DNA from: Acinetobacter sp. CS-2
Lineage (GTDB): Bacteria > Pseudomonadota > Gammaproteobacteria > Pseudomonadales > Moraxellaceae
Assembly (NCBI RefSeq): GCF_016599715.1
Contig: NZ_CP067019.1
Location: forward strand, 124,001-188,000
Direction of reading: 5' to 3'
Length of the DNA stretch: 64,000 nt
Part shown: piece after piece, positions 1 to 64,000 of the stretch
Layout: each line of letters starts with the position of its first letter
Numbering within the stretch: position 1 is the first letter of the stretch
Program-made: the position numbers and the translations under genes
Notes under the pieces: model-generated
Seen by the model: only the letters and a program-made list of their open reading frames with translations
Told to the model about the DNA's origin: nothing
Database searches by the model: none

Positions 1-48
1 GCGAAACTGACGGAAAATGACGTGATGAACTTGTTTGAGAAATTTTAG
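1..48 (+). CDS. C-terminal end of an unidentified gene (partial)
   Basis: An open frame enters from the left edge and reads AKLTENDVMNLFEKF before a TAG stop at 46-48. Only 15 codons are present, so the family cannot be recognised. It converges on the hipA-like gene, whose stop lies 18 bp away. The absence of stops alone is weak evidence over so short a stretch, but the ending is protein-like. Confidence 0.4.
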   Translation, partial: AKLTENDVMNLFEKF

Positions 49-65
49 TTTGGTTTCAGATTACC

Positions 66-1355
66 CTAATCATCTGTAAGTATCTGAAAGTCTGGATGCA
101 ATTTTTTCCAATGTTCTCTTAATTTTTCTTTATGAGCAGAAATCATAGGTAAGTCTAGTAATAGCACTGGCCATACTGACCGTGCTTTGTCCATGATCGC
201 GTGAAGTTGTTTTTCAATAACACGCCATGGAACACCGACTTTTTCAGCCCATTGTTCAAAGTGTTTCATCTCAGCTAAATACCAATCTTTATTTTTAGCA
301 AGATTCAATGCGAAATGACGCTCATTTTCAATATATACACTAGTCATCAATATATCGTATGCGGGAGATAATCTTGGTGTTCTTTTGTCCTGATAAATCA
401 TACTCCAGTTTTTTAAGTGTGCATCTCCATTGGCGAGCAAAATATTGACAAGTAAGCGGCTGGCAAATTGCTGAATATCAAGAATTTTGTTATCTGAAAA
501 TTGATAAATGATCTTTCCTATCTGCTCATAATTTGTGGTGCTGTATTTCTGCTGTGGATATGCACCGAAGATCTGAGCAAAGTCTTCGATGTGAATAAGC
601 TCTGTAGTATCAGCAGTACTCTGTCTATCAAATCTTTTGATTGCGAAAGCATATTGCTCTTGGGGTAAATTTAATGGTGGAAGGTCTTGTAAAAGGGCCA
701 TATCCACCAAGCGAATCTCAGGGACATCTATTCCGACCGTTTTGGCAAGGGTCATCATAGAATATTCATTTAGCGGAACAAAAGCATGTCTGGAAGAAGG
801 AGTTTTGATAATCCAGTCCCCGAGTAGAGTCGTTTCCGTTGCCTGTGCTAGTGTAAAACGCCCATCTTTGGCTTTCATGGAAAACTTCATTTGGACGCCG
901 GCCAAGGAAAACTTATTATCTGTTCGAATCTCTTGCTTTAAAATTTGATCTGGATTCGAGATCTGCAGTTTGAATTTTATTTCATCTGGAATTTCTTCTG
1001 GATCTAATGGAGTCGCAATGAGTGCTCCAGGTAAATCATGACCTAAAGCTGCCAATAACTGAAATTCATTGTCTATATGTACTTTGAGGCTTTGTGCAAT
1101 CAGTTCACGTAATGCACCTTCTGGTAGCAAGTTTGATAGCAAGGGGTGTAAGCGCTGATGTGTAACATAGGTCTTTTCTAAAATTTTATCCGCTTGAGGA
1201 TACAAGGGGGAAGTCAGCAGGCTCAAGGTCGGACGTTGCTGATCAAAGCGGAAAGAATCTGTAAAAACCAGAATATTTTTTCCGCTCTGAAATCCTGCCA
1301 AGTATCCAACGATACCGTGATGTAATGTTAATTTCAGGACGGCAACAGTATTCAT
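66..1355 (-). CDS. hipA: HipA-family Ser/Thr kinase toxin (copy 1)
   Basis: 429 aa, close to the usual HipA length. HipA proteins are cytoplasmic kinases that phosphorylate translation factors such as glutamyl-tRNA synthetase and are neutralised by HipB. Visible features are an N-terminal HipA subdomain, a kinase segment with WIIKTPSSRHAF and YAFAIKRFDR, the catalytic loop LLANGDAHLKNW (Asp about 311) and the metal-binding SPAYDILM (Asp about 334), so the kinase looks intact. The start at 1355 is chosen because it overlaps the stop of the upstream hipB-like gene by ATGA; an in-frame ATG further upstream lies inside hipB. The two genes form a translationally coupled antitoxin-toxin operon. The substrate is not predictable from sequence. 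Confidence 0.9.
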   Translation of the reverse strand: MNTVAVLKLTLHHGIVGYLAGFQSGKNILVFTDSFRFDQQRPTLSLLTSPLYPQADKILEKTYVTHQRLHPLLSNLLPEGALRELIAQSLKVHIDNEFQLLAALGHDLPGALIATPLDPEEIPDEIKFKLQISNPDQILKQEIRTDNKFSLAGVQMKFSMKAKDGRFTLAQATETTLLGDWIIKTPSSRHAFVPLNEYSMMTLAKTVGIDVPEIRLVDMALLQDLPPLNLPQEQYAFAIKRFDRQSTADTTELIHIEDFAQIFGAYPQQKYSTTNYEQIGKIIYQFSDNKILDIQQFASRLLVNILLANGDAHLKNWSMIYQDKRTPRLSPAYDILMTSVYIENERHFALNLAKNKDWYLAEMKHFEQWAEKVGVPWRVIEKQLHAIMDKARSVWPVLLLDLPMISAHKEKLREHWKKLHPDFQILTDD

Positions 1356-1660
1356 GGTTCCTCTCCTCCGAGAAGACCCTTCCATGGGTTAGTCATTAAG
1401 TCATCCTGATCTTCAATAGTGACTTTAATTTCATCATTCAATAATTGTCTGATCAAATGAACCTTATCATCAGGGATGAGCATCAGTTGAGCATTTAATC
1501 CTGCCGCTATAATTTCTAAGGTCTCTAATCGAGGGTTGCCCTGACTTTCCAGTTTTTGGTACTGCTGTCTTGAAATGCCTGTACGGGATTGCATATCAAC
1601 TTGCTTTAAGCCCAATTGGGTTCGTCTTTTTTTGATTTGCTGAAGTAAAGACTTATTCAT
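1352..1660 (-). CDS. hipB: HipB-like Xre-family antitoxin (copy 1)
   Basis: 102 aa. An Xre/Cro-type helix-turn-helix occupies roughly residues 5-60 (RRTQLGLKQVDMQSRTGIS followed by YQKLE). The C-terminal tail is acidic and may contact the toxin. Its stop overlaps the hipA-like ATG by 4 bp, the usual antitoxin-first order. In characterised HipBA systems HipB binds operators in its own promoter and inhibits HipA; that role is inferred here from family and position. Confidence 0.85.
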   Translation of the reverse strand: MNKSLLQQIKKRRTQLGLKQVDMQSRTGISRQQYQKLESQGNPRLETLEIIAAGLNAQLMLIPDDKVHLIRQLLNDEIKVTIEDQDDLMTNPWKGLLGGEEP

Positions 1661-1850
1661 TGTAGATACATTTATTGCTTTTAGGTCCTATAAGAAACAT
1701 ATTAGTTTCTTTTTTTTTGAAAAGCAATTTATGAATTTATCATTTCGATCTGTAAAATAGCCCTACTTGTATGAGAAATGGGTGTTCAAGTTGTTGTTGA
1801 TTTTGCATTGTTGGATGTAAATACCAAATGATAAGAGCCTGTAAATAATT
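1661..1850. other. Intergenic region between hipB-like and xre genes
   Basis: AT-rich spacer holding the hipBA promoter (transcribed leftward) and the end of the xre gene. There is a T-rich run near 1700-1720. No additional gene is seen. Confidence 0.5.
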
Positions 1851-2144
1851 TCATTCATCATATTCTGAAAATATTTCTTCAATTTCATCCCACTGTGGCA
1901 ATTTAAACTTTTTTTTATTCACTTCGAATTGTAAACCCACGCCATCAAGCACACGTTCAAATATGTCAAATGAACCTGTAAAACGGCCATTCTCTATCTC
2001 TGAAATTGTTGTTTTATTGACTTTAGTCTTTTCTGAAAGACTTTTCTGTGTATAGCCTAATCCTTTTCTTGCCAAACGTATTTCTTTACCTATTTCGCCT
2101 CTTGTAGCCATATCAATTTTTCGCTCCCGAAACTTGTTAGCCAT
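1851..2144 (-). CDS. Stand-alone Xre-family DNA-binding protein
   Basis: 97 aa. A helix-turn-helix spans about residues 15-70 (GKEIRLARKGLGYTQKSLSE ... TISEIENGR), followed by an acidic tail ending FSEYDE. This is the size of HipB-type antitoxins, but no toxin gene is adjacent. The start is uncertain: the ATG at 2144 lies inside an operator-like palindrome, and an internal ATG at 2111 (MATRGEIG) is preceded by a GGGAG. A frameshifted copy of its last ~28 codons lies at 12197-12280 beside trio B. It may be an antitoxin whose partner was lost, or a regulator of the island. Confidence 0.8.
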   Translation of the reverse strand: MANKFRERKIDMATRGEIGKEIRLARKGLGYTQKSLSEKTKVNKTTISEIENGRFTGSFDIFERVLDGVGLQFEVNKKKFKLPQWDEIEEIFSEYDE

Positions 2145-2192
2145 ATAGCAAACTTTTAACTAATTATGGTGAATGTTTGCTATATAGCAAAC
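2136..2192. promoter_or_regulatory. Paired operator-like palindromes for the xre gene
   Basis: A perfect 18-bp palindrome GTTTGCTATATAGCAAAC lies at 2175-2192. A second site with two mismatches, GTTAGCCATATAGCAAAC, lies at 2136-2153 and overlaps the first possible start codon. The sites begin 39 bp apart. Tandem palindromes over the start of an Xre gene are the usual signature of autorepression. Confidence 0.7.
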
Positions 2193-2406
2193 TTCTATAA
2201 TGATTGTTGAATAGTTATTGAATTTATAAGGGGGATTTACCTCGCATCAGGTTAATAAAATCCAATATATAGCAGCAGTTCGCAATTAATTGACGGAATT
2301 AGGCCAGACATATACATCTTGAGAAGAAGGGGGATTCTTATACCTCGCATTTGAATTATTGGAGAGGACTATCACTTTCAAATTTTTCTATAATACTTTG
2401 CTTATC
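2193..2406. other. Intergenic region with imperfect direct repeat
   Basis: No gene seen. A motif of the form GGGGGATT(CTTA)TACCTCGCAT occurs at about 2231-2248 and again at about 2329-2350, the second copy with a 4-bp insertion. Its meaning is unknown. Confidence 0.4.
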
Positions 2407-2769
2407 TTAAAGTTTAGCCCGAAGACCTTCCACCAATTGTAAAACAGAGGCCAATCCTTGAGGGTTCTGAATCTGTTCTATTGGAATACCACTCATCAAT
2501 TTATTGGGTGATTTCATAAAATGCTGCATCCAGGCTGTATCCCCACCTGTAAGAGCATCTAGTGATGTGGTAATACGGATTAAAGTGAGGGCGATTTCTC
2601 CCTGTTTTGAAGTGGGATCTAATTCAAGAGAGGTTAATTTTTTCACTGAATCTATATTCAGTATTAAGGCTAGTTGATCTTGTGTAAGACCAAGGCGCTC
2701 AGCAGCAGCTAAAACTGCCTTAGCTAATATCATTTTCTGTTTTGCAGTTTTTTCTGATGTTGTACGCAT
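2407..2769 (-). CDS. Orphan antitoxin with Xre/MbcA/ParS-type toxin-binding domain
   Basis: 120 aa. The N-terminal half is Xre-like (AERLGLTQDQLALILNID). The C-terminal third (FMKSPNKLMSGIPIEQIQNP, then a helix ending EGLRAKL) matches the pattern of the DUF2384/MbcA/ParS toxin-binding domain. Such antitoxins normally precede a RES-domain (NAD-degrading) toxin. None is adjacent: the upstream genes are the recombinase trio and the downstream neighbour is the xre gene. It could be a solitary antitoxin or a regulator of the trio, whose last gene ends 130 bp upstream in the same orientation. Confidence 0.75.
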   Translation of the reverse strand: MRTTSEKTAKQKMILAKAVLAAAERLGLTQDQLALILNIDSVKKLTSLELDPTSKQGEIALTLIRITTSLDALTGGDTAWMQHFMKSPNKLMSGIPIEQIQNPQGLASVLQLVEGLRAKL

Positions 2770-2899
2770 GACTGATCCCTGTTTCAGACGCTGCTAATTC
2801 ATAGAGTTTATACTATTTAATTATCGTTGATCAGACATCCAATTTTTACTAAAGATATATTAAATTTGACTTTAGATAAGGAAACAACGGTTAAATTAT

Positions 2900-5800
2900 T
2901 TAACAGCATGTAGTGATTTCTAGTCCTGCAACTTGGAGTTCAAGAGATCGAGGTCTACCGATACAGGCTAAATGTAAACAGAATTTAAACGCTGCCAGTG
3001 CTTTGGCATCTTTTGTTGAGTAAAGCTGGAGACGAACATAATCTTCTTGAGTCGTAGGATGCTCTGTTGTGCTCGATTTAGTCAGCTTCAGTAATAAAGG
3101 TTGTTTCTTTTTATCTAACAATTGTACCAAGTCTTGTCCAAGCAAATGCCAAAATTGATGGGGAAACAGGTCTTTTACCTTGGAATAAAATGATTCCAAT
3201 TGATCGATTTTATTCCATCGATAATGAATGCCGGTATGAGAAACTGTAACACGACTTAAAAATGTCTCAAGCACCGCTTTTATTTGATCTGGCTTTTTTT
3301 CAAATATATTTTGAATATTTTCAAAAAAATAGTTCCTTGCTGTGCGCTCTTCAACGGTATCTATCATGGCGGGTTTCAAAGGTTTATCCAGATGATTTGT
3401 GTTGTTGAGATCAAATAATCTTGGGTTATTTTTTTGAGACTTGAGCTGGCCTAGTTGTTTTGCATTTTCATACCAGTAGTTAACCAGTTCTACAGGTAAA
3501 CACATTTCCTTTGAGACTAGATCTGGATCATGATGAATTTCCAGTAAATTTAAGCATTTAAAAAACCATGCAAATGAAATTTTGGATTCCTTTGTTCCTG
3601 CAAAATATTTAAAAAAATCATGAGGCTGAGCGTTAAATGAAACCTCATCTAGAATATCTTCTACGTTACTTTTTAACCAGTCAGTTTGATCGTTGAGTAA
3701 CTGCTGACTTAAATGGACAGCATGTTTTTCGAAATTGAATGGAGCAGAATCTTTTACTGTGTTTAAAAATTTGAAAGAAGGCAGGTAGCCCATCATTTTC
3801 TTTGCTAATTGAGTATCTATGTCTGGGTGATATTGCAGTATTTTATGTCCAGCGATCAGGTAGCTCAGATGAATATAGCTTTTAAAGGTTTCCGTAGGGT
3901 CAATGTGACCCAGTAAATGGGCAATCATAAACCAATGATTTTGACCATGCGTATTACGGAGTAACTCTGTCCGAATGGACTGATATTCTTCTGCAGTATA
4001 ATCCGTAAGATTCTTGACCAGTGGAGCATAATCGCAGTTGAGCAGAATGGATAAGTGATTGGCAGCCGTGTGTCGAAATGAGTGAAAAGAATAGTCATGA
4101 GTTTTAAAAAGCTCGTTCATAATCATTCTGAAAGGTGTTGTCACCGTATGTTTGTTCAGCTTGCTATTTTCATTCCAGTTGCTGAATAGGTATAAGTTTT
4201 CCTGATTGAGTAATCGTTGCTCGACTACATGATTATGAAATATTTGATATTCATCGGTTTTTAATAAGCAATATACAGGGACTTTGCGTTCAGCACTATC
4301 TGTTTTAAGTTGATGTAAGTTTCCTTTCTTTTTTGAGCCGTAGGGCTGAATCCAAACGGATAAACAGCTCAAGCCCTCGATATCCCGCACACGTAAGCCG
4401 AGAATTTCATTAATACGCATACCGGTACGGTAAGCTAAAATATAGATGATTTTTAATGTCTTATACGTATTTTCTTGACTATTAGCCCCTGAAAATAAGG
4501 TATCTAACTTGTTCATGAAAGCTTGATAAGTCATGGGACCAATGATACGTGCTCTCGGTCTGTTTTGTATGGCAATTGACTCTAATTCGAGAGACTCAGC
4601 GTCAAAAACTGTTTGTTGAAAGCTATGGAAGCGTTTCAACATTCTGACGGTCTGACCACTGGATTTTTTAAAGTTAAGCTCGCCTGCCTCATCTGCAAGT
4701 CGGGTATTCGTAATGATTTGCTGATAGATATTAGCCAGTATCGTATTCAGATCATCTTCGCTATCTAGATATTGTAAAGAATGGGTTAGCCAAGGCTCGG
4801 CAATACGCGAATAATAAGTGTAAATCGAACCGTCTTTTAAACGCTTATTCTGCTGAAACGATTTTTGAAATTGGTTTACGCAAAAATTAAAACGTTCAGC
4901 CAGTGGCTGAATCTGTTCTAATTCTGGTTTATAAAGGCTGATGAGCCATAAGGCGACACGTTTACTATACTCATTAAATTTATTAGTATTTTCAATGCAA
5001 TATTTAATGATTAATGCATCGATACTTTGATCAGTTTGTGATGTACGAATCAGTTGTAAAAGGTCTTTGTGAATCTTTATAACATCATCCAAGGCTTGCT
5101 GAATGTCATCATTAGAGTAGGATTCCCTCACAGTAGATGGTGATTTTTCTACATTTGAATCAGTAAGAGTGTCCTGCTGATATTTAAATTTTGGATGAAG
5201 AAATCTTTCAAATTCTATTTCTGATAAGCCACAGGTTGCAGTATTCTCAATGAGGCATTGTGAAAGTGCAGGATCAATGTCAACTTTCGGGAGTTGCATC
5301 CAGTTAAAGTTGGCGTAGTCGCGTAACAATTTATAAGTTTTGAGATTAAATGGTAACTTAATCTTATTAAAAATAAGCTGTAGATAGTCTTCTACATTCT
5401 GGTTTACTGTACGAATATTTCTGCTATTAAAATGAATTAACCATAAGCGTGTAATTTGATCCGGAATAAAATTACGCGATTTACGGATGGTTTTTTCATC
5501 AATAAAGAGATCTCCATAAGAGGGGGAGAGCGGTTCTAAAAATATAATGTTCAGATCTTCGATCTTTCTGATTTTTGCCGGATCTTTTAAGTGTTCAAGC
5601 AAAGCTTCTAAAGAGGATTTTTGATTTAAGCCTGAGTAAAGCAGGGCAGAAATAACAATATTTCCAATGATTTCATCATCAGAAAATGTCTTGCTATCTT
5701 TCGCTAGAATCCAGTAGTCCCAAAGCTTATCAAGAACTTCATCAACCTGATGTCCCTTCTCGATCCAGTCCATTGTAAAAACCGGCTGATCACGCTGCAT

Positions 5801-6115
5801 CTCAAATGTCAGATTTGGTAGGGGCAAAGTCTCACGACGATTTAAATTGATTTGCTTGATATATGACCGAAAAAATTCATGCGCATATTTTTTCCAGGCC
5901 AAGCTTGGAGCTTTGCGTTTAATAAACTCATAAATTGCTGGATAGAAGGATTCAAGATGCCCTTTTTGTTCCAAATCTTGTTCTTGGAAGTATTGAATTA
6001 GCTCCTGTTCTACATCTGCTCGAAGCTGTTTTTCCTGATCGAGTCGGTCTTGTTTTCTACGTGCTTCGGCATATAGTGTTCGAGTTTGCTTAGTACGTTT
6101 ATTGAGTGAGGACAT
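2900..6115 (-). CDS. Very large tyrosine recombinase, trio A third gene
   Basis: 1071 aa, far longer than the 300-400 aa of ordinary integrases. The catalytic domain is central: R567 in YRTGMRINEILGL, H678/R681/H682 in FHSFRHTAANHL, H737 in LLGHIDPTE and the nucleophile Tyr747 in FKSYIHLS. All tyrosine-recombinase residues are present. About 550 residues precede this domain (helical, perhaps DNA- or partner-binding) and about 320 follow it. Its ATG overlaps the end of the second gene by 17 bp, indicating co-translation. The trio B paralogue (12483-15446) is colinear. It probably acts with the second gene in DNA strand exchange; the substrate site is unknown. Confidence 0.85.
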   Translation of the reverse strand: MSSLNKRTKQTRTLYAEARRKQDRLDQEKQLRADVEQELIQYFQEQDLEQKGHLESFYPAIYEFIKRKAPSLAWKKYAHEFFRSYIKQINLNRRETLPLPNLTFEMQRDQPVFTMDWIEKGHQVDEVLDKLWDYWILAKDSKTFSDDEIIGNIVISALLYSGLNQKSSLEALLEHLKDPAKIRKIEDLNIIFLEPLSPSYGDLFIDEKTIRKSRNFIPDQITRLWLIHFNSRNIRTVNQNVEDYLQLIFNKIKLPFNLKTYKLLRDYANFNWMQLPKVDIDPALSQCLIENTATCGLSEIEFERFLHPKFKYQQDTLTDSNVEKSPSTVRESYSNDDIQQALDDVIKIHKDLLQLIRTSQTDQSIDALIIKYCIENTNKFNEYSKRVALWLISLYKPELEQIQPLAERFNFCVNQFQKSFQQNKRLKDGSIYTYYSRIAEPWLTHSLQYLDSEDDLNTILANIYQQIITNTRLADEAGELNFKKSSGQTVRMLKRFHSFQQTVFDAESLELESIAIQNRPRARIIGPMTYQAFMNKLDTLFSGANSQENTYKTLKIIYILAYRTGMRINEILGLRVRDIEGLSCLSVWIQPYGSKKKGNLHQLKTDSAERKVPVYCLLKTDEYQIFHNHVVEQRLLNQENLYLFSNWNENSKLNKHTVTTPFRMIMNELFKTHDYSFHSFRHTAANHLSILLNCDYAPLVKNLTDYTAEEYQSIRTELLRNTHGQNHWFMIAHLLGHIDPTETFKSYIHLSYLIAGHKILQYHPDIDTQLAKKMMGYLPSFKFLNTVKDSAPFNFEKHAVHLSQQLLNDQTDWLKSNVEDILDEVSFNAQPHDFFKYFAGTKESKISFAWFFKCLNLLEIHHDPDLVSKEMCLPVELVNYWYENAKQLGQLKSQKNNPRLFDLNNTNHLDKPLKPAMIDTVEERTARNYFFENIQNIFEKKPDQIKAVLETFLSRVTVSHTGIHYRWNKIDQLESFYSKVKDLFPHQFWHLLGQDLVQLLDKKKQPLLLKLTKSSTTEHPTTQEDYVRLQLYSTKDAKALAAFKFCLHLACIGRPRSLELQVAGLEITTCC

Positions 6116-8426
6116 CTAGTTCAATACCGGTAATATTAAAATGATCTTTCATTTGTTCAAGAATATGAGCAATGCTTGAATATTGTGAAATAGATAAGCT
6201 GGAATAAGGATGAGCAGCTTCTTGCTGCATCGGTTCATGACCGAATAAAGCTAAAATTTCAATTTCGTTAATTTTATTGCTGAGAAACGCACGGGCAGTA
6301 TGCCGGTGCCAGTTTTCATGCTCCAAACCTAACTCAGGATGAAAGTTTTTTACAATTGATGGCCTTAATGGGTGCCATTGACCATCCTGAAAGATATTCA
6401 AAAGTGGAAGCTTGCTCTCTAAAATATGTTGAATATATTGTGGAATTTCTGGCTGACTAGGAGCAATTTGAGTTTTAAAATAATGTAAAAATTCTATGAA
6501 TTTCTGGAGTTCTTGTGCGACAAAATGACCCAGTGGAATTAAACGTCCATAGCCTTGACGCCCACCCACCTCTTTATCAGAAACCATGCATATTTTTCTT
6601 TTCAGGTTAAAGCTTTTTAAAAAACCTGGAAATTCAGCGACGGGTCGTGCAGCAGTAAAGAGCAACAAGAAATGCCACATCCACAGATTGTAATGATTGA
6701 AAATTGCTATCCAGTCGTCTTCTTTTTGTGAAATTATTCTGAATTTGAGTGTGGCAAAGATATTTTGAATCACATTTGAAGTAGGTGCTTTGCGGCTACC
6801 AAAGTTTTTTTCTGCAGCATATTCGATATTCTGGTAGTCATCGGATAACGACTCACACAGCTCTTTTAAAATTGAGACATATTCAGTCTGTAAAGTCAGG
6901 ATATTTTGATGACAATAAGAAGTAGAAGAAGACTTATTTGCATCAATACCGGTGAGAAGGTCAGCAAGCTGTTTATTTCCAGTGCGTTGCAAAATAGTCT
7001 GATGTAAAAGAGAGCTAATTCTTATTAATGATAATTTTGGAATATAAAGTTTGGCTCTCAGCTGTTTCAAATGTTGCTGAATGTCCTCTTCCGTAACGGT
7101 GTTACCATCTCGTAGCGAAGCAATAAATGAATTCGGGATCGGGATGTCCAGATGAACTGTTTGGTTGAGCAAGCCATCTGGATAAGCAAAATCCTTATTT
7201 TCAAAAATTGAAAATTTACTTCTCAGAAAATATTGCCCATTGCTTTGCTTGATCTGTTGGCGAGAATTCAATTTTTTAGCACGTTTACTTTGTAGATGTA
7301 GCCACTCCTGGATTTTATTTCCGGTCAGAAATGACAGCATCAGGATCAAGGATGCCTTCTTTTTTTTGGTTTCTTTATCCTTGTCTTTAGAGTCTTCTTC
7401 AATTTCAACAATGTAATTTTTATATAGTTCAGTAAGTAGAGCACTTATACTTGTGATATTAGGAAAGAGGCTGCTGTATGGCAGCAAATGTTCTTTTCGT
7501 TGAATATGTTTGGCAACCAGAGGCAGCACATAGCTCTGGCTGGATTCTGAATATTCAGCCAGAGGGGTAACGATGGTTGGGTCTACAAGTATTTGACGTG
7601 TATCTTGGTCATCTAGTTGTTTTTCTATATTGAGAGCTTTAGATTTTTGCCCTTTTTTAATTTCTGAACTTTCTACAATCAGCTGATCTTCGTCTAAAAA
7701 TTCATGTTGCAGTTGAGTCTCGATGCTCTCTTTGGCAATTTTTGCTTTATTTTCCAAAACATAATTAAAGGTGATGCGGATCACTTTGAGCAGGTTTTGC
7801 ATAAAATCATTAGATGACTCTTTATCACGTTCTTCATCAATAACCTCATTCAAATACCGAATAAATTCAACTAAGGAAAGGGATGGATCTTTAAGATACT
7901 TTTTCCAAAGAAGCATATATTCAGGAGTATTTTGATATTCTTTTTCGGAACTCAGAACCCGATTGGCGGTACGGAAGCGCTGGAATAAACGTTTTACAGT
8001 GTTGAAATGTTCTGTGTGATCATCTTTAAAAAGTTCAGGTTGAATGTCTGGAAGCGCAATTAGGTAAACTGCTGCTTTTAAGACCAGGATATTCCAGATT
8101 AACGCATTTTCTTCTGACTTTGCTAATTGTGCAATTGAGTTCACATACCAAGTGACTGGTGTTGCGCGAACAGTATGTTTTCGAGAGGAGACCAAGGCAG
8201 CGGGTCTAGCAACAACAGAACTGGTTTCTAGATCAAAATCTAATAGATCGAGATTCAGCCCTTCCAGACATTGATCAGTTGGATATGAAATCAGTAAATC
8301 AGCAACATATTGAATATGTTTGGTACGTTGGAGCTGCTCGTCACCAAAGAGTTTTTCCAGTGTCTGTTTTAATGATACCCGCGTAATATCAGCAGCATTT
8401 TGATGGCTTGGGTTAGATTCTGACAT
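6099..8426 (-). CDS. Large tyrosine recombinase, trio A second gene
   Basis: 775 aa. The catalytic domain is C-terminal: R594 in FTAARPVAEFPGF, R708 in NWHRHTARAFL, H730 in LFGHEPMQQ and probable nucleophile Tyr741 in HPYSSL. The His that usually lies three residues before the second Arg is replaced by Asn, as it is in the trio B homologue. The start at 8426 forms a TAATG junction with the stop of the first gene and has GGAAA upstream; an ATG at 8438 is an alternative. A Lys/Glu-rich low-complexity stretch (SKDKDKETKKKK) lies near residue 350. It is the middle gene of the co-translated trio. Confidence 0.85.
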   Translation of the reverse strand: MSESNPSHQNAADITRVSLKQTLEKLFGDEQLQRTKHIQYVADLLISYPTDQCLEGLNLDLLDFDLETSSVVARPAALVSSRKHTVRATPVTWYVNSIAQLAKSEENALIWNILVLKAAVYLIALPDIQPELFKDDHTEHFNTVKRLFQRFRTANRVLSSEKEYQNTPEYMLLWKKYLKDPSLSLVEFIRYLNEVIDEERDKESSNDFMQNLLKVIRITFNYVLENKAKIAKESIETQLQHEFLDEDQLIVESSEIKKGQKSKALNIEKQLDDQDTRQILVDPTIVTPLAEYSESSQSYVLPLVAKHIQRKEHLLPYSSLFPNITSISALLTELYKNYIVEIEEDSKDKDKETKKKKASLILMLSFLTGNKIQEWLHLQSKRAKKLNSRQQIKQSNGQYFLRSKFSIFENKDFAYPDGLLNQTVHLDIPIPNSFIASLRDGNTVTEEDIQQHLKQLRAKLYIPKLSLIRISSLLHQTILQRTGNKQLADLLTGIDANKSSSTSYCHQNILTLQTEYVSILKELCESLSDDYQNIEYAAEKNFGSRKAPTSNVIQNIFATLKFRIISQKEDDWIAIFNHYNLWMWHFLLLFTAARPVAEFPGFLKSFNLKRKICMVSDKEVGGRQGYGRLIPLGHFVAQELQKFIEFLHYFKTQIAPSQPEIPQYIQHILESKLPLLNIFQDGQWHPLRPSIVKNFHPELGLEHENWHRHTARAFLSNKINEIEILALFGHEPMQQEAAHPYSSLSISQYSSIAHILEQMKDHFNITGIELDVLTQ

Positions 8427-9103
8427 TATGCTTTCCATAGCTGATCTGGCGTGAGAACGAAGTCGGGATTGTTTAGAAGCTGCTGCACAATTCCACTGGT
8501 TTGCTGCAGTTGATCAAGCACATTCTGTCTTTTCCGGTTTATAACTTTATTGCGGTAATTCAGTTGATTTTGTGTGCATGACAGCAGTTCTGCAAGCAGA
8601 TCCAAGCTCATAGTACGGTGAGGTTTGAAAGAATTTTCTTTGTTTAAAGCCAGGATAACTTCAGATGAAATATGGGCATTAATCAGCGATTGCATTTTTT
8701 TAGGGTTAAGTCGGTCCAGTTCATGATAAAAGGACAGAAATTTTATGAATTCTGAACTTGCCACTTTTTTTAATAGCTCAATTTTGTCCTCATCTTGAGG
8801 AAAAGAATGAACAAGTACGTTAATATTTTTTGGTATATGCTGAGACCAATATAGAAACCACTGAAAATTATTTGTAATGGTAAAACCAGAGAAATTAGGA
8901 TCTTTCCATACGTGAAGTTCGAGACTTGGATTTAATGTAGACAAATCAGTTTTTAAGGATTTAAAAGCCTCTTGATAGCAAAGATAAATTCCAGAAAAAT
9001 AAGGATGTACACTGATTTGGATTTTATTAAAATTTTTACACAACAATTTTTTAGGTGTGCCAAATTTTTCATTGAAATCAAAAGCCGTTTCCATAGTCCC
9101 CAT
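8426..9103 (-). CDS. Trio A first gene, unknown function
   Basis: 225 aa if started at the ATG at 9103; an ATG at 9094 and a TTG at 9118 are alternatives. I recognise no domain. There is no signal peptide or membrane segment. The C-terminal third is basic and helical (NRKRQNVLDQLQQ) and could bind DNA. It matches the trio B first gene in position, approximate size and a short helical segment (MSLDLLAELLS versus LTINHLRELSG), but overall similarity is weak. Its fixed place ahead of two recombinases suggests an accessory or regulatory subunit. Confidence 0.65.
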   Translation of the reverse strand: MGTMETAFDFNEKFGTPKKLLCKNFNKIQISVHPYFSGIYLCYQEAFKSLKTDLSTLNPSLELHVWKDPNFSGFTITNNFQWFLYWSQHIPKNINVLVHSFPQDEDKIELLKKVASSEFIKFLSFYHELDRLNPKKMQSLINAHISSEVILALNKENSFKPHRTMSLDLLAELLSCTQNQLNYRNKVINRKRQNVLDQLQQTSGIVQQLLNNPDFVLTPDQLWKA

Positions 9104-9290
9104 AAGTGTAAAAAACAATCAATTGAATATTCTTATAATTTTTTGAAATATTAAACAAGATTGATATACCCCATATCTTGTGTATATTTACAATTAATAT
9201 ACAATATATTGTTATTTTTATATAATTTTAAGAACTAAATAACAACCTATAACATGCTGTATATTTGAAGATATAGAGGTTCTTACTTGG
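9104..9290. promoter_or_regulatory. Divergent control region of trio A with palindrome
   Basis: Very AT-rich region between trio A and the decayed CxxC gene. It contains a perfect 12-bp palindrome ACAATATATTGT at 9201-9212 among several TATA-rich elements. The equivalent gap of trio B has its own palindrome (18315-18328), so this is a plausible operator and promoter region. Confidence 0.5.
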
Positions 9291-9459
9291 GAAATTAAAC
9301 AATTGAAACAGGTAGAAGTTGTTACAGATATTCTATGCAATCAATCTCCCACTTGAGTTTTCAGCCTTATTCGCACATTGGAGGTATAGTTTCAAGCCTG
9401 ATGAAAACGGAGCTTGGAAATTTTTATTAGCTAAAGAACTGAAAGAAGTTGAATATTAA
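9288..9459 (+). pseudogene. Decayed copy of the small CxxC protein gene
   Basis: The frame starting at 9291 reads EIKQLKQVEVVTDILCNQS, nearly the start of the intact 87-aa gene at 18422 (EIKELKQVEVITDVLCDVCN). The DVC of the first zinc-binding pair is deleted, a stop follows within a few codons, and after frame changes the remnant ends ELKEVEY. The ATG is absent. It holds the same divergent position relative to trio A as the intact gene does to trio B, showing that the module once had four genes. Confidence 0.75.
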
Positions 9460-9647
9460 ATTAATACAGCCTCAAAATTAAAATGGACCTCTTTACCTAG
9501 AGGGCTATTATTTTGAGTTCATAGGGGACAGCTCTAGTTATCCCAGTATGAGACAGCCTCATTCTGCCCTGTTTCAAATGCTTTTGGACTCATTCTTTCG
9601 AGATGCTAATGGCACCTGATTTGATTATAAAATATCTTTATATAATC
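9460..9647. other. Gene-free stretch with nested inverted repeat
   Basis: No gene recognised. CTCAAAAT (9471-9478) pairs with ATTTTGAG (9510-9517), and CCTCT (9488-9492) with AGAGG (9499-9503), giving a nested hairpin that could terminate transcription. The remainder is unassigned. Confidence 0.4.
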
Positions 9648-10070
9648 TTATAAGTTTTCTAAGTGACCTAAATTTTTATTTTGTACGCTATGAAGGATAG
9701 TTTGCAAAATTTCAATTCGTGCAGCATATTTACTATCATTGGCAATGATGTGCCAAGGAGAAATATCTGTGCTCGTATATTTGAACATATCTGATGCTGC
9801 TTGTAAGTAGGCATCCCACTTTTCTCTATTACGCCAATCATCTTCTGTTAATTTGAAGCTTTTTTGAGGTGTATTTTTTCGCTTGTAAAAACGACGTAAT
9901 TGTTCATCTTTTGAAATTGCTAGCCAAAATTTTATAACAATTGTATTTGTATCAGACAGTTGTTTTTCGTACTGATTTATTTCTTCATAAGCATTTTGCC
10001 ATTCTATTGGGTTAATTAAATCTTCTACACGTTCTACAAGTACACGTCCATACCAGCTGCGATCAAAAAT
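9648..10070 (-). pseudogene. C-terminal fragment of a PPK2-family polyphosphate kinase
   Basis: About 141 codons that begin at IFDRSWYGRVLVERVEDL and run through KFWLAISKDEQLRRFYKRKN, EDDWRNREKWDAY and SPWHIIANDSKYAAR to a TAA at 9648-9650. This is the second half of a PPK2 domain, which transfers phosphate between polyphosphate and nucleotides. The Walker A half is missing. The break coincides with a 20-bp copy of the tRNA-Gly anticodon arm at 10071-10090, so the truncation probably reflects a recombination event. Confidence 0.8.
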
Positions 10071-10090
10071 GACCCCAACCTTGGCAAGGT
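10071..10090 (-). other. Candidate attachment-site core (tRNA-Gly anticodon arm)
   Basis: The minus strand reads ACCTTGCCAAGGTTGGGGTC, identical over 20 bases to the anticodon stem-loop and variable region of both tRNA-Gly genes at 35.7-35.9 kb. Similarity stops abruptly on both sides, and the 3' edge falls exactly where the two tRNA genes diverge. Many tyrosine integrases use the anticodon arm as crossover site, so this may be an att remnant. Confidence 0.55.
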
Positions 10091-10331
10091 CACCGAGATT
10101 TATTCCATTAAATGACGCTAATTATAAGTATATGATTTAATTAATAGTATATGTTTTTTGGTGGAGTAAAATTTTTAGTAATTTAGATCATTTAAGGGTA
10201 TTTTGGTCACTTTATTTTAGACATTTTAGTTTGTAAAAGTCACCTATTTTTTGATACTGATTTTCATGAGAAATAACAATATTATATGATTTAATATAAT
10301 GATTCTTAATCCTCATGAAAATGTTTTATAT
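10091..10331. other. AT-rich gene-free stretch
   Basis: No gene, strong hairpin or repeat recognised between the candidate att core and the end of the second hipA-like gene. Confidence 0.5.
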
Positions 10332-11591
10332 TCAATTCAATAAATGAATATTATGCTCAATCCTATTTTGGATCATTTGGAGAGTCTCTGCTTGAATTTG
10401 TCCAGGTAATAGATCATGAGCGATATTGCTGAATCGGATTGCAACCTTACAAATCGAACTAATAATTTCATCGACTTCTTGGGCAGAAAGTTCCGCTTCC
10501 TGAGTACCAAGTTTTACAAGAGCTTGTCGAGGAATATCCAGTGCCTCACCCATGATATCCATTTGATGATATCCACCTGGCCCTTCACAGAAAGTAACAT
10601 CATAGGCAGGGGAGAGTTTCCATTGCCCATTTTGGGACATCAGAAATGAAAAGTTTTTACAATGATCATCTCGATTATTGAAGACTACATTGAAAACAGC
10701 TCGCTTGAATGCAATTGCTTTTTCGCGAACATCATTGGTGCAAAAGTGTGCAGCGCGAAGAAAGTTACTGTAGTCTAAACTCCCTGGTGATTTAAAATCA
10801 GCTCCGGTGAAGGCCGCTAAACTTTGCATAGGGATACGCATGCCATCGTGGCGGTCAAATCTCTTCGATGCAAATGCGGTTAATCCATTCGGAAGAGTAA
10901 AATATTGAGTATCAGGGGTATCAATATCACAATGACGTAAACATTCTGCATAAACAGCTTCAATTGCACAAACTTCAGGATGCTCTTGCTGAGCGGGAAA
11001 TTTGATCAGCCAAGCTTCATGTTGATGTGAGCTAACTGTTGAGAATTCGTTGGTGACAAAATCACGATAGACGAGTGCTTTTGGCCTTGCACCTTGTGGA
11101 GATCCACCCATAATTAATAAATGCTGTAAAAATTCTGCACCTTCTCCTTTGAGAACTTCCTGAACTTCTTGAGCGAGTTTAATCAGTGGAATATTTTCAG
11201 TTAATGTTAACTCAGGTGCTGAAGGTTCAAAGGATAACGCCCCCATCGCATGTGTACTGATATACGTGAGTCGTTCTAATGGCCCAATCCGTGCTGGATT
11301 GAGTCCATTTTTTTTAAATAAGCGATCCATAAGAAGCATGCCCCAACCATCGGGCAAGGCATCATATATAGGACCTGGCAATCCCATTTGATGTGTAGGA
11401 AAGTTCGTTCTTAATGAGTCACCTTTTAATGGAAGTAGGTAAGAGGAAAGTTCTAAACCTTTACTGATCGCTTCTGCACTGTATTCAAAGGCGATTAATG
11501 GCCGACCTGTGATTGCGGTTGAGGAGACCAGTGTACCCCAAAGCCAATATTCACCCCATCCATTGTAGTAAACATTAAGTTTTTTGAGCAT
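10332..11591 (-). CDS. hipA: HipA-family kinase toxin (copy 2)
   Basis: 419 aa. It carries the HipA kinase landmarks MGGSPQGARPKALV (glycine-rich loop), AWLIKFP, FASKRFDRHDGMRI, the catalytic loop NNRDDHCKNFSF (Asp about 308) and LSPAYDVTF. It is only distantly related to copy 1, so the two are not a recent duplication. The start at 11591 (MLKKLNVYYN) is preferred; an earlier ATG lies inside the hipB-like gene. It follows the Xre antitoxin gene by 4 bp, so the pair is an operon. The kinase appears intact. Confidence 0.88.
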   Translation of the reverse strand: MLKKLNVYYNGWGEYWLWGTLVSSTAITGRPLIAFEYSAEAISKGLELSSYLLPLKGDSLRTNFPTHQMGLPGPIYDALPDGWGMLLMDRLFKKNGLNPARIGPLERLTYISTHAMGALSFEPSAPELTLTENIPLIKLAQEVQEVLKGEGAEFLQHLLIMGGSPQGARPKALVYRDFVTNEFSTVSSHQHEAWLIKFPAQQEHPEVCAIEAVYAECLRHCDIDTPDTQYFTLPNGLTAFASKRFDRHDGMRIPMQSLAAFTGADFKSPGSLDYSNFLRAAHFCTNDVREKAIAFKRAVFNVVFNNRDDHCKNFSFLMSQNGQWKLSPAYDVTFCEGPGGYHQMDIMGEALDIPRQALVKLGTQEAELSAQEVDEIISSICKVAIRFSNIAHDLLPGQIQAETLQMIQNRIEHNIHLLN

Positions 11592-11595
11592 GCAC

Positions 11596-11898
11596 TTATT
11601 TCCTTTTGATACGTTGGCGAGCCGTATTGCTCTCATAGCGGAGAATGTCATTTACACTGTTTAAATGAGGTTTGAAGAGTTCCTCTAATTCTTTTAATCG
11701 GCCCAATACCATGGCAACGCGTACTAAATTTTCAAATGAAACATTTCGACCAGCTTCCAGATTAGATACTGTATTCACACTAATACCAGCACGTGTAGCG
11801 ACGTCTGCCTGAGTCATTTCCAGATAAAGTCGTTCTTTGCGAAGCCTTTCACATAATAAAGTAACAATCTCTTCAGGTTTTTTGAAATTTAAATCCAT
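11596..11898 (-). CDS. hipB: HipB-like Xre-family antitoxin (copy 2)
   Basis: 100 aa. The helix-turn-helix is at about residues 14-70 (LRKERLYLEMTQADVATRAG, then NTVSNLEAGRNVSFENLVRV), followed by a basic tail ending RQRIKRK. It sits immediately upstream of the second hipA-like gene. The promoter region (11899-11950) is AT-rich with TATATCTATATATA-type symmetry that could hold its operator. Confidence 0.82.
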   Translation of the reverse strand: MDLNFKKPEEIVTLLCERLRKERLYLEMTQADVATRAGISVNTVSNLEAGRNVSFENLVRVAMVLGRLKELEELFKPHLNSVNDILRYESNTARQRIKRK

Positions 11899-12196
11899 AA
11901 TATTGGGTCTTATATCTATATATATTTATTAAAACACAAAATAATGGATTTATAAAAATAAACCATTTGATGTAAAGAGGATGCTTAATTGGCCTGATTA
12001 GATCTAATTAGACATTTACAATCTAATAGAGTTTAACAACCTGCTTTAAGCTCAATCAGTTTCGCCTATTGTCGCGAGGAACCGGTATGTGCTATCAGAT
12101 TAATCTGGAATATCTGGCACAAGTGGTTTGGAGCAACGAGGTTGATGGGCAGGGGGCTGTCTTTTCTGATACCTTATTGGGTACCGATTCACAATT
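11899..12196. other. Gene-free stretch upstream of hipBA copy 2
   Basis: Contains the hipBA promoter and then about 200 bp with slightly higher G+C (about 12050-12190). One plus-strand reading frame crosses this part but resembles nothing and lacks a clear ribosome-binding site. I regard it as scrap DNA. Confidence 0.4.
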
Positions 12197-12280
12197 TATT
12201 CATCATATTCTGAAAATATTTCTTCAATTTCATTGTACTGCGGCAATTTATGCTTTTTTATTCACTTCGAATTGTAAACC
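12197..12280 (-). pseudogene. Frameshifted C-terminal remnant of the Xre gene
   Basis: The minus strand encodes LQFEVNKK and then, after a 2-bp deletion, EIEEIFSEYDE, matching the end of the intact Xre protein at 1851-2144 almost base for base. The DNA-binding half is gone. It lies downstream of trio B much as the intact gene lies downstream of trio A, supporting duplication of the larger neighbourhood. Confidence 0.75.
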
Positions 12281-12425
12281 AATACTGCAAATTCTTGTTT
12301 AAATGATCATTAAATTTTGTGCTAACTTGGACAGACATTATTTGGCTAGTGGGACAAACAGTTATTGCTCTTTAAGATGATTAATTTAATCACTCACGCT
12401 TGGAAGTCTATATTAAATCATTACA
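12281..12425. other. Gene-free stretch
   Basis: AT-rich, nothing recognised. It lies between the Xre remnant and a solo IS21-type end. Confidence 0.4.
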
Positions 12426-12482
12426 GGAATGACTGGTAAACCACGAATAAGAATGCGTGGCAAACTTATCCAATAATTTTCA
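12426..12482 (-). mobile_element. Solo, decayed terminal repeat of an IS21-family transposon
   Basis: The sequence corresponds with scattered mismatches to the outer ~57 bp of the right terminal repeat of the 49580-63136 transposon (GGAATGACTGGT, CCACGAATAAGAATG, AACTTATCCAATAATTTTCA). Its CA end at 12481-12482 abuts the stop codon of the trio B third gene at 12483, so an IS21-type insertion probably clipped that gene. No other part of that transposon is recognised here. Confidence 0.65.
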
Positions 12483-15446
12483 TTAAAGATGAGAAACTAT
12501 CATCAGATACATCAGTAACTTGAATACCCCGAGTGCTTTTGCATCTTTACCCTTGAAGCAGAACTTAATTCGCCTTTCATTTTCATTCAGGCTGAAATTT
12601 TCTGTCCGTAATGCTAAATCCTGTAATGTCTTTTTGAGCTGTTCCTTACTCCGTTGGGAAAGCTCAAGATGAAGATATTTTTTAGGAAATAAACTGCTGA
12701 TAAAAGACATAAACTTTTTCAGTTGGCGTTTTTCATTCAGTTCAAAAATGAACTGGGCTGAATTGGGCTGAACTTTTTCAAGATAAATTGAGTAGATCGT
12801 ATGAAGCTGTTCTTTGTATTTACTTTGTACATTTGCATAACGCTCCTGAACATGTTGAATGACCTTTTTTTCCTCCTGATTGGTTGGCAACATGGTGACC
12901 AATGCATTCGGAGTTTTCCTTAAAAAATCTGTGGTAAATAACCTCGATGATTTTTTTTGGGTTACACAGGAGGTTTTCAAATGATGGGCTCTAGCACGTA
13001 ATTTTTGCGCGATTTGCAAAGGAATGGCTTCAGGTAACATAAGGTCTTGTTCTTTTTCTACTGCAAGAATGTGATGCAATAATTCAAAAGTCATCTCTGA
13101 GTCATGAGCTCCTAGCATCAGTGAATCAGGCGATTTCTGTTGACCTAGTTGAAATTGATGATCATGTTGCCTGTAACGGTCTTTAGTGAGTTGATCAAAT
13201 AAAAACTGTTTGATCGCCCGCTGCTGAACAGGATATTTAATGGCATCATCTTGTTTCAGAATGTTAAAATAGGCTTCTTTAGGAAGCGGGCTGTGCATTT
13301 GATTCAGCTGGTAGCTAATTGCTAGATGCATTAAATGCAGGTAGCTTGAACAAGTGGTTTCAGGCGTTAGGTGCCCGGCAAAATGAGAAAGTGCATACCA
13401 GGTTTGCTGAGTATTTCTGTTTCGCAACAATGCATAACGGATACGTAATTGTTCATGTGGGCTATAGTCAGTAAATGCATCTGCAAGTGTTGAGTTTTTT
13501 AAAATCAGGTAAAGATGATTAAATGCAGAATGGCGCAGACTATGGTAAGTAAAATGGTGTTCTCCAAAAACTGTCTTGATCAATTGTTTCAATAGGGAAT
13601 TCACTTCATTTTCATGAGTTTCTTCTAAGGACTGTTTTAAAAACAGCGGTTGTGTAACTGATTTTCCCTGTTCTTTTAGCAGACGTTTTCTATTCTGACT
13701 ATATGTTTTAAATGCATGTAATTCGTCGGCTTTAAGTAGATGATGCAGGGGAATCTTGCGGTAAGCTGAGTAGCTTTTTTGATTTTTATTGCGATTGTTG
13801 CGAATGGTGAGTATCACAGCATCTTCACTAATAAATAGATCACGTACGAAGATATTCAATGTTTCATTGATCCGTAGTCCGACTCTGAACCCCAGAATAA
13901 AAATCAGTTTAAATATATTTTTATCCTGAATCGAAATATCTTGAGTATTTTCGAGCTGCTCTAGCGTGTGGTAAAAAATATGGGGCGAGATCAATGCGGT
14001 TCTGCAGATTTTTACTTGGATTAAACTATCCAGATCCACAGTGGGCGCGTTAAAAAATAATGTCTGTTTGTGATGAAACTCCTGTAAACGTTTTTGTAAA
14101 GTCTCTCTAGTTGTTTCTTTCTTTAATAAAAGCATTTCTCCATACATATCTTCAAAATCGGCATTTGAAAATGATGAAATGTCTCTGTCTTGCGTTGCCA
14201 TCAGCCAATCGATGGCAAACTGTGAAAACATGGTATTTAGAGAGCTTTGCTTAATAGGTTGAAAATCTGCACGTATAAGCTTGCGCTCAAATCGTTTCTG
14301 TTGTTGGATAATTTGATTTAAGCAGTTTAATTGAGTCTCTGTTAATTTGGAACGTAGGATGGTCCACAGCAACAAACGCTCTAAGGCAGGAGACAGTTCT
14401 CTGGAATATAACCCTATGAGTTGATCTTTATAGTTTTTTGCACGAATGGCTTGACGTATTTCTACAAGAGTTTCTGCTATATCTGATGCGATATTGACTC
14501 TAGAGTGGTTCTGATGGTTTTCACAAGTATTCTCAACTTTAATGTTATTGGTGTGCTTTTGTTCAAACTGAACAAAATAGGCTTCTAATTGTTTTTCGAG
14601 AGGACTGGAACTGTAAATTTCATTTTTTAGGATACAAATGGACATTTGATCCAGTCCGCTGTTTTTCAGGAACTGTGTATAGTAAAAACCGTATTTTAAC
14701 AGGTCTTTACAACGTACCTTTTCCTCAGGGAAGCATTCAATAATACAAGCGTTAATCAGATGTTCTGCATCTTCAATATCCGAAAATAAATCAAACTTTT
14801 GATGTTTAAGTCTGTAGATCCAGCATTTCACAATGTCGTGTAGCACAAAAGTTTTTGTATAGCTGACTGAAAAATCAGGGTCATTTATACGCTGATTACC
14901 GAAATTCCGGTTCGGGATTTCGAGTGTTACCATATGATTAAGGTTTAAAAAACTTTGAAATTTCTTTGTTTTTAAAATGATTTTTAAAAAAAATTGCAAT
15001 TCGGCATGGTTGTAAATGCCATTAAATAATATTGAACTGATCAAACAAAAGCCAAGAGATTGGGTGGGACTGAAGTCATTTCGTTTTGTCCAGTAAGCAA
15101 TCATATTTTGGGCAAATTGAGTAACTTTTTTACCATGTTTTAAGGTTTCAATATTTTGTAGTGGCAGAGACCTTTCGTACCTTACGGGAGCGGCAGGCAC
15201 TGGATAGTACTGATTCGATGAAAGATTAAAGCGCTTGATATATTTAGCAAATTCTATACGTGCCATCTGATAGCTACGGATGTTTGACTTACAGTGTTCT
15301 AAAAGCTGATTATCAACTTGACGACAAATTTCCGAATAGTTCTCAGGCGTCAGTTCTATACATTTCTCACTAAACAAGTTCAGAAGAAATGCTTTGTTTT
15401 TTCTATGCTTTTTTATTCTTTTAAGGGAGTGTGGGTGTTTACTCAT
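12483..15446 (-). CDS. Very large tyrosine recombinase, trio B third gene
   Basis: 987 aa. The catalytic domain is central, with Arg in GFRVGLRINETLNIF, His/Arg in YHSLRHSAFNHL, His in HFAGHLTPET and Tyr in CSSYLHLMH: a complete R-HxxR-H-Y set. It is a colinear paralogue of the 1071-aa trio A protein, sharing the C-terminal KDAKAL..FK signature. It ends about 15 residues earlier than that protein, exactly where a decayed IS21-type end begins, so its natural C-terminus may be lost. Its ATG overlaps the preceding stop (ATGA), so it is translationally coupled. Confidence 0.85.
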   Translation of the reverse strand: MSKHPHSLKRIKKHRKNKAFLLNLFSEKCIELTPENYSEICRQVDNQLLEHCKSNIRSYQMARIEFAKYIKRFNLSSNQYYPVPAAPVRYERSLPLQNIETLKHGKKVTQFAQNMIAYWTKRNDFSPTQSLGFCLISSILFNGIYNHAELQFFLKIILKTKKFQSFLNLNHMVTLEIPNRNFGNQRINDPDFSVSYTKTFVLHDIVKCWIYRLKHQKFDLFSDIEDAEHLINACIIECFPEEKVRCKDLLKYGFYYTQFLKNSGLDQMSICILKNEIYSSSPLEKQLEAYFVQFEQKHTNNIKVENTCENHQNHSRVNIASDIAETLVEIRQAIRAKNYKDQLIGLYSRELSPALERLLLWTILRSKLTETQLNCLNQIIQQQKRFERKLIRADFQPIKQSSLNTMFSQFAIDWLMATQDRDISSFSNADFEDMYGEMLLLKKETTRETLQKRLQEFHHKQTLFFNAPTVDLDSLIQVKICRTALISPHIFYHTLEQLENTQDISIQDKNIFKLIFILGFRVGLRINETLNIFVRDLFISEDAVILTIRNNRNKNQKSYSAYRKIPLHHLLKADELHAFKTYSQNRKRLLKEQGKSVTQPLFLKQSLEETHENEVNSLLKQLIKTVFGEHHFTYHSLRHSAFNHLYLILKNSTLADAFTDYSPHEQLRIRYALLRNRNTQQTWYALSHFAGHLTPETTCSSYLHLMHLAISYQLNQMHSPLPKEAYFNILKQDDAIKYPVQQRAIKQFLFDQLTKDRYRQHDHQFQLGQQKSPDSLMLGAHDSEMTFELLHHILAVEKEQDLMLPEAIPLQIAQKLRARAHHLKTSCVTQKKSSRLFTTDFLRKTPNALVTMLPTNQEEKKVIQHVQERYANVQSKYKEQLHTIYSIYLEKVQPNSAQFIFELNEKRQLKKFMSFISSLFPKKYLHLELSQRSKEQLKKTLQDLALRTENFSLNENERRIKFCFKGKDAKALGVFKLLMYLMIVSHL

Positions 15447-17623
15447 TCAATCAGGAACCCGTTAAATGTAGACATACTTTTAAGCTTTAAGAGTCCGACC
15501 AGCTTGTCTTGTGCTGCTCTAATTTGATCGTAATCTGTTGTCTCAAAACCTGAATAGCGGTCAAACAGTTCCTGCATAGCTTCGTCATGACCAAAGATGC
15601 CTTTTATTAGATCTTCATTGCAGTATTGGGCAAAAAAATAGCGAGCGAAGTGGCGGGTCCAATTGCGCTGTAATGCTATTTCAGTACAGTATTTTTGAAT
15701 ATCAGAAAGTTCCAGATTTCGGACATATCCTTTCGAATCGTAAAATAAGAGCAAGAGATGTTCACCATCGAAGACCTCTTGGATTGCTTGTACTTGTTCT
15801 TGCGACAGATAGGCTTTAGTGAGGTGCAGAAAATGTTTCAAATACTTTAGGTAATGCTGTATTTCATCACGGAGAAAATTATTAAAAGGTAAATAGCGTC
15901 CAATGGTGCCCGAATAACGCTGCTCTTTATCTGCAACAGCCATCAATTGGTTGTCAAGGTCAATATAATCTAGATTGGGTGGGAAGGACTCACTCGGCCG
16001 TGCTGAAGTTGTCAGCATACAAATATGCCAAAGCCAGATTGAATAATGATTTAAAGTCTGAAAGGGATTGGGATTATTCCGAACTTGGTGGTCAAGCTGG
16101 TAAAAAAAAGACTGGACGAATGGGAGATCCGGTACTTGCTGACTGCCAAACGTAATAGGGGATTTAAATTCCTCAATATATCCAGTGTCAAGCTGAGGAC
16201 CAACCAGATCAAGTGTTTGAATATAAATATCTAAGATATCAATAATTTTTGTTGAAAAATAATGGCATGGCGTGTAGTTATTAACGTTTTCTCCTGCCAA
16301 TAGTTTGCTTTCTAACTCATATCCAAGTTCATTCAGCGTAATATCACTGATTAAACGCGGAAGATTTTGCGCTGTTAAAGGAAAAGTAAGCTCATTGCTG
16401 ATTCTATGTAGATATTCTTGTACCTCTGAAGCAATATCGGCTTTATCCCACTTTTTTAGCTGAAGTATCTGCATCAAATAAACTTTGGGTAAGGGGATGG
16501 TAAAAGAATTGCCGATATTGAGCATGTATTCTTTTAAAAATGTATCTTTAAATTTAGAGCTATCAATACTTTGACGAAAAAAACAGTTTTCATGATTAAA
16601 GCGGATTTCTTTACTTTTTGAGCTTAGTAAGAAACGTGTTCGGAATACTAGTAGCTCTTCATAATGCGTCAAACTGAGTACTGAAAATAAAAGCAATGCA
16701 TGAATTGGAGAGTTTTCTGCCTGTTCTAATAAAATTTGCATAATGTACTGTGCAGTAGGCAAATCGAAGACATGAGGATTTGCCTTGCTCATTAATTCAT
16801 TCTTGCTTTGATGCAGAATTTTGTTTTTGAGATTATTGATCTGAGCTGTAATAGAACATTGCTCTAGTGAATTGAATTCAAAATTATGGTCTTCAACTTT
16901 TTCTATAGTTTTATCCTCACGTGGTTGTTTTGCTATACCGCGTTCAAAATGAGTCTGATACGTTTGTTCATCATCGAGAGATATTCTTGATATCTTTTGA
17001 ACATCAGTTTGAGGAGCTTCTTTGGCACCTGAACTGCTTTGGCGATTTCGTTTTAAACGTTCAGACTGAGTAAAGACATATTGATAGATAACACGTAGAT
17101 TTGACAGCTGGCCAATTTGTTTTGCTGTTAATTTTGGAGTAGAACGTTCAAGTAAATCTTTATTCTCTTCTTCAGTTTCATTTAAAAACTCAAGCAGATC
17201 CTCCAAATCCATAGGAAGAGCTCGTAAGAAGCTATAAAGCCAATGGTATTCCCGCTTTGTGCTGGCTAAACGAAAACGCATACAAAGATTAGCTACAGTG
17301 GAGGCATGTTCTTGGCTATCAAGCGATTCAATACATTGAGTATTGAAAATGGCCCATTTCAGTGCATTAGCTTGATAGGCTGAAGGGGTGTTGATCACTG
17401 CAACAAGGTAATGAACCAAAGGATATTCACTGATTGATTTGTCTGCAAGTTGTTGATTTATAATATTCTTGATTTCAACGATTTCAGTAGGTTTAATGAA
17501 GTCATTGAGTTTGATTGAATTTTGAAAACTTTCTAGCTTTGCTTCTGCTAGTGTTTGATAGAATTCTCGAAACGGCTCAAGCTTTAATTCTTGAGTATCT
17601 TCTAAGTAACTATATCCGTTCAT
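15443..17623 (-). CDS. Large tyrosine recombinase, trio B second gene
   Basis: 726 aa. The catalytic domain is C-terminal: TTSARPSESFPP (first Arg), NWTRHFARYFF (second Arg), GIFGHDEAMQELFDRY (His, then Tyr 11 residues later). It has the same spacing and the same Asn in place of the usual first His as its trio A homologue. About 520 residues precede the catalytic domain. Both junctions are 4-bp ATGA overlaps, so all three genes are made from one message. Confidence 0.85.
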   Translation of the reverse strand: MNGYSYLEDTQELKLEPFREFYQTLAEAKLESFQNSIKLNDFIKPTEIVEIKNIINQQLADKSISEYPLVHYLVAVINTPSAYQANALKWAIFNTQCIESLDSQEHASTVANLCMRFRLASTKREYHWLYSFLRALPMDLEDLLEFLNETEEENKDLLERSTPKLTAKQIGQLSNLRVIYQYVFTQSERLKRNRQSSSGAKEAPQTDVQKISRISLDDEQTYQTHFERGIAKQPREDKTIEKVEDHNFEFNSLEQCSITAQINNLKNKILHQSKNELMSKANPHVFDLPTAQYIMQILLEQAENSPIHALLLFSVLSLTHYEELLVFRTRFLLSSKSKEIRFNHENCFFRQSIDSSKFKDTFLKEYMLNIGNSFTIPLPKVYLMQILQLKKWDKADIASEVQEYLHRISNELTFPLTAQNLPRLISDITLNELGYELESKLLAGENVNNYTPCHYFSTKIIDILDIYIQTLDLVGPQLDTGYIEEFKSPITFGSQQVPDLPFVQSFFYQLDHQVRNNPNPFQTLNHYSIWLWHICMLTTSARPSESFPPNLDYIDLDNQLMAVADKEQRYSGTIGRYLPFNNFLRDEIQHYLKYLKHFLHLTKAYLSQEQVQAIQEVFDGEHLLLLFYDSKGYVRNLELSDIQKYCTEIALQRNWTRHFARYFFAQYCNEDLIKGIFGHDEAMQELFDRYSGFETTDYDQIRAAQDKLVGLLKLKSMSTFNGFLIE

Positions 17624-18252
17624 GATGATATTCCAGCCAGAATTTTTTCTAATGAAAGTGGACCAGCATAATTTGAAATAGAACTTACTGGACTTTTGGA
17701 TTTAGACAGTCCTGATAATTCTCGTAGATGATTGATAGTTAGAACTTCCTGACCGAAAACTTCCTGAAGATGTGCGGCTAAGTATTGTTCATTTAGCCAA
17801 TATGCGATGATATCAAAGCCATGAATTGAGTGATGTAATCCGGAACACAGTAAGGCCCTAACTTCGCTTAAAGCCTGGATGGTGAATTGGTAGGAATTAT
17901 TTTTCTCATAAGCTCTGAACTTAAATTCATTTTTATTCTTGTTGTAAAAATAGGCATAGATCCAACTGAAATGACTACTAAAAAAATAGTGATCAGCTTT
18001 GTCTGTTGTCAGAAGAGGGATTTCGATATTCTGTTTAAAAGTTAAATTCAAGTGATAGTTCTGCTGTTTCTCATTAAGCTGAAAAAATAGAGCAATCCAG
18101 ATTTGGTAGGCATGCATACATTTTGGATAACACATTAATTGTAAGTTTTTTGAAGATACACGATGACTTTCAATAGCTTTTTTTTTATAGACATATGCTG
18201 ATGTCTCCCCATATTTATGCCAAGTGGCTGAAAAATAAGCTATAATATTCAC
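17620..18252 (-). CDS. Trio B first gene, unknown function
   Basis: About 210 aa from a GTG at 18252; no good ribosome-binding site decides the start. No domain is recognised. It is rich in aromatic residues and Lys/Asn, without a signal peptide. A short C-terminal segment LTINHLRELSGLSKS looks like a helix-turn-helix recognition element. It matches the trio A first gene in position and size but has only weak sequence similarity. It is coupled to the second gene by ATGA. Confidence 0.6.
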   Translation of the reverse strand: MNIIAYFSATWHKYGETSAYVYKKKAIESHRVSSKNLQLMCYPKCMHAYQIWIALFFQLNEKQQNYHLNLTFKQNIEIPLLTTDKADHYFFSSHFSWIYAYFYNKNKNEFKFRAYEKNNSYQFTIQALSEVRALLCSGLHHSIHGFDIIAYWLNEQYLAAHLQEVFGQEVLTINHLRELSGLSKSKSPVSSISNYAGPLSLEKILAGISS

Positions 18253-18421
18253 GTATTTTTTATAGGAGAGTCAAGGGTTGCACACTCTATATTGTGTTAT
18301 TAAATTGTAAATTTCACTATATATAGTGTTTTTAATCTTTTTAGCGGTAATTAAAACCCTATTGAATTATGTTTTTAGTAAATATGTAGAATATTTAAGT
18401 TGGATTTACAAGGAATTGCAT
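18253..18421. promoter_or_regulatory. Divergent control region of trio B with palindrome
   Basis: AT-rich region between trio B and the CxxC gene. A perfect 14-bp palindrome CACTATATATAGTG occupies 18315-18328. The equivalent gap in trio A carries a different perfect palindrome, which suggests module-specific operators. An AAGGA ribosome-binding site for the CxxC gene lies near 18409. Confidence 0.55.
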
Positions 18422-18685
18422 ATGGAGATCAAAGAACTGAAACAGGTAGAAGTCATTACTGATGTTTTATGTGATGTATGCAACCAATCAACGAAACTAG
18501 AGTTTGGAACTTTATCGGCGCATTGGGGCTATGGTTCCAAGCATGACGGGGAAAGATATGAATTGCAGTTATGTGAGAAATGTTTCTTTTATGCCTTGGC
18601 GACATTAAGAAAAGAGCGAGCAGATGAGTTTATGTTTGATGAAAATTTTGACCCTTCAACACTAGATGGGTTTGGGTTGAAGTGA
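18422..18685 (+). CDS. Small CxxC/CxxC zinc-ribbon-like protein
   Basis: 87 aa starting MEIKELKQVE. Two Cys pairs, CDVC (about 19-22) and CEKC (about 52-55), could bind one zinc ion. The protein is acidic and soluble. I do not recognise the family. It is divergent from trio B, and a decayed homologue occupies the same place by trio A, so it is probably a fourth member of the module, perhaps a regulator. The start at 18422 is chosen for the AAGGA upstream and the match to the decayed copy. Confidence 0.75.
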   Translation: MEIKELKQVEVITDVLCDVCNQSTKLEFGTLSAHWGYGSKHDGERYELQLCEKCFFYALATLRKERADEFMFDENFDPSTLDGFGLK

Positions 18686-18753
18686 ACCTATCACGCGACA
18701 GGTTCTAAGAATCCAAAAAATACTGACTCAGATCCAAGCCAGCAACTTCATTT

Positions 18754-19068
18754 TTAATGGCGAGTAAGCGATTCAGGAAAAATATTTTTCTTTGCTTCGA
18801 GGTCACTGAGTTCGGAAAAGGCCTGAATACCGCCTGCGGCTTTAATTCCATCTAAAGCGACAGATAGAGCTTCCTGATCTGACGGGAATGTTTCATCCCA
18901 TACCGTAGAAGTACCATTTTGGTTTACCACTTCCAGTGTCCAGTCACTATCGGGTAATCGATAAATTAGAACTTCAATTTGCTCATTATCCTCTTTTAAA
19001 ATTTGAGACAAGGGAGAATCGATTAAATCATTTTCATCATAATCCATAGTACTGTCATTATCAGACAT
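18754..19068 (-). CDS. Conserved hypothetical acidic protein
   Basis: 104 aa. Very acidic N-terminus (MSDNDSTMDYDENDL), then a compact alpha/beta-looking segment containing VLIYRLPDSDWTLEVVNQNG and SDQEALSVALDGIKAAG. No signal peptide and no motif I recognise. It converges with the CxxC gene and precedes the broken DUF4236 gene. It may mark the edge of the chromosomal backbone. Confidence 0.6.
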   Translation of the reverse strand: MSDNDSTMDYDENDLIDSPLSQILKEDNEQIEVLIYRLPDSDWTLEVVNQNGTSTVWDETFPSDQEALSVALDGIKAAGGIQAFSELSDLEAKKNIFPESLTRH

Positions 19069-19167
19069 CAGCGGCAGCCTTTATTGTATTTAACATCCGT
19101 CCATAGTAATGAATGAATTAAATTTTGCCTAGCAGTGGATATTATAGGATACAAAGAATGGCTAAAT

Positions 19168-19477
19168 TCAAAAAATAATTGCCCCGACAATAAAACAAAA
19201 TAATCCAAAAATTACCCAAATCCAGATATTCGATTTGGGTTGCTCGGTATCTGGTGTATAGAACGGTTGTTGTTCCTGAGAAGGATTTTCTAGGTTGCTA
19301 GCTCTATTTTTATAGGATTGGTGCTTGGAATAGGATAGGCCTGTGCCTGGAATACCAACGCTGGTTCGGGTACCTTTTTTGCCAATATTTAAAGAAGCAC
19401 CAGGTTTGCCAATGCTTGCACTGCTGATGCCTTTATGCGTCAGATTGATTTTTAATCCAGGTAATATTTTAATACTC
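19168..19477 (-). pseudogene. DUF4236-type gene truncated by ISAba11-like element
   Basis: The minus strand reads ILPGLKINLTHKGISSASIG, GKPGASLNIGKKGTRTSVGI, PGTGLSYSK, then a Gln/Pro linker and a C-terminal membrane segment IWIWVIFGLFCFIVG with a TGA at 19168-19170. The Ser/Gly/Lys repeat pattern is that of DUF4236. The N-terminal start is missing because the IS begins at 19478, and it is not found beyond the IS. Confidence 0.75.
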
Positions 19478-20578
19478 TAGGACTTACGCAGTATTATTTA
19501 TAGATTCTCTGTGGTAGCAGATGATTTTTATCGAGAATAAAGTCATCAATGAAGTTTTTGATCATTGGTCTAAATAATTTCTTCTGCCAACGATATACAT
19601 TTTCAAAGATCCGCTCAAACTGGTTCTTTTGTATCTCGACGTAGGCCATCAAGGCTGAAAAAATATGATTCAAAATCAGTTTAGATCGTCTTACTTGAAA
19701 CTTTTCAATATGACAAACCTGTTTAATCACCCGGTGATATTGTTCTATTTTCCAATGACTTGAATGTAATTCATGAAAACTCTCAAAGGACAATAAATCA
19801 TCTTCATCTTGATGCACAATATAAAACCTCTGCTGTTCTTTTAACTGAGTCTTAAATAATTGTACAAAGCCAAAATCTTTGAGCCAGACCACTTGACCCT
19901 GATGGAAATTTGGCAATAAACGCAGTTGAAACCATTGTCCTTTTTCTGGGGAAACCTTACGGTTACAGTCGATACCAAACATAAATCGAATACCATATTT
20001 TCTTATGGTTTTTAGATTTCCAGTCGATGAATACCAACTATCACCTGTAATAAATTGAATCTTTGCACCCCAACTGAGTACTTCACTTAACATATCCATA
20101 AAGTAATCATTCTTGGTTTTACTTTCAGATTTGTCATAAATTCGGAAATTAATTGGAATATTTTGACCATTTTGATCTGTCGCATACAAGGTAATGAGAT
20201 TAATACCCTTGACGGATCGGTGGTGTTTGCCTGACCAAAAATAGCTAACTAAGTCCATATGCTGACTATACGGTTTATCTAAAACAGTATCATCAATACT
20301 GACTATAAGTTTATTATTATCAATATGTTGAATTGCTTCTTGATATAGGTCGTGAGGTGTGTAGTCTTCACGCTCTAGAAAGCGATTTACACTATCATGC
20401 GAGATGTTATAAGTCTCGGCAAGTTGTGTGCAGCTAATAGAGTTCGGTTCTGTCATGAGAAAGCCCATATAAATGGGTAGAGTACAAGTTGCTGTAGAAG
20501 CATTTTTAATTCGTCTGATCACAGATACTTTATAAAGTATTTTAATACTTTTTTGAATCCGTCAATGCGTAAGTCCTA
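19478..20578 (-). mobile_element. ISAba11-like insertion sequence, copy 1
   Basis: 1101 bp bounded by 13-bp inverted repeats TAGGACTTACGCA. Length, repeats and transposase fit the IS701-family element ISAba11 known from Acinetobacter. The flanking pentamers differ (TACTC left, TATAT right), so there is no target duplication, unlike copy 2. This suggests an IS-mediated rearrangement after insertion that removed the start of the DUF4236 gene and placed the element about 100 bp upstream of ata. Confidence 0.88.
19494..20522 (-). CDS. IS701-family transposase (ISAba11-like)
   Basis: 342 aa DDE transposase. Acidic residues lie in IVSIDDTVLDKPYSQ, FITGDSWYSSTGN and the C-terminal HWKIEQYHRVIKQ helix, in line with a DDE nuclease fold. 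The frame is intact and spans most of the IS. It differs from copy 2 (44951-45979) at only a few residues, so both transposases are probably active or recently active. Confidence 0.9.
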   Translation of the reverse strand: MIRRIKNASTATCTLPIYMGFLMTEPNSISCTQLAETYNISHDSVNRFLEREDYTPHDLYQEAIQHIDNNKLIVSIDDTVLDKPYSQHMDLVSYFWSGKHHRSVKGINLITLYATDQNGQNIPINFRIYDKSESKTKNDYFMDMLSEVLSWGAKIQFITGDSWYSSTGNLKTIRKYGIRFMFGIDCNRKVSPEKGQWFQLRLLPNFHQGQVVWLKDFGFVQLFKTQLKEQQRFYIVHQDEDDLLSFESFHELHSSHWKIEQYHRVIKQVCHIEKFQVRRSKLILNHIFSALMAYVEIQKNQFERIFENVYRWQKKLFRPMIKNFIDDFILDKNHLLPQRIYK

Positions 20579-20677
20579 TATATATTAAAGTTACACTAGT
20601 TTTGTTTTATGTTATTTTATTGTTATATGTTTGCATATTGCTGATTAAGTACCACTTCCTTAAGGAGTTTCTTTTGT

Positions 20678-23600
20678 ATGAATAAAGTATATAAAGTAGT
20701 GTGGAATGCCTCTTTAGGGGTATTCGTTGCCGTTTCTGAACTTGCTACTGCCAGAGGCAAATCAAGTTCTACAACCAACAATGCTGCTAGCTCTGCAGAT
20801 AAAAAGGCTGGCATCTTCAAGCCTGCTAAGACAGCGTTAGTGCTAGCTATGCTATTTGTTCTACCGCACAGTGTTATGGCGGCAGAAAATGTTGATGCTA
20901 ACAACTTAACGGTTGCAGGCACATCTACATTCACAGGTGCGGCAACTTTCAATGGTGGCATCACCGCCAATAGTATCACCGCCAATAGTATCACCGTTGG
21001 TGGTAAAGCGGTTGCTACATCGGATCAAATCACTAATCTAGAAGCCAACAAAGCTGATAAAACAGCTGTGGATGCGCTTTCAAACCGAGTTACAACTTTG
21101 GGTCTAACAGACGAATACACTGGTATCAAATATTTCCGTGTAAAATCAACTGCGGATGACGCTAAAGCAAATGCGACAGATTCTGTTGCAATAGGTCCTA
21201 AGGCACTCACAGAAGCATCAGCAACTAAAGGCATCGCTATTGGTGATAGCGCTAAAGCAACAGGTGTAGAAGCGACAGCGGTCGGTCCTTCGGCGCAAGC
21301 TGGTAACTTTGGTCTGGCTGCAGGTAGTAATGCTAGAGCCACTGGTCAGGCAAGTGTTGCTTTAGGTCAGGATGCTCTTTCCAATTCTCAAAACACAGTT
21401 GCTATCGGTAAAGGCGCTGCAGCACTAGCTGCAGATGCGATAGCGGTCGGTAATTCGGCGCAAGCTCTTGAATATAGTCTGGCTGCAGGTAGTAAAGCTA
21501 GAGCCGATGGTGTCGCAAGTATTGCTTTAGGTCAAAATGCTCAATCCACTTCTGAAAACTCAGTTGCTATCGGTAAAAACGCTCAAGCTAAACCTTGGAG
21601 AACGATCTCAATTGGTCAGGATGCAGGTAAAAATCAGGTAGAAGATATAATTGGTGACAAGAACGAACACATCAACATCGGTGTTAGAGCCGGTGAAAAC
21701 ATCGATGGTCAGTTAAATATCAGCATTGGTCAATCAGCAGGTTCCAATACGCAAGGTAAAGGTAACATTGCACTTGGTCAAAATGCAGGTCAACATACTG
21801 GTGGTACTGATAGTAGTGTTGGTAATAACATTGCAATCGGTACTAACGCCAACCGATTCTCATCTTCTACTGGTGTTCAAGAAGCAACAGCAATTGGCTT
21901 TGAAGCAATGGCATCAGGCACAAGATCAGTTGCGCTGGGTAAACAAACCAAATCAACTGCGCTAGATTCTGTAGCTATCGGTACCAGTTCTGAAGCTAAG
22001 GGTACAAACAGTGTCGCAATCGGTCTTAGCGCCATTGTAAATGGTGCTGATAACGTTGCACTGGGCGCCAAATCTGTAGCCGATACAAAAGTAGGTGCAG
22101 GCTATCTGACAGGCAAACCTTCTAATACTGTTGTGTCAGTAGGTAATGACACGCTTCAACGCCGTATCGTTAATGTTGCAGATGGTGCTGACGATCAAGA
22201 TGCAGTAACTGTCGCACAGCTAAAACGAACTTCTGATGATGTTTTCAGCAAGGTTAACGCTGCGATCAATAATATTCCTGCCAATTCAGGCTCGGGCATT
22301 AATTACGATACCACTACTAGACCTGGCCAGGCGAATAGCATCACTTTAAAGAAAGATACTGTTATTGGTAATGTAGCCCCAGGTGTACTAGATACTGACG
22401 CTGTTAATGTCAAACAGCTAAACCAAACAGTTGAAGCGAACAAAACCCACTACTTCAGCACCAAAGTAACTGGTGCTACACAAGGCAACTACAACAACGA
22501 TGGTGCCCAGGGTGACATTTCTCTAGCCGTTGGTATGGATGTTTTATCAACTGGCGATCGCAGCGTAACTGTGGGTAACAAATCTACTGCAGAGAGCAAG
22601 GGTGGTATCGCCATCGGTGCACTTTATGAGGGCTCAGCAGCTCTAGATGATAAAGTACCTCAAAATGCCGTCCAAACTGTAGCGAAAAGCAGCAATGGAC
22701 AGCCTTTTGAATATAACATGGCAATCGGCGCTGGTGCATCTTCAGAAGGCAATAACTCTATTGCCATCGGTTCGCTTGCAAAAACTTCAACCAAGCAACA
22801 ACAAAACCTCAGCCCAGATCGTGCCATCGCAATTGGTTATTTCGCTGCTGCATCAGAAGTAAAAGCAAATGCAATCGGTGATCGCGCCACCTCAAGCGCC
22901 GAGAAGGCTAATGCATTTGGTAGCCAAGCTTTCTCTTCTGGTGTTTCATCTACTGCTATCGGTACTGTAGCTCAGGCTAGCGGTCAGAACTCTATCGCCA
23001 TGGGTACACACCAACGTGTAACGGGTGCCAACTCAGGTAGTATTGGTTACGCTGGTGATTACACTCCAACAAATGTCGGTCGTGACCCCAGCGGCACACA
23101 TGCTGATAATGCAACACTAGTTTCAGGTACAGGTACATATTCTGTTGGTAATACTAACAGCACTGTTACTTCGAATGAATCTGGTATCTTTGGTAATGAC
23201 AACTTCATCCAAGCCGTAGAGAACGTTCGCGTTGTTGGTAACAAGAACACCGTTAGCAAAAACAATCCACCACCAGGGATCACCAAAACACTAAAAGATG
23301 TGTATATCACTGGTTATAACAACCAAGTTGATGTCGCAGCTACGCCAATGGCAAATAGCAAAAACCTATTTATAATGGGTGCTGCTAACAAAATTGGTAC
23401 AAAAGATGCATTAACCATCACAGATTCTTATGTGATCGGTACTAATAACACCATCAATACTCCTAACACTGCAAGCGATTCTGACGATCCAAGCAATCCT
23501 GGTGCTAAAGTAGGCAAAGGCTTCTTTATCCTAGGTAATAATGTTACCGCGACCAAAGAGAATTCTGTATATCTAGGTACAGATGCTGCGTACACCGCCA

Positions 23601-26600
23601 AAGGCGCTTCTACAGACGGCGACGCTGCAGTCACCGAGCCGGTAACTGTGGGTGGCACGCTGACCTACGGTGGTTTTGCCGGTAAAACTCCTGTGGGCGT
23701 GGTGACTGTTGGTGATGTCGGCAAAGAGCGTCGCATCCAAAATGTGGCAGCAGGTCTGATTTCTGCGACTTCAACCGATGCCATCAATGGCAGTCAGTTG
23801 TATGCGACTAATGCCAAACTGGGCAATGTGGCCAATACCGTGAAGGAAAACTTCGGTGGTAATGCCACTTTGAATCCAGATGGCAGCATTACATACACTA
23901 ATATCGGCAATACCGGTAAAGACAATATCCATGATGCGATTAAGGCTGCTACCACCAAGGTTGAAGAAGGTGCCGGCATCAAAGTAGATCCTACAAAAAA
24001 TGCTGACGGTTCAACCACTTACACCGTATCTGCTAAGACTGATGGTACTACTACGAAGATTGATGACAAGGGCAACATCGCAGCTGTCACCGCACCATTA
24101 ACAACTAACACTGATGGTAAGGTAAATACACCAGCAGCACCAAATGCACTAGCAACCGCAGGTGATATCGCTAATGCGATCAACAACTCTGGTTGGAAAC
24201 TGGCAGCAGATGGCACAACTGGTACCGAGCTTATCAACCCAAGTGATACCGTAACCTTCAAAACTGGCAGCAGTAACCTAACTGTTCAGCGTGATGGTGC
24301 GAATATCACTTATGATTTGGCAAAAGACATTAACATCAACAGTGTTAAATTCGGTAACAATGGCCCAACCATCAAAGCTGATGCTAACAACAACATTAAT
24401 ATTGCTAAATCAGATGGCTCAGCAACCAAGATCACCAATGTAGCCGCAGGTACAGGTGATAATGACGCAGTCAATGTCAGCCAGTTGAAAGCGGCTAAAT
24501 CAACCGTTGAAGGTGACAAAGGCGTATCAGTAACACCAAAAACTAATGCTGATGGTAGCACGACTTACACAGTAGCAGCGAAGACTGATAACACGACTGT
24601 TAAAGTAGATGGCAACGGCAACATCGCAGCTGTCACCGCACCATTAACTACTAACACTGATGGTAAGGTAGATACACCAGCAGCACCAAATGCACTAGCA
24701 ACCGCAGGTGATATCGCTAATGCGATTAACAACTCTGGTTGGAAAGCAACATCAGGTGCAACAGGTTCAGGTGTTGTTAATGGCACGACAGAAGAGCTAA
24801 TCAACCCATCTGAAACAGTAACATTCCAAGCTGGCGATAACATGGTTCTAAACCAAGCTGGAAATGTATTCACTTACAGCTTGAATAAAGACATCAACAT
24901 CAACAGTGTTAAATTCGGTAACAATGGCCCAACCATCAAAGCTGATGCTAACAACAACATTAATATTGCTAAATCAGATGGCTCAGCAACCAAGATCACC
25001 AATGTAGCCGCAGGTACAGGTGATAATGACGCAGTCAATGTCAGCCAGTTGAAAGCCGCTCAAGCAGCTGCAACCACCAAGGTTGAAGGTGACAAAGGCG
25101 TATCAGTAACACCAAAAACCAATGCTGATGGTAGCACGACTTACACAGTAGCAGCGAAGACTGATAACACGACTGTTAAAGTAGATGGCAACGGCAACAT
25201 CGCAGCTGTCACCGCACCATTAACTATCACTGATGGTAAGGTAAATACACCAACAGCACCAAATGCACTAGCAACCGCAGGTGATATCGCTAATGCGATT
25301 AACAACTCAGGTTGGAAACTGGCAGCAGATGGCACAACAGGTACCGAGCTTATCAACCCAAGTGATACCGTAACCTTCAAAACTGGCAGCAGTAACCTAA
25401 CTGTTCAGCGTGATGGTGCGAATATCACTTATGATTTGGCAAAAGACATTAACATCAACAGTGTTAAATTCGGTAACAATGGCCCAACCATCAAAGCTGA
25501 TGCTAACAACAACATTAATATTGCTAAATCAGATGGCTCAGCAACCAAGATCACCAATGTAGCCGCAGGTACAGGTGATAATGACGCAGTCAATGTCAGC
25601 CAGTTGAAAGCGGCTAAATCAACCGTTGAAGGTGACAAAGGCGTATCAGTAACACCAAAAACTAATGCTGATGGTAGCACGACTTACACAGTAGCAGCGA
25701 AGACTGATAACACGACTGTTAAAGTAGATGGCAACGGCAACATCGCAGCTGTCACCGCACCATTAACTACTAACACTGATGGTAAGGTAGATACACCAGC
25801 AGCACCAAATGCACTAGCAACCGCAGGTGATATCGCTAATGCGATCAACAACTCTGGTTGGAAACTGGCAGCAGATGGCACATCAGGTACCGAGCTTATC
25901 AACCCAAGTGATACCGTAACCTTCAAAACTGGCAGCAGTAACCTAACTGTTCAGCGTGATGGTGCGAATATCACTTATGATTTGGCAAAAGACATTAACA
26001 TCAACAGTGTTAAATTCGGTAACAATGGCCCAACCATCAAAGCTGATGCTAACAACAACATTAATATTGCTAAATCAGATGGCTCAGCAACCAAGATCAC
26101 CAATGTAGCCGCAGGTACAGGTGATAATGACGCAGTCAATGTCAGCCAGTTGAAAGCGGCTAAATCAACCGTTGAAGGTGACAAAGGCGTATCAGTAACA
26201 CCAAAAACCAATGCTGATGGTAGCACGACTTACACAGTAGCAGCGAAGACTGATAACACGACTGTTAAAGTAGATGACAAGGGCAACATCGCAGCTGTCA
26301 CCGCACCATTAACAACTAACACTGATGGTAAGGTAAATACACCAGCAGCACCAAATGCACTAGCAACCGCAGGTGATATCGCTAATGCGATTAACAACTC
26401 TGGTTGGAAAGCAACATCAGGTGCAACAGGTTCAGGTGTTGTTAATGGCACGACAGAAGAGCTAATCAACCCATCTGAAACAGTAACATTCCAAGCTGGC
26501 GATAACATGGTTCTAAACCAAGCTGGAAATGTATTCACTTACAGCTTGAATAAAGACATTAACATCAACAGTGTTAAATTCGGTAACAATGGCCCAACCA

Positions 26601-29056
26601 TCAAAGCTGATGCTAACAACAACATTAATATTGCTAAATCAGATGGCTCAGCAACCAAGATCACCAATGTAGCCGCAGGTACAGGTGATAATGACGCAGT
26701 CAATGTCAGCCAGTTGAAAGCGGCTCAAGCAGCTGCAACCACCAAGGTTGAAGGTGACAAAGGCGTATCAGTAACACCAAAAACCAATGCTGATGGTAGC
26801 AAGACTTACACAGTAGCAGCGAAGACTGATAACACGACTGTTAAAGTAGATGACAATGGCAACATCGCAGCTGTCACCGCACCATTAACAACTAACACTG
26901 ATGGTAAGGTAAATACACCAGCAGCACCAAATGCACTAGCAACCGCAGGTGATATCGCTAATGCGATTAACAACTCAGGTTGGAAACTGGCAGCAGATGG
27001 CACAACAGGTACCGAGCTTATCAACCCAAGTGATACCGTAACCTTCAAAACTGGCAGCAGTAACCTAACTGTTCAGCGTGATGGTGCGAATATCACTTAT
27101 GATTTGGCAAAAGACATTAACATCAACAGTGTTAAATTCGGTAACAATGGCCCAACCATCAAAGCTGATGCTAACAACAACATTAATATTGCTAAATCAG
27201 ATGGCTCAGCAACCAAGATCACCAATGTAGCCGCAGGTACAGGTGATAATGACGCAGTCAATGTCAGCCAGTTGAAAGCGGCTCAAGCAGCTGCAACCAC
27301 CAAGGTTGAAGGTGACAAAGGCGTATCAGTAACACCAACAACCAATGCTGATGGTAGCAAGACTTACACAGTAGCAGCGAAGACTGATAACACGACTGTT
27401 AAAGTAGATGACAATGGCAATATCGCAGCTGTCACCGCACCATTAACAACTAACACTGATGGTAAGGTAAATACACCAGCAGCACCAAATGCACTAGCAA
27501 CCGCAGGTGATATCGCTAATGCGATTAACAACTCTGGTTGGAAACTGGCAGCAGATGGCACAACAGGTACCGAGCTTATCAACCCAAGTGATACCGTAAC
27601 CTTCAAAACTGGCAGCAGTAACCTAACTGTTAAGCGTGATGGTGCGAATATCACTTATGATTTGGCACGCAATATCAATGTGGACAGCGTTCAATTCGGT
27701 GCTAATGGTCCTAAGATCACCAACGATGGCAACAACATCAAGATTGGTGATAAAGACGGCAAAGCCACGAAGATCACCAATGTTGCCGCAGGTACAGACG
27801 ACACAGATGCAGTCAATGTCAGCCAGTTGAAAGCAGTTGAAGCAACAGCAAATAAAGGTTGGAATTTGACTACTAATGGTAAAGCTGATAGTAAATCAAA
27901 TGTAAAACCTGGTGATACTGTCGACTTTGCGAATACTGATGGCAATGTGAAGATTGAAAACACTGGCAACAAAGTTACCGTCAATCTAAACAAAGACATC
28001 GACTTGACTAAAGACGGCTCTGTAACCATTGGCGATACAAAAGTCAATAATGATGGTTTAACCATCGTTGGTGGCCCAAGTGTTACTAAGTCTGGTATCG
28101 ATGCTGGTGATAAGAAAATCACCAATGTTGCTGATGGTAAAATTACTGCCGATTCTCAAGATGCTGTGAATGGTGGTCAAATTCACGACATGATGGGTGC
28201 TGGTGCTTATGACACCAATGGAAATCTCAGTAATATTGGTGGTACAGGTCAAAGCAATATTAACGATGCTATTGCAGCAGTAAACAAAACCGCAGTTCAA
28301 TCTAAATCGACTGTGACTGAAGGCAGCAATATCAAAGTTGTGAGCAATTCAAATGCAGATGGCAGTACTAATTATACGGTGTCAACAGCTGATGATATTA
28401 CGCTGAACAGTGTTACAGCGAAGGATATTAATGCAGGTACTGTAACGACTGATAAGGTGGTTGCTGGCAATACCACTGTTGATAGCAGTGGCTTGAGCAT
28501 TAAAAATGGTCCATCTGTGACCGCTTCCGGTATTGATGCAGGCAGTAAAGTAGTGAGTAATGTCAGCAATGGCGTGCAAAACAGCGATGCTGTGAATATG
28601 GGGCAGTTGTCTCAATACCTAGGCGGCGGTGCTGGCTATAACAACATCACGCAAAGTTTTGATGCGCCAAATTATCAAGTCAATGGTGGTTCTTATAACA
28701 ATGTCGGTGATGCATTAGGTGCGCTCAATCAGGCCGATCAGGCATTGGGTAACCGTATTACAAATTTGGGTGATCAGTTACAACAAGCATTCTACTCAAC
28801 AAATCGACGTATTGATGATGTTGAGAAAAAAGCCAATGCAGGTATTGCTGCGGCAATGGCATTAGAAAATGCACCGTACATTCCAGGTAAATACACTTAT
28901 GCGGCAGGTGCTGCCTATCATGGCGGTGAAAATGCAATTGGTTTGACTTTACGTAAAACTGCGGATAACGGTCGCTGGTCATTGACTGGTGGTGTTGCTG
29001 CCGGTTCATCAGGTGATCCAAGTGTACGTGTTGGTATCAGTGGTGTAATTGACTAA
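20678..29056 (+). CDS. ata: Ata-like trimeric autotransporter adhesin
   Basis: 2792 aa outer-membrane adhesin of type Vc. An extended signal peptide (MNKVYKVVWNASLGVFVAVS ... LPHSVMAA) covers about residues 1-69. YadA-like head repeats of the AIG..A.A.G..S type follow in two blocks (about 165-470 and 680-860), then a long coiled-coil stalk and a C-terminal YadA anchor with KANAGIAAAMALE and a final beta-barrel segment ending RVGISGVID. The stalk from about 24.0 to 27.7 kb is built of seven near-identical repeats of about 182 residues. AAGGAG at 20662 supports the start. In A. baumannii, Ata binds matrix proteins and promotes biofilm. Downstream tpgA is its partner. Confidence 0.93.
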   Translation: MNKVYKVVWNASLGVFVAVSELATARGKSSSTTNNAASSADKKAGIFKPAKTALVLAMLFVLPHSVMAAENVDANNLTVAGTSTFTGAATFNGGITANSITANSITVGGKAVATSDQITNLEANKADKTAVDALSNRVTTLGLTDEYTGIKYFRVKSTADDAKANATDSVAIGPKALTEASATKGIAIGDSAKATGVEATAVGPSAQAGNFGLAAGSNARATGQASVALGQDALSNSQNTVAIGKGAAALAADAIAVGNSAQALEYSLAAGSKARADGVASIALGQNAQSTSENSVAIGKNAQAKPWRTISIGQDAGKNQVEDIIGDKNEHINIGVRAGENIDGQLNISIGQSAGSNTQGKGNIALGQNAGQHTGGTDSSVGNNIAIGTNANRFSSSTGVQEATAIGFEAMASGTRSVALGKQTKSTALDSVAIGTSSEAKGTNSVAIGLSAIVNGADNVALGAKSVADTKVGAGYLTGKPSNTVVSVGNDTLQRRIVNVADGADDQDAVTVAQLKRTSDDVFSKVNAAINNIPANSGSGINYDTTTRPGQANSITLKKDTVIGNVAPGVLDTDAVNVKQLNQTVEANKTHYFSTKVTGATQGNYNNDGAQGDISLAVGMDVLSTGDRSVTVGNKSTAESKGGIAIGALYEGSAALDDKVPQNAVQTVAKSSNGQPFEYNMAIGAGASSEGNNSIAIGSLAKTSTKQQQNLSPDRAIAIGYFAAASEVKANAIGDRATSSAEKANAFGSQAFSSGVSSTAIGTVAQASGQNSIAMGTHQRVTGANSGSIGYAGDYTPTNVGRDPSGTHADNATLVSGTGTYSVGNTNSTVTSNESGIFGNDNFIQAVENVRVVGNKNTVSKNNPPPGITKTLKDVYITGYNNQVDVAATPMANSKNLFIMGAANKIGTKDALTITDSYVIGTNNTINTPNTASDSDDPSNPGAKVGKGFFILGNNVTATKENSVYLGTDAAYTAKGASTDGDAAVTEPVTVGGTLTYGGFAGKTPVGVVTVGDVGKERRIQNVAAGLISATSTDAINGSQLYATNAKLGNVANTVKENFGGNATLNPDGSITYTNIGNTGKDNIHDAIKAATTKVEEGAGIKVDPTKNADGSTTYTVSAKTDGTTTKIDDKGNIAAVTAPLTTNTDGKVNTPAAPNALATAGDIANAINNSGWKLAADGTTGTELINPSDTVTFKTGSSNLTVQRDGANITYDLAKDININSVKFGNNGPTIKADANNNINIAKSDGSATKITNVAAGTGDNDAVNVSQLKAAKSTVEGDKGVSVTPKTNADGSTTYTVAAKTDNTTVKVDGNGNIAAVTAPLTTNTDGKVDTPAAPNALATAGDIANAINNSGWKATSGATGSGVVNGTTEELINPSETVTFQAGDNMVLNQAGNVFTYSLNKDININSVKFGNNGPTIKADANNNINIAKSDGSATKITNVAAGTGDNDAVNVSQLKAAQAAATTKVEGDKGVSVTPKTNADGSTTYTVAAKTDNTTVKVDGNGNIAAVTAPLTITDGKVNTPTAPNALATAGDIANAINNSGWKLAADGTTGTELINPSDTVTFKTGSSNLTVQRDGANITYDLAKDININSVKFGNNGPTIKADANNNINIAKSDGSATKITNVAAGTGDNDAVNVSQLKAAKSTVEGDKGVSVTPKTNADGSTTYTVAAKTDNTTVKVDGNGNIAAVTAPLTTNTDGKVDTPAAPNALATAGDIANAINNSGWKLAADGTSGTELINPSDTVTFKTGSSNLTVQRDGANITYDLAKDININSVKFGNNGPTIKADANNNINIAKSDGSATKITNVAAGTGDNDAVNVSQLKAAKSTVEGDKGVSVTPKTNADGSTTYTVAAKTDNTTVKVDDKGNIAAVTAPLTTNTDGKVNTPAAPNALATAGDIANAINNSGWKATSGATGSGVVNGTTEELINPSETVTFQAGDNMVLNQAGNVFTYSLNKDININSVKFGNNGPTIKADANNNINIAKSDGSATKITNVAAGTGDNDAVNVSQLKAAQAAATTKVEGDKGVSVTPKTNADGSKTYTVAAKTDNTTVKVDDNGNIAAVTAPLTTNTDGKVNTPAAPNALATAGDIANAINNSGWKLAADGTTGTELINPSDTVTFKTGSSNLTVQRDGANITYDLAKDININSVKFGNNGPTIKADANNNINIAKSDGSATKITNVAAGTGDNDAVNVSQLKAAQAAATTKVEGDKGVSVTPTTNADGSKTYTVAAKTDNTTVKVDDNGNIAAVTAPLTTNTDGKVNTPAAPNALATAGDIANAINNSGWKLAADGTTGTELINPSDTVTFKTGSSNLTVKRDGANITYDLARNINVDSVQFGANGPKITNDGNNIKIGDKDGKATKITNVAAGTDDTDAVNVSQLKAVEATANKGWNLTTNGKADSKSNVKPGDTVDFANTDGNVKIENTGNKVTVNLNKDIDLTKDGSVTIGDTKVNNDGLTIVGGPSVTKSGIDAGDKKITNVADGKITADSQDAVNGGQIHDMMGAGAYDTNGNLSNIGGTGQSNINDAIAAVNKTAVQSKSTVTEGSNIKVVSNSNADGSTNYTVSTADDITLNSVTAKDINAGTVTTDKVVAGNTTVDSSGLSIKNGPSVTASGIDAGSKVVSNVSNGVQNSDAVNMGQLSQYLGGGAGYNNITQSFDAPNYQVNGGSYNNVGDALGALNQADQALGNRITNLGDQLQQAFYSTNRRIDDVEKKANAGIAAAMALENAPYIPGKYTYAAGAAYHGGENAIGLTLRKTADNGRWSLTGGVAAGSSGDPSVRVGISGVID
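23940..27690 (+). repeat. Nested tandem repeats in the ata stalk
   Basis: Seven units of about 546-564 bp. An anchor motif GGTAACAATGG recurs at 24353, 24917, 25472, 26018, 26582 and 27140. Two neck variants alternate (GWKLAADGT... and GWKATSGAT...) in the order K, AT, K, K, AT, K, K. Motifs three units apart are separated by 1665-1668 bp, so a three-unit block was itself duplicated. Antisense open frames over this region follow from codon bias. Confidence 0.88.
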
Positions 29057-29127
29057 TTTCATAAGACACGAGGAGATTCTTGTAATGAGAGTCTCCCATC
29101 TTTAAATATTAAATTGAGAGAATAGAG
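29057..29127 (+). promoter_or_regulatory. Intercistronic hairpin between ata and tpgA
   Basis: GGAGATTCT (29072-29080) pairs with AGAGTCTCC (29088-29096) across a 7-nt loop, with one wobble. There is no U-tract. In this position it is more likely an mRNA processing or stability element than a terminator, and could set the ata:tpgA ratio. Confidence 0.5.
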
Positions 29128-29958
29128 ATGAAAGCATTAAATCAAGCCTTAATGTTGAGTGTGTTAACTGGATTAGCCATCACCATGACTCATGCCGAAG
29201 ATGCTGCAACATTACAACAATCTTCAGAAGAAATTCATTTTCCACAGGTTGAGGATAGCTATCTTAAACAAGTGAAACGTTATGAATATGACGATGTTGC
29301 ACGTTTAGAAACAGGGCTCACAAAAGATCAGTTCCGTCATTTATTGGGTAATCCCCAATTTAATGAGGGTGTAGTTGTCAATCGTGTTTGGAATTATGTA
29401 CTTGATATTCGTATTCCTAATACACAGGAATATAAACGCTGTCAGTTACGTATTGACTTTGATGAGAAAAAGATTGCACAGAGTCTAAACTGGAAAGGGC
29501 AGGATTGTCAGAATTTTAAAGTAGCACAACCCGTCATTCCAGTAGTACCACCTCAAGCGCAGGTTGAAACCCTAAATTTAAGTGCTGACGCATTATTTAA
29601 ATTTAATGGTTCCAGTCTGAATGATTTATTACCACAAGGTCGTAATGAGCTCAATCAACTGGCCTCTGTGATTGCTACAGGCTATGTAAGTGTTAATCAA
29701 ATCCATTTGGTGGGACATACAGACAGACTGGGTTCGGAAAGCTATAACTATCAGTTGGGTTTGAATCGTGCCCAAACAGTTCGTAACTATTTGGTACAAC
29801 AGGGAACACCCGCTGAGGCCATTAGCTTTGCAAGTGCAGGAAAAAGTCAGCCAGTAACTAATGGTTGCTATGATGTTAAGCAGCGTCAGGCTTTACAGGC
29901 TTGTTTGCAACCGGATCGTCGTGTTACTGTCCAAATTACCGGTGTGAAAAAACAGTAA
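29128..29958 (+). CDS. tpgA: TpgA-like peptidoglycan-associated protein
   Basis: 276 aa. Signal peptide [20 protein letters not shown] ending near THAE, then a small SmpA/BamE-like domain ([31 protein letters not shown]), then an OmpA-C peptidoglycan-binding domain from about residue 150 ([29 protein letters not shown]). This domain pair is that of TpgA, which in Acinetobacter stabilises Ata in the envelope. It lies 71 bp downstream of ata in the same orientation. Confidence 0.9.
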
Positions 29959-29979
29959 TAACAGAATTTATTCTACAAA

Positions 29980-30010
29980 AGAAGACCGTATTCGTATGCG
30001 GTCTTTTTTT
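29980..30010 (+). terminator. Rho-independent terminator after tpgA
   Basis: AGACCGTAT and ATGCGGTCT form a stem with one wobble pair and a short loop, followed by a run of eight T. It is placed 22 bp after the tpgA stop and ends the ata-tpgA operon. Confidence 0.9.
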
Positions 30011-30049
30011 TATGCTTTCCCTTTAGGGCGATGAGTTATAGAATACACA

Positions 30050-30162
30050 GGCTTTGTTGCATAAATATGTAAGCATCTGATTTAAATAAATTTAATTTTA
30101 GATCAAAAAATAATCAAAACTTTTAAAATCATATAGTTATGAAATCTTTGTGCAACAAAGCC
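30050..30162. mobile_element. 113-bp mini-element with inverted ends
   Basis: Bounded by GGCTTTGTTGCATAAA and the inverse of GGCTTTGTTGCACAAA. The termini resemble those of IS903-group or IS6-type elements; the interior is AT-rich and noncoding. It disrupts the IS3-type orfA fragment after its SPD codons. No target duplication is seen. Either a MITE or an internally deleted IS. Confidence 0.6.
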
Positions 30163-30349
30163 GATCAGGTGAATACTGTTTTGTACCTGCTAAAGTTCCA
30201 GCCTTTGCTTTGGTATTCCAATTTGAAAGAGTTTGCATTGAAATGCTAAGTTGTCTAGCTGTTTCCGAGACATTGCCTTGATTGGCTTCAATTAATTTGA
30301 TGGCTTCAGCTTTAAATTCTGTGGTGTAAGTCTTGTGTTTCTTGCTCAT
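30163..30349 (-). pseudogene. IS3-family orfA, 3' truncated
   Basis: Reads MSKKHKTYTTEFKAEAIKLI ... VSETARQLSISMQTLSNW ... GTKQYSPD, the helix-turn-helix N-terminal half of an IS3-family OrfA. It is cut by the mini-element at 30162; the following codons come from that element's end. A ribosome-binding site GGAG precedes the ATG. The matching orfB is not downstream. Confidence 0.8.
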
Positions 30350-30404
30350 GGTAAACTCCTGATGAGTGTGTTTAGTTTACCAAGTTAAAACCTCCTGTTT
30401 TTTC

Positions 30405-30946
30405 AGCACACATCAACAGCTAGGTATACAAGGTGTTTGGCGTGGTAAGAATAAACAAACAACGCGTAGCCGAGATGATCAAAAATCAGCAGATGATTTA
30501 GTAAAACGCAATTTTAAAGCTGATCATCCTGATCACTTGTGGGTGGCCGACTTCACGTATATTCAAACCAATTCAGGCTGGGTCTATACCGCATTTATTA
30601 TTGATGTGTTCTCACGAGCAATTGTTGGATGGAAAGCATCAACACGGATGAATACCGACATGGTGCTCGCTGCACTTGAGCAGGCATTGCATGATCGAGG
30701 AATGCCAAATAACGTGATTCATCATAGTGACAGAGGCGTACAGTATCTTTCAATTCGCTATACCAACCGTTTAGAAGCAGCGAATTTACGAGCATCAGTC
30801 GGCACTACGGGGGATTCATACGATAATGCATTGGCTGAAACAGTGAATGGGTTGTACAAAACAGAGGTGATTGAATATTTAAAAGCAGATTGGCAAGGTT
30901 TAGCGGATGTACAACTTGCGACATTAAACTGGGTAGATTGGTTTAA
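30405..30946 (+). pseudogene. IS3-family orfB fragment, both ends missing
   Basis: An internal part of an IS3-group integrase-type transposase: GVWRGKNKQTTRSR, HLWVADFTYIQTNSGWVYT (first Asp), VIHHSDRGVQYLSIRYT (second Asp), DSYDNALAETVNGLYKTEVI (Glu) and VDWFN, after which IS3-type element 2 begins at about 30947. The catalytic residues are present, but the start and end are gone. It points opposite to the orfA fragment, so the original IS was inverted or rebuilt. Confidence 0.8.
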
Positions 30947-31013
30947 TGTGGTTCCGTTAATTAGACCACTCAATTCAGTTTTATAAGTGATAAATCCGCT
31001 CTAAATATTTAAA

Positions 31014-31935
31014 TTATGCTGCCATTACTTTTAGTAAATGTTGATCATAAAATTCATCCGGTGTTGCCTTATTCAAACTTGAATGAGGACGTATCATGTT
31101 ATAAAAATCCAAATATTCAGCAATTGATTGTTTCGCTTGTTTAACCGTATCGTAAGCCTTCAAATAGACTTCCTCATGCTTCACGCTGCGCCATAAACGC
31201 TCAATCATTACATTATCCATCCATCGTCCTTTCCCATCCATACTGATACGGATATTTCGCAATTTTAACTCATTCAAAAATGCCTCGCTTGTGAATTGAC
31301 TGCCTTGGTCTGTATAGTCAAACTACTTTATTATCCGTACAGGATTCTAAAAAAAACTCGAAATAATTCATCGACTGATTTGTATTGGTTTATAATGATT
31401 TGACTATATTGAACACCTCAGGACAACCATATTTCACAATTGCTTCTTGCAACGCATCTATGCAAAAGTCTGTTTCCATACTGATCGATACACGATGAGC
31501 CAGTACTTTACGACTATGCCAATCTATAATTGCACACAAATAGACAAAGCCTTTAGCCATAGGAATGTACGTGATATCTGTACACCAGACTTGATTAGAG
31601 TGATCGATGACCATGTTTTTCAACAGATATGGGAAAATAGGGTGTGCAAGATTAGGCTTACTGGTATTGGGTTTTGGATACAAGGCATGTATTCCCATCA
31701 AGCGCATTAAACGTCGGACTTTACGCCGACCTATTTGATGCCCTTGACGCTGTAGCATATCTCGTATCATTCGACTGCCCATAAAGGGGTAGTCGAGATG
31801 AATTTCATCGATCAGGCGCATCAAACTCAAATCAGTTGATGAAATCTCTTTGGACTTGTAATACAACGTACTGCGATTGATTTGAATCAATTGCGATTGT
31901 TGTCGTACCGAAAGTTGATGGGTCTTATCGATCAT
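31014..31935 (-). pseudogene. IS3-family orfB transposase split by a 92-bp MITE
   Basis: The first part (31409-31935) reads from MIDKTHQLSVRQQSQLIQIN through VWCTDITYIPMAKGFVYLC to CPEVFN. The second part (31014-31312) resumes at TDQGSQFTSEAFLNELKL and continues to IRPHSSLNKATPDEF. Removing 31315-31406 plus one TA restores a continuous frame with the DDE residues, so the transposase was inactivated by this single insertion. Confidence 0.85.
31315..31406. mobile_element. 92-bp MITE with TA target duplication
   Basis: Begins TAGTCAAACTA and ends with the inverse of TAGTCAAATCATTATAA. It is flanked on both sides by TA, and the uninterrupted orfB needs only one TA. Target choice and ends suggest mobilisation by an IS630/Tc1-mariner-type transposase encoded elsewhere. 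No coding capacity. Confidence 0.75.
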
Positions 31936-32237
31936 TTTTTGCCGCTCAGCTGCCCTATTTTTCTGAGCGCACCTTCTAAAAAATCAATTTGCAATGCCTG
32001 ATGTCCTATCTTGGCATGTAGAGCTTTGAGGTCAATCTCTGGTTCTTGTTGTGCTGTTGGTCGTGAAAAAATATTGACTGATTGCTCAAGCAGTTGATTT
32101 TTCCAATCGATGATTTGGTTTTGATGTAAATCGAATTGAGTAGAAAGTTCAGCGAGTGTGTGGTCGCCTTTAATTGCTGCGAGAGCAACTTTAACTTTAA
32201 ACTCTGCTGAATGATTACGACGTTTTCTTCGTGTCAT
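31932..32237 (-). CDS. IS3-family OrfA
   Basis: 101 aa from the ATG at 32237, preceded by GGAG. An N-terminal helix-turn-helix (RRNHSAEFKVKVALAAIKGD, then LAELSTQFDLHQNQI) is followed by a leucine-zipper-like segment. Its stop overlaps the ATG of orfB, where programmed frameshifting normally joins the two products. The frame is intact. Confidence 0.85.
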   Translation of the reverse strand: MTRRKRRNHSAEFKVKVALAAIKGDHTLAELSTQFDLHQNQIIDWKNQLLEQSVNIFSRPTAQQEPEIDLKALHAKIGHQALQIDFLEGALRKIGQLSGKK

Positions 32238-32322
32238 GGTTGACTCCAAAAACAAGCATTTCCCATGCTTATTGGGGAGTAGATTATCACTTATAGGCGT
32301 GGTCTAAAATCCTGGAACCACA

Positions 32323-32737
32323 TCACAGATTTTGTACTGTTATGCAGAATGTTGCGAATAATTGACGCACTCAGATGGGTTTTACCTGTACCCGGTGTAC
32401 CAATCATCAACATGTTCGGGTTGTGGTCAGAAATAATCTGCTGTGCAAAAGCCTGACATAGCTTGATGGTATTGTCTTGTGCAGTACATGCAACTACATA
32501 ATTCTTGAAGCCACGATCCAGGTAGCGTTTATTGAGTCCTGAATTTTTAATTTTCTGTTTTAGTAATCGCTGTTGCAGTTCATTCTCATAGGCTGGATGT
32601 GAGTGTTGGACGGTTTCTTTGGCACACAATTTACAGATCCTGTGACCTGCAATTTCTATCAAGGGTACATCATGGGTAGGGCAAAGTGTTTCCGTTGTTT
32701 CTGCGCGAAACTGTAGTGTTTTAAGCATTGTATTCAT
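32323..32737 (-). pseudogene. DnaC-like helicase loader, 3' truncated
   Basis: The first ~138 codons of a phage-type DnaC/IstB-like ATPase: a zinc-binding N-terminus (CPTHDVPL...HRICKLC), then Walker A GTPGTGKTHL. The rest of the AAA+ domain is lost where the IS3-family element begins. It follows the DUF1376-type gene by 10 bp, the usual replication pair of Acinetobacter prophages. It is almost certainly non-functional. Confidence 0.82.
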
Positions 32738-32747
32738 GGCTGATCTC

Positions 32748-33302
32748 CTAAATCCATTTTGAATTTTCTAAAAAACTCTCATTTTTTTCTTCAAAATTTG
32801 AAGATGAAGATGAAGATGAAGATGAAGATGAAGATGAAGATGAAGATGAAGGGCATGATTCAAGCATGACTTGAGTAATACTCGGGCTTTTCTCAGGAAC
32901 TGCTTGAGCATTTACTTTTCGTTGCTTGGTTGATGCTTGAGCATTACTTGCGGATTTCCCCCAACGTGCTTCAGCTGCATTTTTAGCTTTATCAGATTTC
33001 ATTTGCTGATTTTGCAATGCCTGGCTTTTTAAACTGGTTAAGAAATTTGAATGAATCTGCTCAGATTCGACTTCAAACAATTCCAGGGCTATCAGTGTAT
33101 TCAATAAAGTTTTAGCCTTGGTATGTTGCGATAATTTTGTGATGCTACAAACAGTCGCTAGGTCATGAGGAATGGCACCATTTTTCCAGAAATCCATCAT
33201 TAACAGCAGTGCCGCACCAATTTGTTCTGCTGTCATTCGTGCAAATTTCGCTTGTAGGTCGCCAATATAGAGTGGCATCCAAATTGAAATATCTTTATGC
33301 AT
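32748..33302 (-). CDS. DUF1376-type phage replication protein with poly-Ser tract
   Basis: 184 aa. The N-terminal ~100 residues (MHKDISIWMPLYIGDLQAKF, QIGAALLLMMDFWKNGAIP) match DUF1376/YdaU-type proteins that precede dnaC in prophages and probably bind the origin. A run of 17 serines near residues 151-167 is encoded by a GATGAA hexanucleotide microsatellite at about 32803-32850. Length change there would keep the frame. It lies in the integrase-linked remnant. Confidence 0.75.
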   Translation of the reverse strand: MHKDISIWMPLYIGDLQAKFARMTAEQIGAALLLMMDFWKNGAIPHDLATVCSITKLSQHTKAKTLLNTLIALELFEVESEQIHSNFLTSLKSQALQNQQMKSDKAKNAAEARWGKSASNAQASTKQRKVNAQAVPEKSPSITQVMLESCPSSSSSSSSSSSSSSSSSNFEEKNESFLENSKWI

Positions 33303-33370
33303 GTGTTCACCTTTTTATAGGTATAGAGGGGCTAAGGTCATCGATTTGATGACCTTTTATGTTTGTTTTA

Positions 33371-33619
33371 TTAGTGAGCTAGGCTCATTAAGCGGAGACG
33401 GGCCTGTTGAGCCAAGTCATCGTAATGAGCTTGTCCTTCATCCAGCATTCGTTGTAGCCAGAGTCTTAATGCTTGGTGATCATCGAAGCATTTATTGATT
33501 TCCAGCAAAAAGGCCAGATTGTGCAGTTTGGGAATATGTAACTCGTGAATGAGTTCACGCGCGACCATATCTGCTTCTGGACTAACGACTACGCCGCCAA
33601 AGAAAGCTTTACTGTTCAT
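33371..33619 (-). CDS. Small phage-type protein of unknown function
   Basis: 82 aa starting MNSKAFFGGVVVSPEADMVA. Helical, soluble (LWLQRMLDEGQAHYDDLAQQ). Not recognised. The start at 33619 overlaps the integrase stop by 11 bp, so it is co-transcribed with int. Longer upstream readings in the same frame fall within the integrase gene and are not credible. Confidence 0.6.
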   Translation of the reverse strand: MNSKAFFGGVVVSPEADMVARELIHELHIPKLHNLAFLLEINKCFDDHQALRLWLQRMLDEGQAHYDDLAQQARLRLMSLAH

Positions 33620-34793
33620 GGGCAAGCTCCTCTGTATTAAGTCTCTCCAGCATGGCTTCAAAAGCGCTACCATCGCGACGTGTAACATTCGGAATGTAGC
33701 GGCTATAGACCCGAAACAGCATTTCAGTGGTTGAATGTCCCAGCTGGCGTGCGATCCATTCCGGATTCTCGCCTGCCGACAACCAGAGTGTTGCTGCGGT
33801 ATGACGTGTTTGATAAGCACGACGGGGCTTTAGCCCTAAAAAGCGTAGCAGGGGATGCCAGACACGCTTGTTTACCAGACGATAATCGAGAGGTCCACCA
33901 TCACGATTGCAGAATACAAACTCTGATTTACCATTATTTAAGCTTTTCTGTTGCAGAAAGGCTTGATAAACCCGATCACTCATTTGGATGGTACGGTCAG
34001 AACCATAAGTTTTGGTTCCACCAAGCTCGCCATTTACTAACGCTTCTCTGACATGGATTTCACGACGTGGTAAGTCCACATTTTTCCATTGCAAGCCATC
34101 GATCTCACTGGTGCGCATACCTGTGAAAAATCTAACAGTATAATAAGGCTTGAAATCATCACGAACTGTGGCAAGGATTGAGTGTACTTCCTTTAATGAA
34201 AAAGGTGTTACTTCAATCTTTCCTTGCTTTAAGTTCTTGATATTCTTATAAGGGCTATCAAAGTCATATCGTTCAGCAGCACTATCGAGTATCATACGAA
34301 GTGCTATCATAATCTGGTTGATTCTTGATGGTGAAAGACATTCTTGGTTTTTCCCGTGAGTCACTTTGGCGAGGGATGAGCGGAATCCAAGAATGTCTGA
34401 CTTTTTAATATTAATAACCGGAATTGTGCCAAAAAAAGGGATTAAGTACTTTTTGATCACAATTTGAATTTTTCCCTTGTAGCTAGTACGCCATTCTATT
34501 TCTTTATCAGTGAACCAAATTTCACAGAATTTTGAAAATAGAGGTGTTTTAGAGCTGATCTCATTTACTCTGTTTTCTGCATTTTTGATTTCTTTCAAAC
34601 GAGAACTTTTTGGAAAGTATTTAGCATAGTCAAAAATACCCAATAAGATTTCTGCTTCCATTCGCTCAATCGCTTTTTCAAGCTTTTTGCGATTTTGAGC
34701 ATTGTCTTCCAGAGCTGTTGTTTCACGACAACGGATGTTTAAGTATCGAAAATCGACACATAACTTACCGTATCTAGTACGAATGGCAGCCAT
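33609..34793 (-). CDS. Phage-type tyrosine integrase
   Basis: 394 aa. An N-terminal arm-binding domain (MAAIRTRYGKLCVDFRYLNI, as in DUF3596-type integrases), a core-binding domain around residues 85-190, and a C-terminal catalytic domain with Arg in FFTGMRTSEIDGLQW, YQTRHTAATLWL, RQLGHSTTEM and the nucleophile Tyr in FRVYSRYI. It lies 0.95 kb from the tRNA-Gly gene pair, the likely attachment site. Int, excisionase and regulator form the right end of an integrated element whose left end I cannot place with certainty. Confidence 0.9.
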   Translation of the reverse strand: MAAIRTRYGKLCVDFRYLNIRCRETTALEDNAQNRKKLEKAIERMEAEILLGIFDYAKYFPKSSRLKEIKNAENRVNEISSKTPLFSKFCEIWFTDKEIEWRTSYKGKIQIVIKKYLIPFFGTIPVINIKKSDILGFRSSLAKVTHGKNQECLSPSRINQIMIALRMILDSAAERYDFDSPYKNIKNLKQGKIEVTPFSLKEVHSILATVRDDFKPYYTVRFFTGMRTSEIDGLQWKNVDLPRREIHVREALVNGELGGTKTYGSDRTIQMSDRVYQAFLQQKSLNNGKSEFVFCNRDGGPLDYRLVNKRVWHPLLRFLGLKPRRAYQTRHTAATLWLSAGENPEWIARQLGHSTTEMLFRVYSRYIPNVTRRDGSAFEAMLERLNTEELAHEQ

Positions 34794-34806
34794 AAAAATA
34801 TTCTCC

Positions 34807-35022
34807 TTACTGAAGTTGTAGGCTGTTTAGCGAGCCTAAAGTGGTTTTAGTCATATCTTCTTCAATACGCTCCCATACATATAAAATTTTGCGTCCACCA
34901 AAAGGGCGAATGTAATGAATGCCTTCGATTAGAACACTGTCTTTCAACTGATTACGGATGGTACGCTCGTTGTAATGGATTCGTTCCGCCAGTTCTTTTG
35001 TAGTAATATAAGTAAGATTCAT
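34807..35022 (-). CDS. Excisionase-like helix-turn-helix protein
   Basis: 71 aa. An N-terminal winged helix-turn-helix-like segment (YITTKELAERIHYNERTIRN) and a small wing (IRPFGGRKILYVWERIEED) resemble recombination directionality factors. It is directly upstream of the integrase gene (13-bp gap), the usual xis-int arrangement. Confidence 0.7.
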   Translation of the reverse strand: MNLTYITTKELAERIHYNERTIRNQLKDSVLIEGIHYIRPFGGRKILYVWERIEEDMTKTTLGSLNSLQLQ

Positions 35023-35132
35023 GTCTGTATCCTTTTATAAAGTATCACAATGGTGTTATTTAAGGTCACAATGCAATAATAAATGCGTTTAAGACACCAT
35101 GCAAGTACTTTATTACACAATGGTGGTAATTA
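35023..35132. promoter_or_regulatory. Divergent promoter with repeated operator motif
   Basis: CACAATGGTG occurs at 35046-35055 and 35116-35125, and the partial inverse ACACCAT at 35093-35099. The region lies between the excisionase-like gene (leftward) and the Cro-like gene (rightward), so these are probably operator sites of the phage-type switch. Confidence 0.55.
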
Positions 35133-35351
35133 ATGATAGTTTGTAACTTGCCAGTACTTTTGGCAGAACGAAGAATGAAAGTAGCGGATGTAGTGCGGGC
35201 GACTGGAATGAGTAAGACAACATTACATAAGTTATATAATGGTCAATCGACTCGAATAGATTTTGAAACATTAGAAAAATTGTGTGTATTACTTAATGTT
35301 GAAGTAGGTGATTTATTAAAATTTAAGAAAAATGAAGAGCAAAATGATTGA
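35133..35351 (+). CDS. Cro/C1-type small regulator
   Basis: 72 aa, nearly all a helix-turn-helix domain: LAERRMKVADVVRATGMSKT, TLHKLYNGQSTRIDFETLEK, VEVGDLLKF. It is divergent from xis-int and probably controls their expression through the CACAATGGTG repeats. Confidence 0.8.
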   Translation: MIVCNLPVLLAERRMKVADVVRATGMSKTTLHKLYNGQSTRIDFETLEKLCVLLNVEVGDLLKFKKNEEQND

Positions 35352-35699
35352 TTGAAAGAGAATAAAATTAAGTTTTTATCATAATTAATTGTTTTAATTA
35401 TATATTTATGGTGACCATATTTGGTCACCATAAAAATTAATAAAATAAAAAATACTAAAATTGATGGGAAAAAGAGAAGTCAAGTGTATGGGGGAGGGGT
35501 TCTGATTATCTATAATGAAATTGTTTAAAAAAATACCAAAATAGTGAACGAGTTGATTTGTATATGATAAAGGGAAGGCACGTTTAGGGCACTTTTGGTC
35601 ACGCACCAGCTTCAAAAAACACGTTGTCTAAAAATTTTAGAACTTCTTCTAAAGCTAAAATAGAGAGGTTTTAGAAAAAATATTTTTAATAATCAACAA
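35352..35699. other. Gene-free AT-rich stretch with perfect palindrome
   Basis: No gene seen. TTTATGGTGACCA (35405-35417) and TGGTCACCATAAA (35422-35434) are perfect 13-bp arms around a 4-bp spacer, without a U-tract on either strand. This is either a regulatory site or part of the element's attachment region. Confidence 0.5.
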
Positions 35700-35732
35700 G
35701 AAAAAAGCCCTAATCTTTCGACTAGGGCCTTT
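35700..35732 (-). terminator. Terminator of the tRNA-Gly transcript
   Basis: On the minus strand GCCCTAGTCG...ATTAGGGC forms a stem followed by a T-run, starting 7 bp after the tRNA 3' end. Leftward transcription from the tRNA pair would stop here. Confidence 0.8.
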
Positions 35733-35738
35733 TAAATT

Positions 35739-35814
<76 letters not shown>

Positions 35815-35862
35815 GGAGTCTATAAAGTTTTTTAAGTGAAAAAACTAAATGAAAAAATTTTG

Positions 35863-35935
35863 AGCGGGAAAGGAGACTCGAACTCCCGACCCCAACCTTG
35901 GCAAGGTTATGCTCTACCAACTGAGCTATTCCCGC
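35863..35935 (-). tRNA. tRNA-Gly (GCC), copy 2, CCA not encoded
   Basis: Same acceptor, D-arm and anticodon arm as copy 1. The T-stem is GGGAG/CTCCT, and the sequence after the discriminator is not CCA. Transcribed leftward ahead of copy 1, 48 bp apart. Confidence 0.97.
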
Positions 35936-36169
35936 ATGCCGTGTATAATACAGTATGCAAAAATAGGGTCAATAACTTTGTGAAAAAACTTGCATCAATT
36001 GCATAAAATAAAACCATTTTGTACGGTTTTGCTGATTTTATAAACAAGATTGAAGTTTGAAAAGAAAATTTTATCCTGAAATCCAGGAATGATAGGTTGT
36101 ATAGGCACGAAGATTGAATCGGAACACGGTATACTGAAGCAAGAAATTGAACTATTTCGGAGTATCTTG

Positions 36170-36484
36170 ATGAATTTAGAACAACAGTTGATTCAACGCC
36201 TGCAAGAGTTATCACCAGTTCATTTAGAAGTGGTGAACGAATCATCCGGTCATGGCGGCTATTTCCCGGGTAAAGAGTCGCATTTTAAAGTGATTGTGGT
36301 GAGTGACATTTTCCAAGGCTTGCGTTTGGTGCAACGTCATCAAAAAATTTATGCAGCAGCAGGGGACTTGCTTGCACCAAGCCGTATTCATGCCCTGGCG
36401 ATTCATGCTTTTGTGCCATCAGAATGGCAAGGACAAGATACCTCAAGTCCTGAATGTGCACATGCGCCAAAAGCTGAATCATAA
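36170..36484 (+). CDS. bolA: BolA-family protein
   Basis: 104 aa. The BolA fold is visible in HLEVVNESSGHGGYFPGKES, HFKVIVVSDIFQGLRLVQRH and IHALAIHAFVPSEW. BolA proteins work with monothiol glutaredoxins in iron-sulfur handling and affect cell shape under stress. The start at 36170 is preceded by CGGAG; an earlier in-frame ATG at 36089 has no such site. It is followed 13 bp later by a membrane protein gene, probably one operon. Confidence 0.9.
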   Translation: MNLEQQLIQRLQELSPVHLEVVNESSGHGGYFPGKESHFKVIVVSDIFQGLRLVQRHQKIYAAAGDLLAPSRIHALAIHAFVPSEWQGQDTSSPECAHAPKAES

Positions 36485-36497
36485 GGAAGATTAAACA

Positions 36498-36890
36498 ATG
36501 GATATGCAGCTGACGGTAAAAATTGTGCATATGATTGCGGTGACTTTATTGATTGGGGCAATCCTTGCACGTGCTTTTACTTTATTTGTTGGAGTCAACG
36601 GCAATCAGCCCAATTCGGTGGCACGAAAATTTTTGGTCGCCTGGCAGCATCTTGCCATGACCATTATTGTTTTGACCGGGCTAACTTCATTAGTGATCAA
36701 GAATTTTGAAGTACAACCATGGTTTTATGCCAAAATCATCCTGTTTCTGGTGCTGTTTTCTTCCTTGATCAAAGCCTATAAAAAAGATGACCGTATTTTA
36801 CTGATCCAGCGTCGCGCAGGTTTAATGATTGCAGTGGCTGCACTGATCGCCATTATCGGATTAGTCATCATCAAGCCGAATTTTGGCTAA
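36498..36890 (+). CDS. Small four-helix inner-membrane protein
   Basis: 130 aa with four predicted membrane helices (VKIVHMIAVTLLIGAILARA, LAMTIIVLTGLTSLVI, FYAKIILFLVLFSSLI, GLMIAVAALIAIIGLVII). It resembles SirB2/CopD-like small membrane proteins with a His in the first helix, but no function can be assigned. It lies immediately after bolA. Confidence 0.75.
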   Translation: MDMQLTVKIVHMIAVTLLIGAILARAFTLFVGVNGNQPNSVARKFLVAWQHLAMTIIVLTGLTSLVIKNFEVQPWFYAKIILFLVLFSSLIKAYKKDDRILLIQRRAGLMIAVAALIAIIGLVIIKPNFG

Positions 36891-36973
36891 TTGTTAGACA
36901 TGATTGTTCTAGATGTAAGATGTGTAGGATAAACTGCAATTCATAGATAACTATAAATGATAGGGGGCTTCCA

Positions 36974-37810
36974 ATGCTGGTACGTGTGGTTTTTAATCAA
37001 AAAGGTGGGGTCGGTAAGTCCAGTATTGCCGTCAATCTGGCTGCAATTAGCGCACATCAGGGGTTGAAAACCTTGCTGATTGATCTCGACCCTCAAGCCA
37101 ATTCTAGTCAATATCTATTGGGGGATGATGCGACCTATACGGTGGATAAACCGGCGCTGGAACCCAATATTGAAAATTATTTTCAGGAAGTGTTGGGGGC
37201 AACCCAAAGCAAAGGACTTTTAGGCAATGCCATTGGTTCCATTTTAAAGAACCGTGATAAAGGTCTGGAGCATTACGTGCACCAATCACCTTTTAAAAAT
37301 CTGGATGTGATTCCTGCAAGTCCGACTTTGGGTGCACTGGCTCATGCCTTGGAGTCGAAACACAAGATTTATAAATTGCGTGATGCCTTGCAGCAACTGC
37401 AAGGACAGTATGACCGGGTGTATATCGATACACCGCCGGCTTTTAACTTCTTTACCTTATCGGCGTTGATTGCTGCCAGTCGCGTGCTGATTCCTTTTGA
37501 TTGTGACGTATTTTCAAAACGTGCATTACAGACTCTGATTGAAAACGTCATCGAAACTCAGGATGATCATAATGAACGTCTGGAAATTGAAGGGATTGTG
37601 GTCAATCAGTTTCAGGCCCAGGCTAAATTACCGCGTGAAGTGGTGCAACAGCTGAAAGATGAAAGCTTGCCTGTATTAGACAGCATGTTGCCGCCGTCCA
37701 TTTTAATGAAAGAATCGCATCTTAAAAATCAGCCTTTGATCCATTTGGCGACTGATCATAAATTGACGCAAGCCTATCAATCGTTGTTCAATGAAATTGA
37801 GCATATATAA
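36974..37810 (+). CDS. ParA/Soj-family ATPase
   Basis: 278 aa. Deviant Walker A NQKGGVGKSS (residues 8-17), switch I-type segment LLIDLDPQANSSQYLLG, Walker B-like RVYIDTPPAF. ParA-type ATPases position DNA or protein cargo. There is no ParB gene beside it, so this is a solitary chromosomal member, perhaps an envelope or cell-division-linked orphan. A small lipoprotein gene follows 15 bp downstream. Confidence 0.88.
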   Translation: MLVRVVFNQKGGVGKSSIAVNLAAISAHQGLKTLLIDLDPQANSSQYLLGDDATYTVDKPALEPNIENYFQEVLGATQSKGLLGNAIGSILKNRDKGLEHYVHQSPFKNLDVIPASPTLGALAHALESKHKIYKLRDALQQLQGQYDRVYIDTPPAFNFFTLSALIAASRVLIPFDCDVFSKRALQTLIENVIETQDDHNERLEIEGIVVNQFQAQAKLPREVVQQLKDESLPVLDSMLPPSILMKESHLKNQPLIHLATDHKLTQAYQSLFNEIEHI

Positions 37811-37825
37811 GTATTGAGATTTCTC

Positions 37826-38212
37826 ATGAAAACGATTTATCTAAGCCTTCTTTTGGGAAGTACGGTTTTATTGGCGGCATGTGCAACGACGGTGAAACCG
37901 AGTTATGTTTCTCCGACCCAGTATCAAGCGCTCAATTGCCAGCAATTGCAAAGTGAATATAACCGTATTCAACAATATATCGACAATGGTGTGCAGGCAC
38001 CAAAACGCACTGGCGTCGGAGTGGGTGTCGGTGTAGGCGGTGGTTGGGGTAGTCATGGCGGCTGGGGAATCGCTCCGAGTGTTTCAGTCAATATGGGGCA
38101 ATCTTCAAATAGCAAAAACACTGAACTGGCACGTCTATTGGGTGAACAGGAAGCTGTAGTTCAAGCAGCAAAATTCAAAAACTGCCCAATTATTGTTCGT
38201 AATAAAGTTTAA
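37826..38212 (+). CDS. Small lipoprotein
   Basis: 128 aa from the ATG at 37826. Signal peptide MKTIYLSLLLGSTVLLAAC with lipobox LLAAC (lipidated Cys about residue 19). The mature part has a helical segment, a Gly-rich tract (VGVGVGVGGGWGSHGGWG) and two further Cys residues (LNCQQL, FKNCPI) that may form a disulfide. The function is unknown. Probably co-transcribed with the ParA-like gene. Confidence 0.8.
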   Translation: MKTIYLSLLLGSTVLLAACATTVKPSYVSPTQYQALNCQQLQSEYNRIQQYIDNGVQAPKRTGVGVGVGVGGGWGSHGGWGIAPSVSVNMGQSSNSKNTELARLLGEQEAVVQAAKFKNCPIIVRNKV

Positions 38213-38221
38213 TAATTCATC

Positions 38222-38268
38222 AATTTATCCCGCTGTTGAGGTGTTGTACCCGACAGCAGGGTGATAAA
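38222..38268 (+). terminator. Probable terminator after the lipoprotein gene
   Basis: TTTATC-CC-GCTGT pairs with ACAGC-AGG-GT-GATAAA to form a long interrupted stem. The T-run is weak, so this is a possible rather than certain terminator. Confidence 0.5.
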
Positions 38269-38435
38269 ATATTAGCAAAATGTTTCAATGTAAATATTAT
38301 TAATATCAATTGGTTGTTGTTTTTTGATGGAATCTTTAAACGCATCAGGTGATGTTTTTTTATCGAGAAATACTTGTCATTTTTTATCGGTTTCATATAT
38401 GGTGTGCCCCATCAGGATGGTGATATCAGGTATGT

Positions 38436-39026
38436 ATGATCGAGAGTTGGCTTTTTGTATTGGCAGTGATTGCGGTATTGATGATTCCGGGTCCAACCAA
38501 TGCATTACTTGCAAGCTCGGCTTATCAACAAGGCATTGCTAAAACCAGTCTGTTTATTCCGGCAAAAATGCTTGGCTATTTTTATGCCATTAATTTGTGG
38601 GCATTACTTATTCATTTGTGTGATCCAGTATGGCCGAACTTTATTCATATCCTGCATTTTTGTAGCGCCATTTATGTGAGTTGGATGGCTTTTCATTTGT
38701 GGAAAGCGTCAGATTTAGAAAAGCATAATCAACGTCATCCTTCGATCCGACCTCGACAACTGTTCTTTTCTACCTTCAAAAATCCTAAAGCCTTATTATT
38801 TGCTGCCGGTGTTTTACCGCTTGAAACCTGGAGCAATCCCACCAATTTTATTTTGGTATTTGCAATGTTCAGTCTGGTCCTGTTACCTACGGTGGTGTTC
38901 TGGATGTTTTTTGGGCGGGCCATTCTGGCAGGGCAGTCCAGACAAATAAAAGCCGATCTGTTATATAAAGGATCGGCCATGTTGCTGATTATGTGTATGT
39001 TACCCGTTGTGATACGCTTCTTTTAA
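38436..39026 (+). CDS. LysE/RhtB-family exporter
   Basis: 196 aa with about five or six membrane helices. The family signature near the N-terminus, VLMIPGPTNALLASSAY, and FFSTFKNPKALLFAAGVLP are visible. LysE/RhtB proteins export amino acids or related small molecules; the substrate is not predictable. It converges with the DedA-family gene, their stops overlapping by 4 bp. Confidence 0.85.
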   Translation: MIESWLFVLAVIAVLMIPGPTNALLASSAYQQGIAKTSLFIPAKMLGYFYAINLWALLIHLCDPVWPNFIHILHFCSAIYVSWMAFHLWKASDLEKHNQRHPSIRPRQLFFSTFKNPKALLFAAGVLPLETWSNPTNFILVFAMFSLVLLPTVVFWMFFGRAILAGQSRQIKADLLYKGSAMLLIMCMLPVVIRFF

Positions 39027-39655
39027 TGTGCCTTTTTGAGTTTCTGGCGAATAAAACCAATAATGCCCGGCAAGACACTAATAATAATGATGCCAAAAAT
39101 CAGATGGGTAAAATTGTCTTTAACAATCGGCATATTGCCAAACAAGTAGCCTAAAATTACAAAAGAACCGACCCAGCAAATGGCACCAATGACATTAAAG
39201 CTGAGGAAATATCTATAATTCATGTGACCTGCACCGGCGACAAACGGGGCAAAAGTACGGGCGAAAGGAATAAAACGGGCAAAAATAATGGTTTTTCCGC
39301 CATGTTTTTCAAAGAATTTTTGCGTATAGGTTAAATGCTTTTTATTAATGAACCGTGATTCAATTTCAAAGACACGCGGCCCAATAAATTTACCAATATG
39401 ATAATTCAGCGTGTCGCCCAATACTGCGGCAGTAAACAGCAAGATGACCAGAATATAAGGATTCATTGCGCCTGTGGATGCTGCTAAGGCTCCTGCTGCG
39501 AACAGTAGGCTGTCACCTGGCAGAAATGGCATAACCACCAAACCGGTTTCTACAAAAATAATCAAGAAAAGAATGGCATAAATCCACACGCCGTAATCGG
39601 TGATAAATTCGAGCAGATGGGCATCAACGTGTAAGATAAAATCAAGCAGTTCCAT
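39023..39655 (-). CDS. DedA-family membrane protein
   Basis: 210 aa. DedA/VTT domain: FVETGLVVMPFLPGDSLLFA, LGDTLNYHIGKFIGPRVFE, FARFIPFARTFAPFVAGAG and ICWVGSFVILGYLFG. Family members are envelope-maintenance proteins implicated in undecaprenyl-phosphate or phospholipid flipping. The reentrant-loop Arg residues and the early Glu are present, so it appears functional. Confidence 0.9.
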   Translation of the reverse strand: MELLDFILHVDAHLLEFITDYGVWIYAILFLIIFVETGLVVMPFLPGDSLLFAAGALAASTGAMNPYILVILLFTAAVLGDTLNYHIGKFIGPRVFEIESRFINKKHLTYTQKFFEKHGGKTIIFARFIPFARTFAPFVAGAGHMNYRYFLSFNVIGAICWVGSFVILGYLFGNMPIVKDNFTHLIFGIIIISVLPGIIGFIRQKLKKAH

Positions 39656-39849
39656 GGCGCTACAGACAGCAAAAATGTGCTGAAATCCTAGCAGTCTGGG
39701 GCATGAAAGTCAGTACCAAAAAGAAAATTAATTGCATTTTCATCCTTCCCTTTTTTCACAATGATTTATCTTACAAATTATTTATTGACCCTGATAAAAA
39801 CAGGCTTAGCATGAAGAGGTCATTAAAACAAAAATCAAAAGGTGACCTC

Positions 39850-40304
39850 ATGTTTAATCCGAATATTTTTATAAAAAATCTGCTGCAAAGTCTGCAAACC
39901 GATGCCTTTATCGCTTTGGTTGCACGTGTATTGATAGCCTATATTTTTCTGATGTCTGGCTGGATGAAAATCAATGCTTATACTGCAACGGCCGGGTATA
40001 TGGAATCTAAAGGTGTCCCGGGCAGTCTGCTGCCTTTGAGTATCCTGGTCGTCGCTGGCGGTGGTCTGGCCTTGTTCTTTGGTTTCCAGGCCCGCCTGGC
40101 TGCCTTGGGCTTAGCCGTTTTTACCTTTATTTGCGGCTTTATTTTCCACGGCACCGGGACTCCGGATGATGCCATTCACCTGATGAAAAATATTGCCATG
40201 ACTCTGGTGGACTATTGTTCTTGATGTTGCATGGTGCAGGTAAATTCAGTGTAGATGACATGCTAGAGAGATCATCACCAGAATTGAGGAAAATAGAAGG
40301 TTGA
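39850..40304 (+). pseudogene. DoxX-family gene with a 2-bp frameshift
   Basis: The open frame gives 124 aa (MFNPNIFIKNLLQSLQTDAF ... FLMSGWMKINAYTATAGYME ... DDAIHLMKNIAMT) and then stops early at 40224. The +2 frame continues the family pattern as GGLLFLMLHGAGKFSVDDML and ends at a TGA at 40302-40304. The change is an extra CT in ACTCTGG at 40202-40205. The last membrane helix is therefore lost unless this is a sequencing error. GGTGA precedes the ATG at 39850. Confidence 0.78.
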
Positions 40305-40428
40305 TTCTAGTTTGTACAGGTCTTTTGGTAATTACATAAAACCTGTGCACAGTACATAAAAGCTGCGTACAAATTGCCAGGATTTTGCTTCAATAAAGCT
40401 TGATGAAGCTACCAAAGTGGAGTCAGCC

Positions 40429-40827
40429 ATGAAGCAAATGTTATGGGTAATTTTTATCTCTGGTGTAATGTTTTCTTCAGCATCTTGGGCGGGTAAAAGT
40501 GATCAGATGATCGTGAATGAAGCTGCCCAAAATATGGTAACGGTTGTAGAAGCAAAACAACTGGCAGATGAAACTGCAGTGACCTTGTCTGGAATCATTG
40601 TCAAACGAATACGGGGCGATCATTTTGAACTCAAAGATGGTTCCGGTTCAATTGACATTGATGTCGATGATGATTTTTGGAAACCGATGGGCTTAAAGGC
40701 CGGTGATCAGGTGAAAGTGATGGGTGAAGTGGATACTCAAAGTGATCAATCCACTAACATCGATGTTGTTAAAATAGAAAAACTGGTAAACCCAAAGGAT
40801 AAATGGCTTTGGTATAATCAGGACTAA
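40429..40827 (+). CDS. Periplasmic OB-fold (YgiW/BOF-type) protein
   Basis: 132 aa from the ATG at 40429, with GTGGAG upstream. Signal peptide MKQMLWVIFISGVMFSSASW ending at AGK. The mature part is the bacterial OB-fold of the YgiW/YdeI type: VTLSGIIVKRIRGDHFELKD, GSIDIDVDDDFW, GDQVKVMGEVD. Family members are linked to tolerance of peroxide, metals or cationic peptides. Confidence 0.85.
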   Translation: MKQMLWVIFISGVMFSSASWAGKSDQMIVNEAAQNMVTVVEAKQLADETAVTLSGIIVKRIRGDHFELKDGSGSIDIDVDDDFWKPMGLKAGDQVKVMGEVDTQSDQSTNIDVVKIEKLVNPKDKWLWYNQD

Positions 40828-41101
40828 GCTGCAAGATTTGACTTAATCACCAAAGTCCTAGAGAGCATACGACACGGTCTAAACAGATGAGGTCGATATC
40901 CATCATGATGAAATTGAAGGATATCTAAATCGTGAAAATAGAAAAATGGCAATATAAATAAGGCATCCGGACGGGTGCCTTGTTGTGCCAGAAATATAAT
41001 GCAATCAACGAATTGAAAGCCTTGTGCGAATAGTGTGCTTAATGCGCCGAAAAATGATAGAATGCAGCGCTTATTTCGTTTGCCTTGCATAGTTGTTTGT
41101 C
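40828..41101. other. guaA upstream region with hairpin
   Basis: No gene. AAGGCATCC (40960-40968) and GGGTGCCTT (40973-40981) form a hairpin with one wobble pair, a probable weak terminator of the preceding gene. The guaA promoter should lie between it and 41101. Confidence 0.5.
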
Positions 41102-42670
41102 ATGACTACCAATACTCAAATCACTGAAGACCGCATCCTGATTCTGGATTTCGGTTCTCAATACAGTCAGCTTATTGCACGTCGTGTACGTGAAGCTGGC
41201 GTATATTCTGAAATGTATGCCTATGACATGTCTGAAGAAGACATTCGCGCATTTAAACCAAACGGTATCATCTTGTCGGGTGGTCCGGAAAGTGTTCATG
41301 AAGAAGGTAGTCCACGCGCACCTGAAGTTGTATTCAACCTGGGTGTACCTGTATTGGGTATTTGCTACGGCTTGCAAACCATGTCCGAACAGCTTGGCGG
41401 TAAAGTAGAGCCAGGTACCGTGCATGAATTTGGTTATGCTGCGGTAGACGTTTTGGTTCGTGACCAGCTTCTGGGTGATTTAGACGATGGTGAAAACAAA
41501 CTCAATGTTTGGATGAGCCATGGCGATAAAGTCAGTGCAATTCCTGAAGGTTTCCAGGTGACTGCCAGTACACCAAGCTGTCCATTTGCAGCAGTAAGCG
41601 ATGAAAAACGCCGTTTCTATGGCGTGCAGTTCCACCCGGAAGTGACCCATACTGCAAAAGGTGCCGAGTTATTGTCTAACTTTGTACACAGCATTTGTGG
41701 TTGCCGTAATCTTTGGAACTCGGAAAACATCATCGACCTGCGTGTTGAACAGTTACGTGAACAGATTGGCGATCAAAAAGTATTGCTTGGTCTTTCAGGT
41801 GGCGTAGATTCATCTGTAGTTGCTGCGCTTCTTCATAAAGCCATTGGCGATCAATTGACTTGCGTATTCGTAGATAATGGCTTGCTTCGTTTGAACGAAG
41901 GCGAGCAAGTGATGGATATGTTTGCGAAAAACATGGGTATCCGTGTAATTCGTGCCGATGCTGAAAACCGTTTCTTGTCCGCTCTCGCAGGTGAAGTTGA
42001 CCCTGAGAAAAAACGTAAAATCATTGGTCGTGAGTTCATTGAAGTCTTTGCTGAAGAGGCACGTAAGCTTGATGGCGTAAACTTCCTGGCACAAGGCACA
42101 ATTTACCCGGACGTGATTGAATCTGCTGCAACTAAAAACGGTAAGGCACACGTAATTAAATCACACCACAATGTGGGCGGTTTACCAGAAGATTTAGCAT
42201 TTGAACTGGTTGAGCCAATCCGTGACCTGTTTAAAGATGAAGTACGCCGTTTAGGTACCACTTTAGGCTTGCCGTTTGAGATGCTTTATCGTCATCCATT
42301 CCCGGGTCCAGGTTTGGGCGTGCGTATTTTGGGTGAAGTGAAAAAAGAATATGCCGACATTCTTCGTCTGGCTGATGACATCTTCATGCAAGAACTTCGC
42401 GCTAGCGGTTGGTATGACAAAACTGCTCAAGCCTTCGCTGTATTCCAACCAGTTAAATCTGTTGGTGTAGTGGGCGATGGCCGTCGTTATGCATGGGTGA
42501 TTGCACTTCGTGCCGTTGAAACTGTTGACTTTATGACAGCTCGTTTTGCGCATCTTCCATATGAATTGGTAGACAAGATTTCGACTCGTATCATGAACGA
42601 AATCAAAGATGTTTCACGTGTGGTTTATGACGTGTCATCTAAGCCACCAGCAACGATTGAATGGGAGTAA
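41102..42670 (+). CDS. guaA: GMP synthase (glutamine-hydrolysing)
   Basis: 522 aa cytoplasmic enzyme converting XMP, glutamine and ATP to GMP. An N-terminal class I glutamine amidotransferase domain has the nucleophile Cys88 in [10 protein letters not shown] and His/Glu in FHPEVTH; the ATP pyrophosphatase has the P-loop [12 protein letters not shown], and the C-terminal dimerisation domain ends PPATIEWE. Full length and intact. The ATG at 41102 is preferred over a TTG at 41093. An anchor gene of the conserved chromosome. Confidence 0.98.
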
Positions 42671-42770
42671 CTTTCAGCATAGCTGAAAGTCTTGCGAGGT
42701 GACAAAGCAGTGCTTTGTTATTTCACCTCTCAGGGTTTCAGGAAGCACTGCTTCCTGCCTAAATTACGCC
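42671..42770 (+). repeat. Cluster of three hairpins after guaA
   Basis: ACTTTCAGCATAGCTGAAAGT, then GAGGTG...AAAGCA/TGCTTT...CACCTC, then AGGAAGCA/TGCTTCCT follow one another directly after the stop codon. The density suggests a REP-like or mRNA 3'-stabilising structure rather than chance. Confidence 0.55.
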
Positions 42771-42849
42771 ATGAGCAAAATTAAAAGCATTGCTTTGAAT
42801 TTTGTGCAAGATGCGCGCGGCAGTTTAGGAATCTAGAATTATTCAAATA

Positions 42850-42877
42850 AAAAAGAGCGCTTAGGCGCTCTTTTTTA
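42850..42877 (+). terminator. Rho-independent terminator downstream of guaA
   Basis: Six-bp GC-rich stem GAGCGC/GCGCTC with a TTAG loop, an A-run before and a T-run after, so it can work in both directions between guaA and the convergent GGDEF gene. Confidence 0.92.
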
Positions 42878-43012
42878 TATTTTAAAAAATTAATCTTTGA
42901 AGAATAGGAATAAATATTTTGAGCCACTAAATTCGGCTTTAGTATGCAAGTCGAGCGCAGTTTTCATATTTATAAAATAGACCAAGGCTGTTTCGATGAA
43001 GATAATTTTTAA

Positions 43013-44281
43013 TTATTCATGGGTATAAATCGCCACCTGATTGCGTCCATTTTTCTTGGCTTGGTAGAGTGCAATATCGGCATTTTTAATCAGCAGGTTT
43101 AAATCACTTTGATTTGGCTGCAGTTGGGATACTCCAATCGACACACTGAAATTAAAAAAGCACTTATCTTTAACACAAATTTGATGGCTTTCAATTTTTC
43201 GGCATAAGCGGTTGGCAATATTCATCGCATCTTCCAGTGTGGTATCGGGTAGCAAAGCAATAAATTCTTCCCCCCCAAAACGGGCCAGTACATCGCTATG
43301 ACGCATTTCCCGGCGAGTAATATCAGCCAGTACCCGCAGCACTTCATCTCCCACATCATGACCATATGTATCATTAATATTCTTAAAAAAGTCGATATCA
43401 AACATCAATAGACAGGTTAAATTATATTTGGGCCATTGCTGTATGTTCTGTTCGGCCAGTTGTAAAAATTGTCGGCGGTTATATAACTGGGTCAGTTCAT
43501 CCGTATGCGCCATTTCAGTTAAGGTGTAATAGTTCCAGTCATTGAGTAATACCCGCAAAAAATTACGTTTTGAATTTAATGTGTTATTCCAGCTGATATA
43601 CATGCTGAGCAATAAAACCGGCGCGTAAATGAGTGAAAATAAAATCAGTTCCTGGACACTGACCAACCTGAATACGCCATTAAAAATCACCGCACTAATC
43701 AGCAGGGAACTAAAAATAGAATTACGAAAAGATACCTGTATGCATAAATTGCCCAATAAAATAAAGATGATGCTGGCGTAGAGATACGTATTCACAACGG
43801 GACTATGTGATAAATACAGCAGTTCAAGCCATATTGCTGCTGCAGCTGCAACAGAGGCTGGCAGCAAGCTATCCAGAATTTTAATATTCTTGCAGTAGCG
43901 GAAAGCCAGCCAGTTGACCGACAGTGCCAAGATGACAAGACTGAGCCGTGCAATACCGGACAGCATGCCAATGTCCGGTAATAAAACCCAATCGACAAAG
44001 AAATAGCTTAAAAAAGTCAGCTGACCAATAAAATTGACGCATTTTAAAAACTGTCGTTGGTGCTTATTTTGATAATCCAGATAATATTGTTGAAATTGTT
44101 CCGGAATACGGGTGCTAGGATGTTCTAGTTGGTGTTCTATCTGTTTTTGATTGGCGAGCGTACACAGCTGCTTGGGTAAAATGGCAGTTCCGATATTTGA
44201 ATATTTATCTTTATTGTTCCCGATATGATTATATTCTTGATTTTCAGAGTAATGAAAATTTTCCTGCTGTCCTTGGGACAT
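43013..44281 (-). CDS. Membrane-bound diguanylate cyclase (GGDEF)
   Basis: 422 aa. An N-terminal soluble part, then about six membrane helices (around residues 85-230), then a C-terminal GGDEF domain. The catalytic motif is GGEEF at 336-340, and the inhibitory c-di-GMP site RxxD (RHSD) is at 327-330, so it should be an active, product-inhibited enzyme making c-di-GMP. It would regulate motility and biofilm. No EAL domain. The signal sensed by the membrane part is unknown. Confidence 0.92.
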   Translation of the reverse strand: MSQGQQENFHYSENQEYNHIGNNKDKYSNIGTAILPKQLCTLANQKQIEHQLEHPSTRIPEQFQQYYLDYQNKHQRQFLKCVNFIGQLTFLSYFFVDWVLLPDIGMLSGIARLSLVILALSVNWLAFRYCKNIKILDSLLPASVAAAAAIWLELLYLSHSPVVNTYLYASIIFILLGNLCIQVSFRNSIFSSLLISAVIFNGVFRLVSVQELILFSLIYAPVLLLSMYISWNNTLNSKRNFLRVLLNDWNYYTLTEMAHTDELTQLYNRRQFLQLAEQNIQQWPKYNLTCLLMFDIDFFKNINDTYGHDVGDEVLRVLADITRREMRHSDVLARFGGEEFIALLPDTTLEDAMNIANRLCRKIESHQICVKDKCFFNFSVSIGVSQLQPNQSDLNLLIKNADIALYQAKKNGRNQVAIYTHE

Positions 44282-44668
44282 GATTATCCTCTTCTATAGC
44301 AGATTGGTCAGGGAGAAATAGTATGCTGAGGAAAAATATCTGTATACAGAAGACTGGGTAAGTCATCGCTATAATTGTGACAAAAAATTTTTTTCCTATA
44401 AAATTCATATGAATAGGGTAAAAATAGTCAATCATTTATCGCGTTTAGACCTTGTTTTATGAAGAAAATTTCAAAAATAATATTGTCCTGTCCATAGTAT
44501 TCAGCGTACTAACTTTAACTATAGGCTGAATGATGAAGAGTAATTAACTACAACTAAAAATATAGACAAATATTTGCATAAGTGCTCATTTTGTCTATGT
44601 CGATTAACTAGTGGCAAGGTGGATATTTATTAGAGATTTAAATGATTATCTTTTTTTATTTTAGGTTA
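44282..44668. other. Gene-free stretch upstream of the GGDEF gene
   Basis: Contains the GGDEF promoter; otherwise AT-rich with nothing recognised up to the IS5-family element. Confidence 0.5.
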
Positions 44669-44934
44669 GGGTCTGTTGACATTTGTTGCTTAAAAAAATA
44701 GCGAGATAGTAAAATTAAATCGCCAAACCCAATTTTACTCTCGCTATGCCTCGTACAATGCTGAATGATCAACAATGGTCTAAGTTACTTTCTATTTTCC
44801 GAAATTTTGATATCTATTTCAAATCTAATTTGAGAAATTTTGTCGAAGCAATACTTTATAGAATAAGAACAGGCTGTCCTTGGCGTGATTTGCCTAAAGA
44901 ATTTGGTTCGTATAACTCAATATTTAAAAAATAT

Positions 44935-46035
44935 TAGGACTTACGCACTATTACTTATAGATTCTCTGTGGTAGCAGATGATTTTTATCGAGAATAAAGT
45001 CATCAATGAAGTTTTTGATAATTGGTCTAAATAATTTCTTCTGCCAACGATATATATTTTCAAAGATCCGCTCAAACTGGTTCTTTTGTATCTCAACGTA
45101 GGCCATCAAGGCTGAAAAAATATGATTCAAAATCAGTTTAGATCGTCTTACTTGAAACTTTTCAATATGACAAACCTGTTTAATCACCCGGTGATATTGC
45201 TCTATTTTCCAATGACTTGAATGTAATTCATGAAAACCTTCAAAGGACAATAAATCATCTTCATCTTGATGCACAATATAAAACCTCTGCTGTTCTTTTA
45301 ACTGAGTCTTAAATAATTGTACAAAGCCAAAATCTTTGAGCCAGATCACTTGACCCTGATGGAAATCTGGCAATAAGCGCAGTTGAAACCATTGTCCTTT
45401 TTCTGGGGAAACCTTACGGTTACAGTCGATACCAAACATAAATCGAATACCATATTTTCTTATGGTTTTTAGATTTCCAGTCGATGAATACCAACTATCA
45501 CCTGTAATAAATTGAATCTTTGCACCCCAACTGAGTACTTCACTTAACATATCCATAAAGTAATCATTCTTGGTTTTACTTTCAGATTTGTCATAAATTC
45601 GGAAATTAATTGGAATATTTTGACCATTTCGATCTGTCGCATACAAGGTAATGAGATTAATACCCTTGACGGATCGGTGGTGTTTGCCTGACCAAAAATA
45701 GCTAACCAAGTCCATATGTTGACTATATGGTTTATCTAAAACAGTATCATCAATACTGACTATAAGTTTATTATTATCAATATGTTGAATTGATTCTTGA
45801 TATAGGTCGTGAGGTGTGTAGTCTTCACGCTCTAGAAAGCGATTTACACTATCATGCGAGATATTATAAGTCTCGGCAAGTTGTGTGCAGCTAATAGAGT
45901 TCGGTTCTGTCATGAGAAAGCCCATATAAATGGGTAATGTACAAGTTGCTGTAGAAGCATGTTTAATTCGTCTGATCACAGATACTTTATAAAGTATTTT
46001 AATACTTTTTTGAATCCGTCAATGCGTAAGTCCTA
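44935..46035 (-). mobile_element. ISAba11-like insertion sequence, copy 2
   Basis: 1101 bp with 13-bp repeats TAGGACTTACGCA, flanked by the direct repeat AATAT (44930-44934 and 46036-46040). The 5-bp duplication shows a simple, probably recent, transposition into the IS5-family element. Confidence 0.93.
44951..45979 (-). CDS. IS701-family transposase (ISAba11-like), copy 2
   Basis: 342 aa, intact, nearly identical to the copy at 19494-20522 (scattered substitutions such as KHASTATC for KNASTATC and DRNGQ for DQNGQ). The same DDE-type segments are present. It is likely the active source or a sister of copy 1. Confidence 0.92.
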   Translation of the reverse strand: MIRRIKHASTATCTLPIYMGFLMTEPNSISCTQLAETYNISHDSVNRFLEREDYTPHDLYQESIQHIDNNKLIVSIDDTVLDKPYSQHMDLVSYFWSGKHHRSVKGINLITLYATDRNGQNIPINFRIYDKSESKTKNDYFMDMLSEVLSWGAKIQFITGDSWYSSTGNLKTIRKYGIRFMFGIDCNRKVSPEKGQWFQLRLLPDFHQGQVIWLKDFGFVQLFKTQLKEQQRFYIVHQDEDDLLSFEGFHELHSSHWKIEQYHRVIKQVCHIEKFQVRRSKLILNHIFSALMAYVEIQKNQFERIFENIYRWQKKLFRPIIKNFIDDFILDKNHLLPQRIYK

Positions 46036-46694
46036 AATATAATCGTTGGTGTAAAAATTATAAGTTAATGAAAGTATTTAAATTAATTTCTTCAAATGCT
46101 GATATGGAATGGGTTTTTATTGACGGTCATGTTCGGGCACACCAACATTCTGCTGGAATAAAAGATCAGGATATTTCTAAAAGCATTGGTGGAAATAGTT
46201 CTAAAATACACTTAGCTGTTGATGCAGATGGCAATCCAATTGAAATTATTATCTCCGATGGAACGACACATGATGTCAAGATTGCTCCAAAAATGATTGA
46301 AAAACTGGATTTGAGTGAAACGGAAGTATGTTGTGCAGACAAAGGATATGACTCTGAATCATTAAGGGAACAAATATCTGCGAAAAAAACTAAAGCTAAT
46401 ATTCCAAGAAAATCAAATACACAGTCAAATAATGACCATATGGATTGGTATTTATATAAAATCAGACACTTAGTTGAGAATGCATTTTGTAGGTTAAAGC
46501 AGTTCAGAGGAATAGCAACACGATATGATAAGCTAAAGTGTAGCTATGAGGGTGCAGTTGCATTAGCTTGTATATTTATTTGGCTACCTTTATCGGGTAA
46601 ATTCTATACTTGAAATGTCAACAGACCCTAATGTCTTGGTATATTAGCATCCATATCTATTGATTATCCAATCCCTTAACCCAGGCATGACTTT

Positions 46695-48077
46695 GTGAAA
46701 TTAACACGCATTCATCACTGTAGAAATCTGAATCGAGAAAAGTATAAGCAGCTTGAAAAACAAGCTGTTTTACTTGGTCGTGTTAGAGGTGAGGTTTGGA
46801 CTAGATATGGTGCTATTTCAGGCTTAAATATCAGTGATAGGACCATTCGTGATGGGTGGATGAAAGAAGGTCGTGACTTCGGTGTGTCAGCAAATGCCTG
46901 GAAAGAAACGCTACGTGATTGTATTGGTGATATTAAAGCCTATCGCGAAGCTGCAAAAGAAAAAGTTAAGAAGGCAATTCGTAAAAGAACAACATGCGAT
47001 AAAGAGCTAAAAAGGCTTTACACCCTTCTTAAAAAAGATGAATGGACAACAGATAATTTTCTTCATCGTCAGATGCGTAAGCATTTTAAACATGGGGTGA
47101 ATCACACGTATAACCAAATTATTGTACGTGCTGATATGTGTAAAACCTTTGAGTTAAACGGTCAATGTTGGCTTAAAGTACCGAGTTTAGTACATCGACA
47201 AACCATTAAAATCCCACTTAACACCATTATGGAATTTGCACCGCAAGGTACGTTAAGGATTATTCTTCGGAATGGAAATATCGAAGTTCATTCAACTTAT
47301 GATGCGATTGAAACTCAAGATTGTGGTCAAGAAACTATCGGTGTTGATAAGGGGTATTCAGAAGCCTTTGTAGATTCTGATGGTGCTGTGTATGGTCAAG
47401 GCTTAGGTAAGCTGATCTCAAGTGAATCTGATTACCTGAATCAAAAATACAAGAATAAAAACAAGCTAAGAGCGCTTTCGAGGGCAAAGCCACACAAGAA
47501 GCAGAAAATTGAGCTAAACAATTTAGGTCGAAAGAAGCTAGATAAGCGACAAGACACTCAAAAGGCAAAACTCAAGACGCTGATCTTTACAGCGAGTCAC
47601 AAGCTAGTCAATAAAGCTAAAGTGATTGTTGCAGAGGATTTAACTTCTCCAATTCAAAGCAAACGTAGCTATGGCAAAAATACCAATAGACGCTTAAATA
47701 CATGGGTTAAAGGTTTATTAGCTGATGCCCTGAATGTTGTATCTCACCGTAGAGGTTCTACGGTACATCTAGTTAATGCTTCATATACTTCGCAATGTGA
47801 TTCTTTCTTGCATGGGCTTTTAATAGGCACACGTAAGGGAGATCGCTTTTACCGTTTTAATGGGGAAGTTGTGCAAGCTGATTGGAATGGTGCGAGAAAC
47901 GTGCTTGCAAGATTAAACGACTCTGAGATAAGTCGTTACACACCTTACCGTGAGGTAAGGCGTATATTGCAAGAACGGACTGACCGCTACAAGTCGGAAC
48001 TGACCGACTTAGGCTCTAGTTACACGCTTGGCAACAAGACATTAACAGAGTGCGAATTAGTCCTTAACTATGTTTGA
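46695..48077 (+). CDS. tnpB: TnpB-like RNA-guided nuclease with degenerate zinc ribbon
   Basis: 460 aa from a GTG at 46695. The RuvC residues are present: D218 in IGVDKGYSEAF, E314 in VIVAEDLTSPI, D396 in VQADWNGARNVLARL. Where TnpB normally has four zinc-binding cysteines (about 365-395), only one Cys remains (YTSQCDSFLHG), so this belongs to a zinc-ribbon-less branch. No TnpA recombinase gene is adjacent. In IS200/IS605 elements TnpB uses an RNA from the element's right end to cleave the donor site. The frame is intact. Confidence 0.85.
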   Translation: MKLTRIHHCRNLNREKYKQLEKQAVLLGRVRGEVWTRYGAISGLNISDRTIRDGWMKEGRDFGVSANAWKETLRDCIGDIKAYREAAKEKVKKAIRKRTTCDKELKRLYTLLKKDEWTTDNFLHRQMRKHFKHGVNHTYNQIIVRADMCKTFELNGQCWLKVPSLVHRQTIKIPLNTIMEFAPQGTLRIILRNGNIEVHSTYDAIETQDCGQETIGVDKGYSEAFVDSDGAVYGQGLGKLISSESDYLNQKYKNKNKLRALSRAKPHKKQKIELNNLGRKKLDKRQDTQKAKLKTLIFTASHKLVNKAKVIVAEDLTSPIQSKRSYGKNTNRRLNTWVKGLLADALNVVSHRRGSTVHLVNASYTSQCDSFLHGLLIGTRKGDRFYRFNGEVVQADWNGARNVLARLNDSEISRYTPYREVRRILQERTDRYKSELTDLGSSYTLGNKTLTECELVLNYV

Positions 48078-48110
48078 CTACATTTTAAGGAACAGTCTAT
48101 ATGATTGATA
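47940..48110 (+). ncRNA. Candidate omega RNA at the tnpB 3' end
   Basis: Two perfect hairpins overlap the last codons of tnpB: CCTTACC/GGTAAGG with a GTGA tetraloop (47943-47960), and AAGTCGG/CCGACTT with a 6-nt loop (47991-48010). TnpB guide RNAs typically overlap the gene's 3' end and run past the element's right end. The end of the scaffold and the guide start are not established. Confidence 0.5.
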
Positions 48111-48164
48111 ACAATAGGTAGGACTTACAAGAACAGTTGCGTTCATGAAATTCAGGATAGTCAT

Positions 48165-49112
48165 ATGACCAATAGCAGCTATACAGAGCTTTCCAATTCG
48201 GACGATTGTGAAAAATACGTAAACCGCTTTATTCAGGAATTTCCTTTGCGTAGTGCGGAAATTGGACAGGGCACTGTGATTAAGCGCGCCTTACCCAGTC
48301 GCCATAAGCGTTTAATTGGGGCATGGTGCTTTCTGGATCATGCTGGTCCCGTGACTTTTCCCCAAGGTGATGGTCTGGATGTCGGACCACATCCACATAT
48401 TGGCTTGCAGACTTTTACCTGGATGATTGAAGGCACCATGATGCATACCGACAGCTTGGGTACAAAGCAACTGATTCGCCCCAAACAGGTCAATTTAATG
48501 ACCGCAGGATATGGCATTTCCCATACTGAAGTGGCACCGGAAACCGAAACCCATATGCACGCTGCGCAGCTCTGGATTGCCTTGCCGGATGACAAGATTA
48601 ATATGGCACCGCGTTTTGATCATTATCCGGAACTGCCGGTGGTGGAAAAAGATCAGGTTGAATTTACCGTACTGGTGGGGGAGTTCTTGCAAACTCGGTC
48701 CCCAGTTGCGGTGCATAGCGAATTGCTGGGTGTGGATTTAACTGCACAGGAATCCACCACCACCCGAATTCAACTGAATCCGGAATTTGAATATGGCTTT
48801 ATGGCGCTGGAGGGGGCTGCTGAAGTCAACGGTCATGAGCTGACAGAGGACAAAATGGTCGTGCTGGAACCAGGCATGACGGAAATTGAAATCCAGTTAC
48901 ATAAAGGCAGTCGAGTACTGCTATTGGGTGGCGAACCTTTCGAGTCACCAATATTACTGTGGTGGAACTTTGTCGGGCGGACTCAGGAAGAGCTGTGCCA
49001 AGCCCGTGACCACTGGATGAATCAGGATAACCGTTTTGGCACCATTCCTGACTATCCGGGACCTCGCCTGGAAGCACCTGCATTCCCCAATAAAATGCGA
49101 GCCTCAAAATAA
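48165..49112 (+). CDS. Pirin-family protein
   Basis: 315 aa from the ATG at 48165; an upstream ATG at 48105 would start inside the region after tnpB. Bicupin fold with the metal ligands in VGPHPHIGLQTFTW and YGISHTEVAPE (His/His/His/Glu), plus the C-terminal pirin domain ending FGTIPDYPGPRLEAPAFP. Some bacterial pirins act as quercetinases or redox-linked regulators. OsmC follows 24 bp downstream, suggesting a stress-related operon. Confidence 0.9.
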   Translation: MTNSSYTELSNSDDCEKYVNRFIQEFPLRSAEIGQGTVIKRALPSRHKRLIGAWCFLDHAGPVTFPQGDGLDVGPHPHIGLQTFTWMIEGTMMHTDSLGTKQLIRPKQVNLMTAGYGISHTEVAPETETHMHAAQLWIALPDDKINMAPRFDHYPELPVVEKDQVEFTVLVGEFLQTRSPVAVHSELLGVDLTAQESTTTRIQLNPEFEYGFMALEGAAEVNGHELTEDKMVVLEPGMTEIEIQLHKGSRVLLLGGEPFESPILLWWNFVGRTQEELCQARDHWMNQDNRFGTIPDYPGPRLEAPAFPNKMRASK

Positions 49113-49136
49113 CAATAAAATTCAGGAAGTTGGAAT

Positions 49137-49535
49137 ATGGAAATTATTGCAAATGCAGAAGTACAGAGCCTGGATGAACCTTGGTCAGGCGAAGTGAAAA
49201 GTGGCAAACACCAGTTTATGACGGATAAACCTGAATCATTGGGCGGGCAAGATCGGGGTCCTGCACCTTATGATTTTATTTGTTCCGGTCTGGTTTCCTG
49301 TACCATGATTACGCTGCGCATGTATGCCAGTCACAAAGGTCTGGAGCTCGGTCAATTTTCAGTAGAAGCTGATTTTAATAGCAATAAAGAAGGTAAAGAG
49401 TGGATTGAACGTCGTTTGTCCTTTGCTCAGCCATTATCGGATGAACTGAAACAAAAAATTTTAGACATTAGCAGTAAAACACCAGTCACCAAGACGCTGT
49501 TACGCAGTCTGGACATTAACACGGTTCTGCTTTAA
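49137..49535 (+). CDS. OsmC-family peroxide-detoxifying protein
   Basis: 132 aa. OsmC fold with the Cys-containing helix SGLVSCTMITLRMYASHKGL and a second Cys in YDFICSG; strand signature WIERRLSFAQPL. OsmC/Ohr proteins reduce organic hydroperoxides with cysteine thiols. It is the last backbone gene before the IS21-family transposon, whose target duplication starts 36 bp after its stop. Confidence 0.88.
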   Translation: MEIIANAEVQSLDEPWSGEVKSGKHQFMTDKPESLGGQDRGPAPYDFICSGLVSCTMITLRMYASHKGLELGQFSVEADFNSNKEGKEWIERRLSFAQPLSDELKQKILDISSKTPVTKTLLRSLDINTVLL

Positions 49536-49571
49536 ATCCATGATCCAATAGCCATGACATTGTGTGCAAAG

Positions 49572-49579
49572 CAGAATGT
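49572..49579 (+). repeat. Target-site duplication, left copy
   Basis: CAGAATGT directly precedes the TGCA terminus of the transposon and is repeated at 63137-63144 on the other side. Confidence 0.85.
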
Positions 49580-49654
49580 TGCATATTCCTGCATAAACCT
49601 ACCACCTATTCCTATTCGTTCCCTACCACTCATTCCTATTCCAAGTCGGCCACT

Positions 49655-49799
49655 TAGGGTTTATTCAGTAATAGAATTACAAGAAGAATGAACCTCATAA
49701 AAAGTATTCAAATGCCAATATTGCACAACAGCGCTACTTATATCATTTAGCGATGAACTGATTTACGATTACGTTCGATGATCGATTAAAAAATCGAAC
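49655..49799. other. Gene-free end of the transposon
   Basis: AT-rich segment between the left terminal repeat and the fragment below; nothing recognised. Confidence 0.4.
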
Positions 49800-49975
49800 T
49801 TACACAAAATAATTTACAGGCTCTAAAATACGTTTAGTACTTTTAGCAGTATCAATAACAATACCACCACCTTTCTTCGCAACCGTTACCATCCCTGTAC
49901 TAATCGCTGCTGAAAGACCATTGAGTGCTGTTGTCACCTCCTAATTTTGGTAGGTATTTAGCCTTATCGACTACA
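49800..49975 (-). pseudogene. Fragment downstream of cdiI, possible orphan CdiA tail
   Basis: One minus-strand frame reads LNGLSAAISTGMVTVAKKGG, then GIVIDTAKSTKRILEPVNYF, to a TAA at 49800-49802; a second frame before it reads VVDKAKYLPKLGGD. The two need a frameshift to join. CDI loci often keep displaced toxin fragments downstream, so this may be one, but I do not recognise the domain. Confidence 0.4.
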
Positions 49976-49980
49976 GCCCC

Positions 49981-50430
49981 TTAATTAATTACTTCAAGAA
50001 AATCATCTATTAAATTGAGTAAATCTAGACTTTTACATTTAGAAAAAATTACCTTATTTACAATGTTATCTTTGTATTCAAAAAAATGATCTTCATATAA
50101 AAACCAAGTAAAATAAATAGTATTATTATTCCTTGCTGCCCTTTTACTGAAATCATCAAAGGTTTCTTCTAAAGTGATTCTGTAATTCTCAGATAATAAA
50201 CCTTTAGGATAGAAAAATTTTTTACAATTTTCATCATTTATCACATTGCTATAATAGTAATTATCATTTAGTAAGTTTTTTAGTGAATTTATAAAGCTAG
50301 TCACATAAGTAGGAGAGTCTAAAGTTCCTAGATACTCCCCCTCAATACATAAACGCAATGGGATGAAATTACTATTCTGATAATTTCCATCAAACTCTAT
50401 AAAAACTTGATCGTTTCCAATTCTATTCAT
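49981..50430 (-). CDS. cdiI: Putative CdiI immunity protein
   Basis: 149 aa, acidic, no signal peptide, rich in Asn/Tyr/Phe (NLLNDNYYYSNVINDENCKK). No family recognised, as is common for immunity proteins. The assignment rests on position: its ATG overlaps the cdiA stop by 4 bp (ATGA). It should bind and block the C-terminal toxin of the adjacent CdiA in the producing cell. Its codon use is AT-richer than most of cdiA, typical for exchangeable toxin-immunity cassettes. Confidence 0.75.
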   Translation of the reverse strand: MNRIGNDQVFIEFDGNYQNSNFIPLRLCIEGEYLGTLDSPTYVTSFINSLKNLLNDNYYYSNVINDENCKKFFYPKGLLSENYRITLEETFDDFSKRAARNNNTIYFTWFLYEDHFFEYKDNIVNKVIFSKCKSLDLLNLIDDFLEVIN

Positions 50431-53400
50431 TTGCTATCTACCATTTTTATCAAGTCAGAAGGGACATCAGAAATCTTGATATTTCGTTCCTTTCCTGAGG
50501 ACGTAATACCTTTTGTCGAACCATTCCAATGGAAATTGCCATTACCATCATCTTGAAACCTATGATAAATGACCTTCCCATCTTTATTTTCAATTGCCCA
50601 TCTATTTTTTGGATCACTATCAATTTTTACACTGTTTTCCCATAATTTTACATGATTGTCAGGAATTATTGCTTTAGTAGAGTTATAAGGCATATTTCCA
50701 TCTTTCAAGTCATGATGTCCTGGATTTTCATAATATTGTGTTTCAACATTAATAACTTTATCTTTAGTTGATGGCTTGGTGCCTTCGACTATGTAATTAC
50801 CAATAGTATTATTACTTTCGTCCTTATGTATGCCTAAAATCTGATGTCCAGTTATGGAATTATTATCCCCTATTTCAAATCCAGATTTAGAAACTTCAAG
50901 TTCTGAATCTTTCCCCTTAACAACACCTTTACCTATTCCAGCACCTACAACTCCAGCCACAGCATTAATTAAATATTCTGCACCTTGTTTATTCTTTTCA
51001 ATTTCATTTGCAAATTTCAATTCATCTAATTTATTTTCAGACGTAGAGTTTTCAATTTCTTTAACTTTCTCTGGATTAGTCCAATTATTAATCGTATTTG
51101 AATTGGTAAGATGAGCGGCGGCAGTTAATGATGTTGCTAGAGCATCAAATCCTTGAGCTATTTCAGCTCCTGCTACATTATCTAAAGCTAAAGACTTTCC
51201 TGTCTCAATTACTAAACGAACTGGACCTGAAATCATTAAACCTACCGCAAGTTGAACAGTACCTAAATCAACACCTAAATCATCGCTAATCTGTTTTATA
51301 TTATTCCCTAAATCTGCAATATTGCTTAAAATAGTCATACCAACTGTTGTTTGAGTCGTAACTTTTGTCTCAAAGTCAGTCCCTTTTGCATAAATTGTTT
51401 CTTGTTCGCTTACGCCTATTTTAGGTTGTTTAAAAATCGTTTCTAAATCAACACCAGATTGAGCTAATGTATCTAATTGATTCTGAATCTCACTAAATTC
51501 TTTTGCTGCATAGAAAAAATCTAATTTAGAAAATAATGCTTCTACTTCTTTGGGCTCTATCCCTCGTTTGAGTAATTCACTTGCAACTTTGTCACCAACT
51601 ACGCCCGTTTCTTTATATTCACTTGGTAAATTATAAAGCCTTGCCTGAATATTATTTAGCGTTTGTAAAGCCTTATCTTTGTACTCACCCTCTGGTAATG
51701 CTTTCGCTAAATTTTCAGCACTTTGACGGAAATTTTCAGGTAGATCCTTTTGCTGCTGAATAATCTCCGCACGGCCACTTTCTGTCAGTAAACGATGATC
51801 AACCGTCACAGAGCCATCCAGCATGCCTGTAGTTTGATCTCTAGTGATTTCTTGCGTGTTGTTAATGTCTCGATTGGTCGTATCGGTCGCATTTTTTACA
51901 GTACCTTGTCCCATCGTCGCTTTGGTCAGCTGTTCTGTTTCTTGTCCACTGCTGTTGAGGCCAATGGTCGTTGAACCTTTTGGTGCAGTAGATGCTTCTT
52001 TGGTCCCACCTTGTGGAATACCGATATTGGTCGAGACATTAAAGCCGCTGCTACTGTTGTAGTTGTGGTCCTCAAGATCTTTCAGCTCAAGTTCGCCCGA
52101 GTAATTTAACTTACCATGATCACTTAATGAACCATCAGTTTTCTTTGTCGCATTCGCAATCACACCACCAATATTAGTGACATTTTTCACACCCATTGCA
52201 TCCAAGTCTGCATCGTTTTGTGCATTACCTATCAGCAACTTACTGGTGTCATTCACCCATGCACTGTCACTATTACCTTTAGCTTGGTTGTAGCTGGCCG
52301 TAATATTCTTTGAACCCGAACCATAACCGCCGCCAATAGAACCGCCTTTACTGCTATTGCTGCTGGATGCTGTATCCTGCAAGCTTTCTACATGAATTTC
52401 CTTAACTTGCAGGCTACCTCGATCAGCAATGCTCACCGTACCGCCTTGAACATTCAATTTATCAATAGCACCTTCAGTACGATTCAGTACAACTTCACTA
52501 TTTACGTGGGTGAGGCTTTCGTTTTGTGATTGGCTGGTTTGCTTGCCTATTGAAGCACTGCCGCCACCGCCATAGGTATAGCTCACACTTTGGCTATTGG
52601 TTTTACTGCTGTTGTCCTGTTTACTATGCTCGACGCCTGCAGTCACATTCAGGTCTTTGCTGCCATCGAAGGTCGTAGTGCCTGCCGCATTCACGCGACT
52701 ACCTTGAATATTGATGTCTTGACCTTCTGATTTAAGCTGAAGGTTGTTTAAATCTAAGTTGCTACCTTGCCATTGGCTTTGTTCTGTATTCGTGGTCGTC
52801 GTAGTTTCAATCCTTTCACCATTGGCACCAATAGTAAAGCCATAGGTTGCACTGCTTGCAGCCGCAGATGCGGCTGCTGCCCCTACAGCAATCTGTGCAG
52901 TTGCTACATTGGCCGTTGCCATTGCGACATTGGCTTTGCTGTCATCTAAGGCTCCTTTGGTAATTCGGCCCGCTGCATAGTCACGTTGTGCTTGGCTATA
53001 CTCATCTTTAGCTTTAGATAAGGCTTTAGTTGCATCTGCAACAGCTTCTACCGCTAAGATTGCATCTAAATAGGCATTGCGAATGCCGACTTCTGTACTC
53101 ACAGTTTCAGTATGGGTCTTTTCTTCTGTGGCGGTTTTATTTTCATAACCGCCTATGTTGAGATTTCCTCGACCATGATCAATGATCGTATCACCTGCAG
53201 CCGTGATATTTTGGCCGAGGAGATCTACACCTTCAGCACCTTGAATCATTAAGTTTTCAGTATTGATATTGCCTGACTTATGCGTTGTGGCTGTAGTTTT
53301 AACGGTATTCTCTGTATCTTCAAGTACAAAGCCGCCCACTCGAATGCTGTCTTTATTCAGCTTTACCCCAAGACCTTGTACCGTTTCTTTGCTGTTTGAG

Positions 53401-56400
53401 CTTACCGTTTTGTGTTGTTCTTCTGCTGCATCGAGCGTGACTTTTTTGCCCGCTAAGACCGTGTTCTGTGCATCAATGTTACTACTGGTCAGTGTCGTTT
53501 GACCTGCTGAGCCCACATAGACATTATTGGCACCAAGATCGGTCCCTGTTTGTGTTCTTTTCTCAGTCCGTGTGCTCGATGATTCTCCGATCGTGATCTT
53601 CGGTGCTTTTAATCCCGGAGCTAAAGCCTCAATACCTGCTAAGCCAACAGCAGTCACTTTCATTAAGTCTTTGGCAATGCCTCGATAGCCCTTTTGTGTT
53701 TCATCCCATTGCTGATCATTGGTTTCTAATGTCGTCAGACTGACATTTTCGGGCAGGGCATTACCATCTTTGGATTTTAAACTGCCATCCGCTTGGCGTT
53801 CGAATTGGGTATTGCCAATATAAATATTGTCTTGAGCTTGTATATCATTGGCTTGCAGCTCGATATTTTTACCGGCATTGATATCAACATTTTTGCCAGC
53901 TTTGAGCTGTGTTTGTGCAACGTCTTCGTCGATATATCCTGATTGACGGTTTTTAAATTGAATTGTATTTTTCTTGGCTGTTTCCGTGCTCTTCATGTCA
54001 GTATCAATATCTGACAAAAGTTTGACATTACCTTGGTTTGCCGTAATTTGAATGCTGTCTTTCGCACCTGCTTGCAGGTGTGTGGCTTGAATATCTCCTG
54101 TTTGGCTATTGATCAGGATATTGCCACCCGATTGGATGTCGGTTGCAATCGATTGACTGGTCGAAGATTGGATTTTTTTATCTGTTGTAGAGAAGCCACC
54201 TTTTTCTTGGGCGGCAAGCTGAGAACTGCGTTCATCTCGTCCATTTTCGCTCAAGACATTTTGTCTAGCATCAATCACTACATTGCCCGACGTACTCTTC
54301 AATGTGCCGACTTTAATCTGAGTATTGGCAACGCTTTGCAGAGAGATATTACCTTTCGCCTGAATCTGCGTCCCTACATCTCGACTCGAAGCATTCAGAA
54401 TCTGATCCTTGTCACCTGCTGAGCTTAAATCACTGCGACTGACATTCACCGTAGAAAGATTCAGGTCTTGTCCCGCTTTGATGGTAACACTGCCTTGGCT
54501 TTGTAGATCTGATGCAGTCAGATTGATATTATTCTTGGCATTAGCAACCAGCTGACCATCCGCCTCTTGTACATACAGCCCAGCAACACGGCCAATGTTT
54601 TCAGCGCTAAATTCACTTAAACCGTGCTTATTTTCAGTTTTAATCGTCGTGGTGATGTTGTTAATGTCTCGGCCCGCATCAAGGGCAAGGGTTTGATTGG
54701 CGGTCATTGTCCCACCAATATTATTGATATCGGTGTGTGCTGTCGCAAAGACGTCTCGACCTTGTATTAAGCCGCCCACGTTATTCATGTTATTGGCTTC
54801 AAGATTCACCAATTGGCGTCCAGCAATGCTGCCTTGGTTGTTTAAATCCCCACTCAGTTTTAAATTGACCGTCTCGCCTGCAATCAAGGTACCTTTGTTG
54901 TTTAAATCTCCCGGCTGTACTGCAACATACACTTTCGGTACCAAGACTTGGATTTTTTCGCCATCAACGGTAATGGTTTCTGTCACCAGCCACACCATAT
55001 CACTGGTCAATCGAGCAATCTGTGCTTCTGAAAGTTTCACCCCAACACTTAAATTAAGATCTTTGGCGGCACTCACCCCAGAATCCATCAAGGCTTTGAA
55101 TTGATCCTCGAAGTTCGTATAACCATCTAAATAAACTTGACCCGTCAGTTGTGCAATTTGGTCATTGACCAGTTTTTGCTCGTAATAACCATCCCCTAAA
55201 CGTTTTTGCATGTTTTGCGGGTCGGTCGCGAACATTTGCAGCATGTAATCACTGCCTAACCATTTTTTATAATTAGTAAAGGCATCGCTGCTTTCAATCA
55301 AAGGGCGGTTATTATTTTCTTTATTCACGCTGTATAAGGATTGCAGCGGTAAGCTGAGTTCTGAGGTATCACCATTTAATCCACCTTGATGAGCACCATC
55401 ATATTTCACCACATCAAGTTTGATCGGTGTCACAATGTCCGCAGGATTATAGGCACGAACACCATTCCATTCGCTTTTTTTGCTGGTACCTAAAGAGTTC
55501 CATCCTACATAGTGATACTGCGATGTCCCATTTTTAATCACACGATGCTCACCCTCAGCATCAATATTATTCACCTCATTTTGTTCAATAGTGATGCCTT
55601 TCGCCGCTAGAATCTGACTCTTGTCATTGGTCAGGCTTTGGCCTTTTAGCGTCAGTGCACCGCCTGAAATAATCTCCGCAGGTGCACTGGAATCCACATA
55701 ATGTTTAGTTTCGTACTGGTTATAGATATATCTGGTATAGTCTTCATATTTTTGACCGTCCAGATAAATGGTGTCATGACTGCCGTGACCTGTAATATGC
55801 GATGAATCAAGAATTTCAGCACTTCCAGCTCCTTGATAAGCGGTCACATCTTTGCGGGTTTCCGGTATTTCTTTAACACTTGAACTGAAGTGTAAATTTC
55901 GGTTGGTCAACGTATCCACACCTAGGTACATGTCACCCACAGATTGAATACGTGCACTGGCATTATCTAAGGATGCGGCAGAGCCTTCAGCCATATGGTT
56001 TACATTCAGTTGTCCACCAACGGTCAGCGTACCTTCACTGGCGATTAGGGCTTGTTCTCTATTTTCAATTTTTCCGCCTGCAATATCTAAGCGTTGACGT
56101 GCCGCAATCGTGCCTGCTTTGACACCTTCGCTGGTTTGTTGTTCCGCATTGAGAAGATGCGCGGTTTGTAGGGCAATATGGTCACCATAGATTTGACCTG
56201 TACCCACATTTTGAATGCCTTGACTGGCATCAATACGCGTCAAACCTTGGCTATTAATGAGGCCAGTATTATTGACGTTTTCAGCCTGAATGCGTTGATC
56301 GCCCAGACTTAATATCTTGCCAGTATTGTTTAAATCTTTTGCTTGAAGATTTAAACTCACTGGGGTGCTATCGACTTTATTTTCTGCAACGACTGCACCG

Positions 56401-57431
56401 CTATTTTGCAGCTCGCCATTGGCACTGATTTTAATATGCCCAGCTGAGGCAAACACTTGCCCCGCATTGTTAATCCCAACCCCTTGTTCGGTACTGATTA
56501 AACTGATTTTGCCCGCATACATCCCGCCTAAGCGACTGGTATCAATGGCAAACTGTGGTACAGTGCCTGCCGATCCCGAAGCAGCCTGTATCGCACCAGC
56601 CTGCGGATTGCCTTCAATATCATTTTGTCCGGCAACCACCGTTAATTCTTTAGCCCAAATCCCCGCATTGATCTGTGCAGCACGGCTGAGCAGTTGGGTA
56701 TAGTCGGCTTTACCGGCATCCAAGCCCTGACCTGTGATGTTAATCACCCCGTCACGGACTTGATAACCCGTGACTTGTCCATTTTGAATATTCGGATTAG
56801 CGGTACTTAAAGTCACCCCACCTGCATTGATAAAACCGCCGCCATCGACATTAATCCCAGCTTGGTTGGCAATGATCACATCTGCTTTGCGTCCACCGAC
56901 CTCTACATAGCCATTTAAGTGACTTGGATTGCTGCTGTTGACTTGATTGACAATGACTTTGGCTTCACCGCCTGCAAGCCACGGATTGGCTTGGATATAA
57001 CCCCCAAGCTGCGTTTGGGTATTTTGGCGGCTGTTATTTAAAATGACACCATTCTGATTCACATCAAATTGCTGGTAGTGATTCACCGATACCCCAGCTT
57101 TGCTTGGGGTTTGAATATTCACCTGCGCTGTGCCATTGGCGCTGTTCAATATCGTTGGACGCTGATTGCCTGCCGCATTCGGGTCTGCAACAACATTACT
57201 GTGTGATACACCAATAGATGCACTGATCAGAGCAGTGCCTGTAATCAGCATCAATGAAAATGAAAGAACTTTTAAACCTAAACTTTTTTCAGAAGCAATG
57301 ACTGCTGTTTCAAGATCAACCGCTTTATTATTCTGTGTTGAGGCTTGTCCTGCGGCTGAGACATTTTCTGCAACGGCAATCATCTCACCACGGGTTTGAC
57401 TAAAAATCGTTTTATAACAGTTCTTATTCAT
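50427..57431 (-). CDS. cdiA: CdiA contact-dependent inhibition toxin exoprotein
   Basis: 2334 aa two-partner-secreted effector. Extended signal region MNKNCYKTIFSQTRGEMIAV, hydrophobic signal near residues 55-75, then the secretion domain (NPNAAGNQRPTILNSANGTA-type start, NPWLAGGEAKVIVNQVN, VIIANQAGINVDGGGFIN), long filamentous-haemagglutinin repeats, and a helical segment near 2150-2190 before the toxin. The last ~110 residues form the toxin domain, with NPGHHD (from about 2236), NHVKLWENS, VIYHRFQDD and FHWNGST. I cannot name it; the clustered His residues suggest a nuclease. A classical VENN motif is not obvious. Confidence 0.9.
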   Translation of the reverse strand: MNKNCYKTIFSQTRGEMIAVAENVSAAGQASTQNNKAVDLETAVIASEKSLGLKVLSFSLMLITGTALISASIGVSHSNVVADPNAAGNQRPTILNSANGTAQVNIQTPSKAGVSVNHYQQFDVNQNGVILNNSRQNTQTQLGGYIQANPWLAGGEAKVIVNQVNSSNPSHLNGYVEVGGRKADVIIANQAGINVDGGGFINAGGVTLSTANPNIQNGQVTGYQVRDGVINITGQGLDAGKADYTQLLSRAAQINAGIWAKELTVVAGQNDIEGNPQAGAIQAASGSAGTVPQFAIDTSRLGGMYAGKISLISTEQGVGINNAGQVFASAGHIKISANGELQNSGAVVAENKVDSTPVSLNLQAKDLNNTGKILSLGDQRIQAENVNNTGLINSQGLTRIDASQGIQNVGTGQIYGDHIALQTAHLLNAEQQTSEGVKAGTIAARQRLDIAGGKIENREQALIASEGTLTVGGQLNVNHMAEGSAASLDNASARIQSVGDMYLGVDTLTNRNLHFSSSVKEIPETRKDVTAYQGAGSAEILDSSHITGHGSHDTIYLDGQKYEDYTRYIYNQYETKHYVDSSAPAEIISGGALTLKGQSLTNDKSQILAAKGITIEQNEVNNIDAEGEHRVIKNGTSQYHYVGWNSLGTSKKSEWNGVRAYNPADIVTPIKLDVVKYDGAHQGGLNGDTSELSLPLQSLYSVNKENNNRPLIESSDAFTNYKKWLGSDYMLQMFATDPQNMQKRLGDGYYEQKLVNDQIAQLTGQVYLDGYTNFEDQFKALMDSGVSAAKDLNLSVGVKLSEAQIARLTSDMVWLVTETITVDGEKIQVLVPKVYVAVQPGDLNNKGTLIAGETVNLKLSGDLNNQGSIAGRQLVNLEANNMNNVGGLIQGRDVFATAHTDINNIGGTMTANQTLALDAGRDINNITTTIKTENKHGLSEFSAENIGRVAGLYVQEADGQLVANAKNNINLTASDLQSQGSVTIKAGQDLNLSTVNVSRSDLSSAGDKDQILNASSRDVGTQIQAKGNISLQSVANTQIKVGTLKSTSGNVVIDARQNVLSENGRDERSSQLAAQEKGGFSTTDKKIQSSTSQSIATDIQSGGNILINSQTGDIQATHLQAGAKDSIQITANQGNVKLLSDIDTDMKSTETAKKNTIQFKNRQSGYIDEDVAQTQLKAGKNVDINAGKNIELQANDIQAQDNIYIGNTQFERQADGSLKSKDGNALPENVSLTTLETNDQQWDETQKGYRGIAKDLMKVTAVGLAGIEALAPGLKAPKITIGESSSTRTEKRTQTGTDLGANNVYVGSAGQTTLTSSNIDAQNTVLAGKKVTLDAAEEQHKTVSSNSKETVQGLGVKLNKDSIRVGGFVLEDTENTVKTTATTHKSGNINTENLMIQGAEGVDLLGQNITAAGDTIIDHGRGNLNIGGYENKTATEEKTHTETVSTEVGIRNAYLDAILAVEAVADATKALSKAKDEYSQAQRDYAAGRITKGALDDSKANVAMATANVATAQIAVGAAAASAAASSATYGFTIGANGERIETTTTTNTEQSQWQGSNLDLNNLQLKSEGQDINIQGSRVNAAGTTTFDGSKDLNVTAGVEHSKQDNSSKTNSQSVSYTYGGGGSASIGKQTSQSQNESLTHVNSEVVLNRTEGAIDKLNVQGGTVSIADRGSLQVKEIHVESLQDTASSSNSSKGGSIGGGYGSGSKNITASYNQAKGNSDSAWVNDTSKLLIGNAQNDADLDAMGVKNVTNIGGVIANATKKTDGSLSDHGKLNYSGELELKDLEDHNYNSSSGFNVSTNIGIPQGGTKEASTAPKGSTTIGLNSSGQETEQLTKATMGQGTVKNATDTTNRDINNTQEITRDQTTGMLDGSVTVDHRLLTESGRAEIIQQQKDLPENFRQSAENLAKALPEGEYKDKALQTLNNIQARLYNLPSEYKETGVVGDKVASELLKRGIEPKEVEALFSKLDFFYAAKEFSEIQNQLDTLAQSGVDLETIFKQPKIGVSEQETIYAKGTDFETKVTTQTTVGMTILSNIADLGNNIKQISDDLGVDLGTVQLAVGLMISGPVRLVIETGKSLALDNVAGAEIAQGFDALATSLTAAAHLTNSNTINNWTNPEKVKEIENSTSENKLDELKFANEIEKNKQGAEYLINAVAGVVGAGIGKGVVKGKDSELEVSKSGFEIGDNNSITGHQILGIHKDESNNTIGNYIVEGTKPSTKDKVINVETQYYENPGHHDLKDGNMPYNSTKAIIPDNHVKLWENSVKIDSDPKNRWAIENKDGKVIYHRFQDDGNGNFHWNGSTKGITSSGKERNIKISDVPSDLIKMVDSK

Positions 57432-57503
57432 TTCTCTTTTACCAATGCTTTAAATCTTTTCAAATGTCTTTAAGGACTCATTATTTTTTTTGAATGCTCA
57501 AAA

Positions 57504-59261
57504 TCAAAATGAGTAATTCAGGCTAATCCCATAATTCATATCGTAATTTTGGAAGTGGTCAGGTTTCTGCAGCGGCTTGCCTACAAAAAAGTCATAATAA
57601 AAGCTACCACCTGCCTGTACTTGGCCTCTAAAACCCATGGCTGTGCCAATTAAGGTTTGGCCCAATAGCCATTCTGCTGATTGTCCATCGACATGACCCG
57701 CATCTAAAGCAATATAAAATTGGTGTGTGGGGAAAATAGACATGGCTAAATCATTGCGCCAGTAAAATCCACGGTCTGCTGCTAAGGTTAGGTCACCGTC
57801 AAAACCGCGTACCGTATACCTTCCACCAATAGAAAGCCGGTCTTGGATGGTCAGTGGCGTGCCGTTATATTGCGCTCTAAAGGCACTTGAGTAGCTATAT
57901 TGCTGATTTTCAAATTGGAACGGAACATTCAGATTGGCATCCAGCGTCCAGATCTTCATCCGTGATGTACCTTCGTTCAGCGCTTCCTCAACTGCTGGTA
58001 ATGAATCAAATGCACCTGTGCCGCGCTTATATCCTAGGCTCAAATCCAGCACTGCAGATTGAATATATTCACGATGGTCAAGATTGAATTGCCAACCTGC
58101 AACGTCTCTTCGTTGTACAGTCAACTCTGCATCATCAATATAGCTTTTTGATTCACGATGCCAACCTTTTAAGGTCGCTGAGGTTTTACGCTTGGCATCC
58201 CGATAAAGCAATCGGGTCAAACCTAAATCTTGAGTCTGACTTTCTCCATTATAGTTATAGACATTGTTTGTACCTGCAACAGCTTGGTCATAATTGTATC
58301 GACTCGCATTGGCACTGATCAGCCAGTTTTTATAAGGGACTGAATAATGAAGGGCGTAGTTATGGGTTCCGCTCTTCACTGTGGTTCCATTTTGATCCGT
58401 AATCTCTTGCTGATCTGCTAAGTTACGGCCCACAGTGACGTAAAATAAGTCACTTCTAAATAAAGGGTTATCCACTGAAACGGTGATGTTGCCTTGATAT
58501 TTACCAGTTTGACGGCTCCCAGCATCATCAGCACTTAAGGTCACGCGAATTGGAATTTTTCGCTGTTTCCATTTGACGATCACATCACTTTGATTGGGCG
58601 CATCTGCAGGAATAATTTGAATATCAGCTTCCGCTGTAGGCAGCCTTTTTAAGTTTTCTAAGCCTTGTTCTAAATCTCGTAAATTGAGAATATCGCCACT
58701 CTTCATCGGAAAGATATTTTTGGCATATTGAATTCGGCCTGCTCGGGTATTTTCCTCATCACTTAAATCGAGTTTGATTTCTCGAACTAATCCTGGAATG
58801 ACGGTAAGTTTTAATACGCCTGTGCTTAAGTTTTGAGGTGCAGCCAATATTCGTGTCGTAGTAAAGCCTCGGCCAATGATGATGTTCTGTGTTTGCGTCA
58901 TCAACAGATTGATTCGCTGCTCACCCATGCATAAACCTGAAGTAAAACTTAAATCTTTTAACGCTTGTTGCACATCGTGATCAAACTGCTGACTCATTTC
59001 TCCATGAAGTTCAACTGTTTTAATTTCAAAACAATTCTGGTCTTCAATGTCTGTGAGTTTTACAGCTTCTTTTTTTTGAACAACCTCTAAATTTACATCA
59101 CGTTCAGGTTGTATAATTTTTTCTAATTCTGCTTGGCGGTGCTGGTTTCGAATCAAACCATCTATCGCTGGGTCAAATGTTTCTGCAAATGTAAAAGGAG
59201 TAACAACAAAACCACCCAAAGAAAGCAAAATGCTTTTTAATACTATATTTTTTCTGAACAT
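57504..59261 (-). CDS. cdiB: CdiB outer-membrane transporter
   Basis: 585 aa from the ATG at 59261; an upstream ATG at 59300 lies before the signal peptide. Signal peptide FRKNIVLKSILLSLGGFVVT...FAET, an N-terminal linker with QHRQAELEKIIQPERD, two POTRA domains (about 70-215, e.g. TQNIIIGRGFTTTRILAAPQ), then a 16-strand barrel with the TpsB motif GGRYTVRGFDGDLTLAADRG and a final aromatic residue (LNYSF). It exports CdiA through the outer membrane. It lies 72 bp upstream of cdiA in the same operon. Confidence 0.93.
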   Translation of the reverse strand: MFRKNIVLKSILLSLGGFVVTPFTFAETFDPAIDGLIRNQHRQAELEKIIQPERDVNLEVVQKKEAVKLTDIEDQNCFEIKTVELHGEMSQQFDHDVQQALKDLSFTSGLCMGEQRINLLMTQTQNIIIGRGFTTTRILAAPQNLSTGVLKLTVIPGLVREIKLDLSDEENTRAGRIQYAKNIFPMKSGDILNLRDLEQGLENLKRLPTAEADIQIIPADAPNQSDVIVKWKQRKIPIRVTLSADDAGSRQTGKYQGNITVSVDNPLFRSDLFYVTVGRNLADQQEITDQNGTTVKSGTHNYALHYSVPYKNWLISANASRYNYDQAVAGTNNVYNYNGESQTQDLGLTRLLYRDAKRKTSATLKGWHRESKSYIDDAELTVQRRDVAGWQFNLDHREYIQSAVLDLSLGYKRGTGAFDSLPAVEEALNEGTSRMKIWTLDANLNVPFQFENQQYSYSSAFRAQYNGTPLTIQDRLSIGGRYTVRGFDGDLTLAADRGFYWRNDLAMSIFPTHQFYIALDAGHVDGQSAEWLLGQTLIGTAMGFRGQVQAGGSFYYDFFVGKPLQKPDHFQNYDMNYGISLNYSF

Positions 59262-59378
59262 AAATTTATTGCATGCTAAATTTTGCGCAGAAATTAACAA
59301 AATCTCACCATATATTCAATGGTATTTTATTTTTCAATTTCTCCCATTAGATTTTACCCCTCAATAGACACTTAACTT

Positions 59379-60329
59379 TCAACTTTCATTCTGCAGGACA
59401 CCCTCACTTGCCACATGTGTCGTTGATAGCCAATCTGACCATTGTTCCTGATATAACTGTGCCATATGAGCACTTGGCTGTTTTTTCCATATTTCTTCCC
59501 ACCAAAAGGAGGTTTGGGTCGTGCGAAGAATAGATAAAGGATGAACATAAAGCTTGCGAAGCTGATTAAATTTTTCATCTTTGAGCAAATAGCTATACAC
59601 AGCATTGCGGTGTGGGCTGTTATAAAGATAACACCATAAACGTGCAAAATTTTGCAACATTCTTCGCCCACCATCGCCAATGACTGTTGAGATATGAGCT
59701 CTTGTTTGCAGAACATCTACTCGCTCGTCTTTGTATTCACGAACGATCAGGAGTTCGCCTTCAGGGGAAATATTTCGAACGAAATGAATTTTCTTAACTT
59801 CGCTCATAAAAATTTCATGATCTGTGATTCCTTGAGTTAAAAATAATTCAGGAATATCTTGTTCTGGAATACCAGACGCATCAAATGATGAATTGGGGGT
59901 TGGATAACCATCTCCGTGAACCAGCCAGTCTTGATTGAGCTTTAAAAAATCTGCAATACTTCGAAGTTGAGAAAATGTAGGTTCTTGCTTTCCTTGCACC
60001 CAATCGAGGAAGATTTCAGCGGTGTCATAACCCAGCCGCTCTGCAATATGTGAATACTTAAGCTCTTTTGCATTTGAGTAATTAGACCACTGAATCGCAT
60101 GAACCAATCGATCTGACAATTCCTTCTTGCGGTCCATGAGCTGGTATGGGCCTAAAATAGTTTGTTCACTTCCTTCGATTTCCAGCTTTTTAAAATTAAA
60201 GCTATTTTCTAAGCGGGCAACCACTTCAGCATTCATGGACCGCTTTGAATCCTGCGCTTCAGCCTCTATTTTTTGTTTTAGCTCTGTCGGTAATCTTAAT
60301 TTTATTTGAGAATCGCTTAAAAGACTCAT
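59379..60329 (-). CDS. Regulator with Arc-type ribbon-helix-helix and Xre-like domain
   Basis: 316 aa from MSLLSDSQIKLRLP. An Arc/Mnt-type ribbon-helix-helix (IKLRLPTELKQKIEAEAQDS, SMNAEVVARLE) is followed at about residues 70-145 by an Xre-like segment (YSHIAERLGYDTAEIFLDWV, SQLRSIADFLKLNQDWLVHG). The ~165-residue C-terminal part is not recognised. It is divergent from the small RHH gene at 60409 and separated from it by a large palindrome, probably its own operator. It may also control the CDI operon immediately downstream. Confidence 0.78.
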   Translation of the reverse strand: MSLLSDSQIKLRLPTELKQKIEAEAQDSKRSMNAEVVARLENSFNFKKLEIEGSEQTILGPYQLMDRKKELSDRLVHAIQWSNYSNAKELKYSHIAERLGYDTAEIFLDWVQGKQEPTFSQLRSIADFLKLNQDWLVHGDGYPTPNSSFDASGIPEQDIPELFLTQGITDHEIFMSEVKKIHFVRNISPEGELLIVREYKDERVDVLQTRAHISTVIGDGGRRMLQNFARLWCYLYNSPHRNAVYSYLLKDEKFNQLRKLYVHPLSILRTTQTSFWWEEIWKKQPSAHMAQLYQEQWSDWLSTTHVASEGVLQNES

Positions 60330-60353
60330 CTTAGAGTACCTCATTATATTGAC

Positions 60354-60398
60354 AATAAACCACTATGGTTTATCATTGCTAAACCATAGTGGTTTATT
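60354..60398. promoter_or_regulatory. Double operator between the two RHH genes
   Basis: Perfect inverted repeat with 19-bp arms (60354-60372 and 60380-60398) and a 7-bp spacer. Each arm contains a shorter palindrome, AAACCACTATGGTTT or its inverse, so this looks like two binding sites for RHH dimers controlling both divergent genes. Confidence 0.85.
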
Positions 60399-60408
60399 TG
60401 AGGTCGAT

Positions 60409-60576
60409 ATGAACCCCAATACTGAATTTGCTCAATTAAAAATACGCATCCCTGTATCGCTGAGAAAGCAGCTGCAAGCAGAATCTAATGCCCAACAGCG
60501 ATCTTTAAATGCTCAAGTTAACTTTATTTTAAAGAAGTTTATGCAATTCTCGGACAATGTACAAATGAAAGATTAG
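60409..60576 (+). CDS. Small Arc-family ribbon-helix-helix protein
   Basis: 55 aa, almost only an RHH domain: FAQLKIRIPVSLRKQLQAES then RSLNAQVNFILKKF. The start at 60409, just after the double operator with AGGT upstream, is preferred to an ATG at 60349 that would be inside the operator. Its RHH segment is related to that of the divergent 316-aa regulator, so the two may compete for the same sites. Confidence 0.8.
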   Translation: MNPNTEFAQLKIRIPVSLRKQLQAESNAQQRSLNAQVNFILKKFMQFSDNVQMKD

Positions 60577-60599
60577 TACAGTCATCGGCAGAAAAAAAT

Positions 60600-60627
60600 A
60601 AAGGCTCATGATGGTGCATGAGCCTTT
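60600..60627. terminator. Hairpin after the small RHH gene
   Basis: AAGGCTCATG (60601-60610) pairs perfectly with CATGAGCCTT (60617-60626). The T-run is better on the minus strand (read leftward) than on the plus strand, so it may work mainly to block antisense transcription. Confidence 0.65.
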
Positions 60628-60667
60628 AAGAGTTGTCTTAATTTTGCGGTCAAGACAAGATCATTGT

Positions 60668-60699
60668 ATTGAACATTGATTCTTTTATCAATGTTCAAT
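60668..60699 (+). promoter_or_regulatory. Perfect hairpin in the istA leader
   Basis: ATTGAACATTGAT (60668-60680) pairs with ATCAATGTTCAAT (60687-60699) around a TCTTTT loop, 45 bp before the istA ATG. It may limit istA expression from outside transcription or bind a regulator. Confidence 0.5.
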
Positions 60700-60744
60700 G
60701 AGTGGTTTCTGCCTCTTTAAGTGAACCAAAGAGGTCTATAATTT

Positions 60745-62307
60745 ATGCGTATCGAAACCGATAAGATTCGGCAGGCAGTCAGACTGCTCAATTTAGAATA
60801 CAGTCAAAGGGAAACGGCTAAACAAGTCAGTATTTCCAGAGATTCTGTTAAAGTGATTTATGAAAAGTTAAAACTTTTTCCAATCCACAATAGTGAACTT
60901 AATTTATTTACTAACCTTGAATTGCTCGACTATTTTGAAATCTCTAGGGTCGCTAACTACCCAACAAGAAAAATATATCCAGATTTTGAGTATGTGAATC
61001 AAGAACTAAAAAAACGTGATATGACCCTTGAATTACTTTGGCAAGAATATATTGCTCAATATGCAAAGGGGCTTTCTTATTCACGTTTTTGTGAAGTATT
61101 TAGAAATTTCCAAAAAAAACGGCATTCATCCATGCGCCAAAGTTTTAAAAGTGGTGAAGCGCTGTTAGTGGATTTTTGCGGTCGTACAATGGAAATCACA
61201 TCGCCATTAGATGGATCAAAAAGTTATGTTCAGGTATTTGTAGGTGTTTTAGGGGCATCCGCGTATACGTTCGCTTATGCAGTTCCGAGCCAAAAAGTGG
61301 AACATTGGCTCGAATGTTTTATTCAGGCATTTAAGCATATCGGCGGTGTACCAGACACAATTATCACTGACAATTTAAAGTCAGCCGTGATCAAGAACAA
61401 TAAGTCGGGTTTAGAGTTTCAGAAGGACTTTGAAGATTTTGCTGCGCATTACGATTTTGCGATTATGCCAACTCGACCCCGTCATCCAAAGGATAAAGGG
61501 CTAGCGGAAGTCAGTGTACAAATTGTTCAGCGTTCAGTTCTTGCATCTTTACGCAATCAAAAATTTTTCTCTATTGACGAACTCAACCAAGCAATCCAAC
61601 AAAAAATGGATATCATAAACCGTAAAACGACTCGCCGATTTACCATTAGTCGTTATGAACAGTTCTTGGCTTTGGATGGCAAAGACCTCAATCCATTACC
61701 TCTTTACCCATATGAATTGTGTACTTGGAAACGTTCGGTGCGGGTAAGTGAGTTCTATCGCGTTGAGTATCAATCTAACCAATATTCTGTTCCCTATACA
61801 TATGCGCATTTACAAGTTGATATCAAGATCATGCAATCCGCCATTCACGTTTTTTATGAACGTGAAAAAATAGCTGAGCATACGATCAATCAGGGGATCC
61901 ATCAGGATATGTGTTTAGATGAGCATATGTCACCAGAGCATCTTGCGCAAAAAGGCCTATCCAAAGACGAAATCATTTTTTGGGCAGATCGTATGGGGTC
62001 ACATACTTCACAGTATGTTAATCATATCCTCAGTCAAAAAAGAGACCTTGCCAAAAATATTAAATCATTAAATAAATTCAGAGAATGGATCGTAGATAAA
62101 CAAAAATCACATTGTTTGGAAGGCGCTTGTCAATTTGCAATGGAACGCCAGATTTTTACGCTTAAGCGGCTTGAAAGCATTATCACGAATAATGCTTTCC
62201 TCATTCAGAAAACGTCAGACATTCAACCTCGTCCACCAACGCCACATCAAAATATTCGTGGTGCAGATTATTATTTGCAGCATTCAGGAGTAACGGCACA
62301 TGCTTAA
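60745..62307 (+). CDS. istA: IstA transposase of IS21 family
   Basis: 520 aa. An N-terminal helix-turn-helix (LNLEYSQRETAKQVSISRDS) and a DDE integrase core with Asp in ALLVDFCGRTMEI, Asp in DTIITDNLKSAVIK and Glu in HPKDKGLAEVSVQI, then a C-terminal region with the Mu-type beta-barrel features. Its stop overlaps istB by 8 bp. Intact, so the surrounding transposon may still move. Confidence 0.93.
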   Translation: MRIETDKIRQAVRLLNLEYSQRETAKQVSISRDSVKVIYEKLKLFPIHNSELNLFTNLELLDYFEISRVANYPTRKIYPDFEYVNQELKKRDMTLELLWQEYIAQYAKGLSYSRFCEVFRNFQKKRHSSMRQSFKSGEALLVDFCGRTMEITSPLDGSKSYVQVFVGVLGASAYTFAYAVPSQKVEHWLECFIQAFKHIGGVPDTIITDNLKSAVIKNNKSGLEFQKDFEDFAAHYDFAIMPTRPRHPKDKGLAEVSVQIVQRSVLASLRNQKFFSIDELNQAIQQKMDIINRKTTRRFTISRYEQFLALDGKDLNPLPLYPYELCTWKRSVRVSEFYRVEYQSNQYSVPYTYAHLQVDIKIMQSAIHVFYEREKIAEHTINQGIHQDMCLDEHMSPEHLAQKGLSKDEIIFWADRMGSHTSQYVNHILSQKRDLAKNIKSLNKFREWIVDKQKSHCLEGACQFAMERQIFTLKRLESIITNNAFLIQKTSDIQPRPPTPHQNIRGADYYLQHSGVTAHA

Positions 62308-63040
62308 AAAGTCAGTAAAAGATAAGCTGGAACAGCTTAAGCTCAAAGGTTTTCTTCGATCAGCAGAAAGCTCACTGGATCAAATGATCAGTCAGGAGGC
62401 AAGTATTGAAGAGTTCTTAGATTATTGTCTAGATGCTGAATTGAATGATCGAATAAATCGGAGAATTGAACGGTTATTTTCTCAAGCCAAATTCCGATAT
62501 CCAAATGCAAGATTAGAACATATCGACTATGCAGCGGAACGGCAAATTAAAAAAGCAGATATTCATCGCTATGCGAGCTGTGAATGGATTAATGATGGTC
62601 GCGGACTTATTATTTCAGGCTCAACGGGTGTAGGAAAATCATGGCTAGCTTGCGCTTTTGGAGCAGAGGCTTGTCATCGCAGTTACAGCACGATGTATTT
62701 TAATGCGATTAGCTTATTTGATGAAATTGCCAATGCAATCACTTTAGGTGAAATCAAAGACTTCAAGAAAAAAGTATGTACTGCAAAATTGCTTATTATT
62801 GATGATTTTGGTTTAGGTGGATTTAATCAATCATTAGCACCAGCTTTTCTTGAAATTATCGATAAGCAATCTCAGAGCGGTGGACTTTTAATTACAAGCC
62901 AAGTTCCTAAAAAATTATGGTTTGAGCAGTTTCAAGATCCTACCATTGCAGATGCAGTCATGGATCGGATTTTACATAGATCTTATGAACTTGAGATTTT
63001 AGGCCGGTCGTACAGAGAGAAAATCTTTTCTCAAAAATAA
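62300..63040 (+). CDS. istB: IstB ATPase helper of IS21 family
   Basis: 246 aa AAA+ ATPase related to DnaC. Walker A GSTGVGKSWLACAFG, Walker B LLIIDDFGLGG, sensor region ITSQVPKKLWFE and a terminal helix LEILGRSYREKIF. IstB remodels target DNA and activates IstA. Intact, translated from an overlap with istA. Confidence 0.93.
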   Translation: MLKKSVKDKLEQLKLKGFLRSAESSLDQMISQEASIEEFLDYCLDAELNDRINRRIERLFSQAKFRYPNARLEHIDYAAERQIKKADIHRYASCEWINDGRGLIISGSTGVGKSWLACAFGAEACHRSYSTMYFNAISLFDEIANAITLGEIKDFKKKVCTAKLLIIDDFGLGGFNQSLAPAFLEIIDKQSQSGGLLITSQVPKKLWFEQFQDPTIADAVMDRILHRSYELEILGRSYREKIFSQK

Positions 63041-63061
63041 AAGCTTATTTTTTTTAATTTG

Positions 63062-63136
63062 AGTGGCCGACTTGGAATAGGAATGAGTGGTAGACCACGA
63101 ACAAGAATGGGTGGCCGACTTATCCAGTAATTTGCA
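63062..63136 (-). repeat. Right terminal inverted repeat of the transposon
   Basis: Inverse of the left end at 49580-49654. It contains two GTGGCCGACTT motifs and GGAATGAGTGG, the repeated IstA-binding pattern usual at IS21 ends, and finishes TTTGCA at 63136. Confidence 0.85.
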
Positions 63137-63144
63137 CAGAATGT
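63137..63144 (+). repeat. Target-site duplication, right copy
   Basis: CAGAATGT, matching 49572-49579. Confidence 0.85.
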
Positions 63145-63198
63145 CATTTTTCCAGCCGATCGGTCATGATCAAAATATAAAAATAGAGGTCAAAAATA

Positions 63199-63846
63199 AT
63201 GATTACACTGCACCATTTAGATCAATCGCGTTCTTTTCGAATTTTATGGGCTTTAGAAGAGCTGGCTCAAGATTATCAGGTCAAGTTTTATAAACGTTTA
63301 CCAACATTTGCTGCACCGCCTGAATTAAAACTGGTTCATCCTTTGGCTAAAGCACCGATCTTGACTGATGAGGACCAGACGATTGTCGAATCGGCAGTGA
63401 TTTTGCAGCATTTGCAAGAAAGTTATGATACAGCGCAGAAATTTAAGCCGAAGGCCAAAAAAGACCAGCAACAATACCGCTACTGGATGCACTATGCCGA
63501 AGGCTCCTTAATGCCGTTATTGCTGATGCAACTGGTGATGAACAATGTACCGAAACGTGTACCCTGGCTGATTAAGCCAGTGGCACATAAAATTACTTCC
63601 GGCGTGAAGGCGGGATTTATTCATCCGCGTTTAAAAGAGCATATTGCTTATCTGGAAGATTATTTATCCATGCATGAATATTTTGCCGGAACATTTTCTT
63701 TTGCCGATATTCAGATGTGGTTTCCACTCGATGCCATTCAATCCAGAACATCCGGTTCATATCCCAATATAACCAAATATCTGAAACGTCTTGAGGAACG
63801 GCCTGCTTTTCAGCGAGCCAGGTTCAAGGAACAAAGCCTGACTTAA
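63199..63846 (+). CDS. Glutathione S-transferase family protein
   Basis: 215 aa cytosolic GST. Thioredoxin-like N-terminus (MITLHHLDQSRSFRILWALE, with the Ser of QSRS in the catalytic position; HPLAKAPILTDEDQTIVESA provides the cis-Pro and glutathione-binding Glu-Ser), then the helical C-terminal domain with FSFADIQMWFPL. It is likely involved in detoxification; the substrate is unknown. First backbone gene after the transposon. Confidence 0.92.
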   Translation: MITLHHLDQSRSFRILWALEELAQDYQVKFYKRLPTFAAPPELKLVHPLAKAPILTDEDQTIVESAVILQHLQESYDTAQKFKPKAKKDQQQYRYWMHYAEGSLMPLLLMQLVMNNVPKRVPWLIKPVAHKITSGVKAGFIHPRLKEHIAYLEDYLSMHEYFAGTFSFADIQMWFPLDAIQSRTSGSYPNITKYLKRLEERPAFQRARFKEQSLT

Positions 63847-63868
63847 AACAGGTAGGTGGCCTGTTTTA
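63844..63868. terminator. Bidirectional terminator
   Basis: TAAAACAGG pairs with CCTGTTTTA over a 7-nt loop, overlapping the GST stop codon. It lies between two convergent genes and has A/T tails on both sides. Confidence 0.8.
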
Positions 63869-63891
63869 GATCAAGGTTAAAATAGGCAGGT

Positions 63892-64000
63892 CTAGCAGAG
63901 TTTGTACAGGCGTTCTTTAGGGAAAATGACTTTAAAAGTCGAGCCTTCATTCTCTTTGGATTCAATTTCCAGATGTGCGCCGTGTTGCATCAACACATGT
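63892..64000 (-). CDS. Sensor histidine kinase, C-terminal end (partial)
   Basis: The frame from the right edge reads HVLMQHGAHLEIESKENEGS then TFKVIFPKERLYKLC and a TAG at 63892-63894. The pattern (helix, then EGSTFKVIFP) is the end of a HATPase_c domain, closest to PhoR-type phosphate sensors. The rest lies outside the window, so the exact kinase is not certain. Confidence 0.75.
   Translation of the reverse strand, partial: HVLMQHGAHLEIESKENEGSTFKVIFPKERLYKLC

Follow-up and report, generated by a model that had tools for sequence, protein, structure and literature searches.

Plain IS21 insertion sequences are about 2–2.5 kb long, with a left end that adjoins istA, and the family duplicates 4–8 bp of target. 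Insertion-sequence derivatives that hold passenger genes inside their own ends are described as transporter IS (tIS; PMC9330008), and Tn7-like transposons as a core with exchangeable defence systems (PMC8649781). Loci for contact-dependent inhibition (CDI) are reported on genomic islands, plasmids, integrative and conjugative elements (ICEs) and one very large composite transposon (PMC6350997, PMC4927057, PMC11278526). In Burkholderia thailandensis, bcpAIOB is described as a ~210-kb composite transposon flanked by IS elements, with a megacircle (Ocasio and Cotter 2019, PMC6350997); in Proteus mirabilis, ICEPm2 and ICEPm3 lie in a tRNA gene and are described as carrying CDI with the same backbone, different CdiA tips and orphan toxin/immunity sets (PMC11278526). 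A literature search on IS21 with cargo found no IS21 member with CDI or defence cargo in the portions of text it returned, and no description of a CDI-carrying IS21 family was found among openly licensed PMC papers, a scope that does not establish absence from print. Here we describe a locus in the window (the whole 64,000-nt stretch of DNA analysed) at which positions 49580–63136 very probably form a complete IS21-family unit transposon, or transporter IS, with a whole CDI locus as cargo.

Results

One pair of ends around a CDI locus

The unit measures 13,557 bp, as the earlier note had given it, and is bounded by inverted arms of 75 nt each (49580–49654 and 63062–63136; 83% complementary). 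The arms match at 62/75 positions, whereas 200 shuffles of the region reached at most 39/75 (mean 34.9), and we reject a chance inverted repeat on that comparison; the 75-bp inverted ends proposed earlier thus hold in length and pairing, although the arms are imperfect repeats rather than identical ones. The termini are TGCATATTCC...AGTAATTTGCA (TGCA tips), bearing out the reported TG...CA at both tips. With end model R1 the left end (49580–49656, plus strand) scores 75.4 bits and the right end (63062–63136, minus strand) 75.1 bits, and the left end holds two tandem sub-repeats of ~20 nt, 24 nt apart (49598–49617 and 49622–49641), so that TG/CA ends with internal repeats resembling putative binding sites, as in IS21 members, are present. 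A profile of the ends of the family, run over the whole window, matches fully at this pair and partially at 12423–12481; no left end adjoins istA, in agreement with the earlier placing of the left end beyond cdiI.

An exact 8-bp duplication, CAGAATGT, abuts both ends, again as first noted, with its left copy at 49572–49579 (a single near-copy stands in the empty sites of relatives) and its right copy at 63137–63144. This 8-mer is fairly common in the window (nine occurrences with both strands counted; 100 shuffles averaged 3.2 and never reached nine), and the weight of the duplication is in its exact abutment on both ends, not in the rarity of CAGAATGT. The three full CDI copies described here have duplications of 8, 6 and 6 bp, within the range of the IS21 family.

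Domain and family profile matches place istAB, cdiB-cdiA-cdiI and two regulators inside the ends, as had been claimed. The stretch from the left end to cdiI (49657–49980), read at first as a gene fragment, holds no listed open reading frame of at least 60 aa; in copies two and three an IS sits there. It is followed on the minus strand by cdiI (49981–50430), a candidate immunity gene of 149 aa that overlaps the cdiA stop by 4 nt, by cdiA (50427–57431; 2334 aa), with ESPR, a TPS secretion domain and hemagglutinin repeats, and by cdiB (57504–59300), with POTRA_2, POTRA_3 and a ShlB barrel, the TPS partner that completes a CDI locus. Next comes an Arc-domain regulator of 321 aa (59379–60344, minus), whose relatives adjoin istA in other elements and whose homologue search returned no names on its matches. 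Between it and a divergent 55-aa Arc/ParD-like protein, putatively DNA-binding (60409–60576, plus; a weak match, below the Pfam cut-off), lies a palindrome with two TAAACCA-N3-TGGTTTA boxes (60354–60398), a candidate operator; a similar palindrome occurs at related loci L056 and L058 and is not clear at L188 and L192–L194.

The transposition genes close the unit on the plus strand: istA (60745–62307; 520 aa) encodes an IS21-family DDE transposase and istB (62300–63040; 246 aa), directly after it with an overlap of 8 nt, the IS21 helper ATPase. IstA scores 232.5 bits against NF033546 (cut-off 160) and IstB 208 bits against NF038214 (cut-off 200). Three acidic residues of IstA, D143, D209 and E255, occupy positions that we take to be catalytic. 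Each is matched by an acidic residue in the solved structure of the IS5376 enzyme (PDB 8q4d), and IstB was likewise aligned to solved IS21 protein structures.

No Pfam family matches the final 150 residues of CdiA, even at E 0.1, and neither a PT-VENN domain nor any toxin family was matched in the window's CdiA; the cdiI product belongs to no Pfam or NCBIfam family, has no persuasive PDB match (best E 0.043) and has relatives that are unnamed or called 'hypothetical'. Plasmid relatives with a 95% identical N-terminal part of CdiA bear another tip.

Empty sites and further copies

At the osmC–GST junction, where the unit lies, 11/11 loci tested align as one piece. Among the best 29 other loci (from 157 other genomes matched), osmC and GST stand only 74–134 bp apart in 25, so nothing of the size of a CDI locus lies between them; in the other four osmC was not found in the flank examined. 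We therefore reject a CDI locus native to this place, since relatives join osmC to GST without it. The earlier note had predicted an empty site with a single target, and each of the eight empty junctions listed does hold one target-like copy (CAAAATGT in two, GAATGT in one, CAGGATGT in five), but only as a near-match of 6–7/8 bases; exact CAGAATGT occurs in 0/8.

Looking for the same ends around other CDI loci, as that note suggested, yielded two further full copies. Copy two, in the same genome (G000:C1:546213-560575), has the same termini and a 6-bp duplication, AAATCA; it carries an added IS1-family insertion and is 98.4% identical to the window unit over 13.4 kb. Copy three lies in another Acinetobacter species (G155:C9:29936-44769; duplication ATTTTT). 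Both ends, istAB, the small Arc gene, cdiI and the toxin tip are identical in the two copies of this genome, and the 321-aa Arc gene differs by one DNA position with an identical protein; cdiA and cdiB differ in patches between copies, which indicates that pieces of the cargo have also moved by recombination. With identical toxin/immunity tips beside patchy CdiB/CdiA, the two copies offer a naturally occurring example of mobile CDI loci recombining.

Both insertion sites of this genome are empty in relatives. Because the copies recur with different duplications, and at sites of this genome that are unoccupied in relatives, we conclude that the CDI genes were moved as a single block. The passengers stand inside a single pair of ends at three sites, two of them empty in relatives, and the claim that the CDI genes belong to the unit is upheld by this recurrence between the same ends and by the empty osmC–GST site. 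It is extremely improbable that the CDI locus was in the chromosome first and was later bracketed by IS21 parts, by chance or through two separate insertions, as in a composite transposon. Some plasmid CDI relatives do have the left end only, as such a history might leave; the window, however, has a single istAB in place of two flanking IS copies, one 8-bp duplication brackets the whole unit, osmC and GST are joined without CDI in relatives, and the same block with both ends stands at other sites with duplications of its own. The empty sites and the additional copies contradict a composite transposon, which we accordingly set aside; on the left, the plasmid relatives conserve the end alone. 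On the four plasmids examined, CDI relatives keep the left end and lack istAB, so not every spread has gone through this transposase; these relatives have different CdiA tips and orphan toxin/immunity sets.

In the unit transposon that we favour, IstA, helped by IstB, would recognise the repeat-bearing ends and move everything between them, and insertion would duplicate a few target bases, 5–8 bp in this family. The divergent Arc-type proteins may repress istAB, control the cargo, or both, through the palindrome between them, and the regulators could link transposition with deployment of the weapon. CdiA would kill non-immune neighbours and CdiI protect against it. The idea that losing the element means losing immunity is plausible in general but weak here, since copy two has an identical toxin tip and cdiI and loss of one copy would not remove immunity. 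CDI is reported to stabilise a plasmid (Ruhe et al. 2016, PMC4927057).

We infer that IstAB is probably active today. That the unit moved once and is now a fossil, with istAB or the ends dead and later spread owed to homologous recombination and plasmids, is unlikely: the patchy cdiBA divergence between copies, the other IS inserted in copies two and three and the existence of short deletion derivatives would all suit it, yet istA and istB are open with their acidic residues in place, both ends are identical in the two copies of this genome, and a family member whose IstA is 79% identical shows a clean plasmid insertion. This member, with bacteriocin-type cargo, is inserted exactly, at a 7-bp target, in plasmids otherwise matching empty ones; among the matches listed, its flanks are 100.0% identical to the empty plasmids, and in the 20 other plasmids listed for both flanks, the two flank matches share exactly 7 bp, as long as its duplication.

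Alternative cargo in related elements

The slot that cdiBAI fills here is occupied differently in elements whose ends and IstAB are related and which often have Arc-type regulators too: it holds Avs3, type I restriction-modification, a bacteriocin-type export set or a carbapenem-like cluster, and each element has its own target duplication. As relatives bear other conflict systems in this slot, cdiBAI appears to be one of several interchangeable loads of a lasting IS21 carrier. Insertion sites are not shared between copies, and one member is on a conjugative A. baumannii plasmid. No clear duplication was seen at L196/L197 (4 bp, offset), and none that fits at L039, L050, L052 and L198; in genome G021, ends at contig edges with only a 4-bp repeat point to a third insertion.

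Beyond these close relatives, a second genus has IstA proteins 34–39% identical, with CdiA/CdiB-like genes inside probable elements, so that IS21 and CDI were probably brought together on at least two occasions. When arms were paired by 60-nt similarity at the distant loci, L237 was the only one to yield a pair with a duplication (34/60); L239 yielded a 2.5-kb pair lacking one. A search for TGCA tips with a repeat of at least 5 bp, run without L186 and L242, gave pairs for L184, L232, L233, L235 and L237, only 5-bp results for L185, treated as chance, and none for L187, L195, L234, L236, L238–L241 and L243. In 200 shuffles of the upstream sequence, by a simple shuffler that may be biased, repeats of at least 6 bp arose in 16 (L184), 12 (L232), 39 (L233), 17 (L235) and 71 (L237), so a duplication alone proves little at these five loci; the weight is in similar tips and, for L233/L235, in matching breakpoints in different flanks.

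Taken together, these elements incline us to see an unrecognised IS21-type superfamily in Acinetobacter and a related genus that would act as a dedicated shuttle for conflict systems. Its small core would be IstA and IstB, with TGCA ends and, next to istA, an Arc-type or 159-aa protein; CDI, Avs3, restriction-modification, SIR2-HerA, Thoeris, bacteriocin and antibiotic-type clusters would replace one another in its slot, and CDI/TPS loci would have been captured independently at least twice. We consider it possible, if doubtful, that the theme is a sampling effect, in which this IS21 group takes up genes of every kind, with weapons and defences prominent just because such accessory genes are common. 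Genome G149 has oxidoreductase, MFS and hydrolase genes beside core remnants, and distant istAB in other genera lie near efflux genes where ends were not found. Against it, in all seven bounded elements whose IstA is complete or nearly so and at least 75% identical, the cargo is CDI (three), Avs3 (two), type I restriction-modification (one) or bacteriocin-type export (one), and an eighth, with a truncated istA, carries the carbapenem-like cluster.

Discussion

A 13.6-kb unit offers a simple answer to how CDI loci enter new replicons in one step, and the wider family suggests that weapons and phage defences in Acinetobacter travel on an IS21 core, with a predicted place for cargo between the left end and the regulator adjoining istA.

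The unit shares with IS21 insertion sequences (IS5376 IstA/IstB; PDB 8q4d, 8b4h, 8q3w) the istA-istB order, the DDE transposase with an AAA helper, TG...CA ends with internal repeats and a short target duplication; it departs from their plain form in that ~11 kb of cargo and regulators separate istA from the left end. Passenger genes inside its ends are what it has in common with tIS. As far as the ICEPm2/ICEPm3 report describes them, the variation of their tips is much like that of the plasmid CDI relatives seen here, but those elements, unlike the window unit, are ICEs in a tRNA gene. Compared with Tn7-like transposons as described, the core here is IstA, IstB and Arc-type regulators, and insertion sites vary by copy. 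Finally, bcpAIOB as reported is likewise a CDI locus mobilised by IS-type transposition, whereas here a single 13.6-kb IS21 unit has CDI inside its own ends.

An IS21-type unit with a CDI locus inside its ends

The earlier note had described 75-bp inverted ends, TG...CA termini and an 8-bp target duplication around a contact-dependent inhibition (CDI) locus in the 3.57-Mb genome of Acinetobacter sp. CS-2, and all three are present at the element we delimit at window positions 49580-63136 (13,557 bp), whose right and left arms agree at 62 of 75 positions, against a maximum of 39 in 200 shuffles. Inside the ends the minus strand carries cdiI, cdiA and cdiB, next to which lies a gene for an Arc-domain regulator; a double palindrome separates this gene from a divergent one encoding a 55-aa Arc/ParD-like protein, and istA and istB come last. 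IstA belongs to the IS21 transposases (232.5 bits; cut-off 160), and three of its acidic residues align with the solved IS5376 enzyme. On the best reading of these sequences IstAB would move the whole unit and the Arc-type proteins would probably act as repressors; two other loci (L056 and the pB18-1 element, L058) have a palindrome like the one between the Arc genes here, and in a third (L188) it is not clear.

The same ends surround CDI loci elsewhere, as the earlier note had thought worth seeking. This genome has two right ends. The second copy (C1:546213-560575; 14,363 bp) shares its tips with the window copy, is flanked by AAATCA as a 6-bp duplication and carries an IS1-family insertion close to its left end; a third full copy, in another species (14,834 bp; duplication ATTTTT), has a DDE-transposase gene inserted close to its left end. 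Window and second copies are 98.4% identical across 13.4 kb, their differences lying in patches in cdiA and cdiB with few elsewhere: one in the 321-aa Arc gene, leaving the protein unchanged, and none in istAB, the small Arc gene, cdiI or the toxin tip. In a three-way comparison, the patches separating the window copy from the second and from the third form partly different sets, which argues that the CDI genes have recombined as well. CDI function and addiction would follow from known CDI biology (Ruhe et al. 2016), and with them the proposal that losing the element means losing immunity; but with an identical tip and cdiI in both copies of this genome, a cell that lost one of them would not be left exposed.

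Elsewhere in the window, two groups of three neighbouring genes on the minus strand, at 2900-9118 (1071, 779 and 230 aa) and 12483-18252 (987, 726 and 210 aa), look like recombinase-in-trio elements; in each group the longest gene has an integrase domain. A partial family-end match (12423-12481; 47.9 bits) adjoins the stop of the 987-aa phage-integrase-domain gene, and similar 60-nt partial matches occur in five other genomes. The gene at 20678-29056 encodes a 2792-aa YadA-like trimeric autotransporter adhesin.

Empty sites and precise insertion

All 11 osmC-GST loci aligned by script run in one piece over the junction, and osmC and GST lie 74-134 bp apart in 25 of the best 29 other loci (157 other genomes matched). 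The predicted empty site is thus borne out as an uninterrupted junction in relatives, but not in its exact 8-bp target, which is absent from all 8 junctions listed of the 11, each having a single match at 6-7 of 8 positions. At the site of the second copy, 6 of 19 compared loci align over the junction and 13 do not; AAATCA itself is present in four of the six, and a 5/6 match in two.

A further element (9,279 bp; C39-peptidase ABC exporter, HlyD and JmjC/cupin genes), on A. baumannii plasmid pUSA15_1, has 2-kb flanks that match many A. baumannii plasmids (284 and 227 records). Among the 40 matches listed for each flank, 21 are common to both, including pUSA15_1 itself; in the 20 others the flanks overlap by exactly 7 bp, at 100.0% identity to pUSA15_1 as listed, and the element's duplication, CTAGAAT, has that length. 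The overlap indicates that the element entered a conjugative plasmid of this kind as a precise unit.

A family with varied cargo

Across 175 genomes of the genus, the right end is found in 31 (E <= 0.001), a profile built from 24 ends matches 67 (E <= 0.01), some matches being weak and partial, and IstA is found in 11 at E <= 1e-60. In bounded elements whose IstA is about 75-100% identical, the core lies at the right and the cargo reaches from the left end to the regulator; in none does the left end adjoin istA. Besides the three CDI copies and the exporter element, the cargo comprises type I restriction-modification (RM) genes with an AAA_13/PDC-S06 gene in A. colistiniresistens (13,627 bp), where identical ends recur at contig edges and GTTTGAC is common to one pair; Avs3a and Avs3b on a plasmid of Acinetobacter sp. 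NCu2D-2 (10,782 bp; duplication GGTATGC) and, with Avs3a split by an IS66 element, in genome G115 (13,959 bp); and, on A. indicus pB18-1 (NZ_CP044456.1; L058:4744-16170, 11,427 bp; istA truncated), CarA-, CarB- and CarC-like, CoA ligase and ArgJ genes. The best solved relatives (PDB) of this last set include CarA/beta-lactam synthetase, CarB and carbapenem synthase, and the cargo of this IS21-Arc element looks, from sequence, like a small carbapenem-type biosynthetic cluster. Gene lengths and order are the same in G049:C2 (L053, L208), over the plasmid origin.

The Arc gene adjoins istA in the CDI, RM, exporter and Car-like elements; it is absent from the Avs3 elements, in which its place is taken by a protein of 159 aa or a distant relative of that protein. 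The 159-aa protein, which matches no Pfam family above cut-off and is possibly an alternative regulator, occupies the same position in L038, L042, L187 and L195, with a 28% relative in L041/L057. A short A. brisouii contig carries istAB and the start of an Avs3a gene, and a degenerate relative in G149 (8,641 bp) includes LysR, oxidoreductase, MFS and hydrolase genes.

Offshoots and remnants

Matches to the left end and cdiBA that cover at least 80% of the query at about 92% occur in six Acinetobacter plasmids. The four of these that were examined (NZ_CP084298, NZ_CP071769, NZ_CP046044 and NZ_CP048015; L200-L203) have a left end 96% identical and a CdiA N-part 95% identical to the window's, a different adjoining tip and, further on, a displaced fragment that resembles the part of window CdiA immediately preceding the tip; one of the four has its cdiA annotated as a pair of genes. 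Neither istAB nor most of the Arc gene is in the stretches examined.

Elements of 0.8-1.9 kb with family-type ends occur at L189, L190, L196 and L197 (G100, G132, G142, G169) and at L044, L049 and L051; four, of about 1.25 kb, retain a truncated Arc gene and resemble non-autonomous units. Five other loci (L209-L212, from G065 twice, G079 and G039, and G049:C1) encode Arc regulators that share 31-32% identity with that of the window and lie about 3 kb from a family-end match. No istA was found near them at E <= 1e-60, and they may be remnants. L048 (G167) has a left end with cdiI and toxin-tip remnants, split by other IS-like genes and with parts masked.

Wider kin and known systems

Where IstA is 41-42% identical, an Arc regulator or the 159-aa protein again adjoins istA, beside type IIG enzyme, SIR2 and HerA genes in G006 (13,332 bp; ATACTG; probable ends), type IIG enzymes without convincing ends in G058 and G013:C96 (contig cut), and Thoeris genes in G132; in G081, type I RM genes lie beside a 33% IstA relative. 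Searches found no ends in these last two.

A family-level search found IstA relatives in 13 of 119 genomes, our own counted, and 12 loci were analysed. Four have probable ends: L232 (G247:C19, another genus), a probable IS21 element of 9,152 bp whose cargo is MFS, PvcA-like and 2OG-Fe dioxygenase genes, and, in one other genus, L233 (16,952 bp; GATAAAT), L235 (17,552 bp; AAAAAC) and L237 (16,913 bp; ACATTG; CdiB gene in two pieces), which enclose CdiA-like and CdiB-like genes. No ends could be assigned to L236 (CdiA-like, with PT-VENN and nuclease domains) or L238 (part of a CdiA-like gene); L239 looks like a plain IS, and the remaining five gave no defined element. L233 and L235 have sequence in common up to at most 4 nt from the predicted tips, and their flanks are dissimilar. 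In shuffled controls for L184, L232, L233, L235 and L237, a chance repeat of at least 6 bp arose in 12-71 of 200 trials, so these ends are probable, not proven. Distant istAB genes in other genera (L234, L241, L242) have RND-type efflux genes at a distance of several kb or less; L234 also has a nearby gene for a P-type ATPase that carries a heavy-metal domain.

A 23-row IstA tree, in which the deeper branching is weakly supported and some of the branches are long, groups the two Acinetobacter CDI rows with Avs3, RM and bacteriocin rows in one clade of seven (100/100); five rows from TPS loci make up a clade of their own (100/100). This pattern suggests that cargo has been exchanged and that CDI-type loci were captured at least twice. 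Our search of the openly licensed literature found no description of an IS21 unit with CDI inside or of an IS21 family with conflict cargo. CDI has been described on a 210-kb composite transposon (Ocasio and Cotter 2019, PMC6350997) and on ICEs (PMC11278526), and the transporter IS is a known concept (PMC9330008).
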